NCBI GenBank assembly: GCA_038746285.1
Contig: JBCDKT010000036.1
Coordinates: 1 to 37,622 of the forward strand
From: Bacteroidota bacterium
GTDB lineage: Bacteria; Bacteroidota; Rhodothermia; Rhodothermales; JANQRZ01
DNA: 37,622 nt
Reading direction: 5' to 3'
Part shown: positions 1-37,622 of the stretch, one piece after another
How the letters are laid out: every line of letters starts with the position of its first letter
Position numbering within the stretch: position 1 is the stretch's first letter
Program-made: the position numbers and the translations under genes
The notes under the pieces: model-generated
The model's database searches: none
What the model was told of the DNA's origin: nothing
The model's input: only the letters and a program-made list of their open reading frames with translations

Positions 1-31
1 CCCAGACCCCCAGACCCCCAGACCCCCAGAC
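1..31. repeat. 8-bp tandem repeat at the left edge
   Basis: The unit CCCAGACC is repeated almost four times and is cut by the window edge, so the true copy number is unknown. It lies about 108 bp upstream of the first gene. The remainder up to 138 holds no gene that I can support. Confidence 0.9.
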
Positions 32-138
32 TTCCCGTACACGCCTGCGAACTCATCTAGTCATTAGACTGAGGCGCGTCGTTTACAGCACCTCTCGCCT
101 GGCCGATACCGAAGAGACTGCGCCCTGCCTCCCCTGCC

Positions 139-1566
139 GTGTTCTGGACCCTCCTCCGCTTGCAAGTCCTCGCCTTCCGGCGCGCCCCCTACCTCGGCGG
201 CCGGCTCGTGCTGGCCGTGCTGAAAGCGCTCGGGCTGGCCTACGCCGTGCTGACGGCGGCCGCGATGGGGTTCCTGCTGCCGGACACCCTCTCGGTCTGG
301 GCACCCGACATCTCAGCGCTCGACCTCGTCCGGCAGATGCTGCTGCCTGCGCTTGGGGCGCTGACCGTCGGGCGGGTGCTGTTCCAGGACGTGCCGACGC
401 GGGGAGCCGAGGCGTTCCTCCTGCTGCCGGTGCCGCGCCGTCGCGTGGCGCGGGCGGTGACGCTCCGGGCGACGCTCTCGGTCTTCAACCTCGCCCCGCT
501 CGCCTTCGCCGTGCCCTTTGCCCTGCGGACAGTGCGGAGTGCCTCGGGCGAGGCAGCCGCGGTCGGGTTCGTCGTCGGGGTGATAGCACTCGTGGCGGTG
601 TCGCACTTCGCCGTCGTGGTATGGAAGACGCGGCTCGGGACAGCCCCGGCCGAGACGCTGGCGGCGGTCGGGGCCGCGCTCGCGGCGACAGCGGCCGTCG
701 TGCTCGCCCTCGGCGGGCCGCTTGGGGACGAAGCCGGGCTGACCGTCCTCTTCGTCACCGCCATCGCAGCCCTCCTCGGCGTCTACTCGCACCGGAGCGT
801 CGTCGAGTCGCTTTACCTCGACCCCGCCGCCCGCGCCTCCGCGCCGGCCGAGCGCCAGCCGACGACCGGGTTCGAGCACGCCGGCGTGCGGGCGCTCCTG
901 GACCTGGAGTGGCGGCTCCTCCGGCGCACCCGGTTCCCGCGCGGCATCGCGCTCAACGCCCTCGCCCTCACACTCGCGGTCTCGGTCTACGCCTTCGTCT
1001 GGAACGACGGCGCCCCAGCGGCCCTGCTCCTGATGGCCTCGACGGGCACGTTTGCGATCTCCGCCGGGCAGTTCGCGCTGCCGTTTGCGAGCGGGCACTA
1101 CGACCGGCTGCTGAGCCTCCCCGGCGCGCTCCACGCCTTCGTCGCGGCGAAGCTCCTGATGGGCGTGGGCTCGGCGCTCGCGCTCGGCGCGGTGCAGTTC
1201 GTGCTTGCCCTCGCGCTCGCCCCGGGCGCCCTCCTTGACCTCGGGGTGGCGGTGCTCTTCTGCGCGGGCGTGCTCGCGCCGGTCGCCGTCCTCGGCTCCA
1301 CGCTCGGGCCGAAGCCGCTCGACGTGCAGGACAAGTTTATGGGCAGCCCCCGGATTCAGTCGCTCCCGCCGCAGATCGCGCTCGCCCTCGCCGGGGCTGT
1401 CGCCGTGGGCCTGATCTTCGGCCTCGGCCCGGGGCACGGCCTCGCTGCGACCGCCGCGGTCGGGGCGGCCGGCGTGCTCGCGCTGCCGCTGTGGGCGCGC
1501 CTCATCGAAACCCGGCTCCTCCACCAGCGCCACCCCTTCGCGCTTCGTTTTAGGTCTGTTCTATGA
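139..1566 (+). CDS. DUF5687-type ABC exporter membrane subunit
   Basis: This 475-residue integral membrane protein is the likely permease of an ABC-2-like exporter; its substrate is unknown. The sequence shows about ten hydrophobic segments spread over its length, with a polar loop near residues 225-265 (ERQPTTGFEHAGVRALLDLE) that resembles the cytoplasmic region of DUF5687 proteins of Bacteroidota. The start is a GTG, followed directly by the hydrophobic N-terminus MFWTLLRLQVLAF; no better ATG lies nearby. Its stop overlaps the ATG of the ATPase gene by 4 bp (ATGA), which indicates translational coupling. Family assignment comes from overall pattern and partner gene, so subfamily and substrate stay open. 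Confidence 0.8.
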   Translation: MFWTLLRLQVLAFRRAPYLGGRLVLAVLKALGLAYAVLTAAAMGFLLPDTLSVWAPDISALDLVRQMLLPALGALTVGRVLFQDVPTRGAEAFLLLPVPRRRVARAVTLRATLSVFNLAPLAFAVPFALRTVRSASGEAAAVGFVVGVIALVAVSHFAVVVWKTRLGTAPAETLAAVGAALAATAAVVLALGGPLGDEAGLTVLFVTAIAALLGVYSHRSVVESLYLDPAARASAPAERQPTTGFEHAGVRALLDLEWRLLRRTRFPRGIALNALALTLAVSVYAFVWNDGAPAALLLMASTGTFAISAGQFALPFASGHYDRLLSLPGALHAFVAAKLLMGVGSALALGAVQFVLALALAPGALLDLGVAVLFCAGVLAPVAVLGSTLGPKPLDVQDKFMGSPRIQSLPPQIALALAGAVAVGLIFGLGPGHGLAATAAVGAAGVLALPLWARLIETRLLHQRHPFALRFRSVL

Positions 1567-2327
1567 TGACGACGAACGGCTCTGCTCCCGCTCCTGACCT
1601 CGGCGCGACCGTCGTGGCGACCGACCTCGTGAAGCGCTACGGGGCGACCGAGGCGCTCAACCTCGACCACCTCGCCGTGCTGCCGGGCGAGGCCGTCGCG
1701 CTCGTCGGCAACAACGGCGCGGGCAAAACGACGCTCCTCCGCCTCGCGCTCGACCTAATCCGGGCGACGAGCGGCCAGGTCCAGATCGACGACGTGGCCG
1801 TCGCCGAGAGCGACGCGTGGAAGCCGTCGGTTGGGGCCTTTCTCGATGCCGGGTTCCTGATCGACTACCTGCGACCGAGCGAATACTTCCGGCTCGTCGG
1901 CGGGGCCTACGGCCTGGCAGCGGACGAGTCCGACCGGCGGGCGGCGGCCTACGCCGACTTCTTCGGCCCGACCGTCGAGGCCGACCCGCTCATCCGCGAC
2001 CTCTCGCTCGGCAACGCGGGCAAGGTCGGCATCGTGGGCGCGCTCCTGCCCCGGCCGAAGCTCATCGTGCTCGACGAGCCCTTCGCCAACCTCGACCCGC
2101 GCGCGCGCCTCCAGCTAGAAACCATCCTGCGCCGCGAGCGCGAGCGCGGCGCGACGCTCCTCGTCTCCAGCCACGACCTTGACCACGTCGTCGACGTGGG
2201 CTCCCGCGTGCTCGTCCTCGCCGCCGGGCGCGTGGTGCGCGACACGCCCTCGACCGGCGAGACGCTCCGCGAGCTGCGTTCCTTCTTCGCCCCGCCGGAG
2301 CCTACCTCTGCCCGAGCGCCGGCGTAG
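1563..2327 (+). CDS. ABC transporter ATP-binding protein
   Basis: This 254-residue cytoplasmic ATPase should power the DUF5687 permease with which it overlaps by 4 bp. Walker A is GNNGAGKTT (residues 49-57), the signature is the variant LSLGN (147-151), Walker B is LIVLDEP (167-173), and the switch histidine is in SSHD (H204). The length fits a single nucleotide-binding domain, so a dimer is expected. The signature departs from the usual LSGGQ, as is common in ABC-2 type exporters. A second Met follows the first, so the start could be one codon later. The last 26 bp overlap the 3' end of the converging minus-strand gene. Confidence 0.93.
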   Translation: MMTTNGSAPAPDLGATVVATDLVKRYGATEALNLDHLAVLPGEAVALVGNNGAGKTTLLRLALDLIRATSGQVQIDDVAVAESDAWKPSVGAFLDAGFLIDYLRPSEYFRLVGGAYGLAADESDRRAAAYADFFGPTVEADPLIRDLSLGNAGKVGIVGALLPRPKLIVLDEPFANLDPRARLQLETILRRERERGATLLVSSHDLDHVVDVGSRVLVLAAGRVVRDTPSTGETLRELRSFFAPPEPTSARAPA

Positions 2328-3948
2328 ACAACGCCGCAGGTGGTCCACCTGTCCACTCGAACCGGACGCCGGGCGGGAGCGTGTCGATGAAGCCCGGCAA
2401 GAGGGTCCGCACCCGCTGGGCCGTCGCCTCGTCGCGGGCGAGGAACGTCACCGTGTCGTTGGCCGGCGTCACCGCCACTGGCCCGCTGAGGTGCAGCGTG
2501 CCCAGCCTGATCCAGGATGGCGAAAACTGCGTAGACTCATACGCCATGAGCAACCGGACTCCAGCTTCCTCCGTGAGCGGGTCCACCCACCCGTACCGGC
2601 CGCGGGCTTCCTGCAGTTCGAGGGTGCGGAGGCTGGCGAGGCCGTTGAGGTCCAGGACGTAGTGGTCGTTCTGGAAGCTCACCCACCCGATGTCGCCGGT
2701 GCCCACGGGGCCTTGCCAGAACTCCGTCGCGAACCGGTGCATCTGGCCGTGTTGCTCGTAGACGTCGTTCGCCGCAGCGGGGGCGAGCAGGGCGCAGCGG
2801 ATGTAGTTCTGGCAGGTGAGCCCAACGGCGAGGGTGGCCAGCAGAGCAAACCGGAGGGGAGGCTGCGCGTCTACGAGCCGCCGCAGGCCGGCCCGGCTTA
2901 CCCAGAGCAGGACGAGCACCGCGACGGCCCACACGTAGACTTCGTACCGGCCGAACCAGCCTAGCTGCCCAGCGGCGAGGTGCAGCCCGAGCGCCGCAGC
3001 CGCCCACAAGGCCAGAGCTTTGTCCGCCCGCGCCGGCCCCCGGACCACGACCGCGGCGAGCAGCCCGAGCCAGGCCACCGCAAGCACGCGCCCCGTCCCC
3101 AGCCGCATGTTCTCGACGAGGTTGCGCGCGAATCCCACGAACACGCTGCCGTCTGCCACCTGCTGCCACACGCTCTCCTCGCCCAGCGACTGCGACTTCA
3201 GCAGAACCGACGTAGGCAATGCCTCTTGACCGTTCGCCAGCAGAAACGCCGAGAACGCAGCCAGAGGCACCGCCGTCGCCACGGCTACGACGAGCGCGGC
3301 GCGGGCGTGCCGCCGGTAGAGCAGCAGGGCGAGAGCAGGCACGGTGAGGGCCAGGCACTCGTAGCGGGCGAGGGGCGCGAGTACGAGGGCCGCCATCAGC
3401 CACCACGCGACCTGCCCCGTCTCCCGCTCTCGGATCAGCCCCCAGACGATCAGCACCGACAGGGCGAGTTGGAGGACGTGCTCCATCCCGTTTAGCACGA
3501 GCCCGATCAGGTGGGTCCCCACGACGAACGCGACGCCCATCACGCCTACCGCGAGTGCGCGGTGCCAGTCGTCTCCGACGGGCAGCACGCGGAGCAGCAC
3601 CCGCCAGGCGGCCCAGACCGCCCCCGCCGACAGCGCAATGTTGAGCACGAGCGGAGTGAGCACCGCACCCGGCAGCCTCGCCCCCAGGGCCAGCAGCAGC
3701 GGCCACAGGATGCTCGACGACGGAGCCGAGCCCTCGCCGGGGTTGACCCCGTAGTGTCCCCGTGCGATTTCCTCCGCGAGGGCGAGGTGGATGTACGGGT
3801 CGTCGAGCGTGTAGGCGAACACGCCACCGTTGAGCGCAATAATCGCAGCCACGGCTACGCCGAGGCCTCCCCCGAGCAAGGCGAAGGGAGGCCCCCAGCT
3901 CCACGCGTGCGTGCGTTGCTCGGTCGTAGGGGAAGTTCCGACAGCCAT
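2302..3948 (-). CDS. GT-C-like polytopic membrane protein
   Basis: This 548-residue protein has a first membrane helix (about residues 24-45) followed by a periplasmic loop beginning TLDDPYIHLALAEEIARGHY. The paired Asp (D49, D50) and nearby His (H54) match the layout of GT-C glycosyltransferases of the ArnT/PMT type, which move a sugar from a polyprenyl-phosphate carrier to an acceptor outside the cytoplasm. About ten further hydrophobic helices follow, then a soluble C-terminal stretch of roughly 150 residues (GTGDIGWVSFQNDHYVLDL). The family assignment rests on this architecture only; donor and acceptor are unknown. It is monocistronic and converges with the ABC ATPase gene, overlapping it by 26 bp. 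Confidence 0.7.
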   Translation of the reverse strand: MAVGTSPTTEQRTHAWSWGPPFALLGGGLGVAVAAIIALNGGVFAYTLDDPYIHLALAEEIARGHYGVNPGEGSAPSSSILWPLLLALGARLPGAVLTPLVLNIALSAGAVWAAWRVLLRVLPVGDDWHRALAVGVMGVAFVVGTHLIGLVLNGMEHVLQLALSVLIVWGLIRERETGQVAWWLMAALVLAPLARYECLALTVPALALLLYRRHARAALVVAVATAVPLAAFSAFLLANGQEALPTSVLLKSQSLGEESVWQQVADGSVFVGFARNLVENMRLGTGRVLAVAWLGLLAAVVVRGPARADKALALWAAAALGLHLAAGQLGWFGRYEVYVWAVAVLVLLWVSRAGLRRLVDAQPPLRFALLATLAVGLTCQNYIRCALLAPAAANDVYEQHGQMHRFATEFWQGPVGTGDIGWVSFQNDHYVLDLNGLASLRTLELQEARGRYGWVDPLTEEAGVRLLMAYESTQFSPSWIRLGTLHLSGPVAVTPANDTVTFLARDEATAQRVRTLLPGFIDTLPPGVRFEWTGGPPAALSTPALGQR

Positions 3949-3969
3949 ACAGTTGAGGGCGTGCGTGTG

Positions 3970-3992
3970 GTGCCGGAAGCTAAGCCCGGCAC
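3970..3992. other. Inverted repeat in the 5' leader of the GT-C gene
   Basis: GTGCCGG and CCGGCAC form a perfect 7-bp stem around a 9-base loop, 22-44 bases upstream of the minus-strand start at 3948. It could be a leader hairpin or an operator. Nothing else in 3949-4143 stands out. Confidence 0.35.
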
Positions 3993-4143
3993 CATTGTCC
4001 GCCGCCTCTCACTTCGGGACCGTTCATGCCGGCTGGCCTATTACTGCCCGAGTCTGTCGGCCGGGCGCACCGCTGCCGCTGCAGCGTACGGCTCCGGCAT
4101 GGTTGTTCTCCTGCAGCGCTGCGTCACGGAACGCGCTCGCCGC

Positions 4144-4269
4144 ATGGCCTACCTCTACTACACGCCTCGCAACAGGAATCCCCGGCGCTGGCCAACCGCC
4201 GTCGGCCTGCTCGTCGGGTTTGTCGTGCTCTACGCGCTTGGCTCGGTACTGGGCATCGTCCAGCCCTAG
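4144..4269 (+). CDS. Possible 41-residue membrane microprotein
   Basis: An ATG opens a 41-codon frame with a basic N-terminus (YYTPRNRNPRRW) and one hydrophobic helix of about 22 residues (VGLLVGFVVLYALGSVLGIV), as in single-span inner-membrane microproteins. No family is recognised. Its final codons and stop (QP-stop) lie inside the 59-bp repeat that also carries the stop of the PIN toxin, so its native C-terminus may have been altered by that duplication. No clear ribosome binding site is visible, which is normal for this phylum. Chance is possible at this length. Confidence 0.45.
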   Translation: MAYLYYTPRNRNPRRWPTAVGLLVGFVVLYALGSVLGIVQP

Positions 4270-4317
4270 CCGCTCAGCGCCGGGCGAGGCCTTTTAGTTC
4301 GGCGAGCGCCATGAGCG
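4259..4317. repeat. Left copy of a 59-bp direct repeat
   Basis: This segment matches 5079-5137 in direct orientation at 58 of 59 positions. The only difference is T at 4295 against G at 5115. It contains the end of the 41-codon frame and the last 14 codons of mutS. The two copies bracket 761 bp that hold the antitoxin gene and all but the end of the toxin gene. Confidence 0.95.
4274..4317 (-). pseudogene. Orphan duplicate of the mutS 3' end
   Basis: Read on the minus strand this gives MALAELKGLARR and a stop, identical in protein to the C-terminus of the MutS encoded at 5094-7820. The single base difference is synonymous (CTC to CTA, Leu). Homology stops at 4317, where the upstream sequence becomes unrelated. 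It is therefore a remnant copy and not a functional gene. It marks one boundary of the toxin-antitoxin insertion. Confidence 0.9.
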
Positions 4318-4332
4318 GTGCAGCGGCCCGTG

Positions 4333-4608
4333 CTACTCGCTCGTGCGCCCAGGCAGGGGCCGCTCGTCCCGGACGGCGCGCTGCCACCCCACCGGGTCTT
4401 CGATCTCTTGGAACGGGTCTGTCGCTGCCAGCTTTTCGAAGATTTCCGCGAGCCGCGCGCCCGTGATGCCAGAAACTGGAAGAGCCGCAGGCTCCTCCGG
4501 CACCACCACTTCCACGGGCGTTTCCTCCCCACGGAGGACCGCCTCCGGCACCTCGCCAGTCCAGCGAATGCCGTCGTCTGAGAGAACCGCTTTGTACGTC
4601 CGTGGCAT
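4333..4608 (-). CDS. Antitoxin of a PIN-toxin module
   Basis: This 91-residue acidic protein begins MPRTYKAVLSDDGIRWTGEV and ends EIEDPVGWQRAVRDERPLPG. Both ends resemble small antitoxins usually encoded just upstream of PIN-domain RNases. The N-terminal half would be a short beta-rich DNA-binding or dimerisation part, and the C-terminal part (from about residue 48) would wrap the toxin. That division is inferred from other antitoxins. Unlike the usual operon, this gene is transcribed away from the toxin at 4706, with 97 bp between the two starts. The assignment relies on pattern recognition and context. Confidence 0.65.
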   Translation of the reverse strand: MPRTYKAVLSDDGIRWTGEVPEAVLRGEETPVEVVVPEEPAALPVSGITGARLAEIFEKLAATDPFQEIEDPVGWQRAVRDERPLPGRTSE

Positions 4609-4645
4609 AGCTACGGGGGGATGGAAAAGACAGAAACGCCCCAGA

Positions 4646-4663
4646 GATGATCGGCGTCATCAT
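4646..4663. promoter_or_regulatory. Candidate operator between antitoxin and toxin
   Basis: Overlapping short palindromes (ATGAT-7-ATCAT and GATGA-6-TCATC) sit near the middle of the 97-bp divergent region. Antitoxins commonly bind such sites to autoregulate. A TACCTTAG stretch at 4692-4699 resembles the Bacteroidota -7 element (TAnnTTTG) and would give the toxin a nearly leaderless transcript. Both readings are tentative. Confidence 0.35.
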
Positions 4664-4705
4664 ATGAAGGTACGACACCGCACCGCGTCCCTACCTTAGC
4701 GTCCC

Positions 4706-5089
4706 ATGCTCCTCGACAGCGATATCCTGATCTACTCCGCCCAGCCCGCCGCCCCGGAGCGTGCGCGCATCCAGTCTTTCCTGCGCGAACATGCGGAGGA
4801 CGCCTTCTTCGTCTCCGAGATCAGCCGCGTAGAGGTCTACGGCTTCCACGCCCTCTCGGACCGCGAAGAGGACCTACTGAACCAGGTATACAACGCCTCT
4901 ACCGAACTCTCGATTACGCCCGTCCTGGCGCGCGCGGTCTCGCTACGCCGGCAGCGGCGCGGGCTAAAGACGCCGGACGCCCTCGTCGCTGCCACCGCGC
5001 TGCACTATGGCCTGCCGCTCGTCACGCGCAACACGAAAGACTTCGGGCAGGTCAAGGGCCTGGAGGTGATCGACCCGCTCCAGCCCTAG
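4706..5089 (+). CDS. PIN-domain RNase toxin (VapC-like)
   Basis: This 127-residue protein is a single PIN domain, the magnesium-dependent endoribonuclease fold of type II toxins. The N-terminal strand MLLDSDILIY carries the first acidic residue (D4), SEISRVEVYG the conserved Glu, and TPDALVAATALHYGLPLVTR with NTKDF the C-terminal acidic cluster. The length is normal for VapC. The likely antitoxin is the divergent gene at 4333-4608. The last codons (LQP-stop) fall inside the right copy of the 59-bp repeat, and its stop is only 4 bp from the mutS stop on the other strand. The RNA target cannot be told from sequence. Confidence 0.88.
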   Translation: MLLDSDILIYSAQPAAPERARIQSFLREHAEDAFFVSEISRVEVYGFHALSDREEDLLNQVYNASTELSITPVLARAVSLRRQRRGLKTPDALVAATALHYGLPLVTRNTKDFGQVKGLEVIDPLQP

Positions 5090-5137
5090 CCGCTCAGCGC
5101 CGGGCGAGGCCTTTGAGTTCGGCGAGCGCCATGAGCG
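5079..5137. repeat. Right copy of a 59-bp direct repeat
   Basis: This is the partner of 4259-4317. It covers the toxin stop, the 4-bp gap and the last 14 codons of the intact mutS gene, so it is the parental copy for the mutS part. Confidence 0.95.
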
Positions 5138-7820
5138 CCTCGATGGGCGTCATCCGGTCCGGGTCGAAATGCTCCAGGCGGTCCATGACCTCGATGAGGG
5201 CGGGGTTGGGCGGGACGGCGGCCGGGAGCGCGGGGTCGGGCGGGGCCACGGAAGCCGCCGCGGCGGAGCGCACGTCGGGCAGGGCTCCGTCGCCGGAGGC
5301 ACCGTCGGGCGCGATCTCCTCAGCCACGTTGTGCGCTTCGAGGTGGCGGAGCACCTCTTTCGCCCGGCGGATCACGGCTTCCGGCAGGCCGGCCATGCGG
5401 GCGACCTCGATCCCGTAGGAGTGGTCGGCCCCGCCGGGGACGAGCGTGCGGAGGAAGATCACCTTGCCTTCGTGCTCCTGCACCTGGACGCGGGCGTTCT
5501 GGACGCGCGGCAGCCGCGCGGCGAGCGCGTTGAGTTCGTGGTAGTGGGTCGCGAAGAGCGTCCGCGCCGCTACCTCCGGCCGCTCGTGGAGGTGCTCGAC
5601 GATCGCCCACGCGATCGAGAGCCCGTCGAACGTGCTCGTCCCGCGCCCGACCTCGTCGAGCAGGATGAGCGACTTCGGGGTCGCGTTGTTGAGGATACTC
5701 GCCGTCTCGTTCATCTCGACGAGGAACGTGCTCTCCCCCGCCGCGAGGTTGTCCGAGGCCCCGACGCGGGTGAAGATTTTGTCGACGACTCCGACGCGCG
5801 CCTGCCGGGCCGGGACGAACGCGCCGACCTGCGCCAGCAGCACGACCAAGCCGACCTGGCGGAGGACGACGCTCTTGCCCGCCATGTTTGGCCCGGTAAT
5901 GAGCAGGATCTGCCGGTCGGACGCGTCGCCTGCGTCGAGGAGGACGGAGTTCGGGATGAACGCCTCGCCCGCCGGGAGGGCCTGCTCGACGACCGGGTGG
6001 CGGGCGTCGGTGAGGTCGAGCACGCCCGAGTCGTCCACGTCGGGCCGGACGTAGCCGTGCTGCTCGGCGACCTCGGCAAGGGCGCAGAAGACGTCGAGCA
6101 GCGCCAGGAAGCGGGCGTTGCGCTGGACCGGCTCGACGGCCTCGGCGACGGCCATCCGAAGCTCGGCAAAAAGCTGGCTCTCCAGCTCGACCATCCGCTC
6201 CTCGGCCGTGAGAATCTTCTCCTCGTACTGCTTGAGCGCGGGCGTGATGTAGCGCTCGGCATTGACGAGGGTCTGCTTGCGGATGTAGTCGTCCGGGACC
6301 TTGTCGCGGTGCGCGTTCGTGATTTCGAGGTAGTACCCGAAGACCTTGTTGTAGCCGATCTTGAGGCTGGGGATGCCAGTCCGGGCGCTCTCCTCGGCCT
6401 GCATCTTGGCCAGCGTCTCCTTGCCTGACGAGGCGATGCCCCGAAGCTCGTCGAGTTCGTCCGAGAAGCCGCCCCGGATGTAGCCACCGGCATCCATCTT
6501 AGCCGGCGGCTCGTCCACGAGCGCGGCCCCGATCCGCTCGGCGAGGTCGGTGCAGAGCGTGAGGCCGTCGTGCACCCGAACAAGCGTCTCGCAGGTCTCA
6601 CCTTCGAGGGCCTGCTTGAGGAGCGGAATCTGGCGGAGCGTGAGCTTGAGCGTCACGAGGTCGCGCGGCGTGGCGCGCCCGGTGCAGACCTTCGCCGCGA
6701 GGCGCTCGAGGTCGCCGACGTGCCGAAGTTCGTCGCGGAGCGTCCGGCGGAGGCGGGAGCCGGAGAAGAGCGCGTCCACGGCGTCGAGCCGCTGCTGAAT
6801 CTTGGAGACCGAGCGGAGCGGGCGGACGAGCCACGCACGGAGCATCCGCCCGCCCATCGGGGTCTGGGTCCGGTCGAGGATCTGAATCAGCGAGCCGTCG
6901 CGCCCGCCCTGCATCGACGAGACCAGTTCGAGGTTGCGCTTGGTCTGCGGGTCGAGGGCGATGTAGTCGTCGGCCTGGTAGCGCTGGATGCGGCGGACGT
7001 GCGGGACGCGGCCTTTCTGCGTCTCGCCGAGGTAGTAGAGCGCCGCGCCCGCCGCGACGAGTCCGAGGCGTAGGTCTTCGACGCCGTAGCCTTTGAGCGA
7101 GTGGGTCTGGAAGTGCCGGAGGAGGGTTTCGTAGGCAAAATCGTACCCGAAGACCCAGTCCTCCTGCGGCGTAAGCGCGAAGTGCGCGCCGCGGATCGCC
7201 TTCGCTTCGTCCTTCTGCCGCTTGTCGACGAGGAGTTCCGCCGGGGCGACGGTCAGGAGCAACTCGTCGAAGCGCGCGGCCGGGGTTTCGGTGACGAAGA
7301 ACTCGCCCGTCGTAGCGTCCACGAAAGCGAAACCGACGAGGCCCTGGTCTTTGCGCTCCGTGCCCCAGACGGCGGCGGCGAGGTAGTGGCTCTGCTTCGG
7401 CGCGAGGAGCACGTCGCGGAACGAGACCCCCGGCGTGACGACCTCGACCACGTCGCGCTTGACGATCTTGCGGGCGTGCTTGGGGTCTTCGAGCTGCTCG
7501 CACACGGCGACGCGGTAGCCGGCCTGGACGAGCTTCGGGAGGTGCTGGTCGAGCGCGTGGTGCGGGAAGCCCGCCAGGGGGACGTCGTCCGCCGCCCCGT
7601 TCGAGCGCTTCGTGAGCGTGATCCCGAGCACGTCGGAGACGATGCGGGCGTCTTCCTCGAAGGTCTCGTAGAAGTCGCCCATGCGGAAGAGCAGGAGCGC
7701 GCCGGGGTGGCGGTCCTTGATCGTCCAGTACTGCCGCATCAGCGGCGTTGCGGCCTTTTTCCGGCGCTCCTTTCGCTCCTCCTTCGAGAGCGGGAACAGC
7801 GTCGGCGCTTCCTTCGGCAT
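5094..7820 (-). CDS. mutS: DNA mismatch repair ATPase MutS
   Basis: MutS recognises mismatched base pairs and small loops and recruits MutL. The 908-residue product has the mismatch-contacting motif GDFYETF (F50, E52), the connector, lever and clamp regions, then the ATPase with Walker A TGPNMAGKS (about residue 640), Walker B LILLDEVGRGTSTFDG (about 715) and FATHYHEL. The C-terminus (DPDRMTPIEALMALAEL) matches the MutS oligomerisation tail. The frame is open to 7865, but I chose the ATG at 7820: the protein then begins MPKEAPTLFPLSKEER, and a possible promoter at 7846-7853 lies upstream of it. The family is usually about 850-900 residues. Its 3' end is duplicated at 4274-4317. Confidence 0.97.
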   Translation of the reverse strand: MPKEAPTLFPLSKEERKERRKKAATPLMRQYWTIKDRHPGALLLFRMGDFYETFEEDARIVSDVLGITLTKRSNGAADDVPLAGFPHHALDQHLPKLVQAGYRVAVCEQLEDPKHARKIVKRDVVEVVTPGVSFRDVLLAPKQSHYLAAAVWGTERKDQGLVGFAFVDATTGEFFVTETPAARFDELLLTVAPAELLVDKRQKDEAKAIRGAHFALTPQEDWVFGYDFAYETLLRHFQTHSLKGYGVEDLRLGLVAAGAALYYLGETQKGRVPHVRRIQRYQADDYIALDPQTKRNLELVSSMQGGRDGSLIQILDRTQTPMGGRMLRAWLVRPLRSVSKIQQRLDAVDALFSGSRLRRTLRDELRHVGDLERLAAKVCTGRATPRDLVTLKLTLRQIPLLKQALEGETCETLVRVHDGLTLCTDLAERIGAALVDEPPAKMDAGGYIRGGFSDELDELRGIASSGKETLAKMQAEESARTGIPSLKIGYNKVFGYYLEITNAHRDKVPDDYIRKQTLVNAERYITPALKQYEEKILTAEERMVELESQLFAELRMAVAEAVEPVQRNARFLALLDVFCALAEVAEQHGYVRPDVDDSGVLDLTDARHPVVEQALPAGEAFIPNSVLLDAGDASDRQILLITGPNMAGKSVVLRQVGLVVLLAQVGAFVPARQARVGVVDKIFTRVGASDNLAAGESTFLVEMNETASILNNATPKSLILLDEVGRGTSTFDGLSIAWAIVEHLHERPEVAARTLFATHYHELNALAARLPRVQNARVQVQEHEGKVIFLRTLVPGGADHSYGIEVARMAGLPEAVIRRAKEVLRHLEAHNVAEEIAPDGASGDGALPDVRSAAAASVAPPDPALPAAVPPNPALIEVMDRLEHFDPDRMTPIEALMALAELKGLARR

Positions 7821-7845
7821 GGGTCCGGGGCGGGGCTGTGTCGCA

Positions 7846-7853
7846 GGAAAATA
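7846..7853 (-). promoter_or_regulatory. Candidate -7 element for mutS
   Basis: On the minus strand this reads TATTTTCC, a partial match to the Bacteroidota -7 consensus TAnnTTTG in an AT-rich pocket, 26 bases before the chosen mutS ATG. No clear -33 TTTG is seen. Confidence 0.3.
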
Positions 7854-7933
7854 CACGCACCCCATGCCAGCAGCGTGGCATTGCCCTGCTGCGCCCGCAC
7901 GCTGCCGGGTGACGCGGGCTACGCGCGATGCCC

Positions 7934-7952
7934 GTCAGGCCCCTTGCCTGAC
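7934..7952 (-). terminator. Hairpin spanning the stop of the 156-residue gene
   Basis: GTCAGGC and GCCTGAC form a perfect 7-bp stem with a 5-base loop that overlaps the stop codon at 7935. There is no following T tract, so intrinsic termination is uncertain. The rest of 7854-7933 shows no gene. Confidence 0.3.
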
Positions 7953-8405
7953 CGACTCGGCCTCGCCCTCGGCTTGGCGTGCTTTCCGGGGGCGGCTCGG
8001 GAAGAGCGTGTACTCGATCGTGCGCTGGCGCTCAGCAGTCGCCCCCCAGATCGACAGACCGAGGGCGAACACGCACAGAACAGAGATCGTGACCGAGACG
8101 CCGCTCCACTGTCCGAACCGGAGCACCAGGAACAAGGCACCCAGGAAGTACGCGGACACGAACGTCCAGAGGAGGTAGCGACTGCGGGTGCGCAGCTTCC
8201 GCCGGAGCCGCTGGACAAAGCCGAGGAGCAGAAGCCCCCCTACCGCCATGCTGACGAGTAGGATGGCGTTGGCGATTGTCTCTGTGGACTCCGGCAAGTC
8301 CTCGGGCAGCGTCACGTACTGCCACCCCGTGAGCAGCGCCAGCAGCCCCACGATCGGGAGGATGAGGCGGGCTAGTTTTCTGGGCAAGGACAGGGACTGC
8401 GCCAT
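7935..8405 (-). CDS. Small four-helix membrane protein, unknown function
   Basis: This 156-residue protein has four hydrophobic helices: about residues 12-30, 44-64, 80-98 and 103-122. A basic stretch after the second helix (VQRLRRKLRTRSRY) suggests a cytoplasmic loop. The C-terminal 35 residues are polar and charged (SRPRKARQAEGEAESV). No family is recognised and no catalytic motif is evident. It lies 114 bp upstream of mutS on the same strand, but with a hairpin and a likely separate promoter between them, so cotranscription is doubtful. Confidence 0.7.
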   Translation of the reverse strand: MAQSLSLPRKLARLILPIVGLLALLTGWQYVTLPEDLPESTETIANAILLVSMAVGGLLLLGFVQRLRRKLRTRSRYLLWTFVSAYFLGALFLVLRFGQWSGVSVTISVLCVFALGLSIWGATAERQRTIEYTLFPSRPRKARQAEGEAESVRQGA

Positions 8406-8496
8406 GAAGCGAGGGGCGTGGGACCGTCAGCAGGTCGCGTGGCAGCGGCGAGAAGCAAGATACCGTCTCCGCGCGGCCACAGGATGAAAGAACAGA

Positions 8497-8853
8497 TTAT
8501 GTCTCCGCCAGCCGCTCCCGGTCTGCCTTGCGCAGCCCTGCCACGACGAGGCGGTACGAGGCTTCCACCATCGCCTGCACGAGCGGCGTCGGCATCTCGG
8601 CGCTCAGGGCGACGGAGTTCCAGTGGCGCTTGTTCATGTGGTAGCCCGGCGTGACGGCAGCGTACGCTTCGCGCAGCGCGACCGCGCGCTCGGGATCGCA
8701 CTTCAGGTTGGCGCGCGGCGGAATCTCGTCGAGGCTGAGGAGGGCGAACATCTTGTCGCAGACCTTGAAGACCAGCACGTCGGGACCGAAGGGCTGGTCC
8801 TCGCGGGTCTCGGGGAAGGTGAGGCAGAAAGAGCGAAACTCGTCGATATACAT
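8497..8853 (-). CDS. MmcQ/YjbR family protein
   Basis: The 118-residue protein has the hallmarks of the MmcQ/YjbR (DUF419) family, small proteins with a CyaY-like fold and proposed DNA binding. Visible motifs are the N-terminal FRSFCLTFPETREDQPFG, the central DKMFALL and LKCDPERAVALR, and TPGYHMNKRHWNSVAL. The length is typical. The physiological role of the family is poorly defined. The start ATG gives MYIDEF, a normal N-terminus for the family. It is not obviously part of an operon, with 91 bp to the next gene downstream. Confidence 0.9.
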   Translation of the reverse strand: MYIDEFRSFCLTFPETREDQPFGPDVLVFKVCDKMFALLSLDEIPPRANLKCDPERAVALREAYAAVTPGYHMNKRHWNSVALSAEMPTPLVQAMVEASYRLVVAGLRKADRERLAET

Positions 8854-8913
8854 CGGCCGGCGTCAGGAATTGATAAGCCGAAGGTACAGGAGGTGCCACA
8901 TCATCCGGCGCGC

Positions 8914-11328
8914 TCAGAACAGCCGCGCCACGCCGAAGGAGAAGAACAGGCCCGAGCCCAGCCCGGACGCCGTCCCGGAGTCGAACCGGTAGGTCAGGTC
9001 GAGGCGCACCGGCAAGACGAAGCCGCCGTGGAGCGAGACGCCGAGCTCGTTCACCCACCCCTCGTTGAAGCGAAGCGCCGTAGACCTCGTCTCCGGTCCC
9101 GGGCCGTCGAGCCAGACGCGACCGTGCGCGCCGTGGATGCTCAGCCCGACGTTCCGCACCGCGAGCGCCTCCAGGCCGAGGAGTTCGAACGGCACGCTGC
9201 GGAAGTCGTGCTCCCACGACGCCGCCACGAACGCGTCGCCCTCGACCGGCTGCCCGCGCAGGGTGCGGAAGGTGCCGGTGGGCGCGTAGGCCAAGAGTGT
9301 CCCGTCGATCCCGAAGAAGCGCTGAGGCGGCAGGTCGCCGCCGTGGAGCCCGCCGGCGAGGCGGAGGTCGAGCGTGTTCGGGATCAGGCGGCGGCGCAGG
9401 AACGTCGGCACGCGGAGCGCGGCGACGCCCTCGGCCCGGACGAACCCGAAGTCGCTGCCGAGCGCGTCGCCCGCGGCCTCGACGCGGAGGCGGAGGCCGC
9501 GCTGCCCGGCGAGCGCCGCCCCGAGTCCGCCGTCCACCTCGCCCAGCGTCACCTCGGCCCCGACGGACCGGAGGTCGCCTTCGGGAACGACGGGGTTCAG
9601 CCGCTGCGGGGCCTGCCCGAGCAGGTCGTAGCTCGTCGTCGCCCGCACGGCGCGGTGCTGCTCGGCGAGGGCGAACAGCGTGAGCCGCGTCCGCAGCCGC
9701 CGGGCGTAGCCGCCGACCTCCGCGTAGAGGCCTTCGCGCTGGTAATAGTCGAAGTAGTCGGGCTCGCCGACGAGGGCGACGATCGTGTTCTCCGCGCGGC
9801 CGTAGGCCGCCGATTCGGTCCGGGGAGCGATCTCACGCTGCACCCCGATCTCGGCGAAGAGCCGGTTCCGCTTCGGCAGGCGGAGGGTCTGCGCGAGCGA
9901 CGCCTCGTAGGTCAGGCGCTCCAGGCCGGTGGCGTAGCCGAGCGCCCCGCGCAGCCAGGGCCCCCGCCCCGGCCTCACGCCGGCGTGGGCTCCGAGGTGC
10001 GCCGCCTCCACGCGGTTGTACCAGAGGTCAAGTCCCGCCTCGGTCGAGAGAAACCGGTCGCTGCGGCCGGACCCTGCGCTGCGGCCGTCGTCCATGTCGA
10101 TGAACCGGGCGAGGAAGCCCGTCGGACGGTACGCCTCCTCGATGGTGTCGGTGCTGTCGATCTCGGCGTAGGCGACGGCCTCGCGCGGATCGAGCGGGAC
10201 GACGACCCCGGCGCGGTCGAGCGCCGTGCCGGCCGCGAGGGCGACCGAGTCCACGGCCGGGCGCGTGCTGCCGTCCTCACGCTCGAAGAGCGAGTCCGGG
10301 ATGGCGACGTTGACCTCGTAGTCCGTCAGCCGGGCGACGATGCGGAACGTCATCGCCGGGAACTGCAGGCCCGTCATCCCGATCCGGCCCGCGCCGTCGA
10401 GGCGGAAGTCGGCCGGGAGCCAGGCCGTGCGCTCGTTGATCTCCTGCCCGAACGACGAGAACTGCTGCGCGAACGTCAGGTCGAGCGCGTTGACGAGGGG
10501 GAGGCGGACCGACCGGTTGGGGCGCAGCGCCACGTCGATGAGGGCGTAGGTGCCGCCGAGGACCGAGACGCGCCCCTCGAAGCCGGGCTGGAGGCGGTTC
10601 TTGGGAGTCACGCCGATGTCGTAGACGATCTCGTCGTCGCGGTAGCGCGTGCCGTCGAGCGTGAAGCGGTAGAAGCCGAGCGCCTCCGGCGCCGTCGGGC
10701 CCAGGAGGCTGAAGCCGACGAACTCGATCTCGTCGTCGTAGAAGTTGAGGATGGCGTCGGCGGCGCGGAGGAACTCGGGGCGGAAATCCTGGAGGTTATC
10801 CGTCTGCCGGACGTCCTTGACGGACTCGCGCACGCCGTCGCCGCGCCGCCAGTAGGCCTCGGTGACGCCCTCGACGATGCCGACGATCAAGGTGTCGCGC
10901 CCGAAGGTCTGCCGGACGTAGGCGTCGGCCTGCCACGATTCGAGGTCGGCCTGCCAGGCCTGCTTGCGCTCGATGACGCGGCGCATGATGTTGAGTGCGG
11001 GATTCTCGCCCGTCACCACCACCTCGCCGGCCACGACCCCGACCGGTGCGAGAGCAATGTCGGCCGCACCGCCCTCGGACGTGCGCCGCGCCGTCTCGTA
11101 GCCGATGAACCGTACGACGAGCACGGCCGGCGTAGCGGGCAGGCGGAGTTCGTAGGCCCCGTCGCGGTTGGTGATCGTCCCGACCGCCGTGCCCTCGACC
11201 TGGACCGTCGCCGCGGCGAGCGGCTCGCCGGTCTCGGCGTCGGTCACGCGGCCCGTGGCGACCGTCTGGGCCTGGGCCTGTGCGGTGAAAAAGAGGGCGA
11301 GCAGCGGCAGGGCGCGGCGGAGAAGCAT
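8914..11328 (-). CDS. DUF5686 outer-membrane protein with carboxypeptidase-like domain
   Basis: This 804-residue protein starts with a signal peptide (MLLRRALPLLALFFTAQAQA). A carboxypeptidase-regulatory-like beta-sandwich follows at about residues 22-105 (GRVTDAETGEPLAAATVQVE), then the DUF5686 region beginning GENPALNIMRRVIERKQAW. The C-terminal half is rich in alternating polar/hydrophobic strands and ends in an aromatic (LFFSFGVARLF), as expected of an outer-membrane beta-barrel. Related Bacteroidota proteins are unassigned in function. I chose the ATG at 11328, because the longer frame to 11355 adds nine residues before an otherwise normal signal peptide. It stands alone, 106 bp downstream of the next minus-strand gene. 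Confidence 0.88.
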   Translation of the reverse strand: MLLRRALPLLALFFTAQAQAQTVATGRVTDAETGEPLAAATVQVEGTAVGTITNRDGAYELRLPATPAVLVVRFIGYETARRTSEGGAADIALAPVGVVAGEVVVTGENPALNIMRRVIERKQAWQADLESWQADAYVRQTFGRDTLIVGIVEGVTEAYWRRGDGVRESVKDVRQTDNLQDFRPEFLRAADAILNFYDDEIEFVGFSLLGPTAPEALGFYRFTLDGTRYRDDEIVYDIGVTPKNRLQPGFEGRVSVLGGTYALIDVALRPNRSVRLPLVNALDLTFAQQFSSFGQEINERTAWLPADFRLDGAGRIGMTGLQFPAMTFRIVARLTDYEVNVAIPDSLFEREDGSTRPAVDSVALAAGTALDRAGVVVPLDPREAVAYAEIDSTDTIEEAYRPTGFLARFIDMDDGRSAGSGRSDRFLSTEAGLDLWYNRVEAAHLGAHAGVRPGRGPWLRGALGYATGLERLTYEASLAQTLRLPKRNRLFAEIGVQREIAPRTESAAYGRAENTIVALVGEPDYFDYYQREGLYAEVGGYARRLRTRLTLFALAEQHRAVRATTSYDLLGQAPQRLNPVVPEGDLRSVGAEVTLGEVDGGLGAALAGQRGLRLRVEAAGDALGSDFGFVRAEGVAALRVPTFLRRRLIPNTLDLRLAGGLHGGDLPPQRFFGIDGTLLAYAPTGTFRTLRGQPVEGDAFVAASWEHDFRSVPFELLGLEALAVRNVGLSIHGAHGRVWLDGPGPETRSTALRFNEGWVNELGVSLHGGFVLPVRLDLTYRFDSGTASGLGSGLFFSFGVARLF

Positions 11329-11434
11329 GGCGGCGGGGATGAGGGTGAGCGACACGTACGCCGCACAGGCAGCGGGGTTACGGCGGCGGGGGTTACACCC
11401 GAGAGGCCGCCCACACCGAACGCTTCGTAACGCC

Positions 11435-11848
11435 CTACTCCGCCGCCTTCAGCCGGCGCATCCCCGCGATCACCATCACCGCGCCGTAGGCGGCCAGGCA
11501 CTGCGCGCCGAGGGCGATGCCCATCAGTTCCAGCGTGAGCCTGTCCGGGCGCAGCAGCGTCCCGCCGTGCCACCCGAGCCCCAGGTACCACAGCCCGACG
11601 CCGAGCAGCGATGCCCCGCCGAGGGCCGCCATGTACCGCCGCACGCGCAGCCACCGCACCCGGCGGTAGAACGAGAACGCCGCCAGCACCAGCAGCAGCG
11701 GAGCGACGAGCACCTCGTAGAGCCCCAGCGACCCCGACCAGGCACCGACGTTCAGGTCCGCCGCCCAGAACGGCAGGGCGATGAGGGGCAGGAGCGCCGT
11801 CACAGCGGTGCTTCGGAGGAAGAGAGGCCGCGTGCCTGGTCCGTTCAT
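11435..11848 (-). CDS. Small membrane protein, unknown function
   Basis: The 137-residue protein has about four hydrophobic helices (near residues 14-30, 44-62, 73-92 and 107-128) separated by short basic loops such as YRRVRWLRVRRY. No family or catalytic motif is recognised. It is divergent from the secreted-protein gene at 12013 and shares a 164-bp intergenic region with it. Confidence 0.65.
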   Translation of the reverse strand: MNGPGTRPLFLRSTAVTALLPLIALPFWAADLNVGAWSGSLGLYEVLVAPLLLVLAAFSFYRRVRWLRVRRYMAALGGASLLGVGLWYLGLGWHGGTLLRPDRLTLELMGIALGAQCLAAYGAVMVIAGMRRLKAAE

Positions 11849-11924
11849 GGTCGGGCGCGGTTGGTGCGCAGGAGCCAGGATACGGCTTGGCGCATCATCG
11901 CGCTGCGCAATCTCGGCCGGGTCG

Positions 11925-11954
11925 TTGAAGTGTCCTTAGTTTCCTTCGTATCGT
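11925..11954 (+). promoter_or_regulatory. Candidate promoter for the secreted protein gene
   Basis: TTGAAG (11925-11930) and TATCGT (11949-11954) are 18 bp apart in an AT-rich patch unlike the surrounding sequence, about 58 bp before the ATG at 12013. A second AT-rich box, TATCCTTATA, follows at 11956-11965. Which box is used cannot be decided by eye. Confidence 0.3.
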
Positions 11955-12012
11955 GTATCCTTATACCCTCCGCGGGGTACAGCCCCTCTCTCTCACTAAC
12001 CGCCAAGACGCC

Positions 12013-14013
12013 ATGACCCTATTCGCTACAACCAGGCACTTCCTAGCAGCCGTCCTTCTGCTCATGCTGCCGGCCCTCGCGCACGCGCAGTCCATCCACG
12101 ACACCGGGACTGTCGAGTTCGAGGTCTTCGCCAACGGAGCGCTCGGCACGGAGCCCATCGGAGGCAACCAGTTCCCCGGCGGAGGCTTTGTTCTCAACGG
12201 GGACAACGGCCTCTTCCACGCCACGCTCGCCGTCGGCGTCTCGGACATGCAGGTCTCCGGGAACTACTACGGCGGCACCGACCAGGCCCCCGAATTCTCG
12301 CCGGTCTCGGGGCCGACTGTGATCGACCCGGTGTTCGAAGCGCCGTTCGAGGAGTTCGATCAGGCCTTCGAGGCCGTCTTCGACGACAGCGCAGCGCCCA
12401 ACCCGATCGGCCTGACCGTCACGCAGCGCTCGTACTCCCGGTCGGACTTCCCGAACCAGGACTTCGTCGTCGTCGAGTACACGATTGAGAACACGTCGGG
12501 TGCGGACATCGAGGACGCCTACGTCGGCATCTTCGCCGACTGGGACGTGGGCACCTTCGAGCAGAACCTCGGCGGCTACGACGAGGACACGCAGCTGCTC
12601 TACATCTTCGACGACAGCGAGACCTCGACCAACTACTTCGGCGTGACCGCACTCGGCGACGTGGACGTGTCGGGCATCAACTACGACGCACTCGGCGGGG
12701 CCGAGACGGACCTCGAGATCTTCCAGTTCCTGACGACCGTCGCGCCCGTGCCGCCGCTCGTGGACGACCGCCGCGCCACGCTCGGCACAGGCCCGTACGA
12801 CATCACGGACGGCGAGTCGATTGTGGTCCGCTTCGCCTTCGTTGGCGGCCCGGACGAAGCCGGCGTGATCGCCAGCGCGGCGGCGGCGCAGGAGCTCGGC
12901 ACGACGGCCCCGCCGCTCGAGCAGGCCATCCACGACACGGGCGACGTGATGCTCGAGGTCTACGCCAACGGCTCCATCGGCGCGTTCGCGGACGAAGCCG
13001 GTGCGTCCGTTGGGACGGGCTTCACCTTCGAGGGGTCCAACGGCCTGTACGAAGGAGAATTCCTCGTCGGCGCGAGCAACACCCAGGTCTCGGGCGACGC
13101 CTACGAGTTCCCGGACATCGAGTGGACGACTGTGGACTCGCTCCGCCAGGCCTCCCCGCCCGACGGCGCGAACCAGGCGTTCACCGCGTCCTACAGCGAC
13201 GCCGCCGCCGCCAACCCCATCGGCGTCACCGTTGACCAACTCTCCTTCTCGGGCGAGGACGACGACTTCGTGACGCTCGAGTTCACCGTGACCAACACCT
13301 CGGGCGCGGACCTCAGCGACATCTACCTGGGAATCTTCGTCGACTGGGACGTGAGCAACTTCGAGCAGAACATCGGCGGCTACGACGAGGACAACCGTGT
13401 GCTCTACGTATTCAGCGACGAAGCCAACCCGGCGGATCCGAACTACTACGGCCAGGTCGCCATCGGCAGCGAGGACGACGTGCCGGTCTCAGGCGTGTTC
13501 TACGACGCGCTCCCCGGGGATGACATCCTCTTCCAGGCGCTTACCAACATCTCGCCTGATCCGATCGGCCCAGCAGACCGGCGGACCGTGCTCGGCCTCG
13601 GCCCGTACAGCATCGCCGACGGCGAGAGCGCGACGGCGGTCTTCGCCATCGTCGGGGGCGAGAACGAGCAGGACGTCATCGCCAACGCTTGCAAGGCGCA
13701 GGGCAACAGCGACTGCAACCCCGTCTCGACGGAGGAGTCGACGCCGGACGGCACGTTCACGCTCCACGCGGCCTATCCCAACCCGTTCCGCTCGGCGACC
13801 AACGTCGGCTTCACGCTGCCGGCGAGCCAGGACGTCCGCCTGACGGTCTACGACGTGCTCGGCCGCCGCGTGACCACCCTCGCCGACGGCCTCTACCCCA
13901 GCGGGTACAACTCGGTCCGGTTCGACGCCTCGAACCTGCCCAGCGGCATGTACGTCGTCCGCCTGGAGACTGGGTCGCTGGACCTCACCGAACGCGTCTC
14001 GCTCGTCCGCTAG
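12013..14013 (+). CDS. Secreted two-repeat protein with type IX sorting domain
   Basis: This 666-residue protein has a signal peptide (MTLFATTRHFLAAVLLLMLP, cleavage likely after residue 26). Two tandem homologous units of about 280 residues follow. The first opens SIHDTGTVEFEVFANGALG and the second AIHDTGDVMLEVYANGSIG; they close with matching DRRATLGTGPYDITDGES and DRRTVLGLGPYSIADGES. The last 80 residues are a type A sorting domain (AYPNPFRSATNVGFTLP, YDVLGRRVTTL, SGMYVVRL), used for export and surface anchoring by the type IX system. Both units are Asp/Glu rich and probably beta-sandwich, perhaps calcium-binding. No enzyme motif is seen. The ATG at 12013 was chosen because it directly precedes the signal peptide. 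Confidence 0.9.
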   Translation: MTLFATTRHFLAAVLLLMLPALAHAQSIHDTGTVEFEVFANGALGTEPIGGNQFPGGGFVLNGDNGLFHATLAVGVSDMQVSGNYYGGTDQAPEFSPVSGPTVIDPVFEAPFEEFDQAFEAVFDDSAAPNPIGLTVTQRSYSRSDFPNQDFVVVEYTIENTSGADIEDAYVGIFADWDVGTFEQNLGGYDEDTQLLYIFDDSETSTNYFGVTALGDVDVSGINYDALGGAETDLEIFQFLTTVAPVPPLVDDRRATLGTGPYDITDGESIVVRFAFVGGPDEAGVIASAAAAQELGTTAPPLEQAIHDTGDVMLEVYANGSIGAFADEAGASVGTGFTFEGSNGLYEGEFLVGASNTQVSGDAYEFPDIEWTTVDSLRQASPPDGANQAFTASYSDAAAANPIGVTVDQLSFSGEDDDFVTLEFTVTNTSGADLSDIYLGIFVDWDVSNFEQNIGGYDEDNRVLYVFSDEANPADPNYYGQVAIGSEDDVPVSGVFYDALPGDDILFQALTNISPDPIGPADRRTVLGLGPYSIADGESATAVFAIVGGENEQDVIANACKAQGNSDCNPVSTEESTPDGTFTLHAAYPNPFRSATNVGFTLPASQDVRLTVYDVLGRRVTTLADGLYPSGYNSVRFDASNLPSGMYVVRLETGSLDLTERVSLVR

Positions 14014-14035
14014 ACGACGCGCTCCGCTACAGCAG

Positions 14036-14070
14036 CGTGGCCCCGCCGGTGCACTTCCGGCGGGGCCACG
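14036..14070. terminator. Strong hairpin terminator between convergent genes
   Basis: CGTGGCCCCGCCGG and its complement form a perfect 14-bp, GC-rich stem with a 7-base loop. TTGTTCT follows on the plus strand. It lies 22 bp after the stop of the secreted-protein gene and 38 bp from the stop of the converging DoxX gene, so it may serve both directions. Confidence 0.85.
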
Positions 14071-14108
14071 TTGTTCTACGCCTGTGCGGTCGGTGCCGCC
14101 AGCCGGCG

Positions 14109-14852
14109 CTACCAGTACGCGTAGTAGGCCAGGTCCTCCGGGTCGACGGTCGTCTCGACGACCTGGCGGCAGTCGCGGCAGCGGAAGACGACCTCGCGCG
14201 GCGTACCCGTCGTGCCGGTGAGGAAGCGCAGCGCCCGCATCCCGTAGCGGCGCTCGATGCGGATGCGGGCGTGGCTCCGGTCGCGCGACGGCTCGCAGGT
14301 GCACGTCATCGCCTGCGGCACGGGGGCGACCGGCACGGGAGCAACCGGCACGGGCGCGGGCTCGGGCACCGGGAGGCGGTCGAACAGGTTGAGCTGCATC
14401 CTGCGCGCCTCCTGCGCCTGCGCGCGCTCGAAGAGGTAGTAGTCCAGCGAGAGCCGGCCCGACCCGTGCAGGAAGATGGCCACGAGGAGGAACAGCACGA
14501 GCGTCGCCAGCTCGAACGACTGGCCCGCAGCCAGCAGCCCCTCCCCGGCGTGCACGACGAACACGGCACCGATCAGGATCGGCACCTGGAGGAGCGCCGC
14601 GACGCGTGTCAGCAGGCCCAGCGTGAGCAGCAGCCCGCCGCCGAGGTGCGCCAGCGCGACGTAGTGGACGAGCGCCACCGACAGCAACGACACGTCCGTC
14701 CCCGCGCCGAGGATCTCGACGAGCGAGGACGAGTCGCTGATGAAGAGCGCCCCTCGGATGAAGAGGGCGATGCCGAGGTAGATGCGGATCAGGTCGAAGA
14801 CCAGATCGCGGTTGGCGTCCATCCATTCGATGGCACGGTGACTGGCAGACAT
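14109..14852 (-). CDS. DoxX-family membrane protein with cysteine-rich tail
   Basis: Residues 1-140 form a four-helix DoxX/SURF4-like membrane domain (RIYLGIALFIRGALF, HLGGGLLLTLGLLTRVA, PILIGAVFVVHAG, LVLFLLVAIFLHGSGRLSLD). Some relatives act with redox or quinone proteins, but the role is not general. A Pro/Val/Ala linker follows at about 162-180, then a soluble tail with CTC (about 183-185) and CRDC (C225, C228), which could bind zinc or form a redox pair. The tail is not part of ordinary DoxX proteins, which end near 140 residues, so this looks like a fusion. The linker is encoded by a 15-bp tandem repeat. The gene is read from its own leader. Confidence 0.85.
   Translation of the reverse strand: MSASHRAIEWMDANRDLVFDLIRIYLGIALFIRGALFISDSSSLVEILGAGTDVSLLSVALVHYVALAHLGGGLLLTLGLLTRVAALLQVPILIGAVFVVHAGEGLLAAGQSFELATLVLFLLVAIFLHGSGRLSLDYYLFERAQAQEARRMQLNLFDRLPVPEPAPVPVAPVPVAPVPQAMTCTCEPSRDRSHARIRIERRYGMRALRFLTGTTGTPREVVFRCRDCRQVVETTVDPEDLAYYAYW
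14316..14360 (-). repeat. In-frame 15-bp tandem repeat coding the linker
   Basis: Three successive 15-bp units each start CGGCACGGG on the plus strand and differ at a few positions. Read on the minus strand they encode PVPVA-like pentapeptides. A change in copy number would lengthen or shorten the linker without shifting the frame. Confidence 0.8.
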
Positions 14853-14865
14853 AGCAGCCTCTTGT

Positions 14866-14873
14866 GAAAGATA
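14866..14873 (-). promoter_or_regulatory. Candidate -7 element for the DoxX gene
   Basis: The minus strand reads TATCTTTC, seven of eight matches to TAnnTTTG if the two n positions count, within an AT-rich pocket (AAGAATATTCCC upstream). It is 13 bp before the ATG at 14852. No clear -33 box is seen. Confidence 0.35.
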
Positions 14874-14945
14874 GGAGAAGGGAATATTCTTGCTACGGCA
14901 CTACACCCTCGCCGGATCCGGTGCGTCCGAGATCGGTGCCGCCAG

Positions 14946-15716
14946 CTACCAGAGCCGCTGCGCCTTCGGGTCGCGGCGCATCGCCGGTCGGAGCACGTTC
15001 GGGCGGTCCTCCGGGAGCATCTGCCGCAGCACGAGTGCGAGGACGGCCCCGGCGAAGAACCCACCGATGTGCGCGCCGTAGGCCACGCCGCCTGTCTGCT
15101 CCGCCGCCGCAATCGCCCCGAAGCCATTGATGAACTGGAACACGATCCACAGTCCGATGGCAAGCAGCGCCGGCACCGCGATGACCCGGAAGAAAAAGAC
15201 GGTGTGGACCCGGTTGCGCGGGAAGAGCACGAGGTACGCCCCGAGCACGCCCGCGATAGCCCCGCTCGCCCCGAGGTTCGGGATGACGGAGTCCGGGTCG
15301 AGCGCGATCTGGGCCGCGCTCGCGGCGAGCCCGCTGACGAGGTAGAAGGCCAGGAAAGCTCCGTGCCCGAACCGGTGCTCGACGTTGTCGCCGAAGATCC
15401 AGAGGTAGAGCAGGTTGCCGCCGAGGTGCCCGAACCCGCCGTGCATGAACATGCTCGAGAGCAGCGTCAGGTAGATCGGCACCGGGCCGGGGCGCTGCGG
15501 AAGTCGGTCCAGGCTCGCCGGGCTGAGCGTGGCGTCGGCGGCGTTGACGAGGTCCTGGCCCGTCGTGATCTCGTACGGGACCGTGCTCCACCCGTAGATC
15601 AACTCGGGGTCCATCAGCTGGAGCACGAACACGCCGACGTTGGCCAGCAGCAGGGCGATGGTCACGAACGCCGGTCCGTCGAGGTGGCGATCGTCGTCGC
15701 CGATGGGAAACAGCAT
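14946..15716 (-). CDS. Rhomboid-family intramembrane serine protease
   Basis: The 256-residue protein has six or seven helices and the rhomboid catalytic dyad: Ser151 in LGASGAIAGV and His216 in YGAHIGGFFAG. HGGFGHLGGNLLYL supplies the conserved His97 and Asn101 that shape the oxyanion site. The loop LWIFGDNVEHRFG is typical of the group common in Bacteroidota and Actinobacteria. Such enzymes cleave transmembrane segments of membrane proteins; the substrate here is unknown. I chose the ATG at 15716 (MLFPIGDDD) over the longer frame to 15770, because related proteins start this close to the first helix. It lies 60 bp downstream of the Nudix gene and could be cotranscribed. Confidence 0.94.
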   Translation of the reverse strand: MLFPIGDDDRHLDGPAFVTIALLLANVGVFVLQLMDPELIYGWSTVPYEITTGQDLVNAADATLSPASLDRLPQRPGPVPIYLTLLSSMFMHGGFGHLGGNLLYLWIFGDNVEHRFGHGAFLAFYLVSGLAASAAQIALDPDSVIPNLGASGAIAGVLGAYLVLFPRNRVHTVFFFRVIAVPALLAIGLWIVFQFINGFGAIAAAEQTGGVAYGAHIGGFFAGAVLALVLRQMLPEDRPNVLRPAMRRDPKAQRLW

Positions 15717-15776
15717 GGAGCCGAAAGCGAGGTGAGAGGGGCAGCGGTCTGTACGTCCCGCTCGGCGCAATCGTTT

Positions 15777-16349
15777 CTACGCGCCCCCGGGCACCAGCCC
15801 GCGGTGCACGGCCCAGAACACCGCCGCGGCGTGCATCCCGTGCACGATCTCACCGCGCTCGACCAGCCCGACGAGGTCGGCGGCGTCTACGAGCCGGACC
15901 TGCAGGTCCTCAGTCTCGTCTAGGGACGGTGCCTCGACGCGGTGCGCGCCCCGCGCGACGAACAGATGCCCGTAGTTGGTCTGGCGGGCGGGTTCGACGG
16001 CGCACGGGCCGAGCGAGGTCCAGGTGCCGGCCTCGTACCCAGTCTCTTCGAGCAGCTCGCGCCGGGCGGCGTCCAGCGGCGTCTCGCCCTCGCCGATGAT
16101 GCCGGCGGCGAACTCGAGCGCCGTCCGGTCGACCGGGTACCGGTACTGCTCGACGAGGACGGCCTTTCCGTCGTCCGTCAGCGCTACGATGAGCGACCAG
16201 TCGGGCACCTCGGCCACATGAAACTCTTCGATTTCGGCCCCTGTCGGGAGGCGGACGTGATCGGCCCGGAGGGTGAGCCACCACCGGTCGACGACGGTTT
16301 CTGAGTCGATAGTCGTCCACCGGCGGTGGCTCGGGGGTTCAGTTGGCAT
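15777..16349 (-). CDS. Nudix hydrolase, ADP-ribose pyrophosphatase-like
   Basis: The 190-residue protein has a perfect Nudix box from G83 to Y105 (GIIGEGE, seven residues, then RELLEETGY), which binds the metals and pyrophosphate. The preceding VLVEQYRYPVDRTALEF is characteristic of the ADP-sugar pyrophosphatase branch, which cleaves ADP-ribose or related nucleotide diphosphates to AMP and a sugar phosphate. The exact substrate cannot be read from sequence. The N-terminus MPTEPPSHRRW is reasonable. It shares a 116-bp divergent region with the beta-propeller gene. Confidence 0.93.
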   Translation of the reverse strand: MPTEPPSHRRWTTIDSETVVDRWWLTLRADHVRLPTGAEIEEFHVAEVPDWSLIVALTDDGKAVLVEQYRYPVDRTALEFAAGIIGEGETPLDAARRELLEETGYEAGTWTSLGPCAVEPARQTNYGHLFVARGAHRVEAPSLDETEDLQVRLVDAADLVGLVERGEIVHGMHAAAVFWAVHRGLVPGGA

Positions 16350-16465
16350 GAGACCGGTCGATAATGAGAGGTGTCAAGGTATCCACGCAGACCGTAGCCT
16401 GTGGGGCTCTCAGGGTGTGTCCGCGCGGTGACGAGGCAGTTTTCCCACCTTCTGCAACCGATCCT

Positions 16466-18121
16466 ATGCGTCTCCTCTGTCTCTGCGCCTGCGTTCTGCT
16501 GGCAGGACCCGTCAGCGCCCAATCGTTCATTCTGGAGGCGTCCAGCGGCGGCGGCGGCCTGGAAGAGGACGTGGCTCGCGGGCTTGCACTCAGTCCAGAG
16601 GGCGACCGCTACATCACGGGCATCTTCGAGGACGTGGCCACGTTCGGCGAGGCGTCTGTCACGAGCATCGGCGGGAATGACTTCTTCCTGGTCAAATACG
16701 GTCCGGCTGGCGACGTGCTCTGGGCGCGGCGCGGCGGCACCAACGCGAACGACTTCGCAGCCGAAGTCGCCGTAGCGCCGGACGGCGGCGTCTACCTCGT
16801 GGGCTCCTTCAACGGCAGTGCCACGTTCGACGGAGGTGCCAACCCGGATGTGCTTCTAATCTCCGCCGGGGGCTTCGACATCTTCCTCGCCAAGTACGAC
16901 ATCGACGGCACCATACAGTGGGTCCAGCAAGGAGGCGGAGCGGGGCAAGACGTTGGCCGAGACTTGGCGGTAGACGACAGTGGGAATGCCTACGTAGCCG
17001 GCAGCTTCGAGGGCGACGGCAACTTCGGTGGCCGGATGGTAACCAGCGCGGGGGAGAGCGACGCGCTCCTTGTGAAATATGCCCCAGACGGCAGCGTCGC
17101 CTGGGCGAGGCGCAGCGGTGGCGGCCAGGACGACGCCGGCTACGGCGTCGCCGTGACGCCCGACGGCACCGCGCACGTCAGCGGCGTCTTCAGAAGCACC
17201 GCACAGTTTGGCCCGCTCTCCAGGCAAAGCCTCGGCGGCGCTGATGTGTTCGTCGCTCAGTACGATGCGAGCGGCGAGGTCGCCTGGGCCACGCGGATCG
17301 GCTCCCCCGAAGACGAGGTGACGCGCGGCGGCGGCATCGACCTCGCCGCGAACGGCACCGTCTACGTTCACGGCGGCTTCGACGGCACAATCACCATCGG
17401 CAGCGACGTACTGACGAGCCTCGGCATGGCCGACGTCTTCGTGGCGCGGATCAACCGCAGCGGCGATCCCGCCTGGGCACGCCGCGGCGGCGGGGACGGA
17501 GACGACGCCCCCAACGCCCTCAACGTCTTCGGCAACGGCGTTCTGATCACAGGTGCCGTGGAGGGATCAGGCTCCTTTTCTGAGGTGCCTTTCACCACGC
17601 AGGCTCAAGACGCCTACTTCGCGGTCTTCGACATTGCAGGCAACCTCTTCGACCTGAACATTCTCGGAGGTCCGGGCGACGACGTGGGCACGGCCATCGA
17701 CTCCGACGCGTCGCGTGCACAGTTTTCCGTGGCTGGCCTCTTCGAGGAAACCGCCGCCTTCGGCAGTCTCGAACTCACCAGTGCCGGCGAGACGGACGCC
17801 TACCTGGTCGACGGCCGCTTCGGCGTGGTGGACCTCGAACCGGACGCGGGCGCACCCACGAGGCACGCACTCGGTGCGGCCTATCCCAACCCCTTCAGGC
17901 ACTCAGCCACCCTCGCCCTCGACGTGGCCGCGGCACAGCATGTGCGCGTCGAGTTGTTCGACGTGCTTGGCCGACGGGTATCGATGGTCCATGCGGGCCG
18001 CCTGCCGGCCGGCCAGCACCGCGTCACTGTGCAGGCCGCCGGGCTCCCGACGGGCCTCTACCTGGTCCGGGCCGAAGGCGAGACGTTCCAGCTCACCCGG
18101 CGCGTGACGCTCGTGCGCTGA
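16466..18121 (+). CDS. Secreted SBBP-type beta-propeller with type IX sorting domain
   Basis: This 551-residue protein begins with a signal peptide (MRLLCLCACVLLAGPVSAQ). Its body is a run of about eight repeats of 45-55 residues. Each carries a variant of DVFVARINRSGDPAWARRGG followed by a GxxYVxGSFxGxxxFG strand, the pattern of SBBP beta-propeller proteins. The C-terminal 80 residues are a type A sorting domain (AYPNPFRHSATLALDV, LFDVLGRRVSMVH, GLYLVRAE) for type IX export. No catalytic site is evident; a surface or matrix role is likely. The frame is open further upstream, but the ATG at 16466 immediately precedes the signal peptide. The sorting domain is clearly homologous to that of the 12013 gene. 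Confidence 0.92.
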   Translation: MRLLCLCACVLLAGPVSAQSFILEASSGGGGLEEDVARGLALSPEGDRYITGIFEDVATFGEASVTSIGGNDFFLVKYGPAGDVLWARRGGTNANDFAAEVAVAPDGGVYLVGSFNGSATFDGGANPDVLLISAGGFDIFLAKYDIDGTIQWVQQGGGAGQDVGRDLAVDDSGNAYVAGSFEGDGNFGGRMVTSAGESDALLVKYAPDGSVAWARRSGGGQDDAGYGVAVTPDGTAHVSGVFRSTAQFGPLSRQSLGGADVFVAQYDASGEVAWATRIGSPEDEVTRGGGIDLAANGTVYVHGGFDGTITIGSDVLTSLGMADVFVARINRSGDPAWARRGGGDGDDAPNALNVFGNGVLITGAVEGSGSFSEVPFTTQAQDAYFAVFDIAGNLFDLNILGGPGDDVGTAIDSDASRAQFSVAGLFEETAAFGSLELTSAGETDAYLVDGRFGVVDLEPDAGAPTRHALGAAYPNPFRHSATLALDVAAAQHVRVELFDVLGRRVSMVHAGRLPAGQHRVTVQAAGLPTGLYLVRAEGETFQLTRRVTLVR

Positions 18122-18156
18122 TCCCACCCACGATGCACTCGCGGGTGGAGGTTCCC

Positions 18157-19713
18157 TCATCCTGAGCGGTTCAGCAGCACCTGGAGCGCAGGGTAGTCCA
18201 CTTTCGCGTTGTGGCGGCGGTCGAGTGGGACTGCCGCGACGGGCAAGACAGCGGCGAGGTGCGCCCAGGCGAGGGCCTCGCGGAGGCGCTCGTCATCGAA
18301 CCCGTCCTGGGCCTCGACGACGAGCGTCCGGCGGCCCTCAGCGGCGACCAAGGCGCTGCGACGAACGCCGGCGACCTCGCGCGCGGCAGCTTCGACAGCG
18401 AGGGGGTAGAGCGTGCCGTGCGCGTCGCGGACTGCCGCCGCGCACCGGCCGAGGAGCCACAACCGTCCGTCCGTCTCCAGCGTCCCCGCGTCGCCCGTGC
18501 GGTGCCACCGCACGCCGCCGACCTCGAACTTAGACTCGGCGTCACCCGCTCCGCCGAGATAGCCGGGGAGCACATGCGCACCGCTCACGACAATCTCACC
18601 CGCCGTGCCGGGCGGGCATGTGAGGGCCTCGAACGTGGTCCCGCTGAGGGGGCCAATCGGCGTGCCCCAGCAGTCCTCGATCACCCGAAGGCGGACCGTG
18701 TCCACAGGCCGACCGGCCGGCAGACCACTGCCGGTGCGGACGCGTTCGCGGTCGGACGCTGTGAGCGAAGCAGCGGGCAGTTCGGCGATGGGTTCGGCCT
18801 CGGTCGAGCCGTAGACGGCGACGACCTCGGCGGCGGGGGCCGCAGCCTGGAGTCGGTCGAGGAGGTCGGGAAAGACGGGTGCGCCGCCGGTGTCGAGGCG
18901 GCGGAGGCGGGCAAGCGGGGCGAGGTCTTCCGCTCCGAGCAGGCGCTCGAAAAAGGCCGGAGAGGCCGCACTGCGCGTGACCTCTTCGGCCTCGATCTGC
19001 GCCAGTACGGGCGCAGGCGCGACAGCGCCCGGTCGGCGAAGGTCGGCCTCGGGAAGCACGCTCGTGAGGCCCGAGGCGAGGCCTGCGAGGACAAAGACGG
19101 GGAGCGTCGGCAGGTCCACCTGCCCGGCCTCGTGCCCTAGCGCCTCGGCGAGGGCGCGGTGCTGCGCGCGGAGGAACCCGTGCGTGCGGACCGCCGCCTT
19201 CGGCGCGCCCGTGCTCCCGGTCGTAAACGTCAGCAGCGCCGGGTCGTCGGGCGCACAGGGCGTTACCGGACACGCGCCTCCGCCCCTGCTCCAGCGCTTC
19301 GCGCCCGGCACCCAACCCCCGACAGCAAACCGGAGCGGGATACGCCGCACGCCCGGCACGAACAGCCGCAGCCCGTGCGCCTTCGGCACGCCGACGAACG
19401 CGGCGGGCGGTAGGACGCGGCAGCAGGCTGCGACGTGGGCGCGCCCCGCACCCGGGTCGAGGAGGACCGCGACGAGGCCAAGCCGCAAGACGGCCGCGAG
19501 GACGACGTACAGTTCCACCGAGAGGGGGACGAGCACGAGCACCGCGTCCCCCTTGGCCAGCCCGGCGTGGGCGAGCCGGCCCGCTCCTTCGGCCCCGAGC
19601 CGCTCCAGGTCGGCAAAGGTGACAGCCCGCCGCCGACGCCCGCGCCCCTCGACAAGCGCGACGGCGTCCGGCCGCGCCTCGGCCTGGGCCTGGAATAGGT
19701 CGGCAACGTTCAC
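18157..19713 (-). CDS. OleC-like adenylate-forming ligase
   Basis: This 518-residue ANL enzyme should activate a carboxylate as acyl-AMP. Motifs are the P-loop TTGSTGAPK (164-172), YGSTEAEPIAEL, the HRTGDAG/GRLWLLGR hinge region and the C-terminal catalytic Lys in RRHNAKVDYP (K504). AVLLDPGAG and FVGVPKAHGLRL in the N-terminal part resemble OleC, the beta-lactone synthetase of olefin synthesis, more than standard acyl-CoA ligases. Thus the product could be an acyl-AMP, a thioester or a lactone. It starts with GTG and overlaps the upstream GNAT gene by 4 bp (GTGA). It is the last gene of the six-gene operon. No OleA, OleB or OleD is present here. Confidence 0.85.
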   Translation of the reverse strand: MNVADLFQAQAEARPDAVALVEGRGRRRRAVTFADLERLGAEGAGRLAHAGLAKGDAVLVLVPLSVELYVVLAAVLRLGLVAVLLDPGAGRAHVAACCRVLPPAAFVGVPKAHGLRLFVPGVRRIPLRFAVGGWVPGAKRWSRGGGACPVTPCAPDDPALLTFTTGSTGAPKAAVRTHGFLRAQHRALAEALGHEAGQVDLPTLPVFVLAGLASGLTSVLPEADLRRPGAVAPAPVLAQIEAEEVTRSAASPAFFERLLGAEDLAPLARLRRLDTGGAPVFPDLLDRLQAAAPAAEVVAVYGSTEAEPIAELPAASLTASDRERVRTGSGLPAGRPVDTVRLRVIEDCWGTPIGPLSGTTFEALTCPPGTAGEIVVSGAHVLPGYLGGAGDAESKFEVGGVRWHRTGDAGTLETDGRLWLLGRCAAAVRDAHGTLYPLAVEAAAREVAGVRRSALVAAEGRRTLVVEAQDGFDDERLREALAWAHLAAVLPVAAVPLDRRHNAKVDYPALQVLLNRSG

Positions 19714-20711
19714 AGCGGGCGACCGAAGAGCGCGTAGCGGCGCATGGGGTAGGCCGAGTTGTGGCGGCTGATGCGCACCGAGACGTTGGCCTCGTGCATG
19801 AGGGCGTGGAGGCCGCGCCGGAAGCCGAGGCGGCGGGCGGCCTCCTGCACGCGGAGCACGAGCGCCCCGCCGAGGCCCTCGCCCCGCGCGTCGGGATGCA
19901 CTGCCACGGTCTTGACAATGACCGTGTCCACGGTCTCCCTCCGCTGCGCCTGCGCCAGATCGGGCACCGCAAAGACGAACCCGACCAGCGCGCTCTCGCG
20001 CTCGGCCAGGACGAGCAGCTCGGGGCGAACGTGTGGGAGCAGCTGGCGGTAGCTCGCGCGGAAGACCGCCTCGGGCTGCGGGGTGTAGAACGGGTTGCCG
20101 GCGAATGCTGCCAGGGCGACGCGGTAGAGCCGCCCTAGCTCTGCTTCGGCCTGCTCCAGCCGGAACGCGCGGAGCCGCAGACTAGTCTCGGCTAACCGCG
20201 CCTCGGCTTCGCCGAGCGCATCGGCCCTCGGCGGGAGGGCGGGCACGCGGGCCGAGTAGTAGCCGGCGACGGGCGCGAAGCCCGCCTGCCGGAACCAGGC
20301 GACGGCCTCAGGCGGTGTCCACGGCTCCAGAAAGAACGGAGGCTCCGGGCCTTCGCCCTCCGGCGCGGTCTCGGTAACGAGCCGGTAGGCCTGCCACGTC
20401 GAGCCGTCCATCGGGCCGAGCGCGTAGGCCGCGCCCGCCGTCCGCAGTTCATCGAGGGCGGCTGCCAGCACGGCCCCCGCCGCCTCGTCGCGCGCCGCTG
20501 CGACGTGCCCGACGAGTCCGACATGGGCGGCCGGGTCGTCCGGCAACGACGGCGTGTTCCGCCACCACAGGCTCGCGCGGGCAACGCACTCCCCCTCCTC
20601 AGTCACAGCGAGGTGCCGGTCCGGCCGCGTGAGCGCCCACATCTCGGGCGCGAGCGGCGCGAGGGGGCCCGCGAGACCGGCGTCGGGAGCGTCGAGGCGG
20701 TGAACCGTCAT
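19710..20711 (-). CDS. GNAT-family acyltransferase
   Basis: The C-terminal half of this 333-residue protein (from about residue 180) is a GNAT fold. It has the acetyl-CoA pyrophosphate loop VHPDARGEGLGGALVL and the following helix, then ALMHEANVSVRISRH. The N-terminal half (ALGPMDGSTWQAYRLV, PFFLEPWTP) looks like a second, degenerate GNAT-like unit, giving twice the length of a simple GNAT. The acceptor is unknown; an amine or hydroxyl on the operon's product is a reasonable guess. It overlaps the genes on both sides by 4 bp, so coupled translation with the kinase and the ligase is likely. Confidence 0.82.
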   Translation of the reverse strand: MTVHRLDAPDAGLAGPLAPLAPEMWALTRPDRHLAVTEEGECVARASLWWRNTPSLPDDPAAHVGLVGHVAAARDEAAGAVLAAALDELRTAGAAYALGPMDGSTWQAYRLVTETAPEGEGPEPPFFLEPWTPPEAVAWFRQAGFAPVAGYYSARVPALPPRADALGEAEARLAETSLRLRAFRLEQAEAELGRLYRVALAAFAGNPFYTPQPEAVFRASYRQLLPHVRPELLVLAERESALVGFVFAVPDLAQAQRRETVDTVIVKTVAVHPDARGEGLGGALVLRVQEAARRLGFRRGLHALMHEANVSVRISRHNSAYPMRRYALFGRPL

Positions 20712-22072
20712 CGGAGCAAGAGGGGTGCGAGGAGGCCAAGTGACGAGGCTGCGCCGACGAGGGCAGCGCGGTAGACCCGCCCCTCGAAGTCGGTCGTCTC
20801 CTCATCGAGCGCGCGGGCGTAGCGGGCCGCGATGTACGCGGTCCCCCCAACGGCGACGGTTCCCAGCAGGAGGAAGACGACCGCACGGGCGACCGGTGCC
20901 GGCGTTCCCCGCGTCAGGTAAAGGGCGAGCACGGGGAGCACCTGCACCGCCACGCTCCACACCGTCGCCGTCCGTGCGATGCGCGCGGGGGACCGTTCTG
21001 GATGCCGCCCCCGCAACTCGCCGACGCCGAAGAGCGCGAGATATCCGGCGTAAGCGAGGGTGTACGGAAAGAGGAGGTCCGGCCGGCTAGCAAGCGCCGC
21101 GGCAAGAAGCCACACGGTCCCTACCGACGTCACGCTGAAGACGTTGTGCACGGTGTCCGAGCGGGCGGTGCCGCGCGGCCAGAGCCGCGCGTAGGTGAAG
21201 TACAGCCCGAGCGGAGCCAGCAGCCAGACCGTCCCGCCGACGGCCCACGTCACGTAGCCCACGAGCGCGGCACCGACGACGGCGCTGCCGTCCAGCGTCG
21301 TCGTACGCCGCGAGAGCGCGGCACCAGCCGCGAGGGCGACGAGCACGAGGAGGTGTCCCACCAGCAGCGCCGCCGAGAGGTCAAGCAGTCGGGTGAGAAT
21401 GACATATGCCCCGAGCGGCACGAACAGGTTGTCCAGCCCGCGCCACGAGACGGCCTCCAGCATCATCGCTAGAATGCCGACGAGGCAGGCCACGAGGAGA
21501 CTCTCGGCGCGGCCGGTCTCGGTCAGCAGCAGGAGCGGGACGTGCACGCACAGGAAGGCTACGGCGAAGAACGCCACGGAGCCCTCGCGGCTCTTCCGAC
21601 CGTCCACCGCCGCGTACGACACGAACCCGTGGCGGAGGCCGACGAGCGCCGCCGCTGGATCAGCCAGCCCGAGCAGCAGGAGCGGGACCGCGTAGAGGAC
21701 CGGCGTCTCGGCAGCGAGAAGGTAGAGCGCGCACACCGCAATCGGGAAATAGATCTCGCCGTAAGACCGCCGCTCGACGCTGTGGATCACCCCGCCCACG
21801 CGTTTGCTAAGGGCCGACACCCGCCGCACGGCCACCATCAGCCCGACCGCCAGCGCAGCGAGGGCGACGACCGGTGCCGCCCCGTCGAAGAGCCACGGGA
21901 AGGGGATGGTCACGGCACCCATCGTGACGTGCAGCCCCTTGCGTGCTCCCTCCGGCGCGAGGCCGCGGTGCACCTGTGCCCATCGGAGCACGACCAGGGC
22001 AAGCCCGAGCGTGCCGAGAACGAATGCGATCCCCAGCCACGGCCGGGCCTGCACGAACGCCCACACGCTCAT
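20708..22072 (-). CDS. Fused phytol-kinase-like and DUF92-like membrane protein
   Basis: This 454-residue protein is almost all membrane helices. The N-terminal half carries the dolichol/phytol kinase pattern: ARKGLHVTMG (43-52), GLADPAAALVG (135-145) and DGRKSREGSVAFF (157-169). Such enzymes use CTP to phosphorylate a polyprenyl or phytyl alcohol. The second half (from about residue 255, LDGSAVVGAALVGYVTWAVG, TVHNVFSVTSVG) resembles DUF92/TMEM19 proteins, the family of plant VTE6, which converts phytyl phosphate to the diphosphate. A single protein may therefore carry out both steps. The DUF92 match is weaker than the N-terminal one. The gene overlaps both neighbours by 4 bp. Confidence 0.78.
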   Translation of the reverse strand: MSVWAFVQARPWLGIAFVLGTLGLALVVLRWAQVHRGLAPEGARKGLHVTMGAVTIPFPWLFDGAAPVVALAALAVGLMVAVRRVSALSKRVGGVIHSVERRSYGEIYFPIAVCALYLLAAETPVLYAVPLLLLGLADPAAALVGLRHGFVSYAAVDGRKSREGSVAFFAVAFLCVHVPLLLLTETGRAESLLVACLVGILAMMLEAVSWRGLDNLFVPLGAYVILTRLLDLSAALLVGHLLVLVALAAGAALSRRTTTLDGSAVVGAALVGYVTWAVGGTVWLLAPLGLYFTYARLWPRGTARSDTVHNVFSVTSVGTVWLLAAALASRPDLLFPYTLAYAGYLALFGVGELRGRHPERSPARIARTATVWSVAVQVLPVLALYLTRGTPAPVARAVVFLLLGTVAVGGTAYIAARYARALDEETTDFEGRVYRAALVGAASSLGLLAPLLLR

Positions 22073-23184
22073 CCGATCACCTCCTCGACGACGAACGCGC
22101 CGTAGAACGGGGCCTTGTCGGTGGCATGCAACCGCTGCCCGAGGTCGCCGAGCGGCCGGAGCCGGTGAGCGAGTGCGGGCGGGCGGCGTCGCGGGGCCAG
22201 CAGGTTCCAGTAGGCGAGGCGCGCGCCCGGCCGAGCGGTGTCGGCGAGGCGGCCGAGGAGGTCAGCGTAGTGTTCCTCGTCCACGTATTCGAACACGTCC
22301 GAGAGGTTGAACCGGTCGAACGACCCCGGTGCGGCAGCGTCGAGGGCCGCCTCCAGCGAAGCCCTGCGCCAGGTCAGCCGGTCGAGGCGGGCACGGATCG
22401 TCCCGAAGTGCTCGGGGCGGAGATAGAGCGGGAGCGCGGCCCCGTGCGTGCCGGTGAGGATCCACTGGAGGTACGGGTTCCGGCGCGGGTCCGTGCTCGT
22501 CACGGCCTGGCGGATGCGAGCCTGGAGCCGGCCGGCCACGCGGCCCTCGACGTGGTCGAAAAAGCGGGGATCACGCCCGAAGCGGCCGAGGACGAAGCGC
22601 GAGGTAAAGAGCCGGAAGAGCAGCCGCCAGCGAGGGGTGTCCCAGTGCGCGTCGTACCACGCCCGCCGCGCCTCGGCGGTCTCTTTTCCCTCTAGCAGTG
22701 CCTGAACCCGCCGGCGCGACTGCGTCAGCGGCAAGACGAAGCGACGGAAGTACTGGAAGTACCGCTCGAATTTTCCTGCCGCTCCGATCCCTCGCTCGAC
22801 GAGGCCGGGCCGGGCGTCCCAGAAGGCCCGCGCCTCGGCGTTGAGGTGGGGGCGGCAGCGGCGGTAGAGATCGAGCCGCCGGGCGCTCGGGCGCGAGCCG
22901 ACGAGCCCGAGGAGATCCTCGTGACGGAGCACGCGGAAGGCCGCGACCCGGAGGGCGAGGCACGCGAGCTGCGCCGCGCTGAGGTCCACGGCCAGGACCT
23001 CTGCAGGGTCGGCCGTGAGGAGCGCAAGGGCATTGTCGCCGGCCGAGGCAATGCTCAGGCACCGGTCGCCGGGCTGCACGGCGAGGCCTTCGAGGAGGAC
23101 GCCGGCGTCTTCCCACACCTGCGCGTAGCGAATGCGCGAGAAGTCAGCGCGCGCGGCGATCTCGGCAGCGGCCGGCTCAGCCAT
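22069..23184 (-). CDS. DUF3419 (BtaA-like) SAM-dependent transferase
   Basis: DUF3419 includes BtaA, which moves the 3-amino-3-carboxypropyl group of S-adenosylmethionine onto diacylglycerol to start betaine-lipid synthesis. The 371-residue protein has the family's opening IRYAQVWEDAGVLLEGL, a SAM-binding loop CLSIASAGDNALALL with AVDLSAAQLACLALR, and the later DRFNLSDVFEYVDEEHYADL. The length matches stand-alone BtaA. No BtaB methyltransferase is encoded in this window, so the product may be a homoserine ether and not a trimethylated betaine. It overlaps the phosphotransferase gene by 8 bp and the kinase gene by 4 bp. Confidence 0.88.
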   Translation of the reverse strand: MAEPAAAEIAARADFSRIRYAQVWEDAGVLLEGLAVQPGDRCLSIASAGDNALALLTADPAEVLAVDLSAAQLACLALRVAAFRVLRHEDLLGLVGSRPSARRLDLYRRCRPHLNAEARAFWDARPGLVERGIGAAGKFERYFQYFRRFVLPLTQSRRRVQALLEGKETAEARRAWYDAHWDTPRWRLLFRLFTSRFVLGRFGRDPRFFDHVEGRVAGRLQARIRQAVTSTDPRRNPYLQWILTGTHGAALPLYLRPEHFGTIRARLDRLTWRRASLEAALDAAAPGSFDRFNLSDVFEYVDEEHYADLLGRLADTARPGARLAYWNLLAPRRRPPALAHRLRPLGDLGQRLHATDKAPFYGAFVVEEVIG

Positions 23185-25858
23185 GCGCCACCCCGACCGG
23201 ACCGGGCGCGTAGTTCGCCGCTAGCCGCTCGACGCGGCCCGTCGCCCCGTCGAGCCGGACACGGTCCCCGTCGCGGAGCCAGCCGGTCACCCCCGCCACG
23301 GCTACGGCTGCCGGGAGGCCCAGTTCGCGCGCGACAATCGCCGAGTGCGAGAGCAGGCTCCCGCGTTCGACGACGAGGCCGGCGCATGCCGGGAAGAGCA
23401 GGATCCAGCCGGGGTCCGTCCGCTCGGCGACGAGGACAGTGCCGGGAGCGAGGGTCACGCCGCGCGGGTCGCGGACCACACGCACCGGTCCCTCGACCGT
23501 GCCGGGGCAGCAGCCAAGCCCCTGCCGCACCGCCCCCCCTTGATCCGGCTGCGCTGTACCAACCGGCGTAAGCGCGCTCAGTGCCACGGCTCCCCGCGTC
23601 GTGAACCGCTCGGGCGGCGCAGGCAGGGCGCGGAACCGGCCGAACGCGGCGCGGCGTGCGCGGGCCAGCGCCGCGGGGTCCGGCACCGTGGCGGTCCCGT
23701 CAGCGAGGCCGAGGAGTTCGTGGAGTTCGAGGTAGAACACGTCGCGGGGGGCACCGAGCCGGCCGGCCTCGGCGAGCCGGCGGCCCATTGCTAGCACGAT
23801 GCGGCGGGCGCGGCCGAAGACGCGGGTCCGCTCGAAGCGGAGGTTCTCGCGGTCGCGGACACGGGCCCGGGCGTGCCGGAGCGCCCAACCGAAGACGAGC
23901 CGCCGGAGCGGGTGCCCGCCAAGCGCCGTGCGGAGCCGCGTCTCGGCCTCGGCGCGCAGCCCGGCCCCTGCCGTTTCGGGGACTGCTTGCCCCGCCCGAA
24001 GACGCTGCGCCATCACGCCGATAGCGCGGTAGAGCGGCCCGGGATCGTCGGCGAGCGTGGGGCTTTCGAGCTTGAGTTCTTCGAGGCAGCGGTCACCGAA
24101 GCGGTCGAGGTAGGCGGCGACCTCGGCGGCCCAGTCCGGCCGCGCCGCGAGGCCGGTCTCAATCTCCCCCACCGGTCCGTCGGCGAGCGTAGCGGTCCAC
24201 CCGGCGTCCTCGGCGGCCCGCTCGGCGAGGCGGCGGACCCAGCGCGCAGGCTCCGCGGAAACCACCGCCCCGTCACCGGTGAGGAGTTGCCCGAACAGGC
24301 CCTCGGGCAACCACCGCTCGGCCAGCCGCTGCGCCACGCCGAAGTGGATCATGGCGAAAAAGTCGTTGACCAGCGGAGCGTCCCAGCGCGCGAGGAGGGC
24401 AGTGTCGAGGCGGCGGTAGTGGGCGGCGAGGCCTTCCAGATCGAGCGCGTCGAGGCCGGACCCGGGAAGCGCAAGCGCGGCGTCGAGGCGAGCGCGGAAG
24501 GCGCGCTCCAGCCGGGGCAGCCGTCGGCGCGCAGCGACCAAGCCGATGACCGTGCGGAGCGTGTCCAAGGCGTCGCCCCATCGGCTGCCCGATGGGGGAT
24601 CGGGCCGGAGTGTTTCGGGCAGCCCCTCTTTCACGCCCATCATTCGCTCCATGAGCGGCGCGTTAAGCCGGTAGCCTGGCAGAAGCGCCAGCACCCGGTA
24701 CCAGTTGACGAGGTTGTAGTAGACCCGCCCCCGCACCAGCCCGATCATCTGCGTGAAGGCCTCGTCGTGCGCCGCGATGCGCGGCTCGGAGACGCCGAGG
24801 AGGCGGCAGAAGTGGCGGTAGACGGCCTCGTAGGCCCGGCGTGCGAACGTGTAGGTCAGCGGCGTCGTCACGCCTCCGTAGCTCTCGACGATGTTGCTGT
24901 TGTCCCAGAGTCGGAGCGTACCCTCATCGGCTGTGCCCTCGGTGACCATGCTCCCGGTAAGCGCCGTGATGGGCCGACTCTGGAGGAGGTAGAGCCCTCC
25001 GCCAGCGAATGCCCACTCGACGTCCTGCGGGCACCCGGTGTGGGCCTCGGCCGCGCGCGCGAGGTCGGCGACGCGCGCGGCCTGGGCGTCGGTGAGAACG
25101 GGACCGGAGGGCGCAGGCAGCGCCCGAACGCCCTTGCCTGCCTCGGCGTCGAAGCGGTCGGCCTGGCGCTGCCGGCCCGGCCCCCGCTCTGCCACCCGGC
25201 CGCCTGCGGCGACGCGGAGGTGCTCCCCGTCCTCCCGCCCGTCCACGAGTGCCGCGCCCAGCCCATGGACCGCAGCTATGACGACGTGCGTGCGGTCGCC
25301 CGAGACAGGATCGGCGCTGAAGGCGACGCCGGACGTCTCGGCCTCGATCATCACCTGCACGAGTACGGCGGGGGGTGGCGGCACCGGGGGCAGCCCGCGC
25401 TCGCGGCGGTAGGTGAGCAGGCTCGGCGCGAAGCCCGAGCGCCACACGTCCGCTACGCGCTCCGCCACGCGCTCCGGCGGAACGAAGAGGTACGAGGCGA
25501 GCTGTCCCGCAAACGAGTGCACCTCCCCGTCCTCGTCGGCAGCCGACGAGCGCACAGCGACGTGGGCTGCACCGAGCCCGGCGAGACCTACGGCGAGCGC
25601 CTCACGCACGGCAGGTGCAGGCACGAGTCCAGCCAGCGCACCGGCGAGCGTCTCGGGGTTTTCGCGCGCGGCCTCGAACGCCGCGCGCGCGTCGTCATCC
25701 AGGCTCGCCTCGAACGCCGCCGGAGTCGCTACAAACCACCGAGGGACACGGCCGACGCCGCAGAGCGCCGCGAGAGCGGCGGCCTTGCCCCCGAGAACCC
25801 GGCGAGGGGGTGCGGCTCCAACGTCGTCCGGCGTGAGGATTAGGGGGCAGTCGGGCAT
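23177..25858 (-). CDS. PEP-synthase-like phosphotransferase lacking the PEP barrel
   Basis: Residues 1-310 form the ATP-grasp domain of the PEP synthase/PPDK family: LGGKAAALAAL, VAVRSSAADEDG, SFAGQLASY, SGVAFSADPVSGD and DVEWAFAGGGLYLLQSRPIT. The C-terminal domain is the swivelling phosphohistidine domain, with H838 in GSLLSHSAIVARELGLP. No PEP-binding TIM barrel follows it. Between them lie about 450 residues of mainly helical sequence. This order (ATP-grasp, middle domain, His domain) is that of rifampin phosphotransferase, which uses ATP to phosphorylate a small molecule. Here a lipid or prenyl acceptor is likelier given the neighbours, but this is inference. The protein is 893 residues and the second gene of the operon. 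Confidence 0.88.
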   Translation of the reverse strand: MPDCPLILTPDDVGAAPPRRVLGGKAAALAALCGVGRVPRWFVATPAAFEASLDDDARAAFEAARENPETLAGALAGLVPAPAVREALAVGLAGLGAAHVAVRSSAADEDGEVHSFAGQLASYLFVPPERVAERVADVWRSGFAPSLLTYRRERGLPPVPPPPAVLVQVMIEAETSGVAFSADPVSGDRTHVVIAAVHGLGAALVDGREDGEHLRVAAGGRVAERGPGRQRQADRFDAEAGKGVRALPAPSGPVLTDAQAARVADLARAAEAHTGCPQDVEWAFAGGGLYLLQSRPITALTGSMVTEGTADEGTLRLWDNSNIVESYGGVTTPLTYTFARRAYEAVYRHFCRLLGVSEPRIAAHDEAFTQMIGLVRGRVYYNLVNWYRVLALLPGYRLNAPLMERMMGVKEGLPETLRPDPPSGSRWGDALDTLRTVIGLVAARRRLPRLERAFRARLDAALALPGSGLDALDLEGLAAHYRRLDTALLARWDAPLVNDFFAMIHFGVAQRLAERWLPEGLFGQLLTGDGAVVSAEPARWVRRLAERAAEDAGWTATLADGPVGEIETGLAARPDWAAEVAAYLDRFGDRCLEELKLESPTLADDPGPLYRAIGVMAQRLRAGQAVPETAGAGLRAEAETRLRTALGGHPLRRLVFGWALRHARARVRDRENLRFERTRVFGRARRIVLAMGRRLAEAGRLGAPRDVFYLELHELLGLADGTATVPDPAALARARRAAFGRFRALPAPPERFTTRGAVALSALTPVGTAQPDQGGAVRQGLGCCPGTVEGPVRVVRDPRGVTLAPGTVLVAERTDPGWILLFPACAGLVVERGSLLSHSAIVARELGLPAAVAVAGVTGWLRDGDRVRLDGATGRVERLAANYAPGPVGVAHG

Positions 25859-25875
25859 GAGGAAAGCTACGGCTC

Positions 25876-25913
25876 TCAGCGGAGTAGGAGCACGTCAGCG
25901 GAGCAGGAGCGCG
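25876..25913. repeat. 19-bp tandem duplication at the ubiA-like 3' end
   Basis: Two adjacent 19-bp units beginning TCAGCGGAG match at 17 of 19 positions. One contains the last codons and stop of the UbiA-family gene; the other is an untranslated copy in the 36-bp gap before the next gene. Confidence 0.75.
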
Positions 25914-26806
25914 AGCGGGCCTACCACCACGTAGAGCGCAAGCGTCCACAGCGCCGCCGCGCCTTCAATCCATCGCCCGGCCCCTGCAACCGGCCGCCGG
26001 AGGAACTGCACCGCCGCCCCGACGCAGAGGAGCAGGACCGGAGCGAGCGCGCCCGCCACCAGCCCTACGGTCCCTGCCGCCGCCCCGAAGCCCACAGCGG
26101 CTCCGCAGGCCAGCCCCACGGCCCCGAGCCAGACAGAGACGGCGCGGCCGCGCCCCCATGCTGCGCTGTAGGTCTCGACCCCCAGCTCCTCGTCGTCCGG
26201 TGCCCGCACCTTGCGGCCGACCTCGATCACGGTGCCAGTGAACCAGCTCGCTGCGAGGAGCCGGCCCAGGCCGCCCGGCCATGCTGCCCACCCGTCGCAG
26301 GCCGCGGCGAAGAGCGCGATCAGCGGGACGACGAGGCCGTGCGAAACGAGCACAGCCCACGGTCGCTCCTCTAGCCAAGTGCGCGCGAAGAACTCCACGC
26401 TCATGAGCGCGCCGAACCCCCACACAAGGCCCAGGTACGGTAGCAGCCGAAGGTCGAAGAGCACGACCAGAGCGAGTTGTACCACCGCCACGCCCAACCC
26501 GGCAGCAGCAAGCGCGCGTAGCGTCACGAGGCCACGCGGGACGGGTCGGAGGGGGCGGTACTGCCGGTCCGCCTCAGCGTCCTTGAACTCGTCGGCCACG
26601 CGGAGTTGGAAGAAGAACCCGAGCACGACGAGCGCAGCTACGGCGAAGGCCGCCGCCGGAGGCCACCCCGGCACGTCACGGAGCAGGTGAGCAGCGCACA
26701 GCGCCCCGCCTGCGAACACCGCGACGAGCACGCCCTGGCTCTGGAGCGGGAAGCGCTCTTGGAGGTATGTCCCCCAGCGGACGAGTGCAGATCTCGGTTC
26801 GGACAT
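25895..26806 (-). CDS. UbiA-family prenyltransferase
   Basis: UbiA enzymes transfer a prenyl chain from its diphosphate to an aromatic or lipid acceptor in the membrane. The 303-residue protein has seven to nine helices, the first Asp-rich motif ADEFKDAEADRQYRPLRPVP (D72, D76, D80) and a second acidic motif GRKVRAPDDEELGVETYSA. Both bind the magnesium-diphosphate. I chose the ATG at 26806 (MSEPRSALVRWG); the frame runs much further upstream, but that part has no UbiA character and overlaps a small gene. It is the first gene of the six-gene operon, 36 bp ahead of the phosphotransferase gene. Chain and acceptor are unknown. Confidence 0.9.
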   Translation of the reverse strand: MSEPRSALVRWGTYLQERFPLQSQGVLVAVFAGGALCAAHLLRDVPGWPPAAAFAVAALVVLGFFFQLRVADEFKDAEADRQYRPLRPVPRGLVTLRALAAAGLGVAVVQLALVVLFDLRLLPYLGLVWGFGALMSVEFFARTWLEERPWAVLVSHGLVVPLIALFAAACDGWAAWPGGLGRLLAASWFTGTVIEVGRKVRAPDDEELGVETYSAAWGRGRAVSVWLGAVGLACGAAVGFGAAAGTVGLVAGALAPVLLLCVGAAVQFLRRPVAGAGRWIEGAAALWTLALYVVVGPLALLLR

Positions 26807-26879
26807 GGGTGGACGAATCATCAGGCAGGGGCCACGGACAACCGTCCGGACGCTGACCTCGCTAGCCTCCTTGAGGGCG

Positions 26880-26887
26880 CAGAAATA
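26880..26887 (-). promoter_or_regulatory. Candidate -7 element for the six-gene operon
   Basis: The minus strand reads TATTTCTG, a near match to TAnnTTTG, just after the stop of the 74-residue gene and 73 bp before the UbiA start. A short inverted repeat, GGAC-4-GTCC, at 26837-26848 lies in the predicted leader. There is no clear -33 box. Confidence 0.25.
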
Positions 26888-26894
26888 CGAGGAG

Positions 26895-27119
26895 TCAGTC
26901 GCGGCGGAACTGCATGCGCTGGTGGAGGCGCACCCGGCCCGATGGAGCACCGTCGACGTAGACCGCGCGCCACCCCTGGAGGTCGGCTTCGGCCTCGACG
27001 CAGACCTCGGCCTCGGCGGGCACGTCGGCCGCGCGGCGCACGGTCTCCTCGGGCGTCCGCCCGCGCGTGCGGCCGGAGGTCCGGCCCGGCCCGACGGCGT
27101 CGAGTTCGTATTGCGGCAT
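26895..27119 (-). CDS. Small hypothetical protein of 74 residues
   Basis: This reading frame starts MPQYELDAVGPGRTSGRTRG and ends VRLHQRMQFRRD. It contains a compact acidic middle (VPAEAEVCVEAEADLQGWR) and a basic end, suggesting a small folded cytoplasmic protein. No family is recognised. It lies 88 bp upstream of the UbiA gene on the same strand and is divergent from hppD. Its codon use is like that of its neighbours, and a plausible -7 element precedes it. It could be the first gene of the operon or an independent gene. Confidence 0.6.
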   Translation of the reverse strand: MPQYELDAVGPGRTSGRTRGRTPEETVRRAADVPAEAEVCVEAEADLQGWRAVYVDGAPSGRVRLHQRMQFRRD

Positions 27120-27146
27120 GGGGTTGGGTTTTGGGGTGAAGCGTCC

Positions 27147-27154
27147 GTAAGATA
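27147..27154 (-). promoter_or_regulatory. Candidate -7 element for the 74-residue gene
   Basis: The minus strand reads TATCTTAC, a partial match to TAnnTTTG, 27 bp before the ATG at 27119. Confidence 0.28.
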
Positions 27155-27204
27155 GCGGGTAGCGAGGAACGCGACCGGCGGGGCGGCCGTGCAAGGCAGC
27201 CCAC

Positions 27205-27218
27205 CGGAAGCGGTTCCG
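27205..27218. promoter_or_regulatory. Palindrome upstream of hppD
   Basis: CGGAA-4-TTCCG is a short perfect inverted repeat 36 bp before the hppD ATG, inside the divergent region. It may be an operator, but the arms are only 5 bp. Confidence 0.25.
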
Positions 27219-27254
27219 CCGGTCTCGATTTCTGACACTCTTCCCCTCTCTCCC

Positions 27255-28481
27255 ATGTCCGAGCCCACCAAGACCTTTCACGCCGGCGACGGCGCTTCGG
27301 CCGCCGTCTCCACCGAACCTGGCGCGCAGCAGGCCGGCGCGGCGACCGCCGAGGCGGCCAGCCTCCGCGGGGCCCCCGACCACGTCGCCGACGACTTCCT
27401 CCCGATCAACGGGACGGACTACGTCGAGTTCTACGTCGGCAACGCGAAGCAGGCGGCCTACTTTTACGCCGCCGCCTTCGGCTTCGAGATCATCGGCTAC
27501 CGCGGACCGGAGACGGGCCACCGCGAGGCCGCGAGCTACCTGCTGAAGCAGGACAAGATCCGGTTCGTCTTTACGACCGCGCTCTCCTCCAGCCACCCCA
27601 TCGCCGAGCACGTCCACCGGCACGGCGACGGGGTCCGCGACATCGCCCTCTGGGTCGGCGACGCCCGGGCCGCCTTCGAGGAGGTCACCAAGCGCGGGGC
27701 CGTTCCGGTGCGCGAGCCCGAGGTCCTGGAAGACGAGCACGGCGAGATCGTCGTCGCGGCGATGGGGACCTACGGCGACACCATCCACACGTTCGTCGAG
27801 CGCACGAACTACAGCGGCCTCTTCATGCCGGGCTTCGAGGCGTGGACGAACGCCGACTGGAGCACGACGCCGGTCGGGCTAAAGTACGTCGACCACTGCG
27901 TCGGCAACGTCCACCTCGGCGACATGAACCGGTACGTCAAGTACTACGAGGACACGATGGGCTTCCGCAACATCCTCGTCTTCACCGACTCCGACATCCA
28001 GACCGAGTATTCGAGCCTGATGTCGAAGGTAATGAGTAACGGCAACGAGCGGATCAAATTCCCGATCAACGAGCCCGCCGAGGGCAAGCGCAAGAGCCAG
28101 ATCGACGAGTACCTCGAGTTCTACGACGGGGCCGGCGTGCAGCACGTCGCCCTCGCCACCGACGACATCCTCAGCACGGTCTCGAAGCTCCGCAGCCGCG
28201 GCGTCCAGTTCCTCACGGTCCCGACGACCTACTACGACGTGCTCCAGGACCGCGTCGGCAAAATCGACGAGCCGGTCGACGAACTCGCCAAGCTCGGCAT
28301 CCTCGTCGACCGCGACCTGGACGGCTACCTGCTGCAGATCTTTACCAAGCCCGTCGAGGACCGCCCGACGGTGTTCTACGAAATCATCCAGCGCAAGGGC
28401 GCGCGCACCTTCGGCGAGGGCAACTTCAAGGCCCTCTTCGAAGCCATCGAGCGCGAGCAAGAACGGCGCGGCAACCTCTGA
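27255..28481 (+). CDS. hppD: 4-hydroxyphenylpyruvate dioxygenase
   Basis: HPPD converts 4-hydroxyphenylpyruvate to homogentisate using iron(II) and oxygen. The 408-residue protein has two vicinal-oxygen-chelate domains. The C-terminal one carries the iron ligands H214 (YVDHCVGNV), H297 (VQHVALATDDI) and E376 (VFYEIIQRKG). The N-terminal about 45 residues are low-complexity and variable. The ATG at 27255 gives MSEPTKTFHAGD; an upstream in-frame codon exists but adds unconvincing sequence. It is followed by hmgA after a 93-bp gap filled with a repeat. Its product is both the first intermediate of homogentisate catabolism and the prenyl acceptor of tocopherol-type pathways. Confidence 0.97.
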   Translation: MSEPTKTFHAGDGASAAVSTEPGAQQAGAATAEAASLRGAPDHVADDFLPINGTDYVEFYVGNAKQAAYFYAAAFGFEIIGYRGPETGHREAASYLLKQDKIRFVFTTALSSSHPIAEHVHRHGDGVRDIALWVGDARAAFEEVTKRGAVPVREPEVLEDEHGEIVVAAMGTYGDTIHTFVERTNYSGLFMPGFEAWTNADWSTTPVGLKYVDHCVGNVHLGDMNRYVKYYEDTMGFRNILVFTDSDIQTEYSSLMSKVMSNGNERIKFPINEPAEGKRKSQIDEYLEFYDGAGVQHVALATDDILSTVSKLRSRGVQFLTVPTTYYDVLQDRVGKIDEPVDELAKLGILVDRDLDGYLLQIFTKPVEDRPTVFYEIIQRKGARTFGEGNFKALFEAIEREQERRGNL

Positions 28482-28566
28482 GTCTCTGGTTTCTAGTTCC
28501 CGGTTTCTAGCTTCTCGCTGGCGACCGGGGCCTCAACCAGAAACGAGAGACCAAAAACCAGAAACC
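28482..28566. repeat. Imperfect inverted repeat between hppD and hmgA
   Basis: The left arm (28482-28510) is built from TGGTTTCTAG-like units and the right arm (28537-28566) from ACCAGAAAC-like units. The arms pair imperfectly over about 29 bases around a 26-base loop. The composition (TTTCT/AGAAA) differs strongly from the GC-rich surroundings. It fills nearly the whole gap and could form a hairpin in a joint transcript. Confidence 0.75.
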
Positions 28567-28574
28567 CTACAGCT

Positions 28575-29843
28575 ATGCCTTACTACGTCCGCATGGGGAA
28601 CGTCCCGCACAAGCGGCACACCCAGTTTCCGCGCACCGACGGCGCGCTCCACACCGAAGAGGTGATCGGGGCCGAAGGCTTCTCCGGCATCCAGTCGCTC
28701 GCCTACCATCTCCACCCGCCGACGCTCGTCGAGCGCGTGCTCGAGCCCGAGCCGTACGCGGTCGAGTTCGTCGAGAAGGACTTCCTGCGCCACCGGCACT
28801 TCCTCGGCAAGGAGGTCGAGCCGGGCGGCACCTGGCTGACAGGGCGGCGCTACATCATGGGCAATCCCGACGTCAACCTCGCCCTCTGCGCCCCGACCGA
28901 GCCGATGGGCGAGGCCGAGTTCTTCAAGAACGCGACCCACGACGAGCTCGTCTACGTCCACGACGGCGAGGGCCGCCTGGAGACCGTCCTCGGGACCGTC
29001 GAGTTCACGAAGGGCGACTACGTCCACGTCCCGCGCACGATCACCCACCGCTGGGTGTTTACAGGCGACGTGCAGCCGCGCCTGCTCGTGATCGAGGCCC
29101 CGACCGAGTTCCGCCCGCCGAAGCGCTACCGCAACAGCGTCGGCCAGCTCCTGGAGCACTCGCCCTACTGCGAGCGCGACTTCCGCCCGCCGAGCGAGTT
29201 GAACACGGTCGACGAGGAGGGCGAGTTCGTCGTCCGCATCAAGAAGCACGGCAAGCTCCACCCGTTCGTCTACCGCTACCACCCGTTCGACGTGGTCGGC
29301 TGGGACGGCTACATGTACCCCAACGCGATCTCGATCCACGACTTCGAGCCGATCACGGGCCGCGTCCACCAGCCGCCGCCGGTGCACCAGATGTATGAGG
29401 CGCACAACTTCGTCGTCTGCTCGTTCGTCCCGCGGCTCTTCGACTACCACCCGGACTCGATCCCGGCCCCGTACAACCACTCGAACATCGACTCCGACGA
29501 GGTGCTCTACTACGCCGAGGGCGACTTCATGTCGCGCAAGGGCATCGACCGGGGCAGCTTCACGCTCCATCCGGGTGGCATCCCGCACGGCCCGCACCCC
29601 GGCACGACGGAGGCCAGCATCGGCGTCAAGGAGACGCACGAGCTCGCGGTGATGGTCGACACGTTCCGGCCGCTCCACCTCACAAAAGCTGCCCTCCAGA
29701 TCGAGGACGAGGACTACCAGCTTTCGTGGCAGCCCGAGAAGCACGGCCACCCACTCCCCGACGCCGCTCCGGTCCCGCCGGGCGCGAACGTCGGCGGTGA
29801 TGGAGCCGTCACGGACGCTTCGCCCGCCGACGCGGCGCGGTAG
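28575..29843 (+). CDS. hmgA: Homogentisate 1,2-dioxygenase
   Basis: HmgA opens the ring of homogentisate to maleylacetoacetate with iron(II) and oxygen. The 422-residue protein has the double cupin layout. The first part contains MGNVPHKRHTQF; the iron site is built from NHSNIDSDEVLYYAEGDF (His and Glu near residue 303-310) and FTLHPGGIPHGPHPG. The length is within the family range, with a short low-complexity C-terminal tail. The ATG at 28575 gives the expected MPYYVRMGNV start. Together with hppD it forms the first two steps of tyrosine breakdown; maleylacetoacetate isomerase and fumarylacetoacetase genes are not in the window. Confidence 0.96.
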   Translation: MPYYVRMGNVPHKRHTQFPRTDGALHTEEVIGAEGFSGIQSLAYHLHPPTLVERVLEPEPYAVEFVEKDFLRHRHFLGKEVEPGGTWLTGRRYIMGNPDVNLALCAPTEPMGEAEFFKNATHDELVYVHDGEGRLETVLGTVEFTKGDYVHVPRTITHRWVFTGDVQPRLLVIEAPTEFRPPKRYRNSVGQLLEHSPYCERDFRPPSELNTVDEEGEFVVRIKKHGKLHPFVYRYHPFDVVGWDGYMYPNAISIHDFEPITGRVHQPPPVHQMYEAHNFVVCSFVPRLFDYHPDSIPAPYNHSNIDSDEVLYYAEGDFMSRKGIDRGSFTLHPGGIPHGPHPGTTEASIGVKETHELAVMVDTFRPLHLTKAALQIEDEDYQLSWQPEKHGHPLPDAAPVPPGANVGGDGAVTDASPADAAR

Positions 29844-29867
29844 CCTCTCGCCTCGCACCCGTAGTTT

Positions 29868-29893
29868 CAGGGGCGGCCTCGCGGTCGCCCCTG
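29868..29893 (+). terminator. Hairpin after hmgA
   Basis: CAGGGGCG and CGCCCCTG form a perfect 8-bp stem with a 10-base loop, followed by TCTCGTTTC. It lies 24 bp after the hmgA stop and 24 bp before the next ATG, so it may partly separate the two transcripts. Confidence 0.45.
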
Positions 29894-29916
29894 TCTCGTT
29901 TCAGCCCCCTTCATTC

Positions 29917-31878
29917 ATGCCCGACACCTACCCCTTCGGCCAGGCCATCGCCTGGCAACCCGACCTGGCGCAGCGCACCAATCTCCACCGCTTCATGGAG
30001 CGCGTCGGTGTGGCCGACTACGAGGCTCTCCTCGCGTGGGCAACGGATGACGTAGGCCGGTTTTGGGATACCGTGCTGGACGACCTCGGGGTCGAGTTCT
30101 ACGAGCCGTACGGGCAGATCCTCGACACGTCGGACGGCATCGAGTTCGCACGATGGTGCGCCGGCGGGCGGATGAACATCGTCCACAACCTGCTCGACAA
30201 ATGGCAGGGCACGGAGGTCGCCGAGCGCGACGCGGTGCGGTGCGAGAGCGAGGCGGGCGCCGTGCGGACGCTGACCTACCGCGAACTGCACCGCGAGGTC
30301 GGTCGCTGTGCCTCGGCGCTCCGCACGCTCGGAATCGGGAAGGGCGATGCGGTCGGGCTGTACATGCCGATGACGCCGGAACTCATCGTCGCCTTCCTCG
30401 CGGTTGCCAAGATCGGCGGCGTGATCCTGCCGCTGTTCTCGGGCTACGGCGCGACGGCCGTCGCCACCCGTCTCGCCGACGGCAAGGCGAAAGCGCTCTT
30501 CGTCTCGAACGGCATGATGCGGCGCGGGCGGCAGGTCCCGATGAAGCCGACCGCCGACGAAGCCCTCGCCGACGCGCCGAGCGTGCAGCACGTTTTCGTC
30601 TACGAGCACGTCGCCGGCCTCGACGTACCCATCATGCGCGGGCGCGACCGGACGTGGGACGAACTGATGGCCCTCGCGAGCGACGACTCCGAATCGGTTG
30701 AGACCGAGCGGACGGACGCCGAGGACGTGGTGATGCTGATCTACACGAGCGGGACGACGGGCCGGCCGAAAGGCGCAGTCCACACCCACTGCGGCTTCCC
30801 GGTCAAGGCGGCGCAGGACATGGCGCACCCGATGGACCTCCGCCCGGGCGAGGTCATGTGGTGGATGAGCGACATGGGCTGGATGATGGGGCCGTGGCTC
30901 GTCTTCGGCACGCTCCTGAACGGCGCGACGATGGTGCTCTTCGACGGCGCGCCGGACTACCCCAAGCCGGACCGGACGTGGGCGCTCTGTGCCCGGCACG
31001 GCGTGACCCACCTGGGGCTGAGTCCCACGCTCGTCCGCTCCCTCATGCCGCACGGCACAGCACCCGTCGAGCGGCACGACCTCGCCGCGCTCCGCGCCGT
31101 CTGCTCGACCGGCAGCCCGTGGGATCCCGAAAGCTGGACGTGGCTCTTCGAGACCGTGCTCGGCGGGGCGAAGCCGATCCTCAACTACTCGGGCGGGACC
31201 GAGATCTCGGGCGGGATCGTCTGCGGGTCGTTCCTGACGCCGCTCAAGCCCGGCGCCTTCTCCGGCCCGGTCGTCGGGATGGATGCCGACGTGGTGAACG
31301 ACGAGGGCGAGCCGGTCCGCGGTGCCGTCGGCGAACTCGTCATCCGGCAGCCGTGGATCGGGATGACGCGCGGCTTCTGGGGCGACCGCGAGCGCTACCT
31401 CGACAGCTACTGGCGGCGGCACCCCGGCCTGTGGACCCACGGCGACTTCGCCGCCGTCGACAGCGATGGCCTGTGGTACATCCTCGGGCGAAGCGACGAC
31501 ACGATCAAGGTCGCCGGCAAGCGCCTCGGCCCGGCCGAGGTCGAGGCCGTCCTCAACGCGCACCCGGCGGTGCTGGAGAGCGCGGCCATCGGGGTCCCGC
31601 ACGATATCAAAGGCCAGGAGGTCGTCGCCTTCTGCGTCCTCGCTGGCGGGTACGACCCGAGCGAAGACCTGCGGGCGGAGTTGGTCGGGCGGCTCGTGGA
31701 CGCGCTCGGCAAGCCGCTCAAGCCGCGCGAGGTGAAGTTCGCTACCGCGCTCCCGAAGACGCGCAACGCCAAGGTCATGCGCCGCCTCATCCGCGCCGCC
31801 TACCTCGGCCTCGACCTCGGTGACACGTCGAGCCTCGAAGTGCCGGAGACGGTGGATGCGGTGCGGAACGCAGCATAG
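29917..31878 (+). CDS. Acetyl/acetoacetyl-CoA synthetase-like ligase
   Basis: This 653-residue ANL enzyme should form an acyl-CoA via acyl-AMP. It has an N-terminal ACAS-like region (about 1-95, PYGQILDTSDGIEFARWCAG), the P-loop YTSGTTGRPKGAVHTH (about 273-288), NYSGGTEISGGI, the hinge LGRSDDTIKVAGKRLGP and the catalytic Lys in PKTRNAKVMRR. The length and N-terminal region fit the acetate/acetoacetate group. Placed after hppD and hmgA, acetoacetate, an end product of tyrosine breakdown, is a sensible substrate, but acetate or propionate cannot be excluded. The ATG at 29917 (MPDTYPFGQAIAW) is preferred over the longer open frame. Confidence 0.85.
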   Translation: MPDTYPFGQAIAWQPDLAQRTNLHRFMERVGVADYEALLAWATDDVGRFWDTVLDDLGVEFYEPYGQILDTSDGIEFARWCAGGRMNIVHNLLDKWQGTEVAERDAVRCESEAGAVRTLTYRELHREVGRCASALRTLGIGKGDAVGLYMPMTPELIVAFLAVAKIGGVILPLFSGYGATAVATRLADGKAKALFVSNGMMRRGRQVPMKPTADEALADAPSVQHVFVYEHVAGLDVPIMRGRDRTWDELMALASDDSESVETERTDAEDVVMLIYTSGTTGRPKGAVHTHCGFPVKAAQDMAHPMDLRPGEVMWWMSDMGWMMGPWLVFGTLLNGATMVLFDGAPDYPKPDRTWALCARHGVTHLGLSPTLVRSLMPHGTAPVERHDLAALRAVCSTGSPWDPESWTWLFETVLGGAKPILNYSGGTEISGGIVCGSFLTPLKPGAFSGPVVGMDADVVNDEGEPVRGAVGELVIRQPWIGMTRGFWGDRERYLDSYWRRHPGLWTHGDFAAVDSDGLWYILGRSDDTIKVAGKRLGPAEVEAVLNAHPAVLESAAIGVPHDIKGQEVVAFCVLAGGYDPSEDLRAELVGRLVDALGKPLKPREVKFATALPKTRNAKVMRRLIRAAYLGLDLGDTSSLEVPETVDAVRNAA

Positions 31879-31962
31879 CAGCGCCGATCTGCACTACCAA
31901 CCGCCTGCTTGGAGCGTTACCTTCCGGCGCTCATTTTCTCCCTCGCTGCTCGCCGCTGACCG

Positions 31963-33672
31963 ATGCCTTTGCCCCGTCTGCTTGCCGTCCTGACCGCTGC
32001 CGTTACACTCGCCGGGTGCGCGGCTACGCGTCCTGCCGATCCGCTCCCGGAAGAGATCCCCACGCCGGTCGTCGAGACGACGGTCGTGGAAGAGACCGAA
32101 ACCGCTGAGGCTGAGGAAGAAGCATCGGTGGCCGATGCGGCGCTGCTGCCGGGGGCCGCGCCGCGCGAGTGGCTGATGCTGGACAAGACCGACGACAACG
32201 TCCGCGGCATCAGCGCCGACCGGGGCTACCGCGCCCTCGCCGGGCGCAGCCCGCAGCGGACGGTCGTCGTTGCCGTGATCGACTCGGGGATCGACACGAC
32301 GCACGCTGACCTGCGGGGCCGGATCTGGACCAACACCGATGAGGTCGCCGGCAACGGCGTCGACGACGACGGCAACGGCTACGTCGACGACCGGCATGGC
32401 TGGAGCTTTCTCGGCAACGCCGACGGCGAGAACATCCAGTACGACACCTACGAGGTGACGCGCGAGGTCGTCCGCCTCCGCCCGCTCTACCAGGACGCCG
32501 ACCCCGCCGCGTTCACCGAGGAGCAGTTGGAGGAATACGCCTACTACCAGCGCGCCGAGGAGAAGCTGGCGGCGCAGCAGGAGGAATACACCGGCCTGCT
32601 CGCGCAGATGCAGATGGTCGAGCAGGCAACTGAGCAGGCCGTCACCATCCTCCGCCCGACGCTCGGCGAGGGGCCGTACGCACCGGAAAAGCTCCAGCCC
32701 GGCATCATCGACAGCGAAGAGGTGCAGCGGGCGAAGGGGCTTCTGAACTACCTCGCCTCGAACGGCCTCACCCCGGACGATGTGACGCAGCAGCGCAAAC
32801 AGATCGCCAACGTCCTCGCCTACGGCTACAACACCGACTACGACCCGCGCCCGACGATCGGCGACGACCCGGCCGACCTCACCGAGCGTAGCTACGGCAA
32901 CGGCGACGTGCACGGCCCCTACCCCGGTCACGGTACCTCGGTCGCGGGCGTTATCGCAGCCGTCCGGGGCAACGGCGTCGGCACCGACGGCGTGGCGGAC
33001 AGCAGCGTCCTCATCATGCCGGTCCGCGCCGTCCCCAACGGCGACGAGCGCGACAAGGACATCGCCAACGCGATCCGCTACGCCGTCGACAACGGAGCCC
33101 TCGTGGTCAACATGAGCTTCGGCAAGTCGTACTCGCCGCAGAAGGCGGTCGTGGACGAGGCCGTGCGCTACGCCGAGGAGCGGGGCGTCCTCCTCGTCCA
33201 CGCGGCCGGGAACGGCTCGAAGAACCTCGACGCCGCCGACAACTTCCCGACCGCCGCGCTCGACGACGGCACGCGCGTGAGCAATTGGCTAGAAGTCGGG
33301 GCGACGACGTGGAGTGCGGACCCGTTCGCGGCGACGTTCACCAACTACGGCCAGACGAGCGTCGACCTCTTCGCCCCCGGGGCCGAGATCGACGTGCTCT
33401 CGCCCGGCGACGCCGTGGACCGCTCCGACGGGACGAGCGTGGCGGCTCCCGTCGTGAGCGGCATCGCGGCCCTGCTGCTGAGCTACTACCCGGACCTCTC
33501 CCCGCTCGACGTGCGCGGCATCCTGCTCGACTCGGCCGTCTCGTACGAGGGCACCACCGCGCTCCGCCCCGGCTCCGACGAGCGCGTCGACTTCGGGACG
33601 CTCTCGGCGACGGGTGGCGTGGTCAACCTCGGGCGCGCGGTCGAACTCGCCAACGCTCGGAGCGGAAGCTAG
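31963..33672 (+). CDS. Subtilisin-family (S8) lipoprotein protease
   Basis: The 569-residue protein has a lipoprotein signal with lipobox TLAGC (Cys19), so it is likely anchored in a membrane. A Glu/Thr-rich tether follows. The catalytic triad is D107 (VIDSGID), H323 (PGHGTSVAG) and S492 (DGTSVAAP), with NMSFGKSY and HAAGNGS supplying the oxyanion region. About 215 residues separate Asp from His, far more than in classical subtilisins. This insert includes a charged helical stretch (EEQLEEYAYYQRAEEKLAAQ) and is seen in a group of Bacteroidota S8 peptidases. There is no sorting domain. Its stop overlaps the converging gene by 4 bp. Confidence 0.93.
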   Translation: MPLPRLLAVLTAAVTLAGCAATRPADPLPEEIPTPVVETTVVEETETAEAEEEASVADAALLPGAAPREWLMLDKTDDNVRGISADRGYRALAGRSPQRTVVVAVIDSGIDTTHADLRGRIWTNTDEVAGNGVDDDGNGYVDDRHGWSFLGNADGENIQYDTYEVTREVVRLRPLYQDADPAAFTEEQLEEYAYYQRAEEKLAAQQEEYTGLLAQMQMVEQATEQAVTILRPTLGEGPYAPEKLQPGIIDSEEVQRAKGLLNYLASNGLTPDDVTQQRKQIANVLAYGYNTDYDPRPTIGDDPADLTERSYGNGDVHGPYPGHGTSVAGVIAAVRGNGVGTDGVADSSVLIMPVRAVPNGDERDKDIANAIRYAVDNGALVVNMSFGKSYSPQKAVVDEAVRYAEERGVLLVHAAGNGSKNLDAADNFPTAALDDGTRVSNWLEVGATTWSADPFAATFTNYGQTSVDLFAPGAEIDVLSPGDAVDRSDGTSVAAPVVSGIAALLLSYYPDLSPLDVRGILLDSAVSYEGTTALRPGSDERVDFGTLSATGGVVNLGRAVELANARSGS

Positions 33673-34097
33673 GCGTCGGGTGCGTTGAGGAGCGCTTCCC
33701 GGTGCTTCCATTCCAGCAGCGCCAACCCGCCGACGAATACCGCTTCGCCGGTCAGGTGGGCGAGACCGAGCCAGGTAGCCTGCTCGCGGAACGTCCACGC
33801 CAGCCCGAGGCAAACCGGCACCCACGCGAGGTTGGCGGCCACCAGCAGCTTGATGCCACTCCTCGGCCGCTCGGCCCGGCGGGCGAGCGAGAACGAGCAC
33901 GAGGCGTAGAGCAGGTTCACGACGCCCGTGAAGAGCAGCACCTTGTGGGGTAGCCCTTCGATCCGGCTGAGCCACCCGCTGAGCGCGAGAACGGTCACCC
34001 CAGCGACCCCGCCCGCGATGCAGTCCACCCACAGCAGCCGCCGGAGGATGTAGCGGGCGGCCTCAGCCGCTGACGATCTCTTCGAGCGTGATCGCAA
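33669..34097 (-). CDS. Small membrane protein, unknown function
   Basis: The 142-residue protein has about four helices, starting near residues 22-42 (LWVDCIAGGVAGVTVLAL), 53-70, 83-103 and 113-130. It resembles no family that I can name with confidence. The ATG at 34097 makes it overlap the FKBP gene by 35 bp on the same strand; a later start is possible but would remove the basic N-terminus (MRSRSKRSS). Its 3' end overlaps the S8 gene by 4 bp. Confidence 0.65.
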   Translation of the reverse strand: MRSRSKRSSAAEAARYILRRLLWVDCIAGGVAGVTVLALSGWLSRIEGLPHKVLLFTGVVNLLYASCSFSLARRAERPRSGIKLLVAANLAWVPVCLGLAWTFREQATWLGLAHLTGEAVFVGGLALLEWKHREALLNAPDA

Positions 34098-34497
34098 ACG
34101 TCAGGTCCTCGCCAGCCAGCGGGTGGTTGGCGTCGAGCGTCACGGCCTCGTCCGTCACCTCGGCGACACGCACCGCGAGCGACTGCCCGCTGGAATCGGT
34201 GAGTTCCAGTTCCTCGCCGACTTCAGGGTCGAGGTTCTCCGGGAACTGCTCCGGGGGCACGCTCAGCATCATCTCGTCCCGGCGCGGACCGTACGCCTGG
34301 TCCGCCGGAATCTCGACGGTCTGCGACTCGCCCGTGGCCATGCCGGTCACGGCCTCGTCGAAGCCCGCGATGACCTGCCCGCCGCCGACGGTGAACTCGA
34401 GTGGCGGCCGGCCGGCAGACGAGTCGAACTCGGTGCCGTCGGCGAGGGTGCCGGTGTAGTGGACGCGGACGGTGTCGCCTGCGGTGGCGTAGGACAT
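34063..34497 (-). CDS. SlyD-like FKBP peptidyl-prolyl isomerase
   Basis: This 144-residue protein is a single FKBP domain with an inserted flap, as in SlyD. VRVHYTGTLADGTEFDSS, PLEFTVGGGQVIAGFDEAV and the proline-binding EIPADQAYGPR form the FKBP part. The insert (about 75-120, LSVPPEQFPENLDPEVGEEL) gives chaperone activity in relatives. LDANHPLAGEDLTFAITLEE is the typical end. There is no signal peptide and no His-rich metal tail. It should act on Xaa-Pro bonds in the cytoplasm. It is followed by an overlapping small membrane-protein gene. Confidence 0.95.
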   Translation of the reverse strand: MSYATAGDTVRVHYTGTLADGTEFDSSAGRPPLEFTVGGGQVIAGFDEAVTGMATGESQTVEIPADQAYGPRRDEMMLSVPPEQFPENLDPEVGEELELTDSSGQSLAVRVAEVTDEAVTLDANHPLAGEDLTFAITLEEIVSG

Positions 34498-34529
34498 GGG
34501 TCTGGGCGTGTGGGTGGGTGAGGGTACGA

Positions 34530-34580
34530 GCGTGTGGGAGTTGGGAGCGCGCTACAGCAGGCCCCCATCCTCCCACACGC
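34530..34580 (-). terminator. Inverted repeat between the BI-1 and FKBP genes
   Basis: GCGTGTGGGAG (34530-34540) and CTCCCACACGC (34570-34580) form an 11-bp perfect stem with a 29-base loop. A second partial copy of the left arm lies at 34504-34517, so alternative pairings exist. It sits just after the stop of the Bax-inhibitor gene but lacks a T tract. Confidence 0.45.
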
Positions 34581-34587
34581 CCGACCG

Positions 34588-35277
34588 CTAGTTGCGGCTC
34601 ATCATCAGCCGGAGGACGTACCAGAACATCAGCGCGACCGAGGCGAAGAGTTCGAGCGACGCCGCGACGTGCCGGTCCTCGGGGTAGTCGCGGAGGATCT
34701 TCGAGGTATCGTAGAGGATCGCCGCGCCCGCGAGACCGATCATCGCGACCGAGAACCAGGTCCCGAGCTCGAAGCCGAACAGCACACCGGCCACAATGGC
34801 GACGATGGCGACGATGAAGCCCCACTTGAGGAGGCCGCCGAGGACCGAGAAGTCCTTGCCCGTCAGCACGGCGACCGCCGTGAGGCCGGTGAACCCGAGC
34901 AGCGTCACCCACGCCGCGCTGCCGATCACGCCGGGGGCGACGGTGTTAGCGATGTAGAGCAGCGGTACGAAGATGATCGCCTGGGCAAACACGAACCCGC
35001 CGAGCGCCGCGTACTGCGCGGCCGGCGAGAGGGCCGAGTGCGCCGTCCGGCTCGCGAACCAGCTCACGATCACGAACCCGCCGAGCACGAGCAGCCAGTT
35101 GACACTCAGCATCGCCTCGGCGATAGGAAATGCGAGGCCCGACTTGAAGAGGGCGACCTCGATGCCCGTGAAGAGCAGGATCGCGCCGAACAGGTGGAGG
35201 TAGGTCCGCGTGACAAACGCCGCCCGCGCCTCGGAACCGAGGGATGCGACGGGAGCGGAGAGATTGTAGGTATCCAT
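34588..35277 (-). CDS. Bax inhibitor-1 / YccA-family membrane protein
   Basis: The 229-residue protein has seven helices and the BI-1 fold motifs: VTRTYLHLFGAILLFTGI at the first helix, LLGFTGLTAVAVLTGKDFS, and the final LYDTSKILRDYP and SVALMFWYVLRLMM. Bacterial members include pH-sensitive calcium leak channels (BsYetJ) and the FtsH modulator YccA. The Asp in LYDTSKI is the conserved pore aspartate. The start gives MDTYNLSAP, a normal hydrophilic N-terminus. It is probably transcribed alone. Confidence 0.93.
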   Translation of the reverse strand: MDTYNLSAPVASLGSEARAAFVTRTYLHLFGAILLFTGIEVALFKSGLAFPIAEAMLSVNWLLVLGGFVIVSWFASRTAHSALSPAAQYAALGGFVFAQAIIFVPLLYIANTVAPGVIGSAAWVTLLGFTGLTAVAVLTGKDFSVLGGLLKWGFIVAIVAIVAGVLFGFELGTWFSVAMIGLAGAAILYDTSKILRDYPEDRHVAASLELFASVALMFWYVLRLMMSRN

Positions 35278-35361
35278 CGAAGATGTCGTCAGTGGGTTAG
35301 GAAGACGGACGAAACGCGCCGCCGGGCCCCAGAACCCGCACCGTCCGGCTCTCGTTCCCGC

Positions 35362-36540
35362 CTACCTATCGGATCGAAACAGAGAATCAAACGGGTCATC
35401 CTGGCCCGATACGGCGGCGGCCACGGTCCGGCCCATGCGGAAGCCGTAACCCATCCCGTGCCCGGTGAAGCCGCCGACCCACCACGCCTGATCTACGCCC
35501 GGCACGGTGCCGAACCGGGGTAGGCCGGTCGAGGAAAAGCCCATCGTCCCGCTCCAGCGCCGCGCGACGTCGGCACCGGCGAAGGCCGGGAAGTGGCGAT
35601 GGAGGTAGGCCTCGAGGTCAGCCTGAAGCGGCGCGGTCGCCGCATCTTCGTAGCCGACTTCGGCCTCGCGGTGGAGGTGCCGGGCACCGCCGAGGAGGAC
35701 TTCGCCCGTCGGGAGTTGGCGGATGTAGAAATAGCCCTCGTGCGAGTAGACCGGCAGGCCGAGCGCGTGCGGCTGCGGCGCGGTCGCCAGCATCTGGGCG
35801 CGGACGGGGCGAACGTGCTCGGCGAGGAGTGGGACGAGGCGCGGGAGGTAGGCGTTGAGCGCGAGAACGACGCGGCCGGCCTCCAGCGTGCCGCCACTCG
35901 TCACGAGCCGCACACCGTCGCCCGAAGGCTCGGCGCTCTGCACAGCGCAGTGCTCGACGACGCGGGCACCGCTCTGCTTAGCGAGGGCACGCACCGTGCG
36001 GACCGGGTGCAGCGCCGCTCCGCCCGCCACGCGCAGCGCGCCGAAGAACCCGACGCTTCCAATCTCGCGGTTGGCCTCATTCGGCGGCAGATACTCGGCC
36101 TCGACGCCGTCGGCTCGGAGCAAGTCGGCCGCCCGGCGTAGCCGCGCGTCTTCGGCCTCGTCGCCTGCTGCGGTCAAGCTTCCCGACGGCACCATCTCGA
36201 CCTCTGCGCCGCCAAGCGCTTCGACGAGACCGTCGCGGTTCTCCTGGGTGAACTGCCACAGCCGGCGGGCTACCTCTGCGCCGCGCTCCTCGGCCGTGCG
36301 GGCGAAGTCGGCGTCGGTGCCCTGGAGCAAGAACCCGGCGTTGCGCCCGCTCGCACCGCTCGCCAGCCGGCCCCGCTCGACGAGCACCACGTCGAGGTCC
36401 GACTCAAGCTGCCGGAGCCAGTGGGCCGTCGAGGCTCCCGCGATGCCGCCCCCGACAACCGCCACGTCGCAGCGGCTCGGGGGCTCGCCAGCCGTAGCCA
36501 CACCCGGCGCGTCCGCTTGCCAGTGGGAAACCGTTGCCAT
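35362..36540 (-). CDS. FAD-dependent DAO-type amine/amino-acid oxidoreductase
   Basis: This 392-residue flavoprotein belongs to the D-amino-acid-oxidase-like group. The nucleotide-binding motif is VVGGGIAGASTAHWL (about 29-43), followed by SGASGRNAGFLLQG, a pattern shared with gamma-glutamylputrescine oxidase and sarcosine-oxidase relatives. The second FAD contact lies near the C-terminus (WVGGFTGHGMGYGF). It probably oxidises a primary or secondary amine or an amino acid, giving hydrogen peroxide or reduced carrier; the substrate is not determined. Its ATG shares one base with the stop of the upstream AcuI-like gene, so the pair is an operon. Confidence 0.9.
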   Translation of the reverse strand: MATVSHWQADAPGVATAGEPPSRCDVAVVGGGIAGASTAHWLRQLESDLDVVLVERGRLASGASGRNAGFLLQGTDADFARTAEERGAEVARRLWQFTQENRDGLVEALGGAEVEMVPSGSLTAAGDEAEDARLRRAADLLRADGVEAEYLPPNEANREIGSVGFFGALRVAGGAALHPVRTVRALAKQSGARVVEHCAVQSAEPSGDGVRLVTSGGTLEAGRVVLALNAYLPRLVPLLAEHVRPVRAQMLATAPQPHALGLPVYSHEGYFYIRQLPTGEVLLGGARHLHREAEVGYEDAATAPLQADLEAYLHRHFPAFAGADVARRWSGTMGFSSTGLPRFGTVPGVDQAWWVGGFTGHGMGYGFRMGRTVAAAVSGQDDPFDSLFRSDR

Positions 36541-37526
36541 CAGGCGTTGACGTCCACTACGATCCGCCCCTGCGTCTCGCCGCGCGTGATCTTCTCGCTG
36601 AAGTCGACCACCTCGCCGAGTCCGATTGTCTGCTGCATGGCGTCCAGATCGTCGCTCGTGAGCAGGTCAGCCAGGCGATCCCAGGCTGCGCGGCGGCGCT
36701 CCGGCGGGCAGGTGTTGGAGTCGACCCCGAGGAGGTTTACGCCGCGCAGGATGAACGGGAAGACAGTCGTGGAGAGTTCGTGGCTCTGGGCGAGGCCGTA
36801 GGCGGCGACGCTGCCGTGGCGGTCGGTCTGCGCGAGGAGCGTGGCGAGCGTCTTCCCGCCCACGCCGTCGACCGCGCCAGCCCACCGCGCTTTTTCCATC
36901 GGCCGCGCCGGTCCGTCCCCGAGTTCGTCGCGCCTGATGATGCGGCTCGCGCCGAGCGTGCGGAGGTAGCCATGCGCCGACGGAGTGCCGGTCGAGGCGA
37001 CTGCGTCGTACCCGAGCCGGGCCAACAAGGCGACGGCTAGGCTCCCGGCCCCGCCCGAGGCGCCCGTCACGACAACCTCGCCGCTTGCAGGCGTGACCCC
37101 GTGCTCTTCGAGCGCCGTCACCGCCAGCACCGCGGTAAACCCAGCCGTGCCGATCGCCATCGACTCGTGCAGGCTCAGCCCGTCCGGCAGAGCGACGAGA
37201 TGCTCGGCGCTGGCCCGGGCGCGCTCAGCGAAGCCGCCCCACCGGTCCTCGCCGGTCCCCCACCCGGTCAGGATCACCGCATCGCCCGGCGCGAACCGGT
37301 CGCTCTCCGACGCCGCGACGGTCCCGGCGAGGTCGATCCCCGGCACGAACGGGAAGGTGCCGCGCACGATCTTGCCCTTGCCGGTGACCGCGAGGCCGTC
37401 CTTGTAGTTGAGGCTCGAATAGGCCACGTCGATCAGCACGTCGCCTTCGGGCAACTCGGCCTCGTCTACCTCGGTGAGCGCGGCGCGCAGGCCGTCGTCG
37501 GCTTGGGTGAGGAGCAGGGCGGTCAT
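36540..37526 (-). CDS. AcuI/YhdH-type zinc-free MDR reductase
   Basis: The 328-residue medium-chain reductase has AYSSLNYKDGLAVTGKG and FPFVPGIDLAGTV, typical of the YhdH/YhfP quinone-oxidoreductase subgroup that includes AcuI, the NADPH-dependent acrylyl-CoA reductase. The Rossmann loop is VTGASGGAGSLAV (about 153-165). The structural and catalytic zinc cysteines of alcohol dehydrogenases are absent. GVDSNTCPPERRRAAWDRLA near the C-terminus also fits. Acryloyl-CoA is the best-known substrate of the group, but other enoyl compounds are possible. It is the first gene of a two-gene operon, and its ATG lies 4 bp from a tandem repeat. Confidence 0.92.
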   Translation of the reverse strand: MTALLLTQADDGLRAALTEVDEAELPEGDVLIDVAYSSLNYKDGLAVTGKGKIVRGTFPFVPGIDLAGTVAASESDRFAPGDAVILTGWGTGEDRWGGFAERARASAEHLVALPDGLSLHESMAIGTAGFTAVLAVTALEEHGVTPASGEVVVTGASGGAGSLAVALLARLGYDAVASTGTPSAHGYLRTLGASRIIRRDELGDGPARPMEKARWAGAVDGVGGKTLATLLAQTDRHGSVAAYGLAQSHELSTTVFPFILRGVNLLGVDSNTCPPERRRAAWDRLADLLTSDDLDAMQQTIGLGEVVDFSEKITRGETQGRIVVDVNA

Positions 37527-37530
37527 GGGA

Positions 37531-37622
37531 CGGTGGACGGTCAGACGGTGGACGGTCAGACGGTGGACGGTCAGACGGTGGACGGTCAGACGGTGGACGG
37601 TCAGACGGTGGACGGTCAGACG
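37531..37622. repeat. 15-bp tandem repeat at the right edge
   Basis: Six perfect copies of CGGTGGACGGTCAGA are followed by two bases of a seventh at the window end, so the true number is unknown. The array starts 4 bp upstream of the AcuI-like start codon and therefore occupies its leader and perhaps its promoter. Confidence 0.97.

Follow-up and report, generated by a model that had tools for sequence, protein, structure and literature searches.

Organization of the six-gene operon

The window analyzed here is the whole 37,622-nucleotide stretch of a Bacteroidota genome, the minus strand of which carries six successive ORFs. The first gene encodes a UbiA-superfamily membrane transferase (25895..26806; UbiA of Pfam/NCBIfam, E 2e-8) and is followed by genes for a PEP-synthase-like ATP-grasp and phosphohistidine dikinase-like phosphotransferase (23177..25858; PPDK_N 6e-47 and PEP-utilizers 1e-21 in Pfam/NCBIfam), a BtaA-like DUF3419 protein presumed to be a SAM-dependent 3-amino-3-carboxypropyl transferase (22069..23184; PF11899, E 2e-72), a polytopic phytol/dolichol-kinase-like membrane protein (20708..22072; assigned from conserved motifs and profile comparison), a predicted tandem-GNAT N-acyltransferase (19710..20711; GNAT, E 3e-11) and an AMP-forming carboxylate ligase of PRK09274/OleC-like type (18157..19713; AMP-binding, E 5e-48). 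The genes are joined by one 36-base gap and by overlaps of 8, 4, 4 and 4 bases, in agreement to the base with the preliminary description of the locus. A gene for HPPD, the homogentisate-forming enzyme, adjoins the UbiA gene in divergent orientation.

Conservation across phyla

The six genes had been proposed to serve one pathway, and related genomes were inspected for the same neighbors. Using the DUF3419 gene alone as bait, 75 loci were collected, 60 of which contained all six genes, in every case on one strand; the majority of the 15 incomplete loci were cut by contig ends. Chance association was ruled out by this single-strand arrangement in 60/60 complete loci across phyla. The unit recurs in at least ten phyla, namely Verrucomicrobiota, Cyanobacteriota, Pseudomonadota, Acidobacteriota, Deinococcota, Planctomycetota, Elusimicrobiota, Campylobacterota, Bacillota and Rhodothermota, and pairwise gene-distance correlations among the operon genes ranged from 0.76 to 0.92. 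The operon is a conserved unit encoding one dedicated pathway, which we propose to be horizontally mobile. Among the loci compared, no aromatic-pathway gene recurred next to the operon and no methyltransferase gene recurred at the core loci. A tocopherol or quinone pathway, suggested by the adjoining HPPD, was rejected since HPPD is not a recurring neighbor. The claim that no described pathway has this gene set also held, none of this make-up being found in the open-access literature: no open-access paper dealing with DUF3419, UbiA and GNAT together was retrieved, and other combinations of the operon's gene families gave nothing relevant among open-access papers.

Sequence features of the core enzymes

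In UbiA enzymes, motif I holds the Mg-diphosphate of prenyl donors, and most known members use prenyl diphosphates. The operon UbiA keeps this motif (D72-E-x-K-D76-xxx-D80, with D72, E73, D76 and D80 invariant in 33 sequences), but the DxxxD of motif II is replaced by E195-xx-R198-K199-x6-E206, which is likewise invariant in the 33 sequences, variants included. A comparison of the UbiA profile with solved structures gave DGGGP synthase as the best match (E 3e-8) and also found chlorophyll synthase; opposite the motif-II aspartates of DGGGP synthase, the operon protein has K199 and a non-acidic residue. The earlier assignment of prenyl transfer to this enzyme agrees with the first aspartate motif, but with the second motif lost the use of a prenyl diphosphate is not assured and both donor and acceptor are uncertain.

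The phytol-kinase-like protein had no Pfam match, and CTP_transf_1 was matched in only 2 of 34 members. Its CTP-kinase-like N-terminal domain (residues 1–230) appears intact, with invariant dolichol/phytol-kinase-like motifs (E41, R44, K45, H48, R101, G105, D138, K160, E163, G164, E206, D214, N215 and P219); the motifs of VTE5/SEC59 kinases are RKxxH, RxSxGE, KSxEGS and DNxxxP. The best fold match of this domain was the CDP-DAG synthase CdsA (Z 8.1, modest for a helical membrane protein), while a PDB sequence search with the kinase profile returned no matches and Foldseek with the kinase model nothing below E 0.001. Profile comparison aligned 333 columns with a phytol-kinase-like::DUF92 fusion encoded in the window genome, and the C-terminal half is homologous to DUF92, but across the 39 members compared the DUF92 signature has degenerated and the RDAGQVxANGG stretch of the in-genome fusion is not conserved. 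L021 and L107 lack this half, as does the kinase-GNAT open frame of L038. A VTE5 plus VTE6 route within a single protein therefore finds no support. A second phosphorylation is better assigned, as a candidate function, to the PEP-synthase-like protein, in which an ATP-grasp, a substrate and a phosphohistidine domain follow each other in the order of the rifampin phosphotransferase Rph and in which the catalytic residues K25, R103, E281, Q293 and R295 are kept in 57/57 sequences and H838 in 56/57 (one gap).

Characterized BtaA makes diacylglyceryl-homoserine from DAG and SAM (PMC10685587). In an alignment that included the BtaA of L114, which adjoins a class I SAM methyltransferase (a BtaB candidate), E25, D26, D67 and other positions of the operon DUF3419 were invariant. 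In the phylogeny the operon proteins formed their own long-branched clade, separated from the BtaA group by a branch of 2.87; at such a distance from characterized BtaA, the enzyme could have a different acceptor or even transfer a different group. The best guess at the product, judged by family membership, is a lipid bearing an aminocarboxypropyl group derived from SAM.

The GNAT fold resembles that of the mycothiol synthase MshD (Z 19.8), and a PDB sequence search with the GNAT profile found no matches. For the AMP ligase, the best NCBIfam model was PRK09274, followed by OleC beta-lactone synthetases, the OleC model scoring 216.6 bits, below its curated cut-off of 900; the core motifs and the A10 lysine K504 are kept. 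Together, these two enzymes imply a head that is N-acylated and activated at its carboxylate. The homoserine-like head group put forward earlier is accordingly retained as the family-based guess but not as the end state, and the +101 mass shift predicted for the product would mark an intermediate and is unlikely to belong to the end product.

Variant operons

DUF3419 and GNAT are constant in the variant operons, and UbiA and the PEP-synthase-like protein are mostly retained. The lipid kinase is exchanged (phytol-kinase-like, YegS-like or EcKL-like), as is the enzyme for the carboxylate step, which can be an AMP ligase (alone or accompanied by a reductase), an additional phosphatidylserine decarboxylase (PSD) or a PLP decarboxylase. 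Thus L118 encodes a YegS lipid kinase, UbiA, the dikinase, GNAT, a second PSD and DUF3419; L107 a thioester-reductase-like protein, the dikinase, DUF3419, a short kinase, UbiA, GNAT, a second PSD and an MMPL-like protein; and L120 a YegS kinase, a PEMT/ICMT::DUF3419 fusion, GNAT and a PLP decarboxylase. An HMGR::EcKL-kinase fusion and an MMPL/Patched protein occur in L108 and two MMPL genes in L109, the latter assigned by similarity to the L108 protein. The PSD of L107 and L118 is an extra copy, a second PSD lying elsewhere in each genome. Downstream in L118 are an FMN-dependent-dehydrogenase gene resembling type-2 IPP isomerase and a polyprenyl-synthase-like gene. The pairing of DUF3419 with PSD, a PLP decarboxylase, a PEMT/ICMT fusion and MMPL exporters, seen in a few variant loci, gives independent support for a SAM-derived aminocarboxypropyl lipid, and the variants fit a lipid with an amino-acid head that is further modified at its carboxylate.

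An atypical HMG-CoA reductase as seventh gene

In 33 Gram-negative loci, a seventh gene encoding an HMG-CoA-reductase-like protein is present, normally just before UbiA. The window operon has no such gene, which is why this member of the relatives' operons was absent from the earlier reading. No HMGR of any kind was found in the Clostridial, Calidithermus and Elusimicrobial carriers. Ser684 and Lys735 of the human enzyme contact the HMG moiety (PMC3875450). In the cluster HMGR, the catalytic E559, K691, D767 and H866 (human numbers) are kept, but S684 is replaced by E in 38/38 sequences and position 735 is never K. With two HMG-contact residues lost and the catalytic residues retained, the enzyme probably reduces a thioester other than HMG-CoA. 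A longer HMGR type with the same residue changes is encoded in the window genome and also in Rhodothermales that lack the operon, so the changes may not be pathway-specific; for the same reason the window-genome HMGR found no support as a displaced seventh gene. In L011, the gene upstream of UbiA encodes a MoaA-like radical SAM protein, which was considered as an HMGR substitute and rejected as a single case, the other two being positioned otherwise. For HMGR clusters of Coxiella and Legionella, no paper or record was found.

Across 37 genomes (36 carriers and the window genome), HMG-CoA synthase was matched in one, weakly, and DXP reductoisomerase of the MEP route in 33. Isoprenoid auxotrophy of the Clostridial carriers, considered on account of missing DXR matches, was ruled out by the presence of IspH in 15 of the 17 Bacillota carriers tested.

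Proposed pathway and alternative explanations

From the gene set, order, strand, conservation, motif status and replacement patterns, we infer the substrates, step order and product of a pathway to which we give about an even chance of being right, namely that this dedicated, horizontally mobile six-gene unit builds an unusual amino-acid-derived membrane lipid, with a head most likely supplied by the methionine portion of S-adenosylmethionine. The phytol-kinase-like protein would phosphorylate a lipid alcohol, probably a prenol, at the expense of CTP, the PEP-synthase-like phosphotransferase would add a further phosphate via its phosphohistidine, and the UbiA-type transferase would convert the activated lipid into a lipid ether. 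Like BtaA, DUF3419 would attach the 3-amino-3-carboxypropyl group of SAM to a lipid hydroxyl; the amine of this head would be acylated by the tandem GNAT and the carboxylate activated by the AMP ligase. In most Gram-negative versions the HMGR-like enzyme would then convert the resulting thioester by reduction into a primary alcohol, so that a ceramide-like N-acyl amino alcohol is formed, and in other versions the head would be decarboxylated instead. The order of these steps is a guess. A bolder and distinctly less probable form of the proposal, which we regard as speculative, is that the product is a new class of bacterial membrane lipid: an ether of an N-acyl amino alcohol (homoserinol) that resembles a sphingolipid, takes its nitrogen part from SAM and probably bears an isoprenoid chain. 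Gene transfer would have carried the pathway into at least ten phyla, gut Clostridia among them, and the atypical HMGR would be its thioester reductase.

Prenol salvage toward a meroterpenoid is an improbable alternative, in which the kinase and dikinase would make the diphosphate of phytol, farnesol or geranylgeraniol by VTE5/VTE6 logic, UbiA would prenylate an aromatic acceptor and DUF3419 would decorate a phenol like isonocardicin synthase, yielding a small prenylated metabolite or quinone and not a bulk membrane lipid. The homology of the kinase to a VTE5-like::DUF92 fusion, the UbiA profile matches to DGGGP and chlorophyll synthases, the isoprenoid-type genes downstream in L118 and the divergent HPPD of the window are consistent with it, but the operon has no recurrent neighbor from an aromatic pathway, MMPL and PSD of the variants point to a membrane lipid, and an aromatic acceptor pathway common to small-genome Clostridia and aerobic Gram-negatives seems unlikely. 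The probability is similarly low for an aminolipid built on ordinary diacylglycerol and devoid of isoprenoid, with the basic second motif of UbiA binding a lipid phosphate and some other diphosphate-activated group being transferred. The invariance of that motif in all 33 sequences, its alignment against the DGGGP-synthase aspartates and the occurrence of YegS/DAGK-type kinases, whose usual substrates are glycerolipids, argue for this; the intact motif I, the prenyl diphosphate use of most known UbiA enzymes and the prenol-kinase-like nature of the main kinase type argue against it. Rather doubtful is a soluble scaffold for DUF3419, leading to a peptide-like cofactor or natural product by a logic resembling that of mycothiol synthesis (a ligase and an MshD-like GNAT), UbiA serving only as an anchor: the closest folds of the GNAT are tandem GNATs such as MshD, and small-molecule pathways employ AMP ligases as well as Rph and PigC/RedH, the relatives of the dikinase, yet the core includes two polytopic membrane enzymes, the variants add MMPL exporters, PSD and lipid kinases, and the characterized relatives of DUF3419 act on diacylglycerol. 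That the HMGR is an ordinary HMG-CoA reductase supplying mevalonate for isoprenoids used by UbiA is very unlikely, despite its full length and four catalytic residues, given the loss of both HMG contacts in 38/38, the lack of an HMG-CoA synthase match in 36/37 genomes alongside MEP enzymes, and the carriers that have no HMGR.

Relation to known systems and implications

The proposed amino-acid-derived lipid pathway shares with BtaA/BtaB synthesis of the betaine lipid DGTS a DUF3419 homolog and a step in which SAM is presumed to donate 3-amino-3-carboxypropyl to a lipid hydroxyl, but it has no BtaB, comprises five or six more enzymes and uses a DUF3419 of a separate clade, and its head is apparently acylated and carboxyl-activated whereas that of DGTS is trimethylated. 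VTE5/VTE6-VTE2 recycling of phytol to tocopherol also combines a VTE5-like::DUF92-homologous membrane protein with a UbiA-type transferase; in the operon, in contrast, the DUF92 half is degenerate or missing, a phosphohistidine dikinase is present instead, UbiA motif II is changed and aromatic acceptor genes are lacking. DGGGP synthase, the UbiA enzyme of archaeal ether lipids and the best solved-structure match, differs in its second Asp-rich motif (R-K...E in the operon protein), and no archaeal lipid genes were seen nearby. Rifampin phosphotransferase and PigC/RedH share domain order and catalytic residues with the operon dikinase, which however forms its own subfamily beside UbiA and/or DUF3419. 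The AMP ligase is related to OleC/PRK09274 of the OleABCD olefin/beta-lactone pathway, but OleA, OleB and OleD do not recur at the operon and the ligase scores below family cut-offs. The likeness to sphingolipid or ceramide synthesis lies solely in the proposed N-acyl amino alcohol lipid; there is no serine palmitoyltransferase logic, and the amino alcohol would derive from the methionine moiety of SAM.

If gut Clostridia, Verrucomicrobiota, Cyanobacteriota and Pseudomonadota have an intact multi-step lipid pathway in common, a component of the membrane has escaped notice in a large part of the bacterial world. The operon further suggests testable functions for DUF3419 proteins outside betaine lipids, for orphan HMG-CoA reductases of bacteria that lack the mevalonate pathway and for an unusual UbiA subfamily.

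Organization and conservation of the operon

The minus strand carries all six operon ORFs (18157-26806); four of the junctions between them are overlaps, of 8, 4, 4 and 4 bases, and the fifth is a 36-base gap, exactly as in the preliminary description. They encode a UbiA protein, a PPDK_N/PEP-utilizers dikinase-like protein, a DUF3419 protein, a polytopic kinase-like protein without a Pfam match, a GNAT and an AMP-binding ligase. The operon is a self-contained unit, since a divergent HPPD gene lies upstream and a gene for a secreted SBBP/Por-tail protein (16364-18121) lies downstream on the opposite strand. Besides the divergent HPPD, the region at 27189-31878 contains a cupin resembling homogentisate dioxygenase and a gene resembling that of acetyl-CoA synthetase, and it looks like ordinary tyrosine catabolism; a homogentisate-UbiA link, tempting from the adjoining HPPD, was rejected as HPPD is not a recurring operon neighbour.

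One bacterial-genome scan with the window DUF3419 protein as query gathered 75 loci, a sample biased by retrieval through DUF3419 peptide patterns close to those of the window. The complete set was found in 60 of the 75 (tblastn with the six window proteins and a gene-level count), on a single strand in all 60, which bears out the expectation that the genes adjoin in related genomes; most of the incomplete loci were broken off by contig ends. The order HMGR-UbiA-dikinase-DUF3419-kinase-GNAT-ligase, where HMGR is an HMG-CoA-reductase-like gene, occurred at 27 loci and the circularly permuted order DUF3419-kinase-GNAT-ligase-UbiA-dikinase at 25 Clostridial loci, the remainder being six loci without HMGR and two single rearrangements. 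Overlaps between adjoining genes were common across loci, and pairwise gene-distance correlations of 0.76-0.92 (figures that ignore species history) are as would be expected from co-inheritance.

Carriers belong to Verrucomicrobiota, Pseudomonadota (alpha and gamma), Cyanobacteriota, Acidobacteriota, Deinococcota, Planctomycetota, Elusimicrobiota, Campylobacterota, Bacillota and Rhodothermota, with loci L116, L117 and L119 coming from other families of the window's phylum-level group. The operon is patchy in the window's order: of 114 genomes, about a dozen gave strong DUF3419 matches, and the one congener searched gave none. In several Clostridia an AMP-binding ligase follows the operon; that of locus L041 (18322-19956) has a phosphopantetheine (ACP) domain and may provide the GNAT with acyl groups.

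Features of the encoded proteins

UbiA motif I was invariant, and motif II read E195-xx-R198-K199-x6-E206-xx-V210-x-x-Y213 in 33 of 33 sequences, including those of variant loci L107, L108 and L118. In alignment with DGGGP synthase, the operon proteins instead have K199 and a non-acidic residue at the acidic motif-II positions of that enzyme; judged by sequence, the operon UbiA is a distinct subfamily. The dikinase-like protein conserves its ATP-grasp domain, phosphohistidine domain and catalytic residues, in a domain order identical to that of rifampin phosphotransferase. The operon DUF3419 protein is a BtaA homologue placed in a separate clade; BtaA of locus L114 has a class I methyltransferase (BtaB candidate) alongside, whereas the operon protein has no such recurring neighbour. 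At L128 (9118-12672) dikinase and DUF3419 share one 1184-residue ORF; either a natural fusion or a joining of frames, it supports their functional coupling. The tandem GNAT model (pLDDT 94.8) is close in structure both to MAB_4324, with a Z of 22.2, and to mycothiol synthase, with a Z of 19.8. The ligase conserves the A10 lysine and core motifs and is related to OleC, yet falls far under OleC cut-offs.

The N-terminal domain of the kinase-like protein has invariant kinase-like motifs, and the best structural match of its AlphaFold model (pLDDT 91.9), at a modest score, was CDP-DAG synthase (Z 8.1, residues 50-231). This protein had been described as a phytol-kinase/DUF92-like fusion, a reading that stands in part: it aligns over 333 columns with a paralogue elsewhere in the genome, an intact 529-aa phytol-kinase-like::DUF92 fusion (L130:2488-4077, contig C24; genuine DUF92 match, E 1e-52), but the paralogue's RDAGQVxANGG stretch is unconserved among 39 operon members and the DUF92 half is absent from the kinases of L021 and L107. 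At L038 the kinase domain continues in one frame into the GNAT. Relatives carry homologues of the paralogous fusion, which likely serves ordinary prenol recycling; in genomes G033, G285 and G292 the operon-type kinase was absent, with remote homologues only.

The HMG-CoA-reductase-like gene

HMGR adjoins the operon in 33 of the 75 loci, all Gram-negative, usually immediately upstream of UbiA; none was found in Clostridial, Calidithermus and Elusimicrobial carriers. Among 37 genomes (36 carriers and the window genome), HMG-CoA synthase was matched in one, weakly, and DXP reductoisomerase in 33, so that the operon HMGR has no recognisable mevalonate pathway. Clostridial carriers G142, G151 and G156, with IspH and no DXP reductoisomerase match, may use a DXR-like alternative.

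In HMG-CoA reductase, K735 pairs with the HMG carboxylate. Both S684 and K735 are part of the substrate/inhibitor pocket (PMC3875450). The operon alignment has Glu at the human S684 position in 38 of 38 sequences and Lys at 735 in none, while E559, R590, D690, K691, K692, N755, D767 and H866 are kept (human numbers; gaps at some in one sequence). We infer from these sequences that the operon HMGR reduces a thioester other than HMG-CoA. The two changes are not operon-specific, since both occur in the long-type HMGR of the window genome (L112:7582-9129, 515 aa, N-terminal domain PF25653, E684/I735), encoded on a contig other than the operon's (C45). This type is common to operon-free relatives, similar ones occurring in many genomes of the order; HMG-CoA synthase was not found in the window genome. 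At L108 (11110-13533) a fusion joins an HMG-CoA reductase to a kinase of EcKL/APH type, next to an MMPL/Patched-like exporter, and suggests that the alcohol made by the reductase is then phosphorylated.

Variant operons and the proposed product

The variant operons are the most informative evidence. L118 encodes a YegS lipid kinase, UbiA, dikinase, tandem GNAT, a second phosphatidylserine decarboxylase and DUF3419. L107 encodes a thioester-reductase-like NAD_binding_4 protein, dikinase, DUF3419, the kinase lacking its DUF92 half and UbiA, then a GNAT (by similarity), a second phosphatidylserine decarboxylase and an MMPL-like gene (weak, E 0.001); in both cases the other decarboxylase copy lies elsewhere in the genome. 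L108 has a divergent dikinase, ligase, DUF3419, the MMPL/Patched exporter, the HMGR::EcKL-kinase fusion and UbiA, and L109 has two MMPL-like genes, assigned by similarity to the L108 exporter, between dikinase and DUF3419. At L120 (6497-10935) a YegS lipid kinase lies upstream of a PEMT/ICMT::DUF3419 fusion, a GNAT and a PLP decarboxylase, together a probable further aminolipid pathway.

These module swaps suggest that the pathway phosphorylates a lipid alcohol, acylates an amino acid head and either removes or converts the carboxylate of that head. The MMPL exporters and lipid kinases of the variants suggest a lipid product, the alternative being a soluble metabolite; a glycerolipid without isoprenoid and a meroterpenoid are further alternatives. 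No described pathway with this gene set was found in the open-access literature searched, in line with the preliminary description, and a plasmid-borne copy in Roseinatronobacter is annotated with family names only. The favoured product is an amino-acid-headed membrane lipid, every substrate of which we infer: SAM would supply the head, which would be N-acylated and its carboxylate processed, and an isoprenoid chain would be activated by kinase and dikinase, then placed by UbiA. Where HMGR is present, the pathway would end in a ceramide-like amino alcohol.
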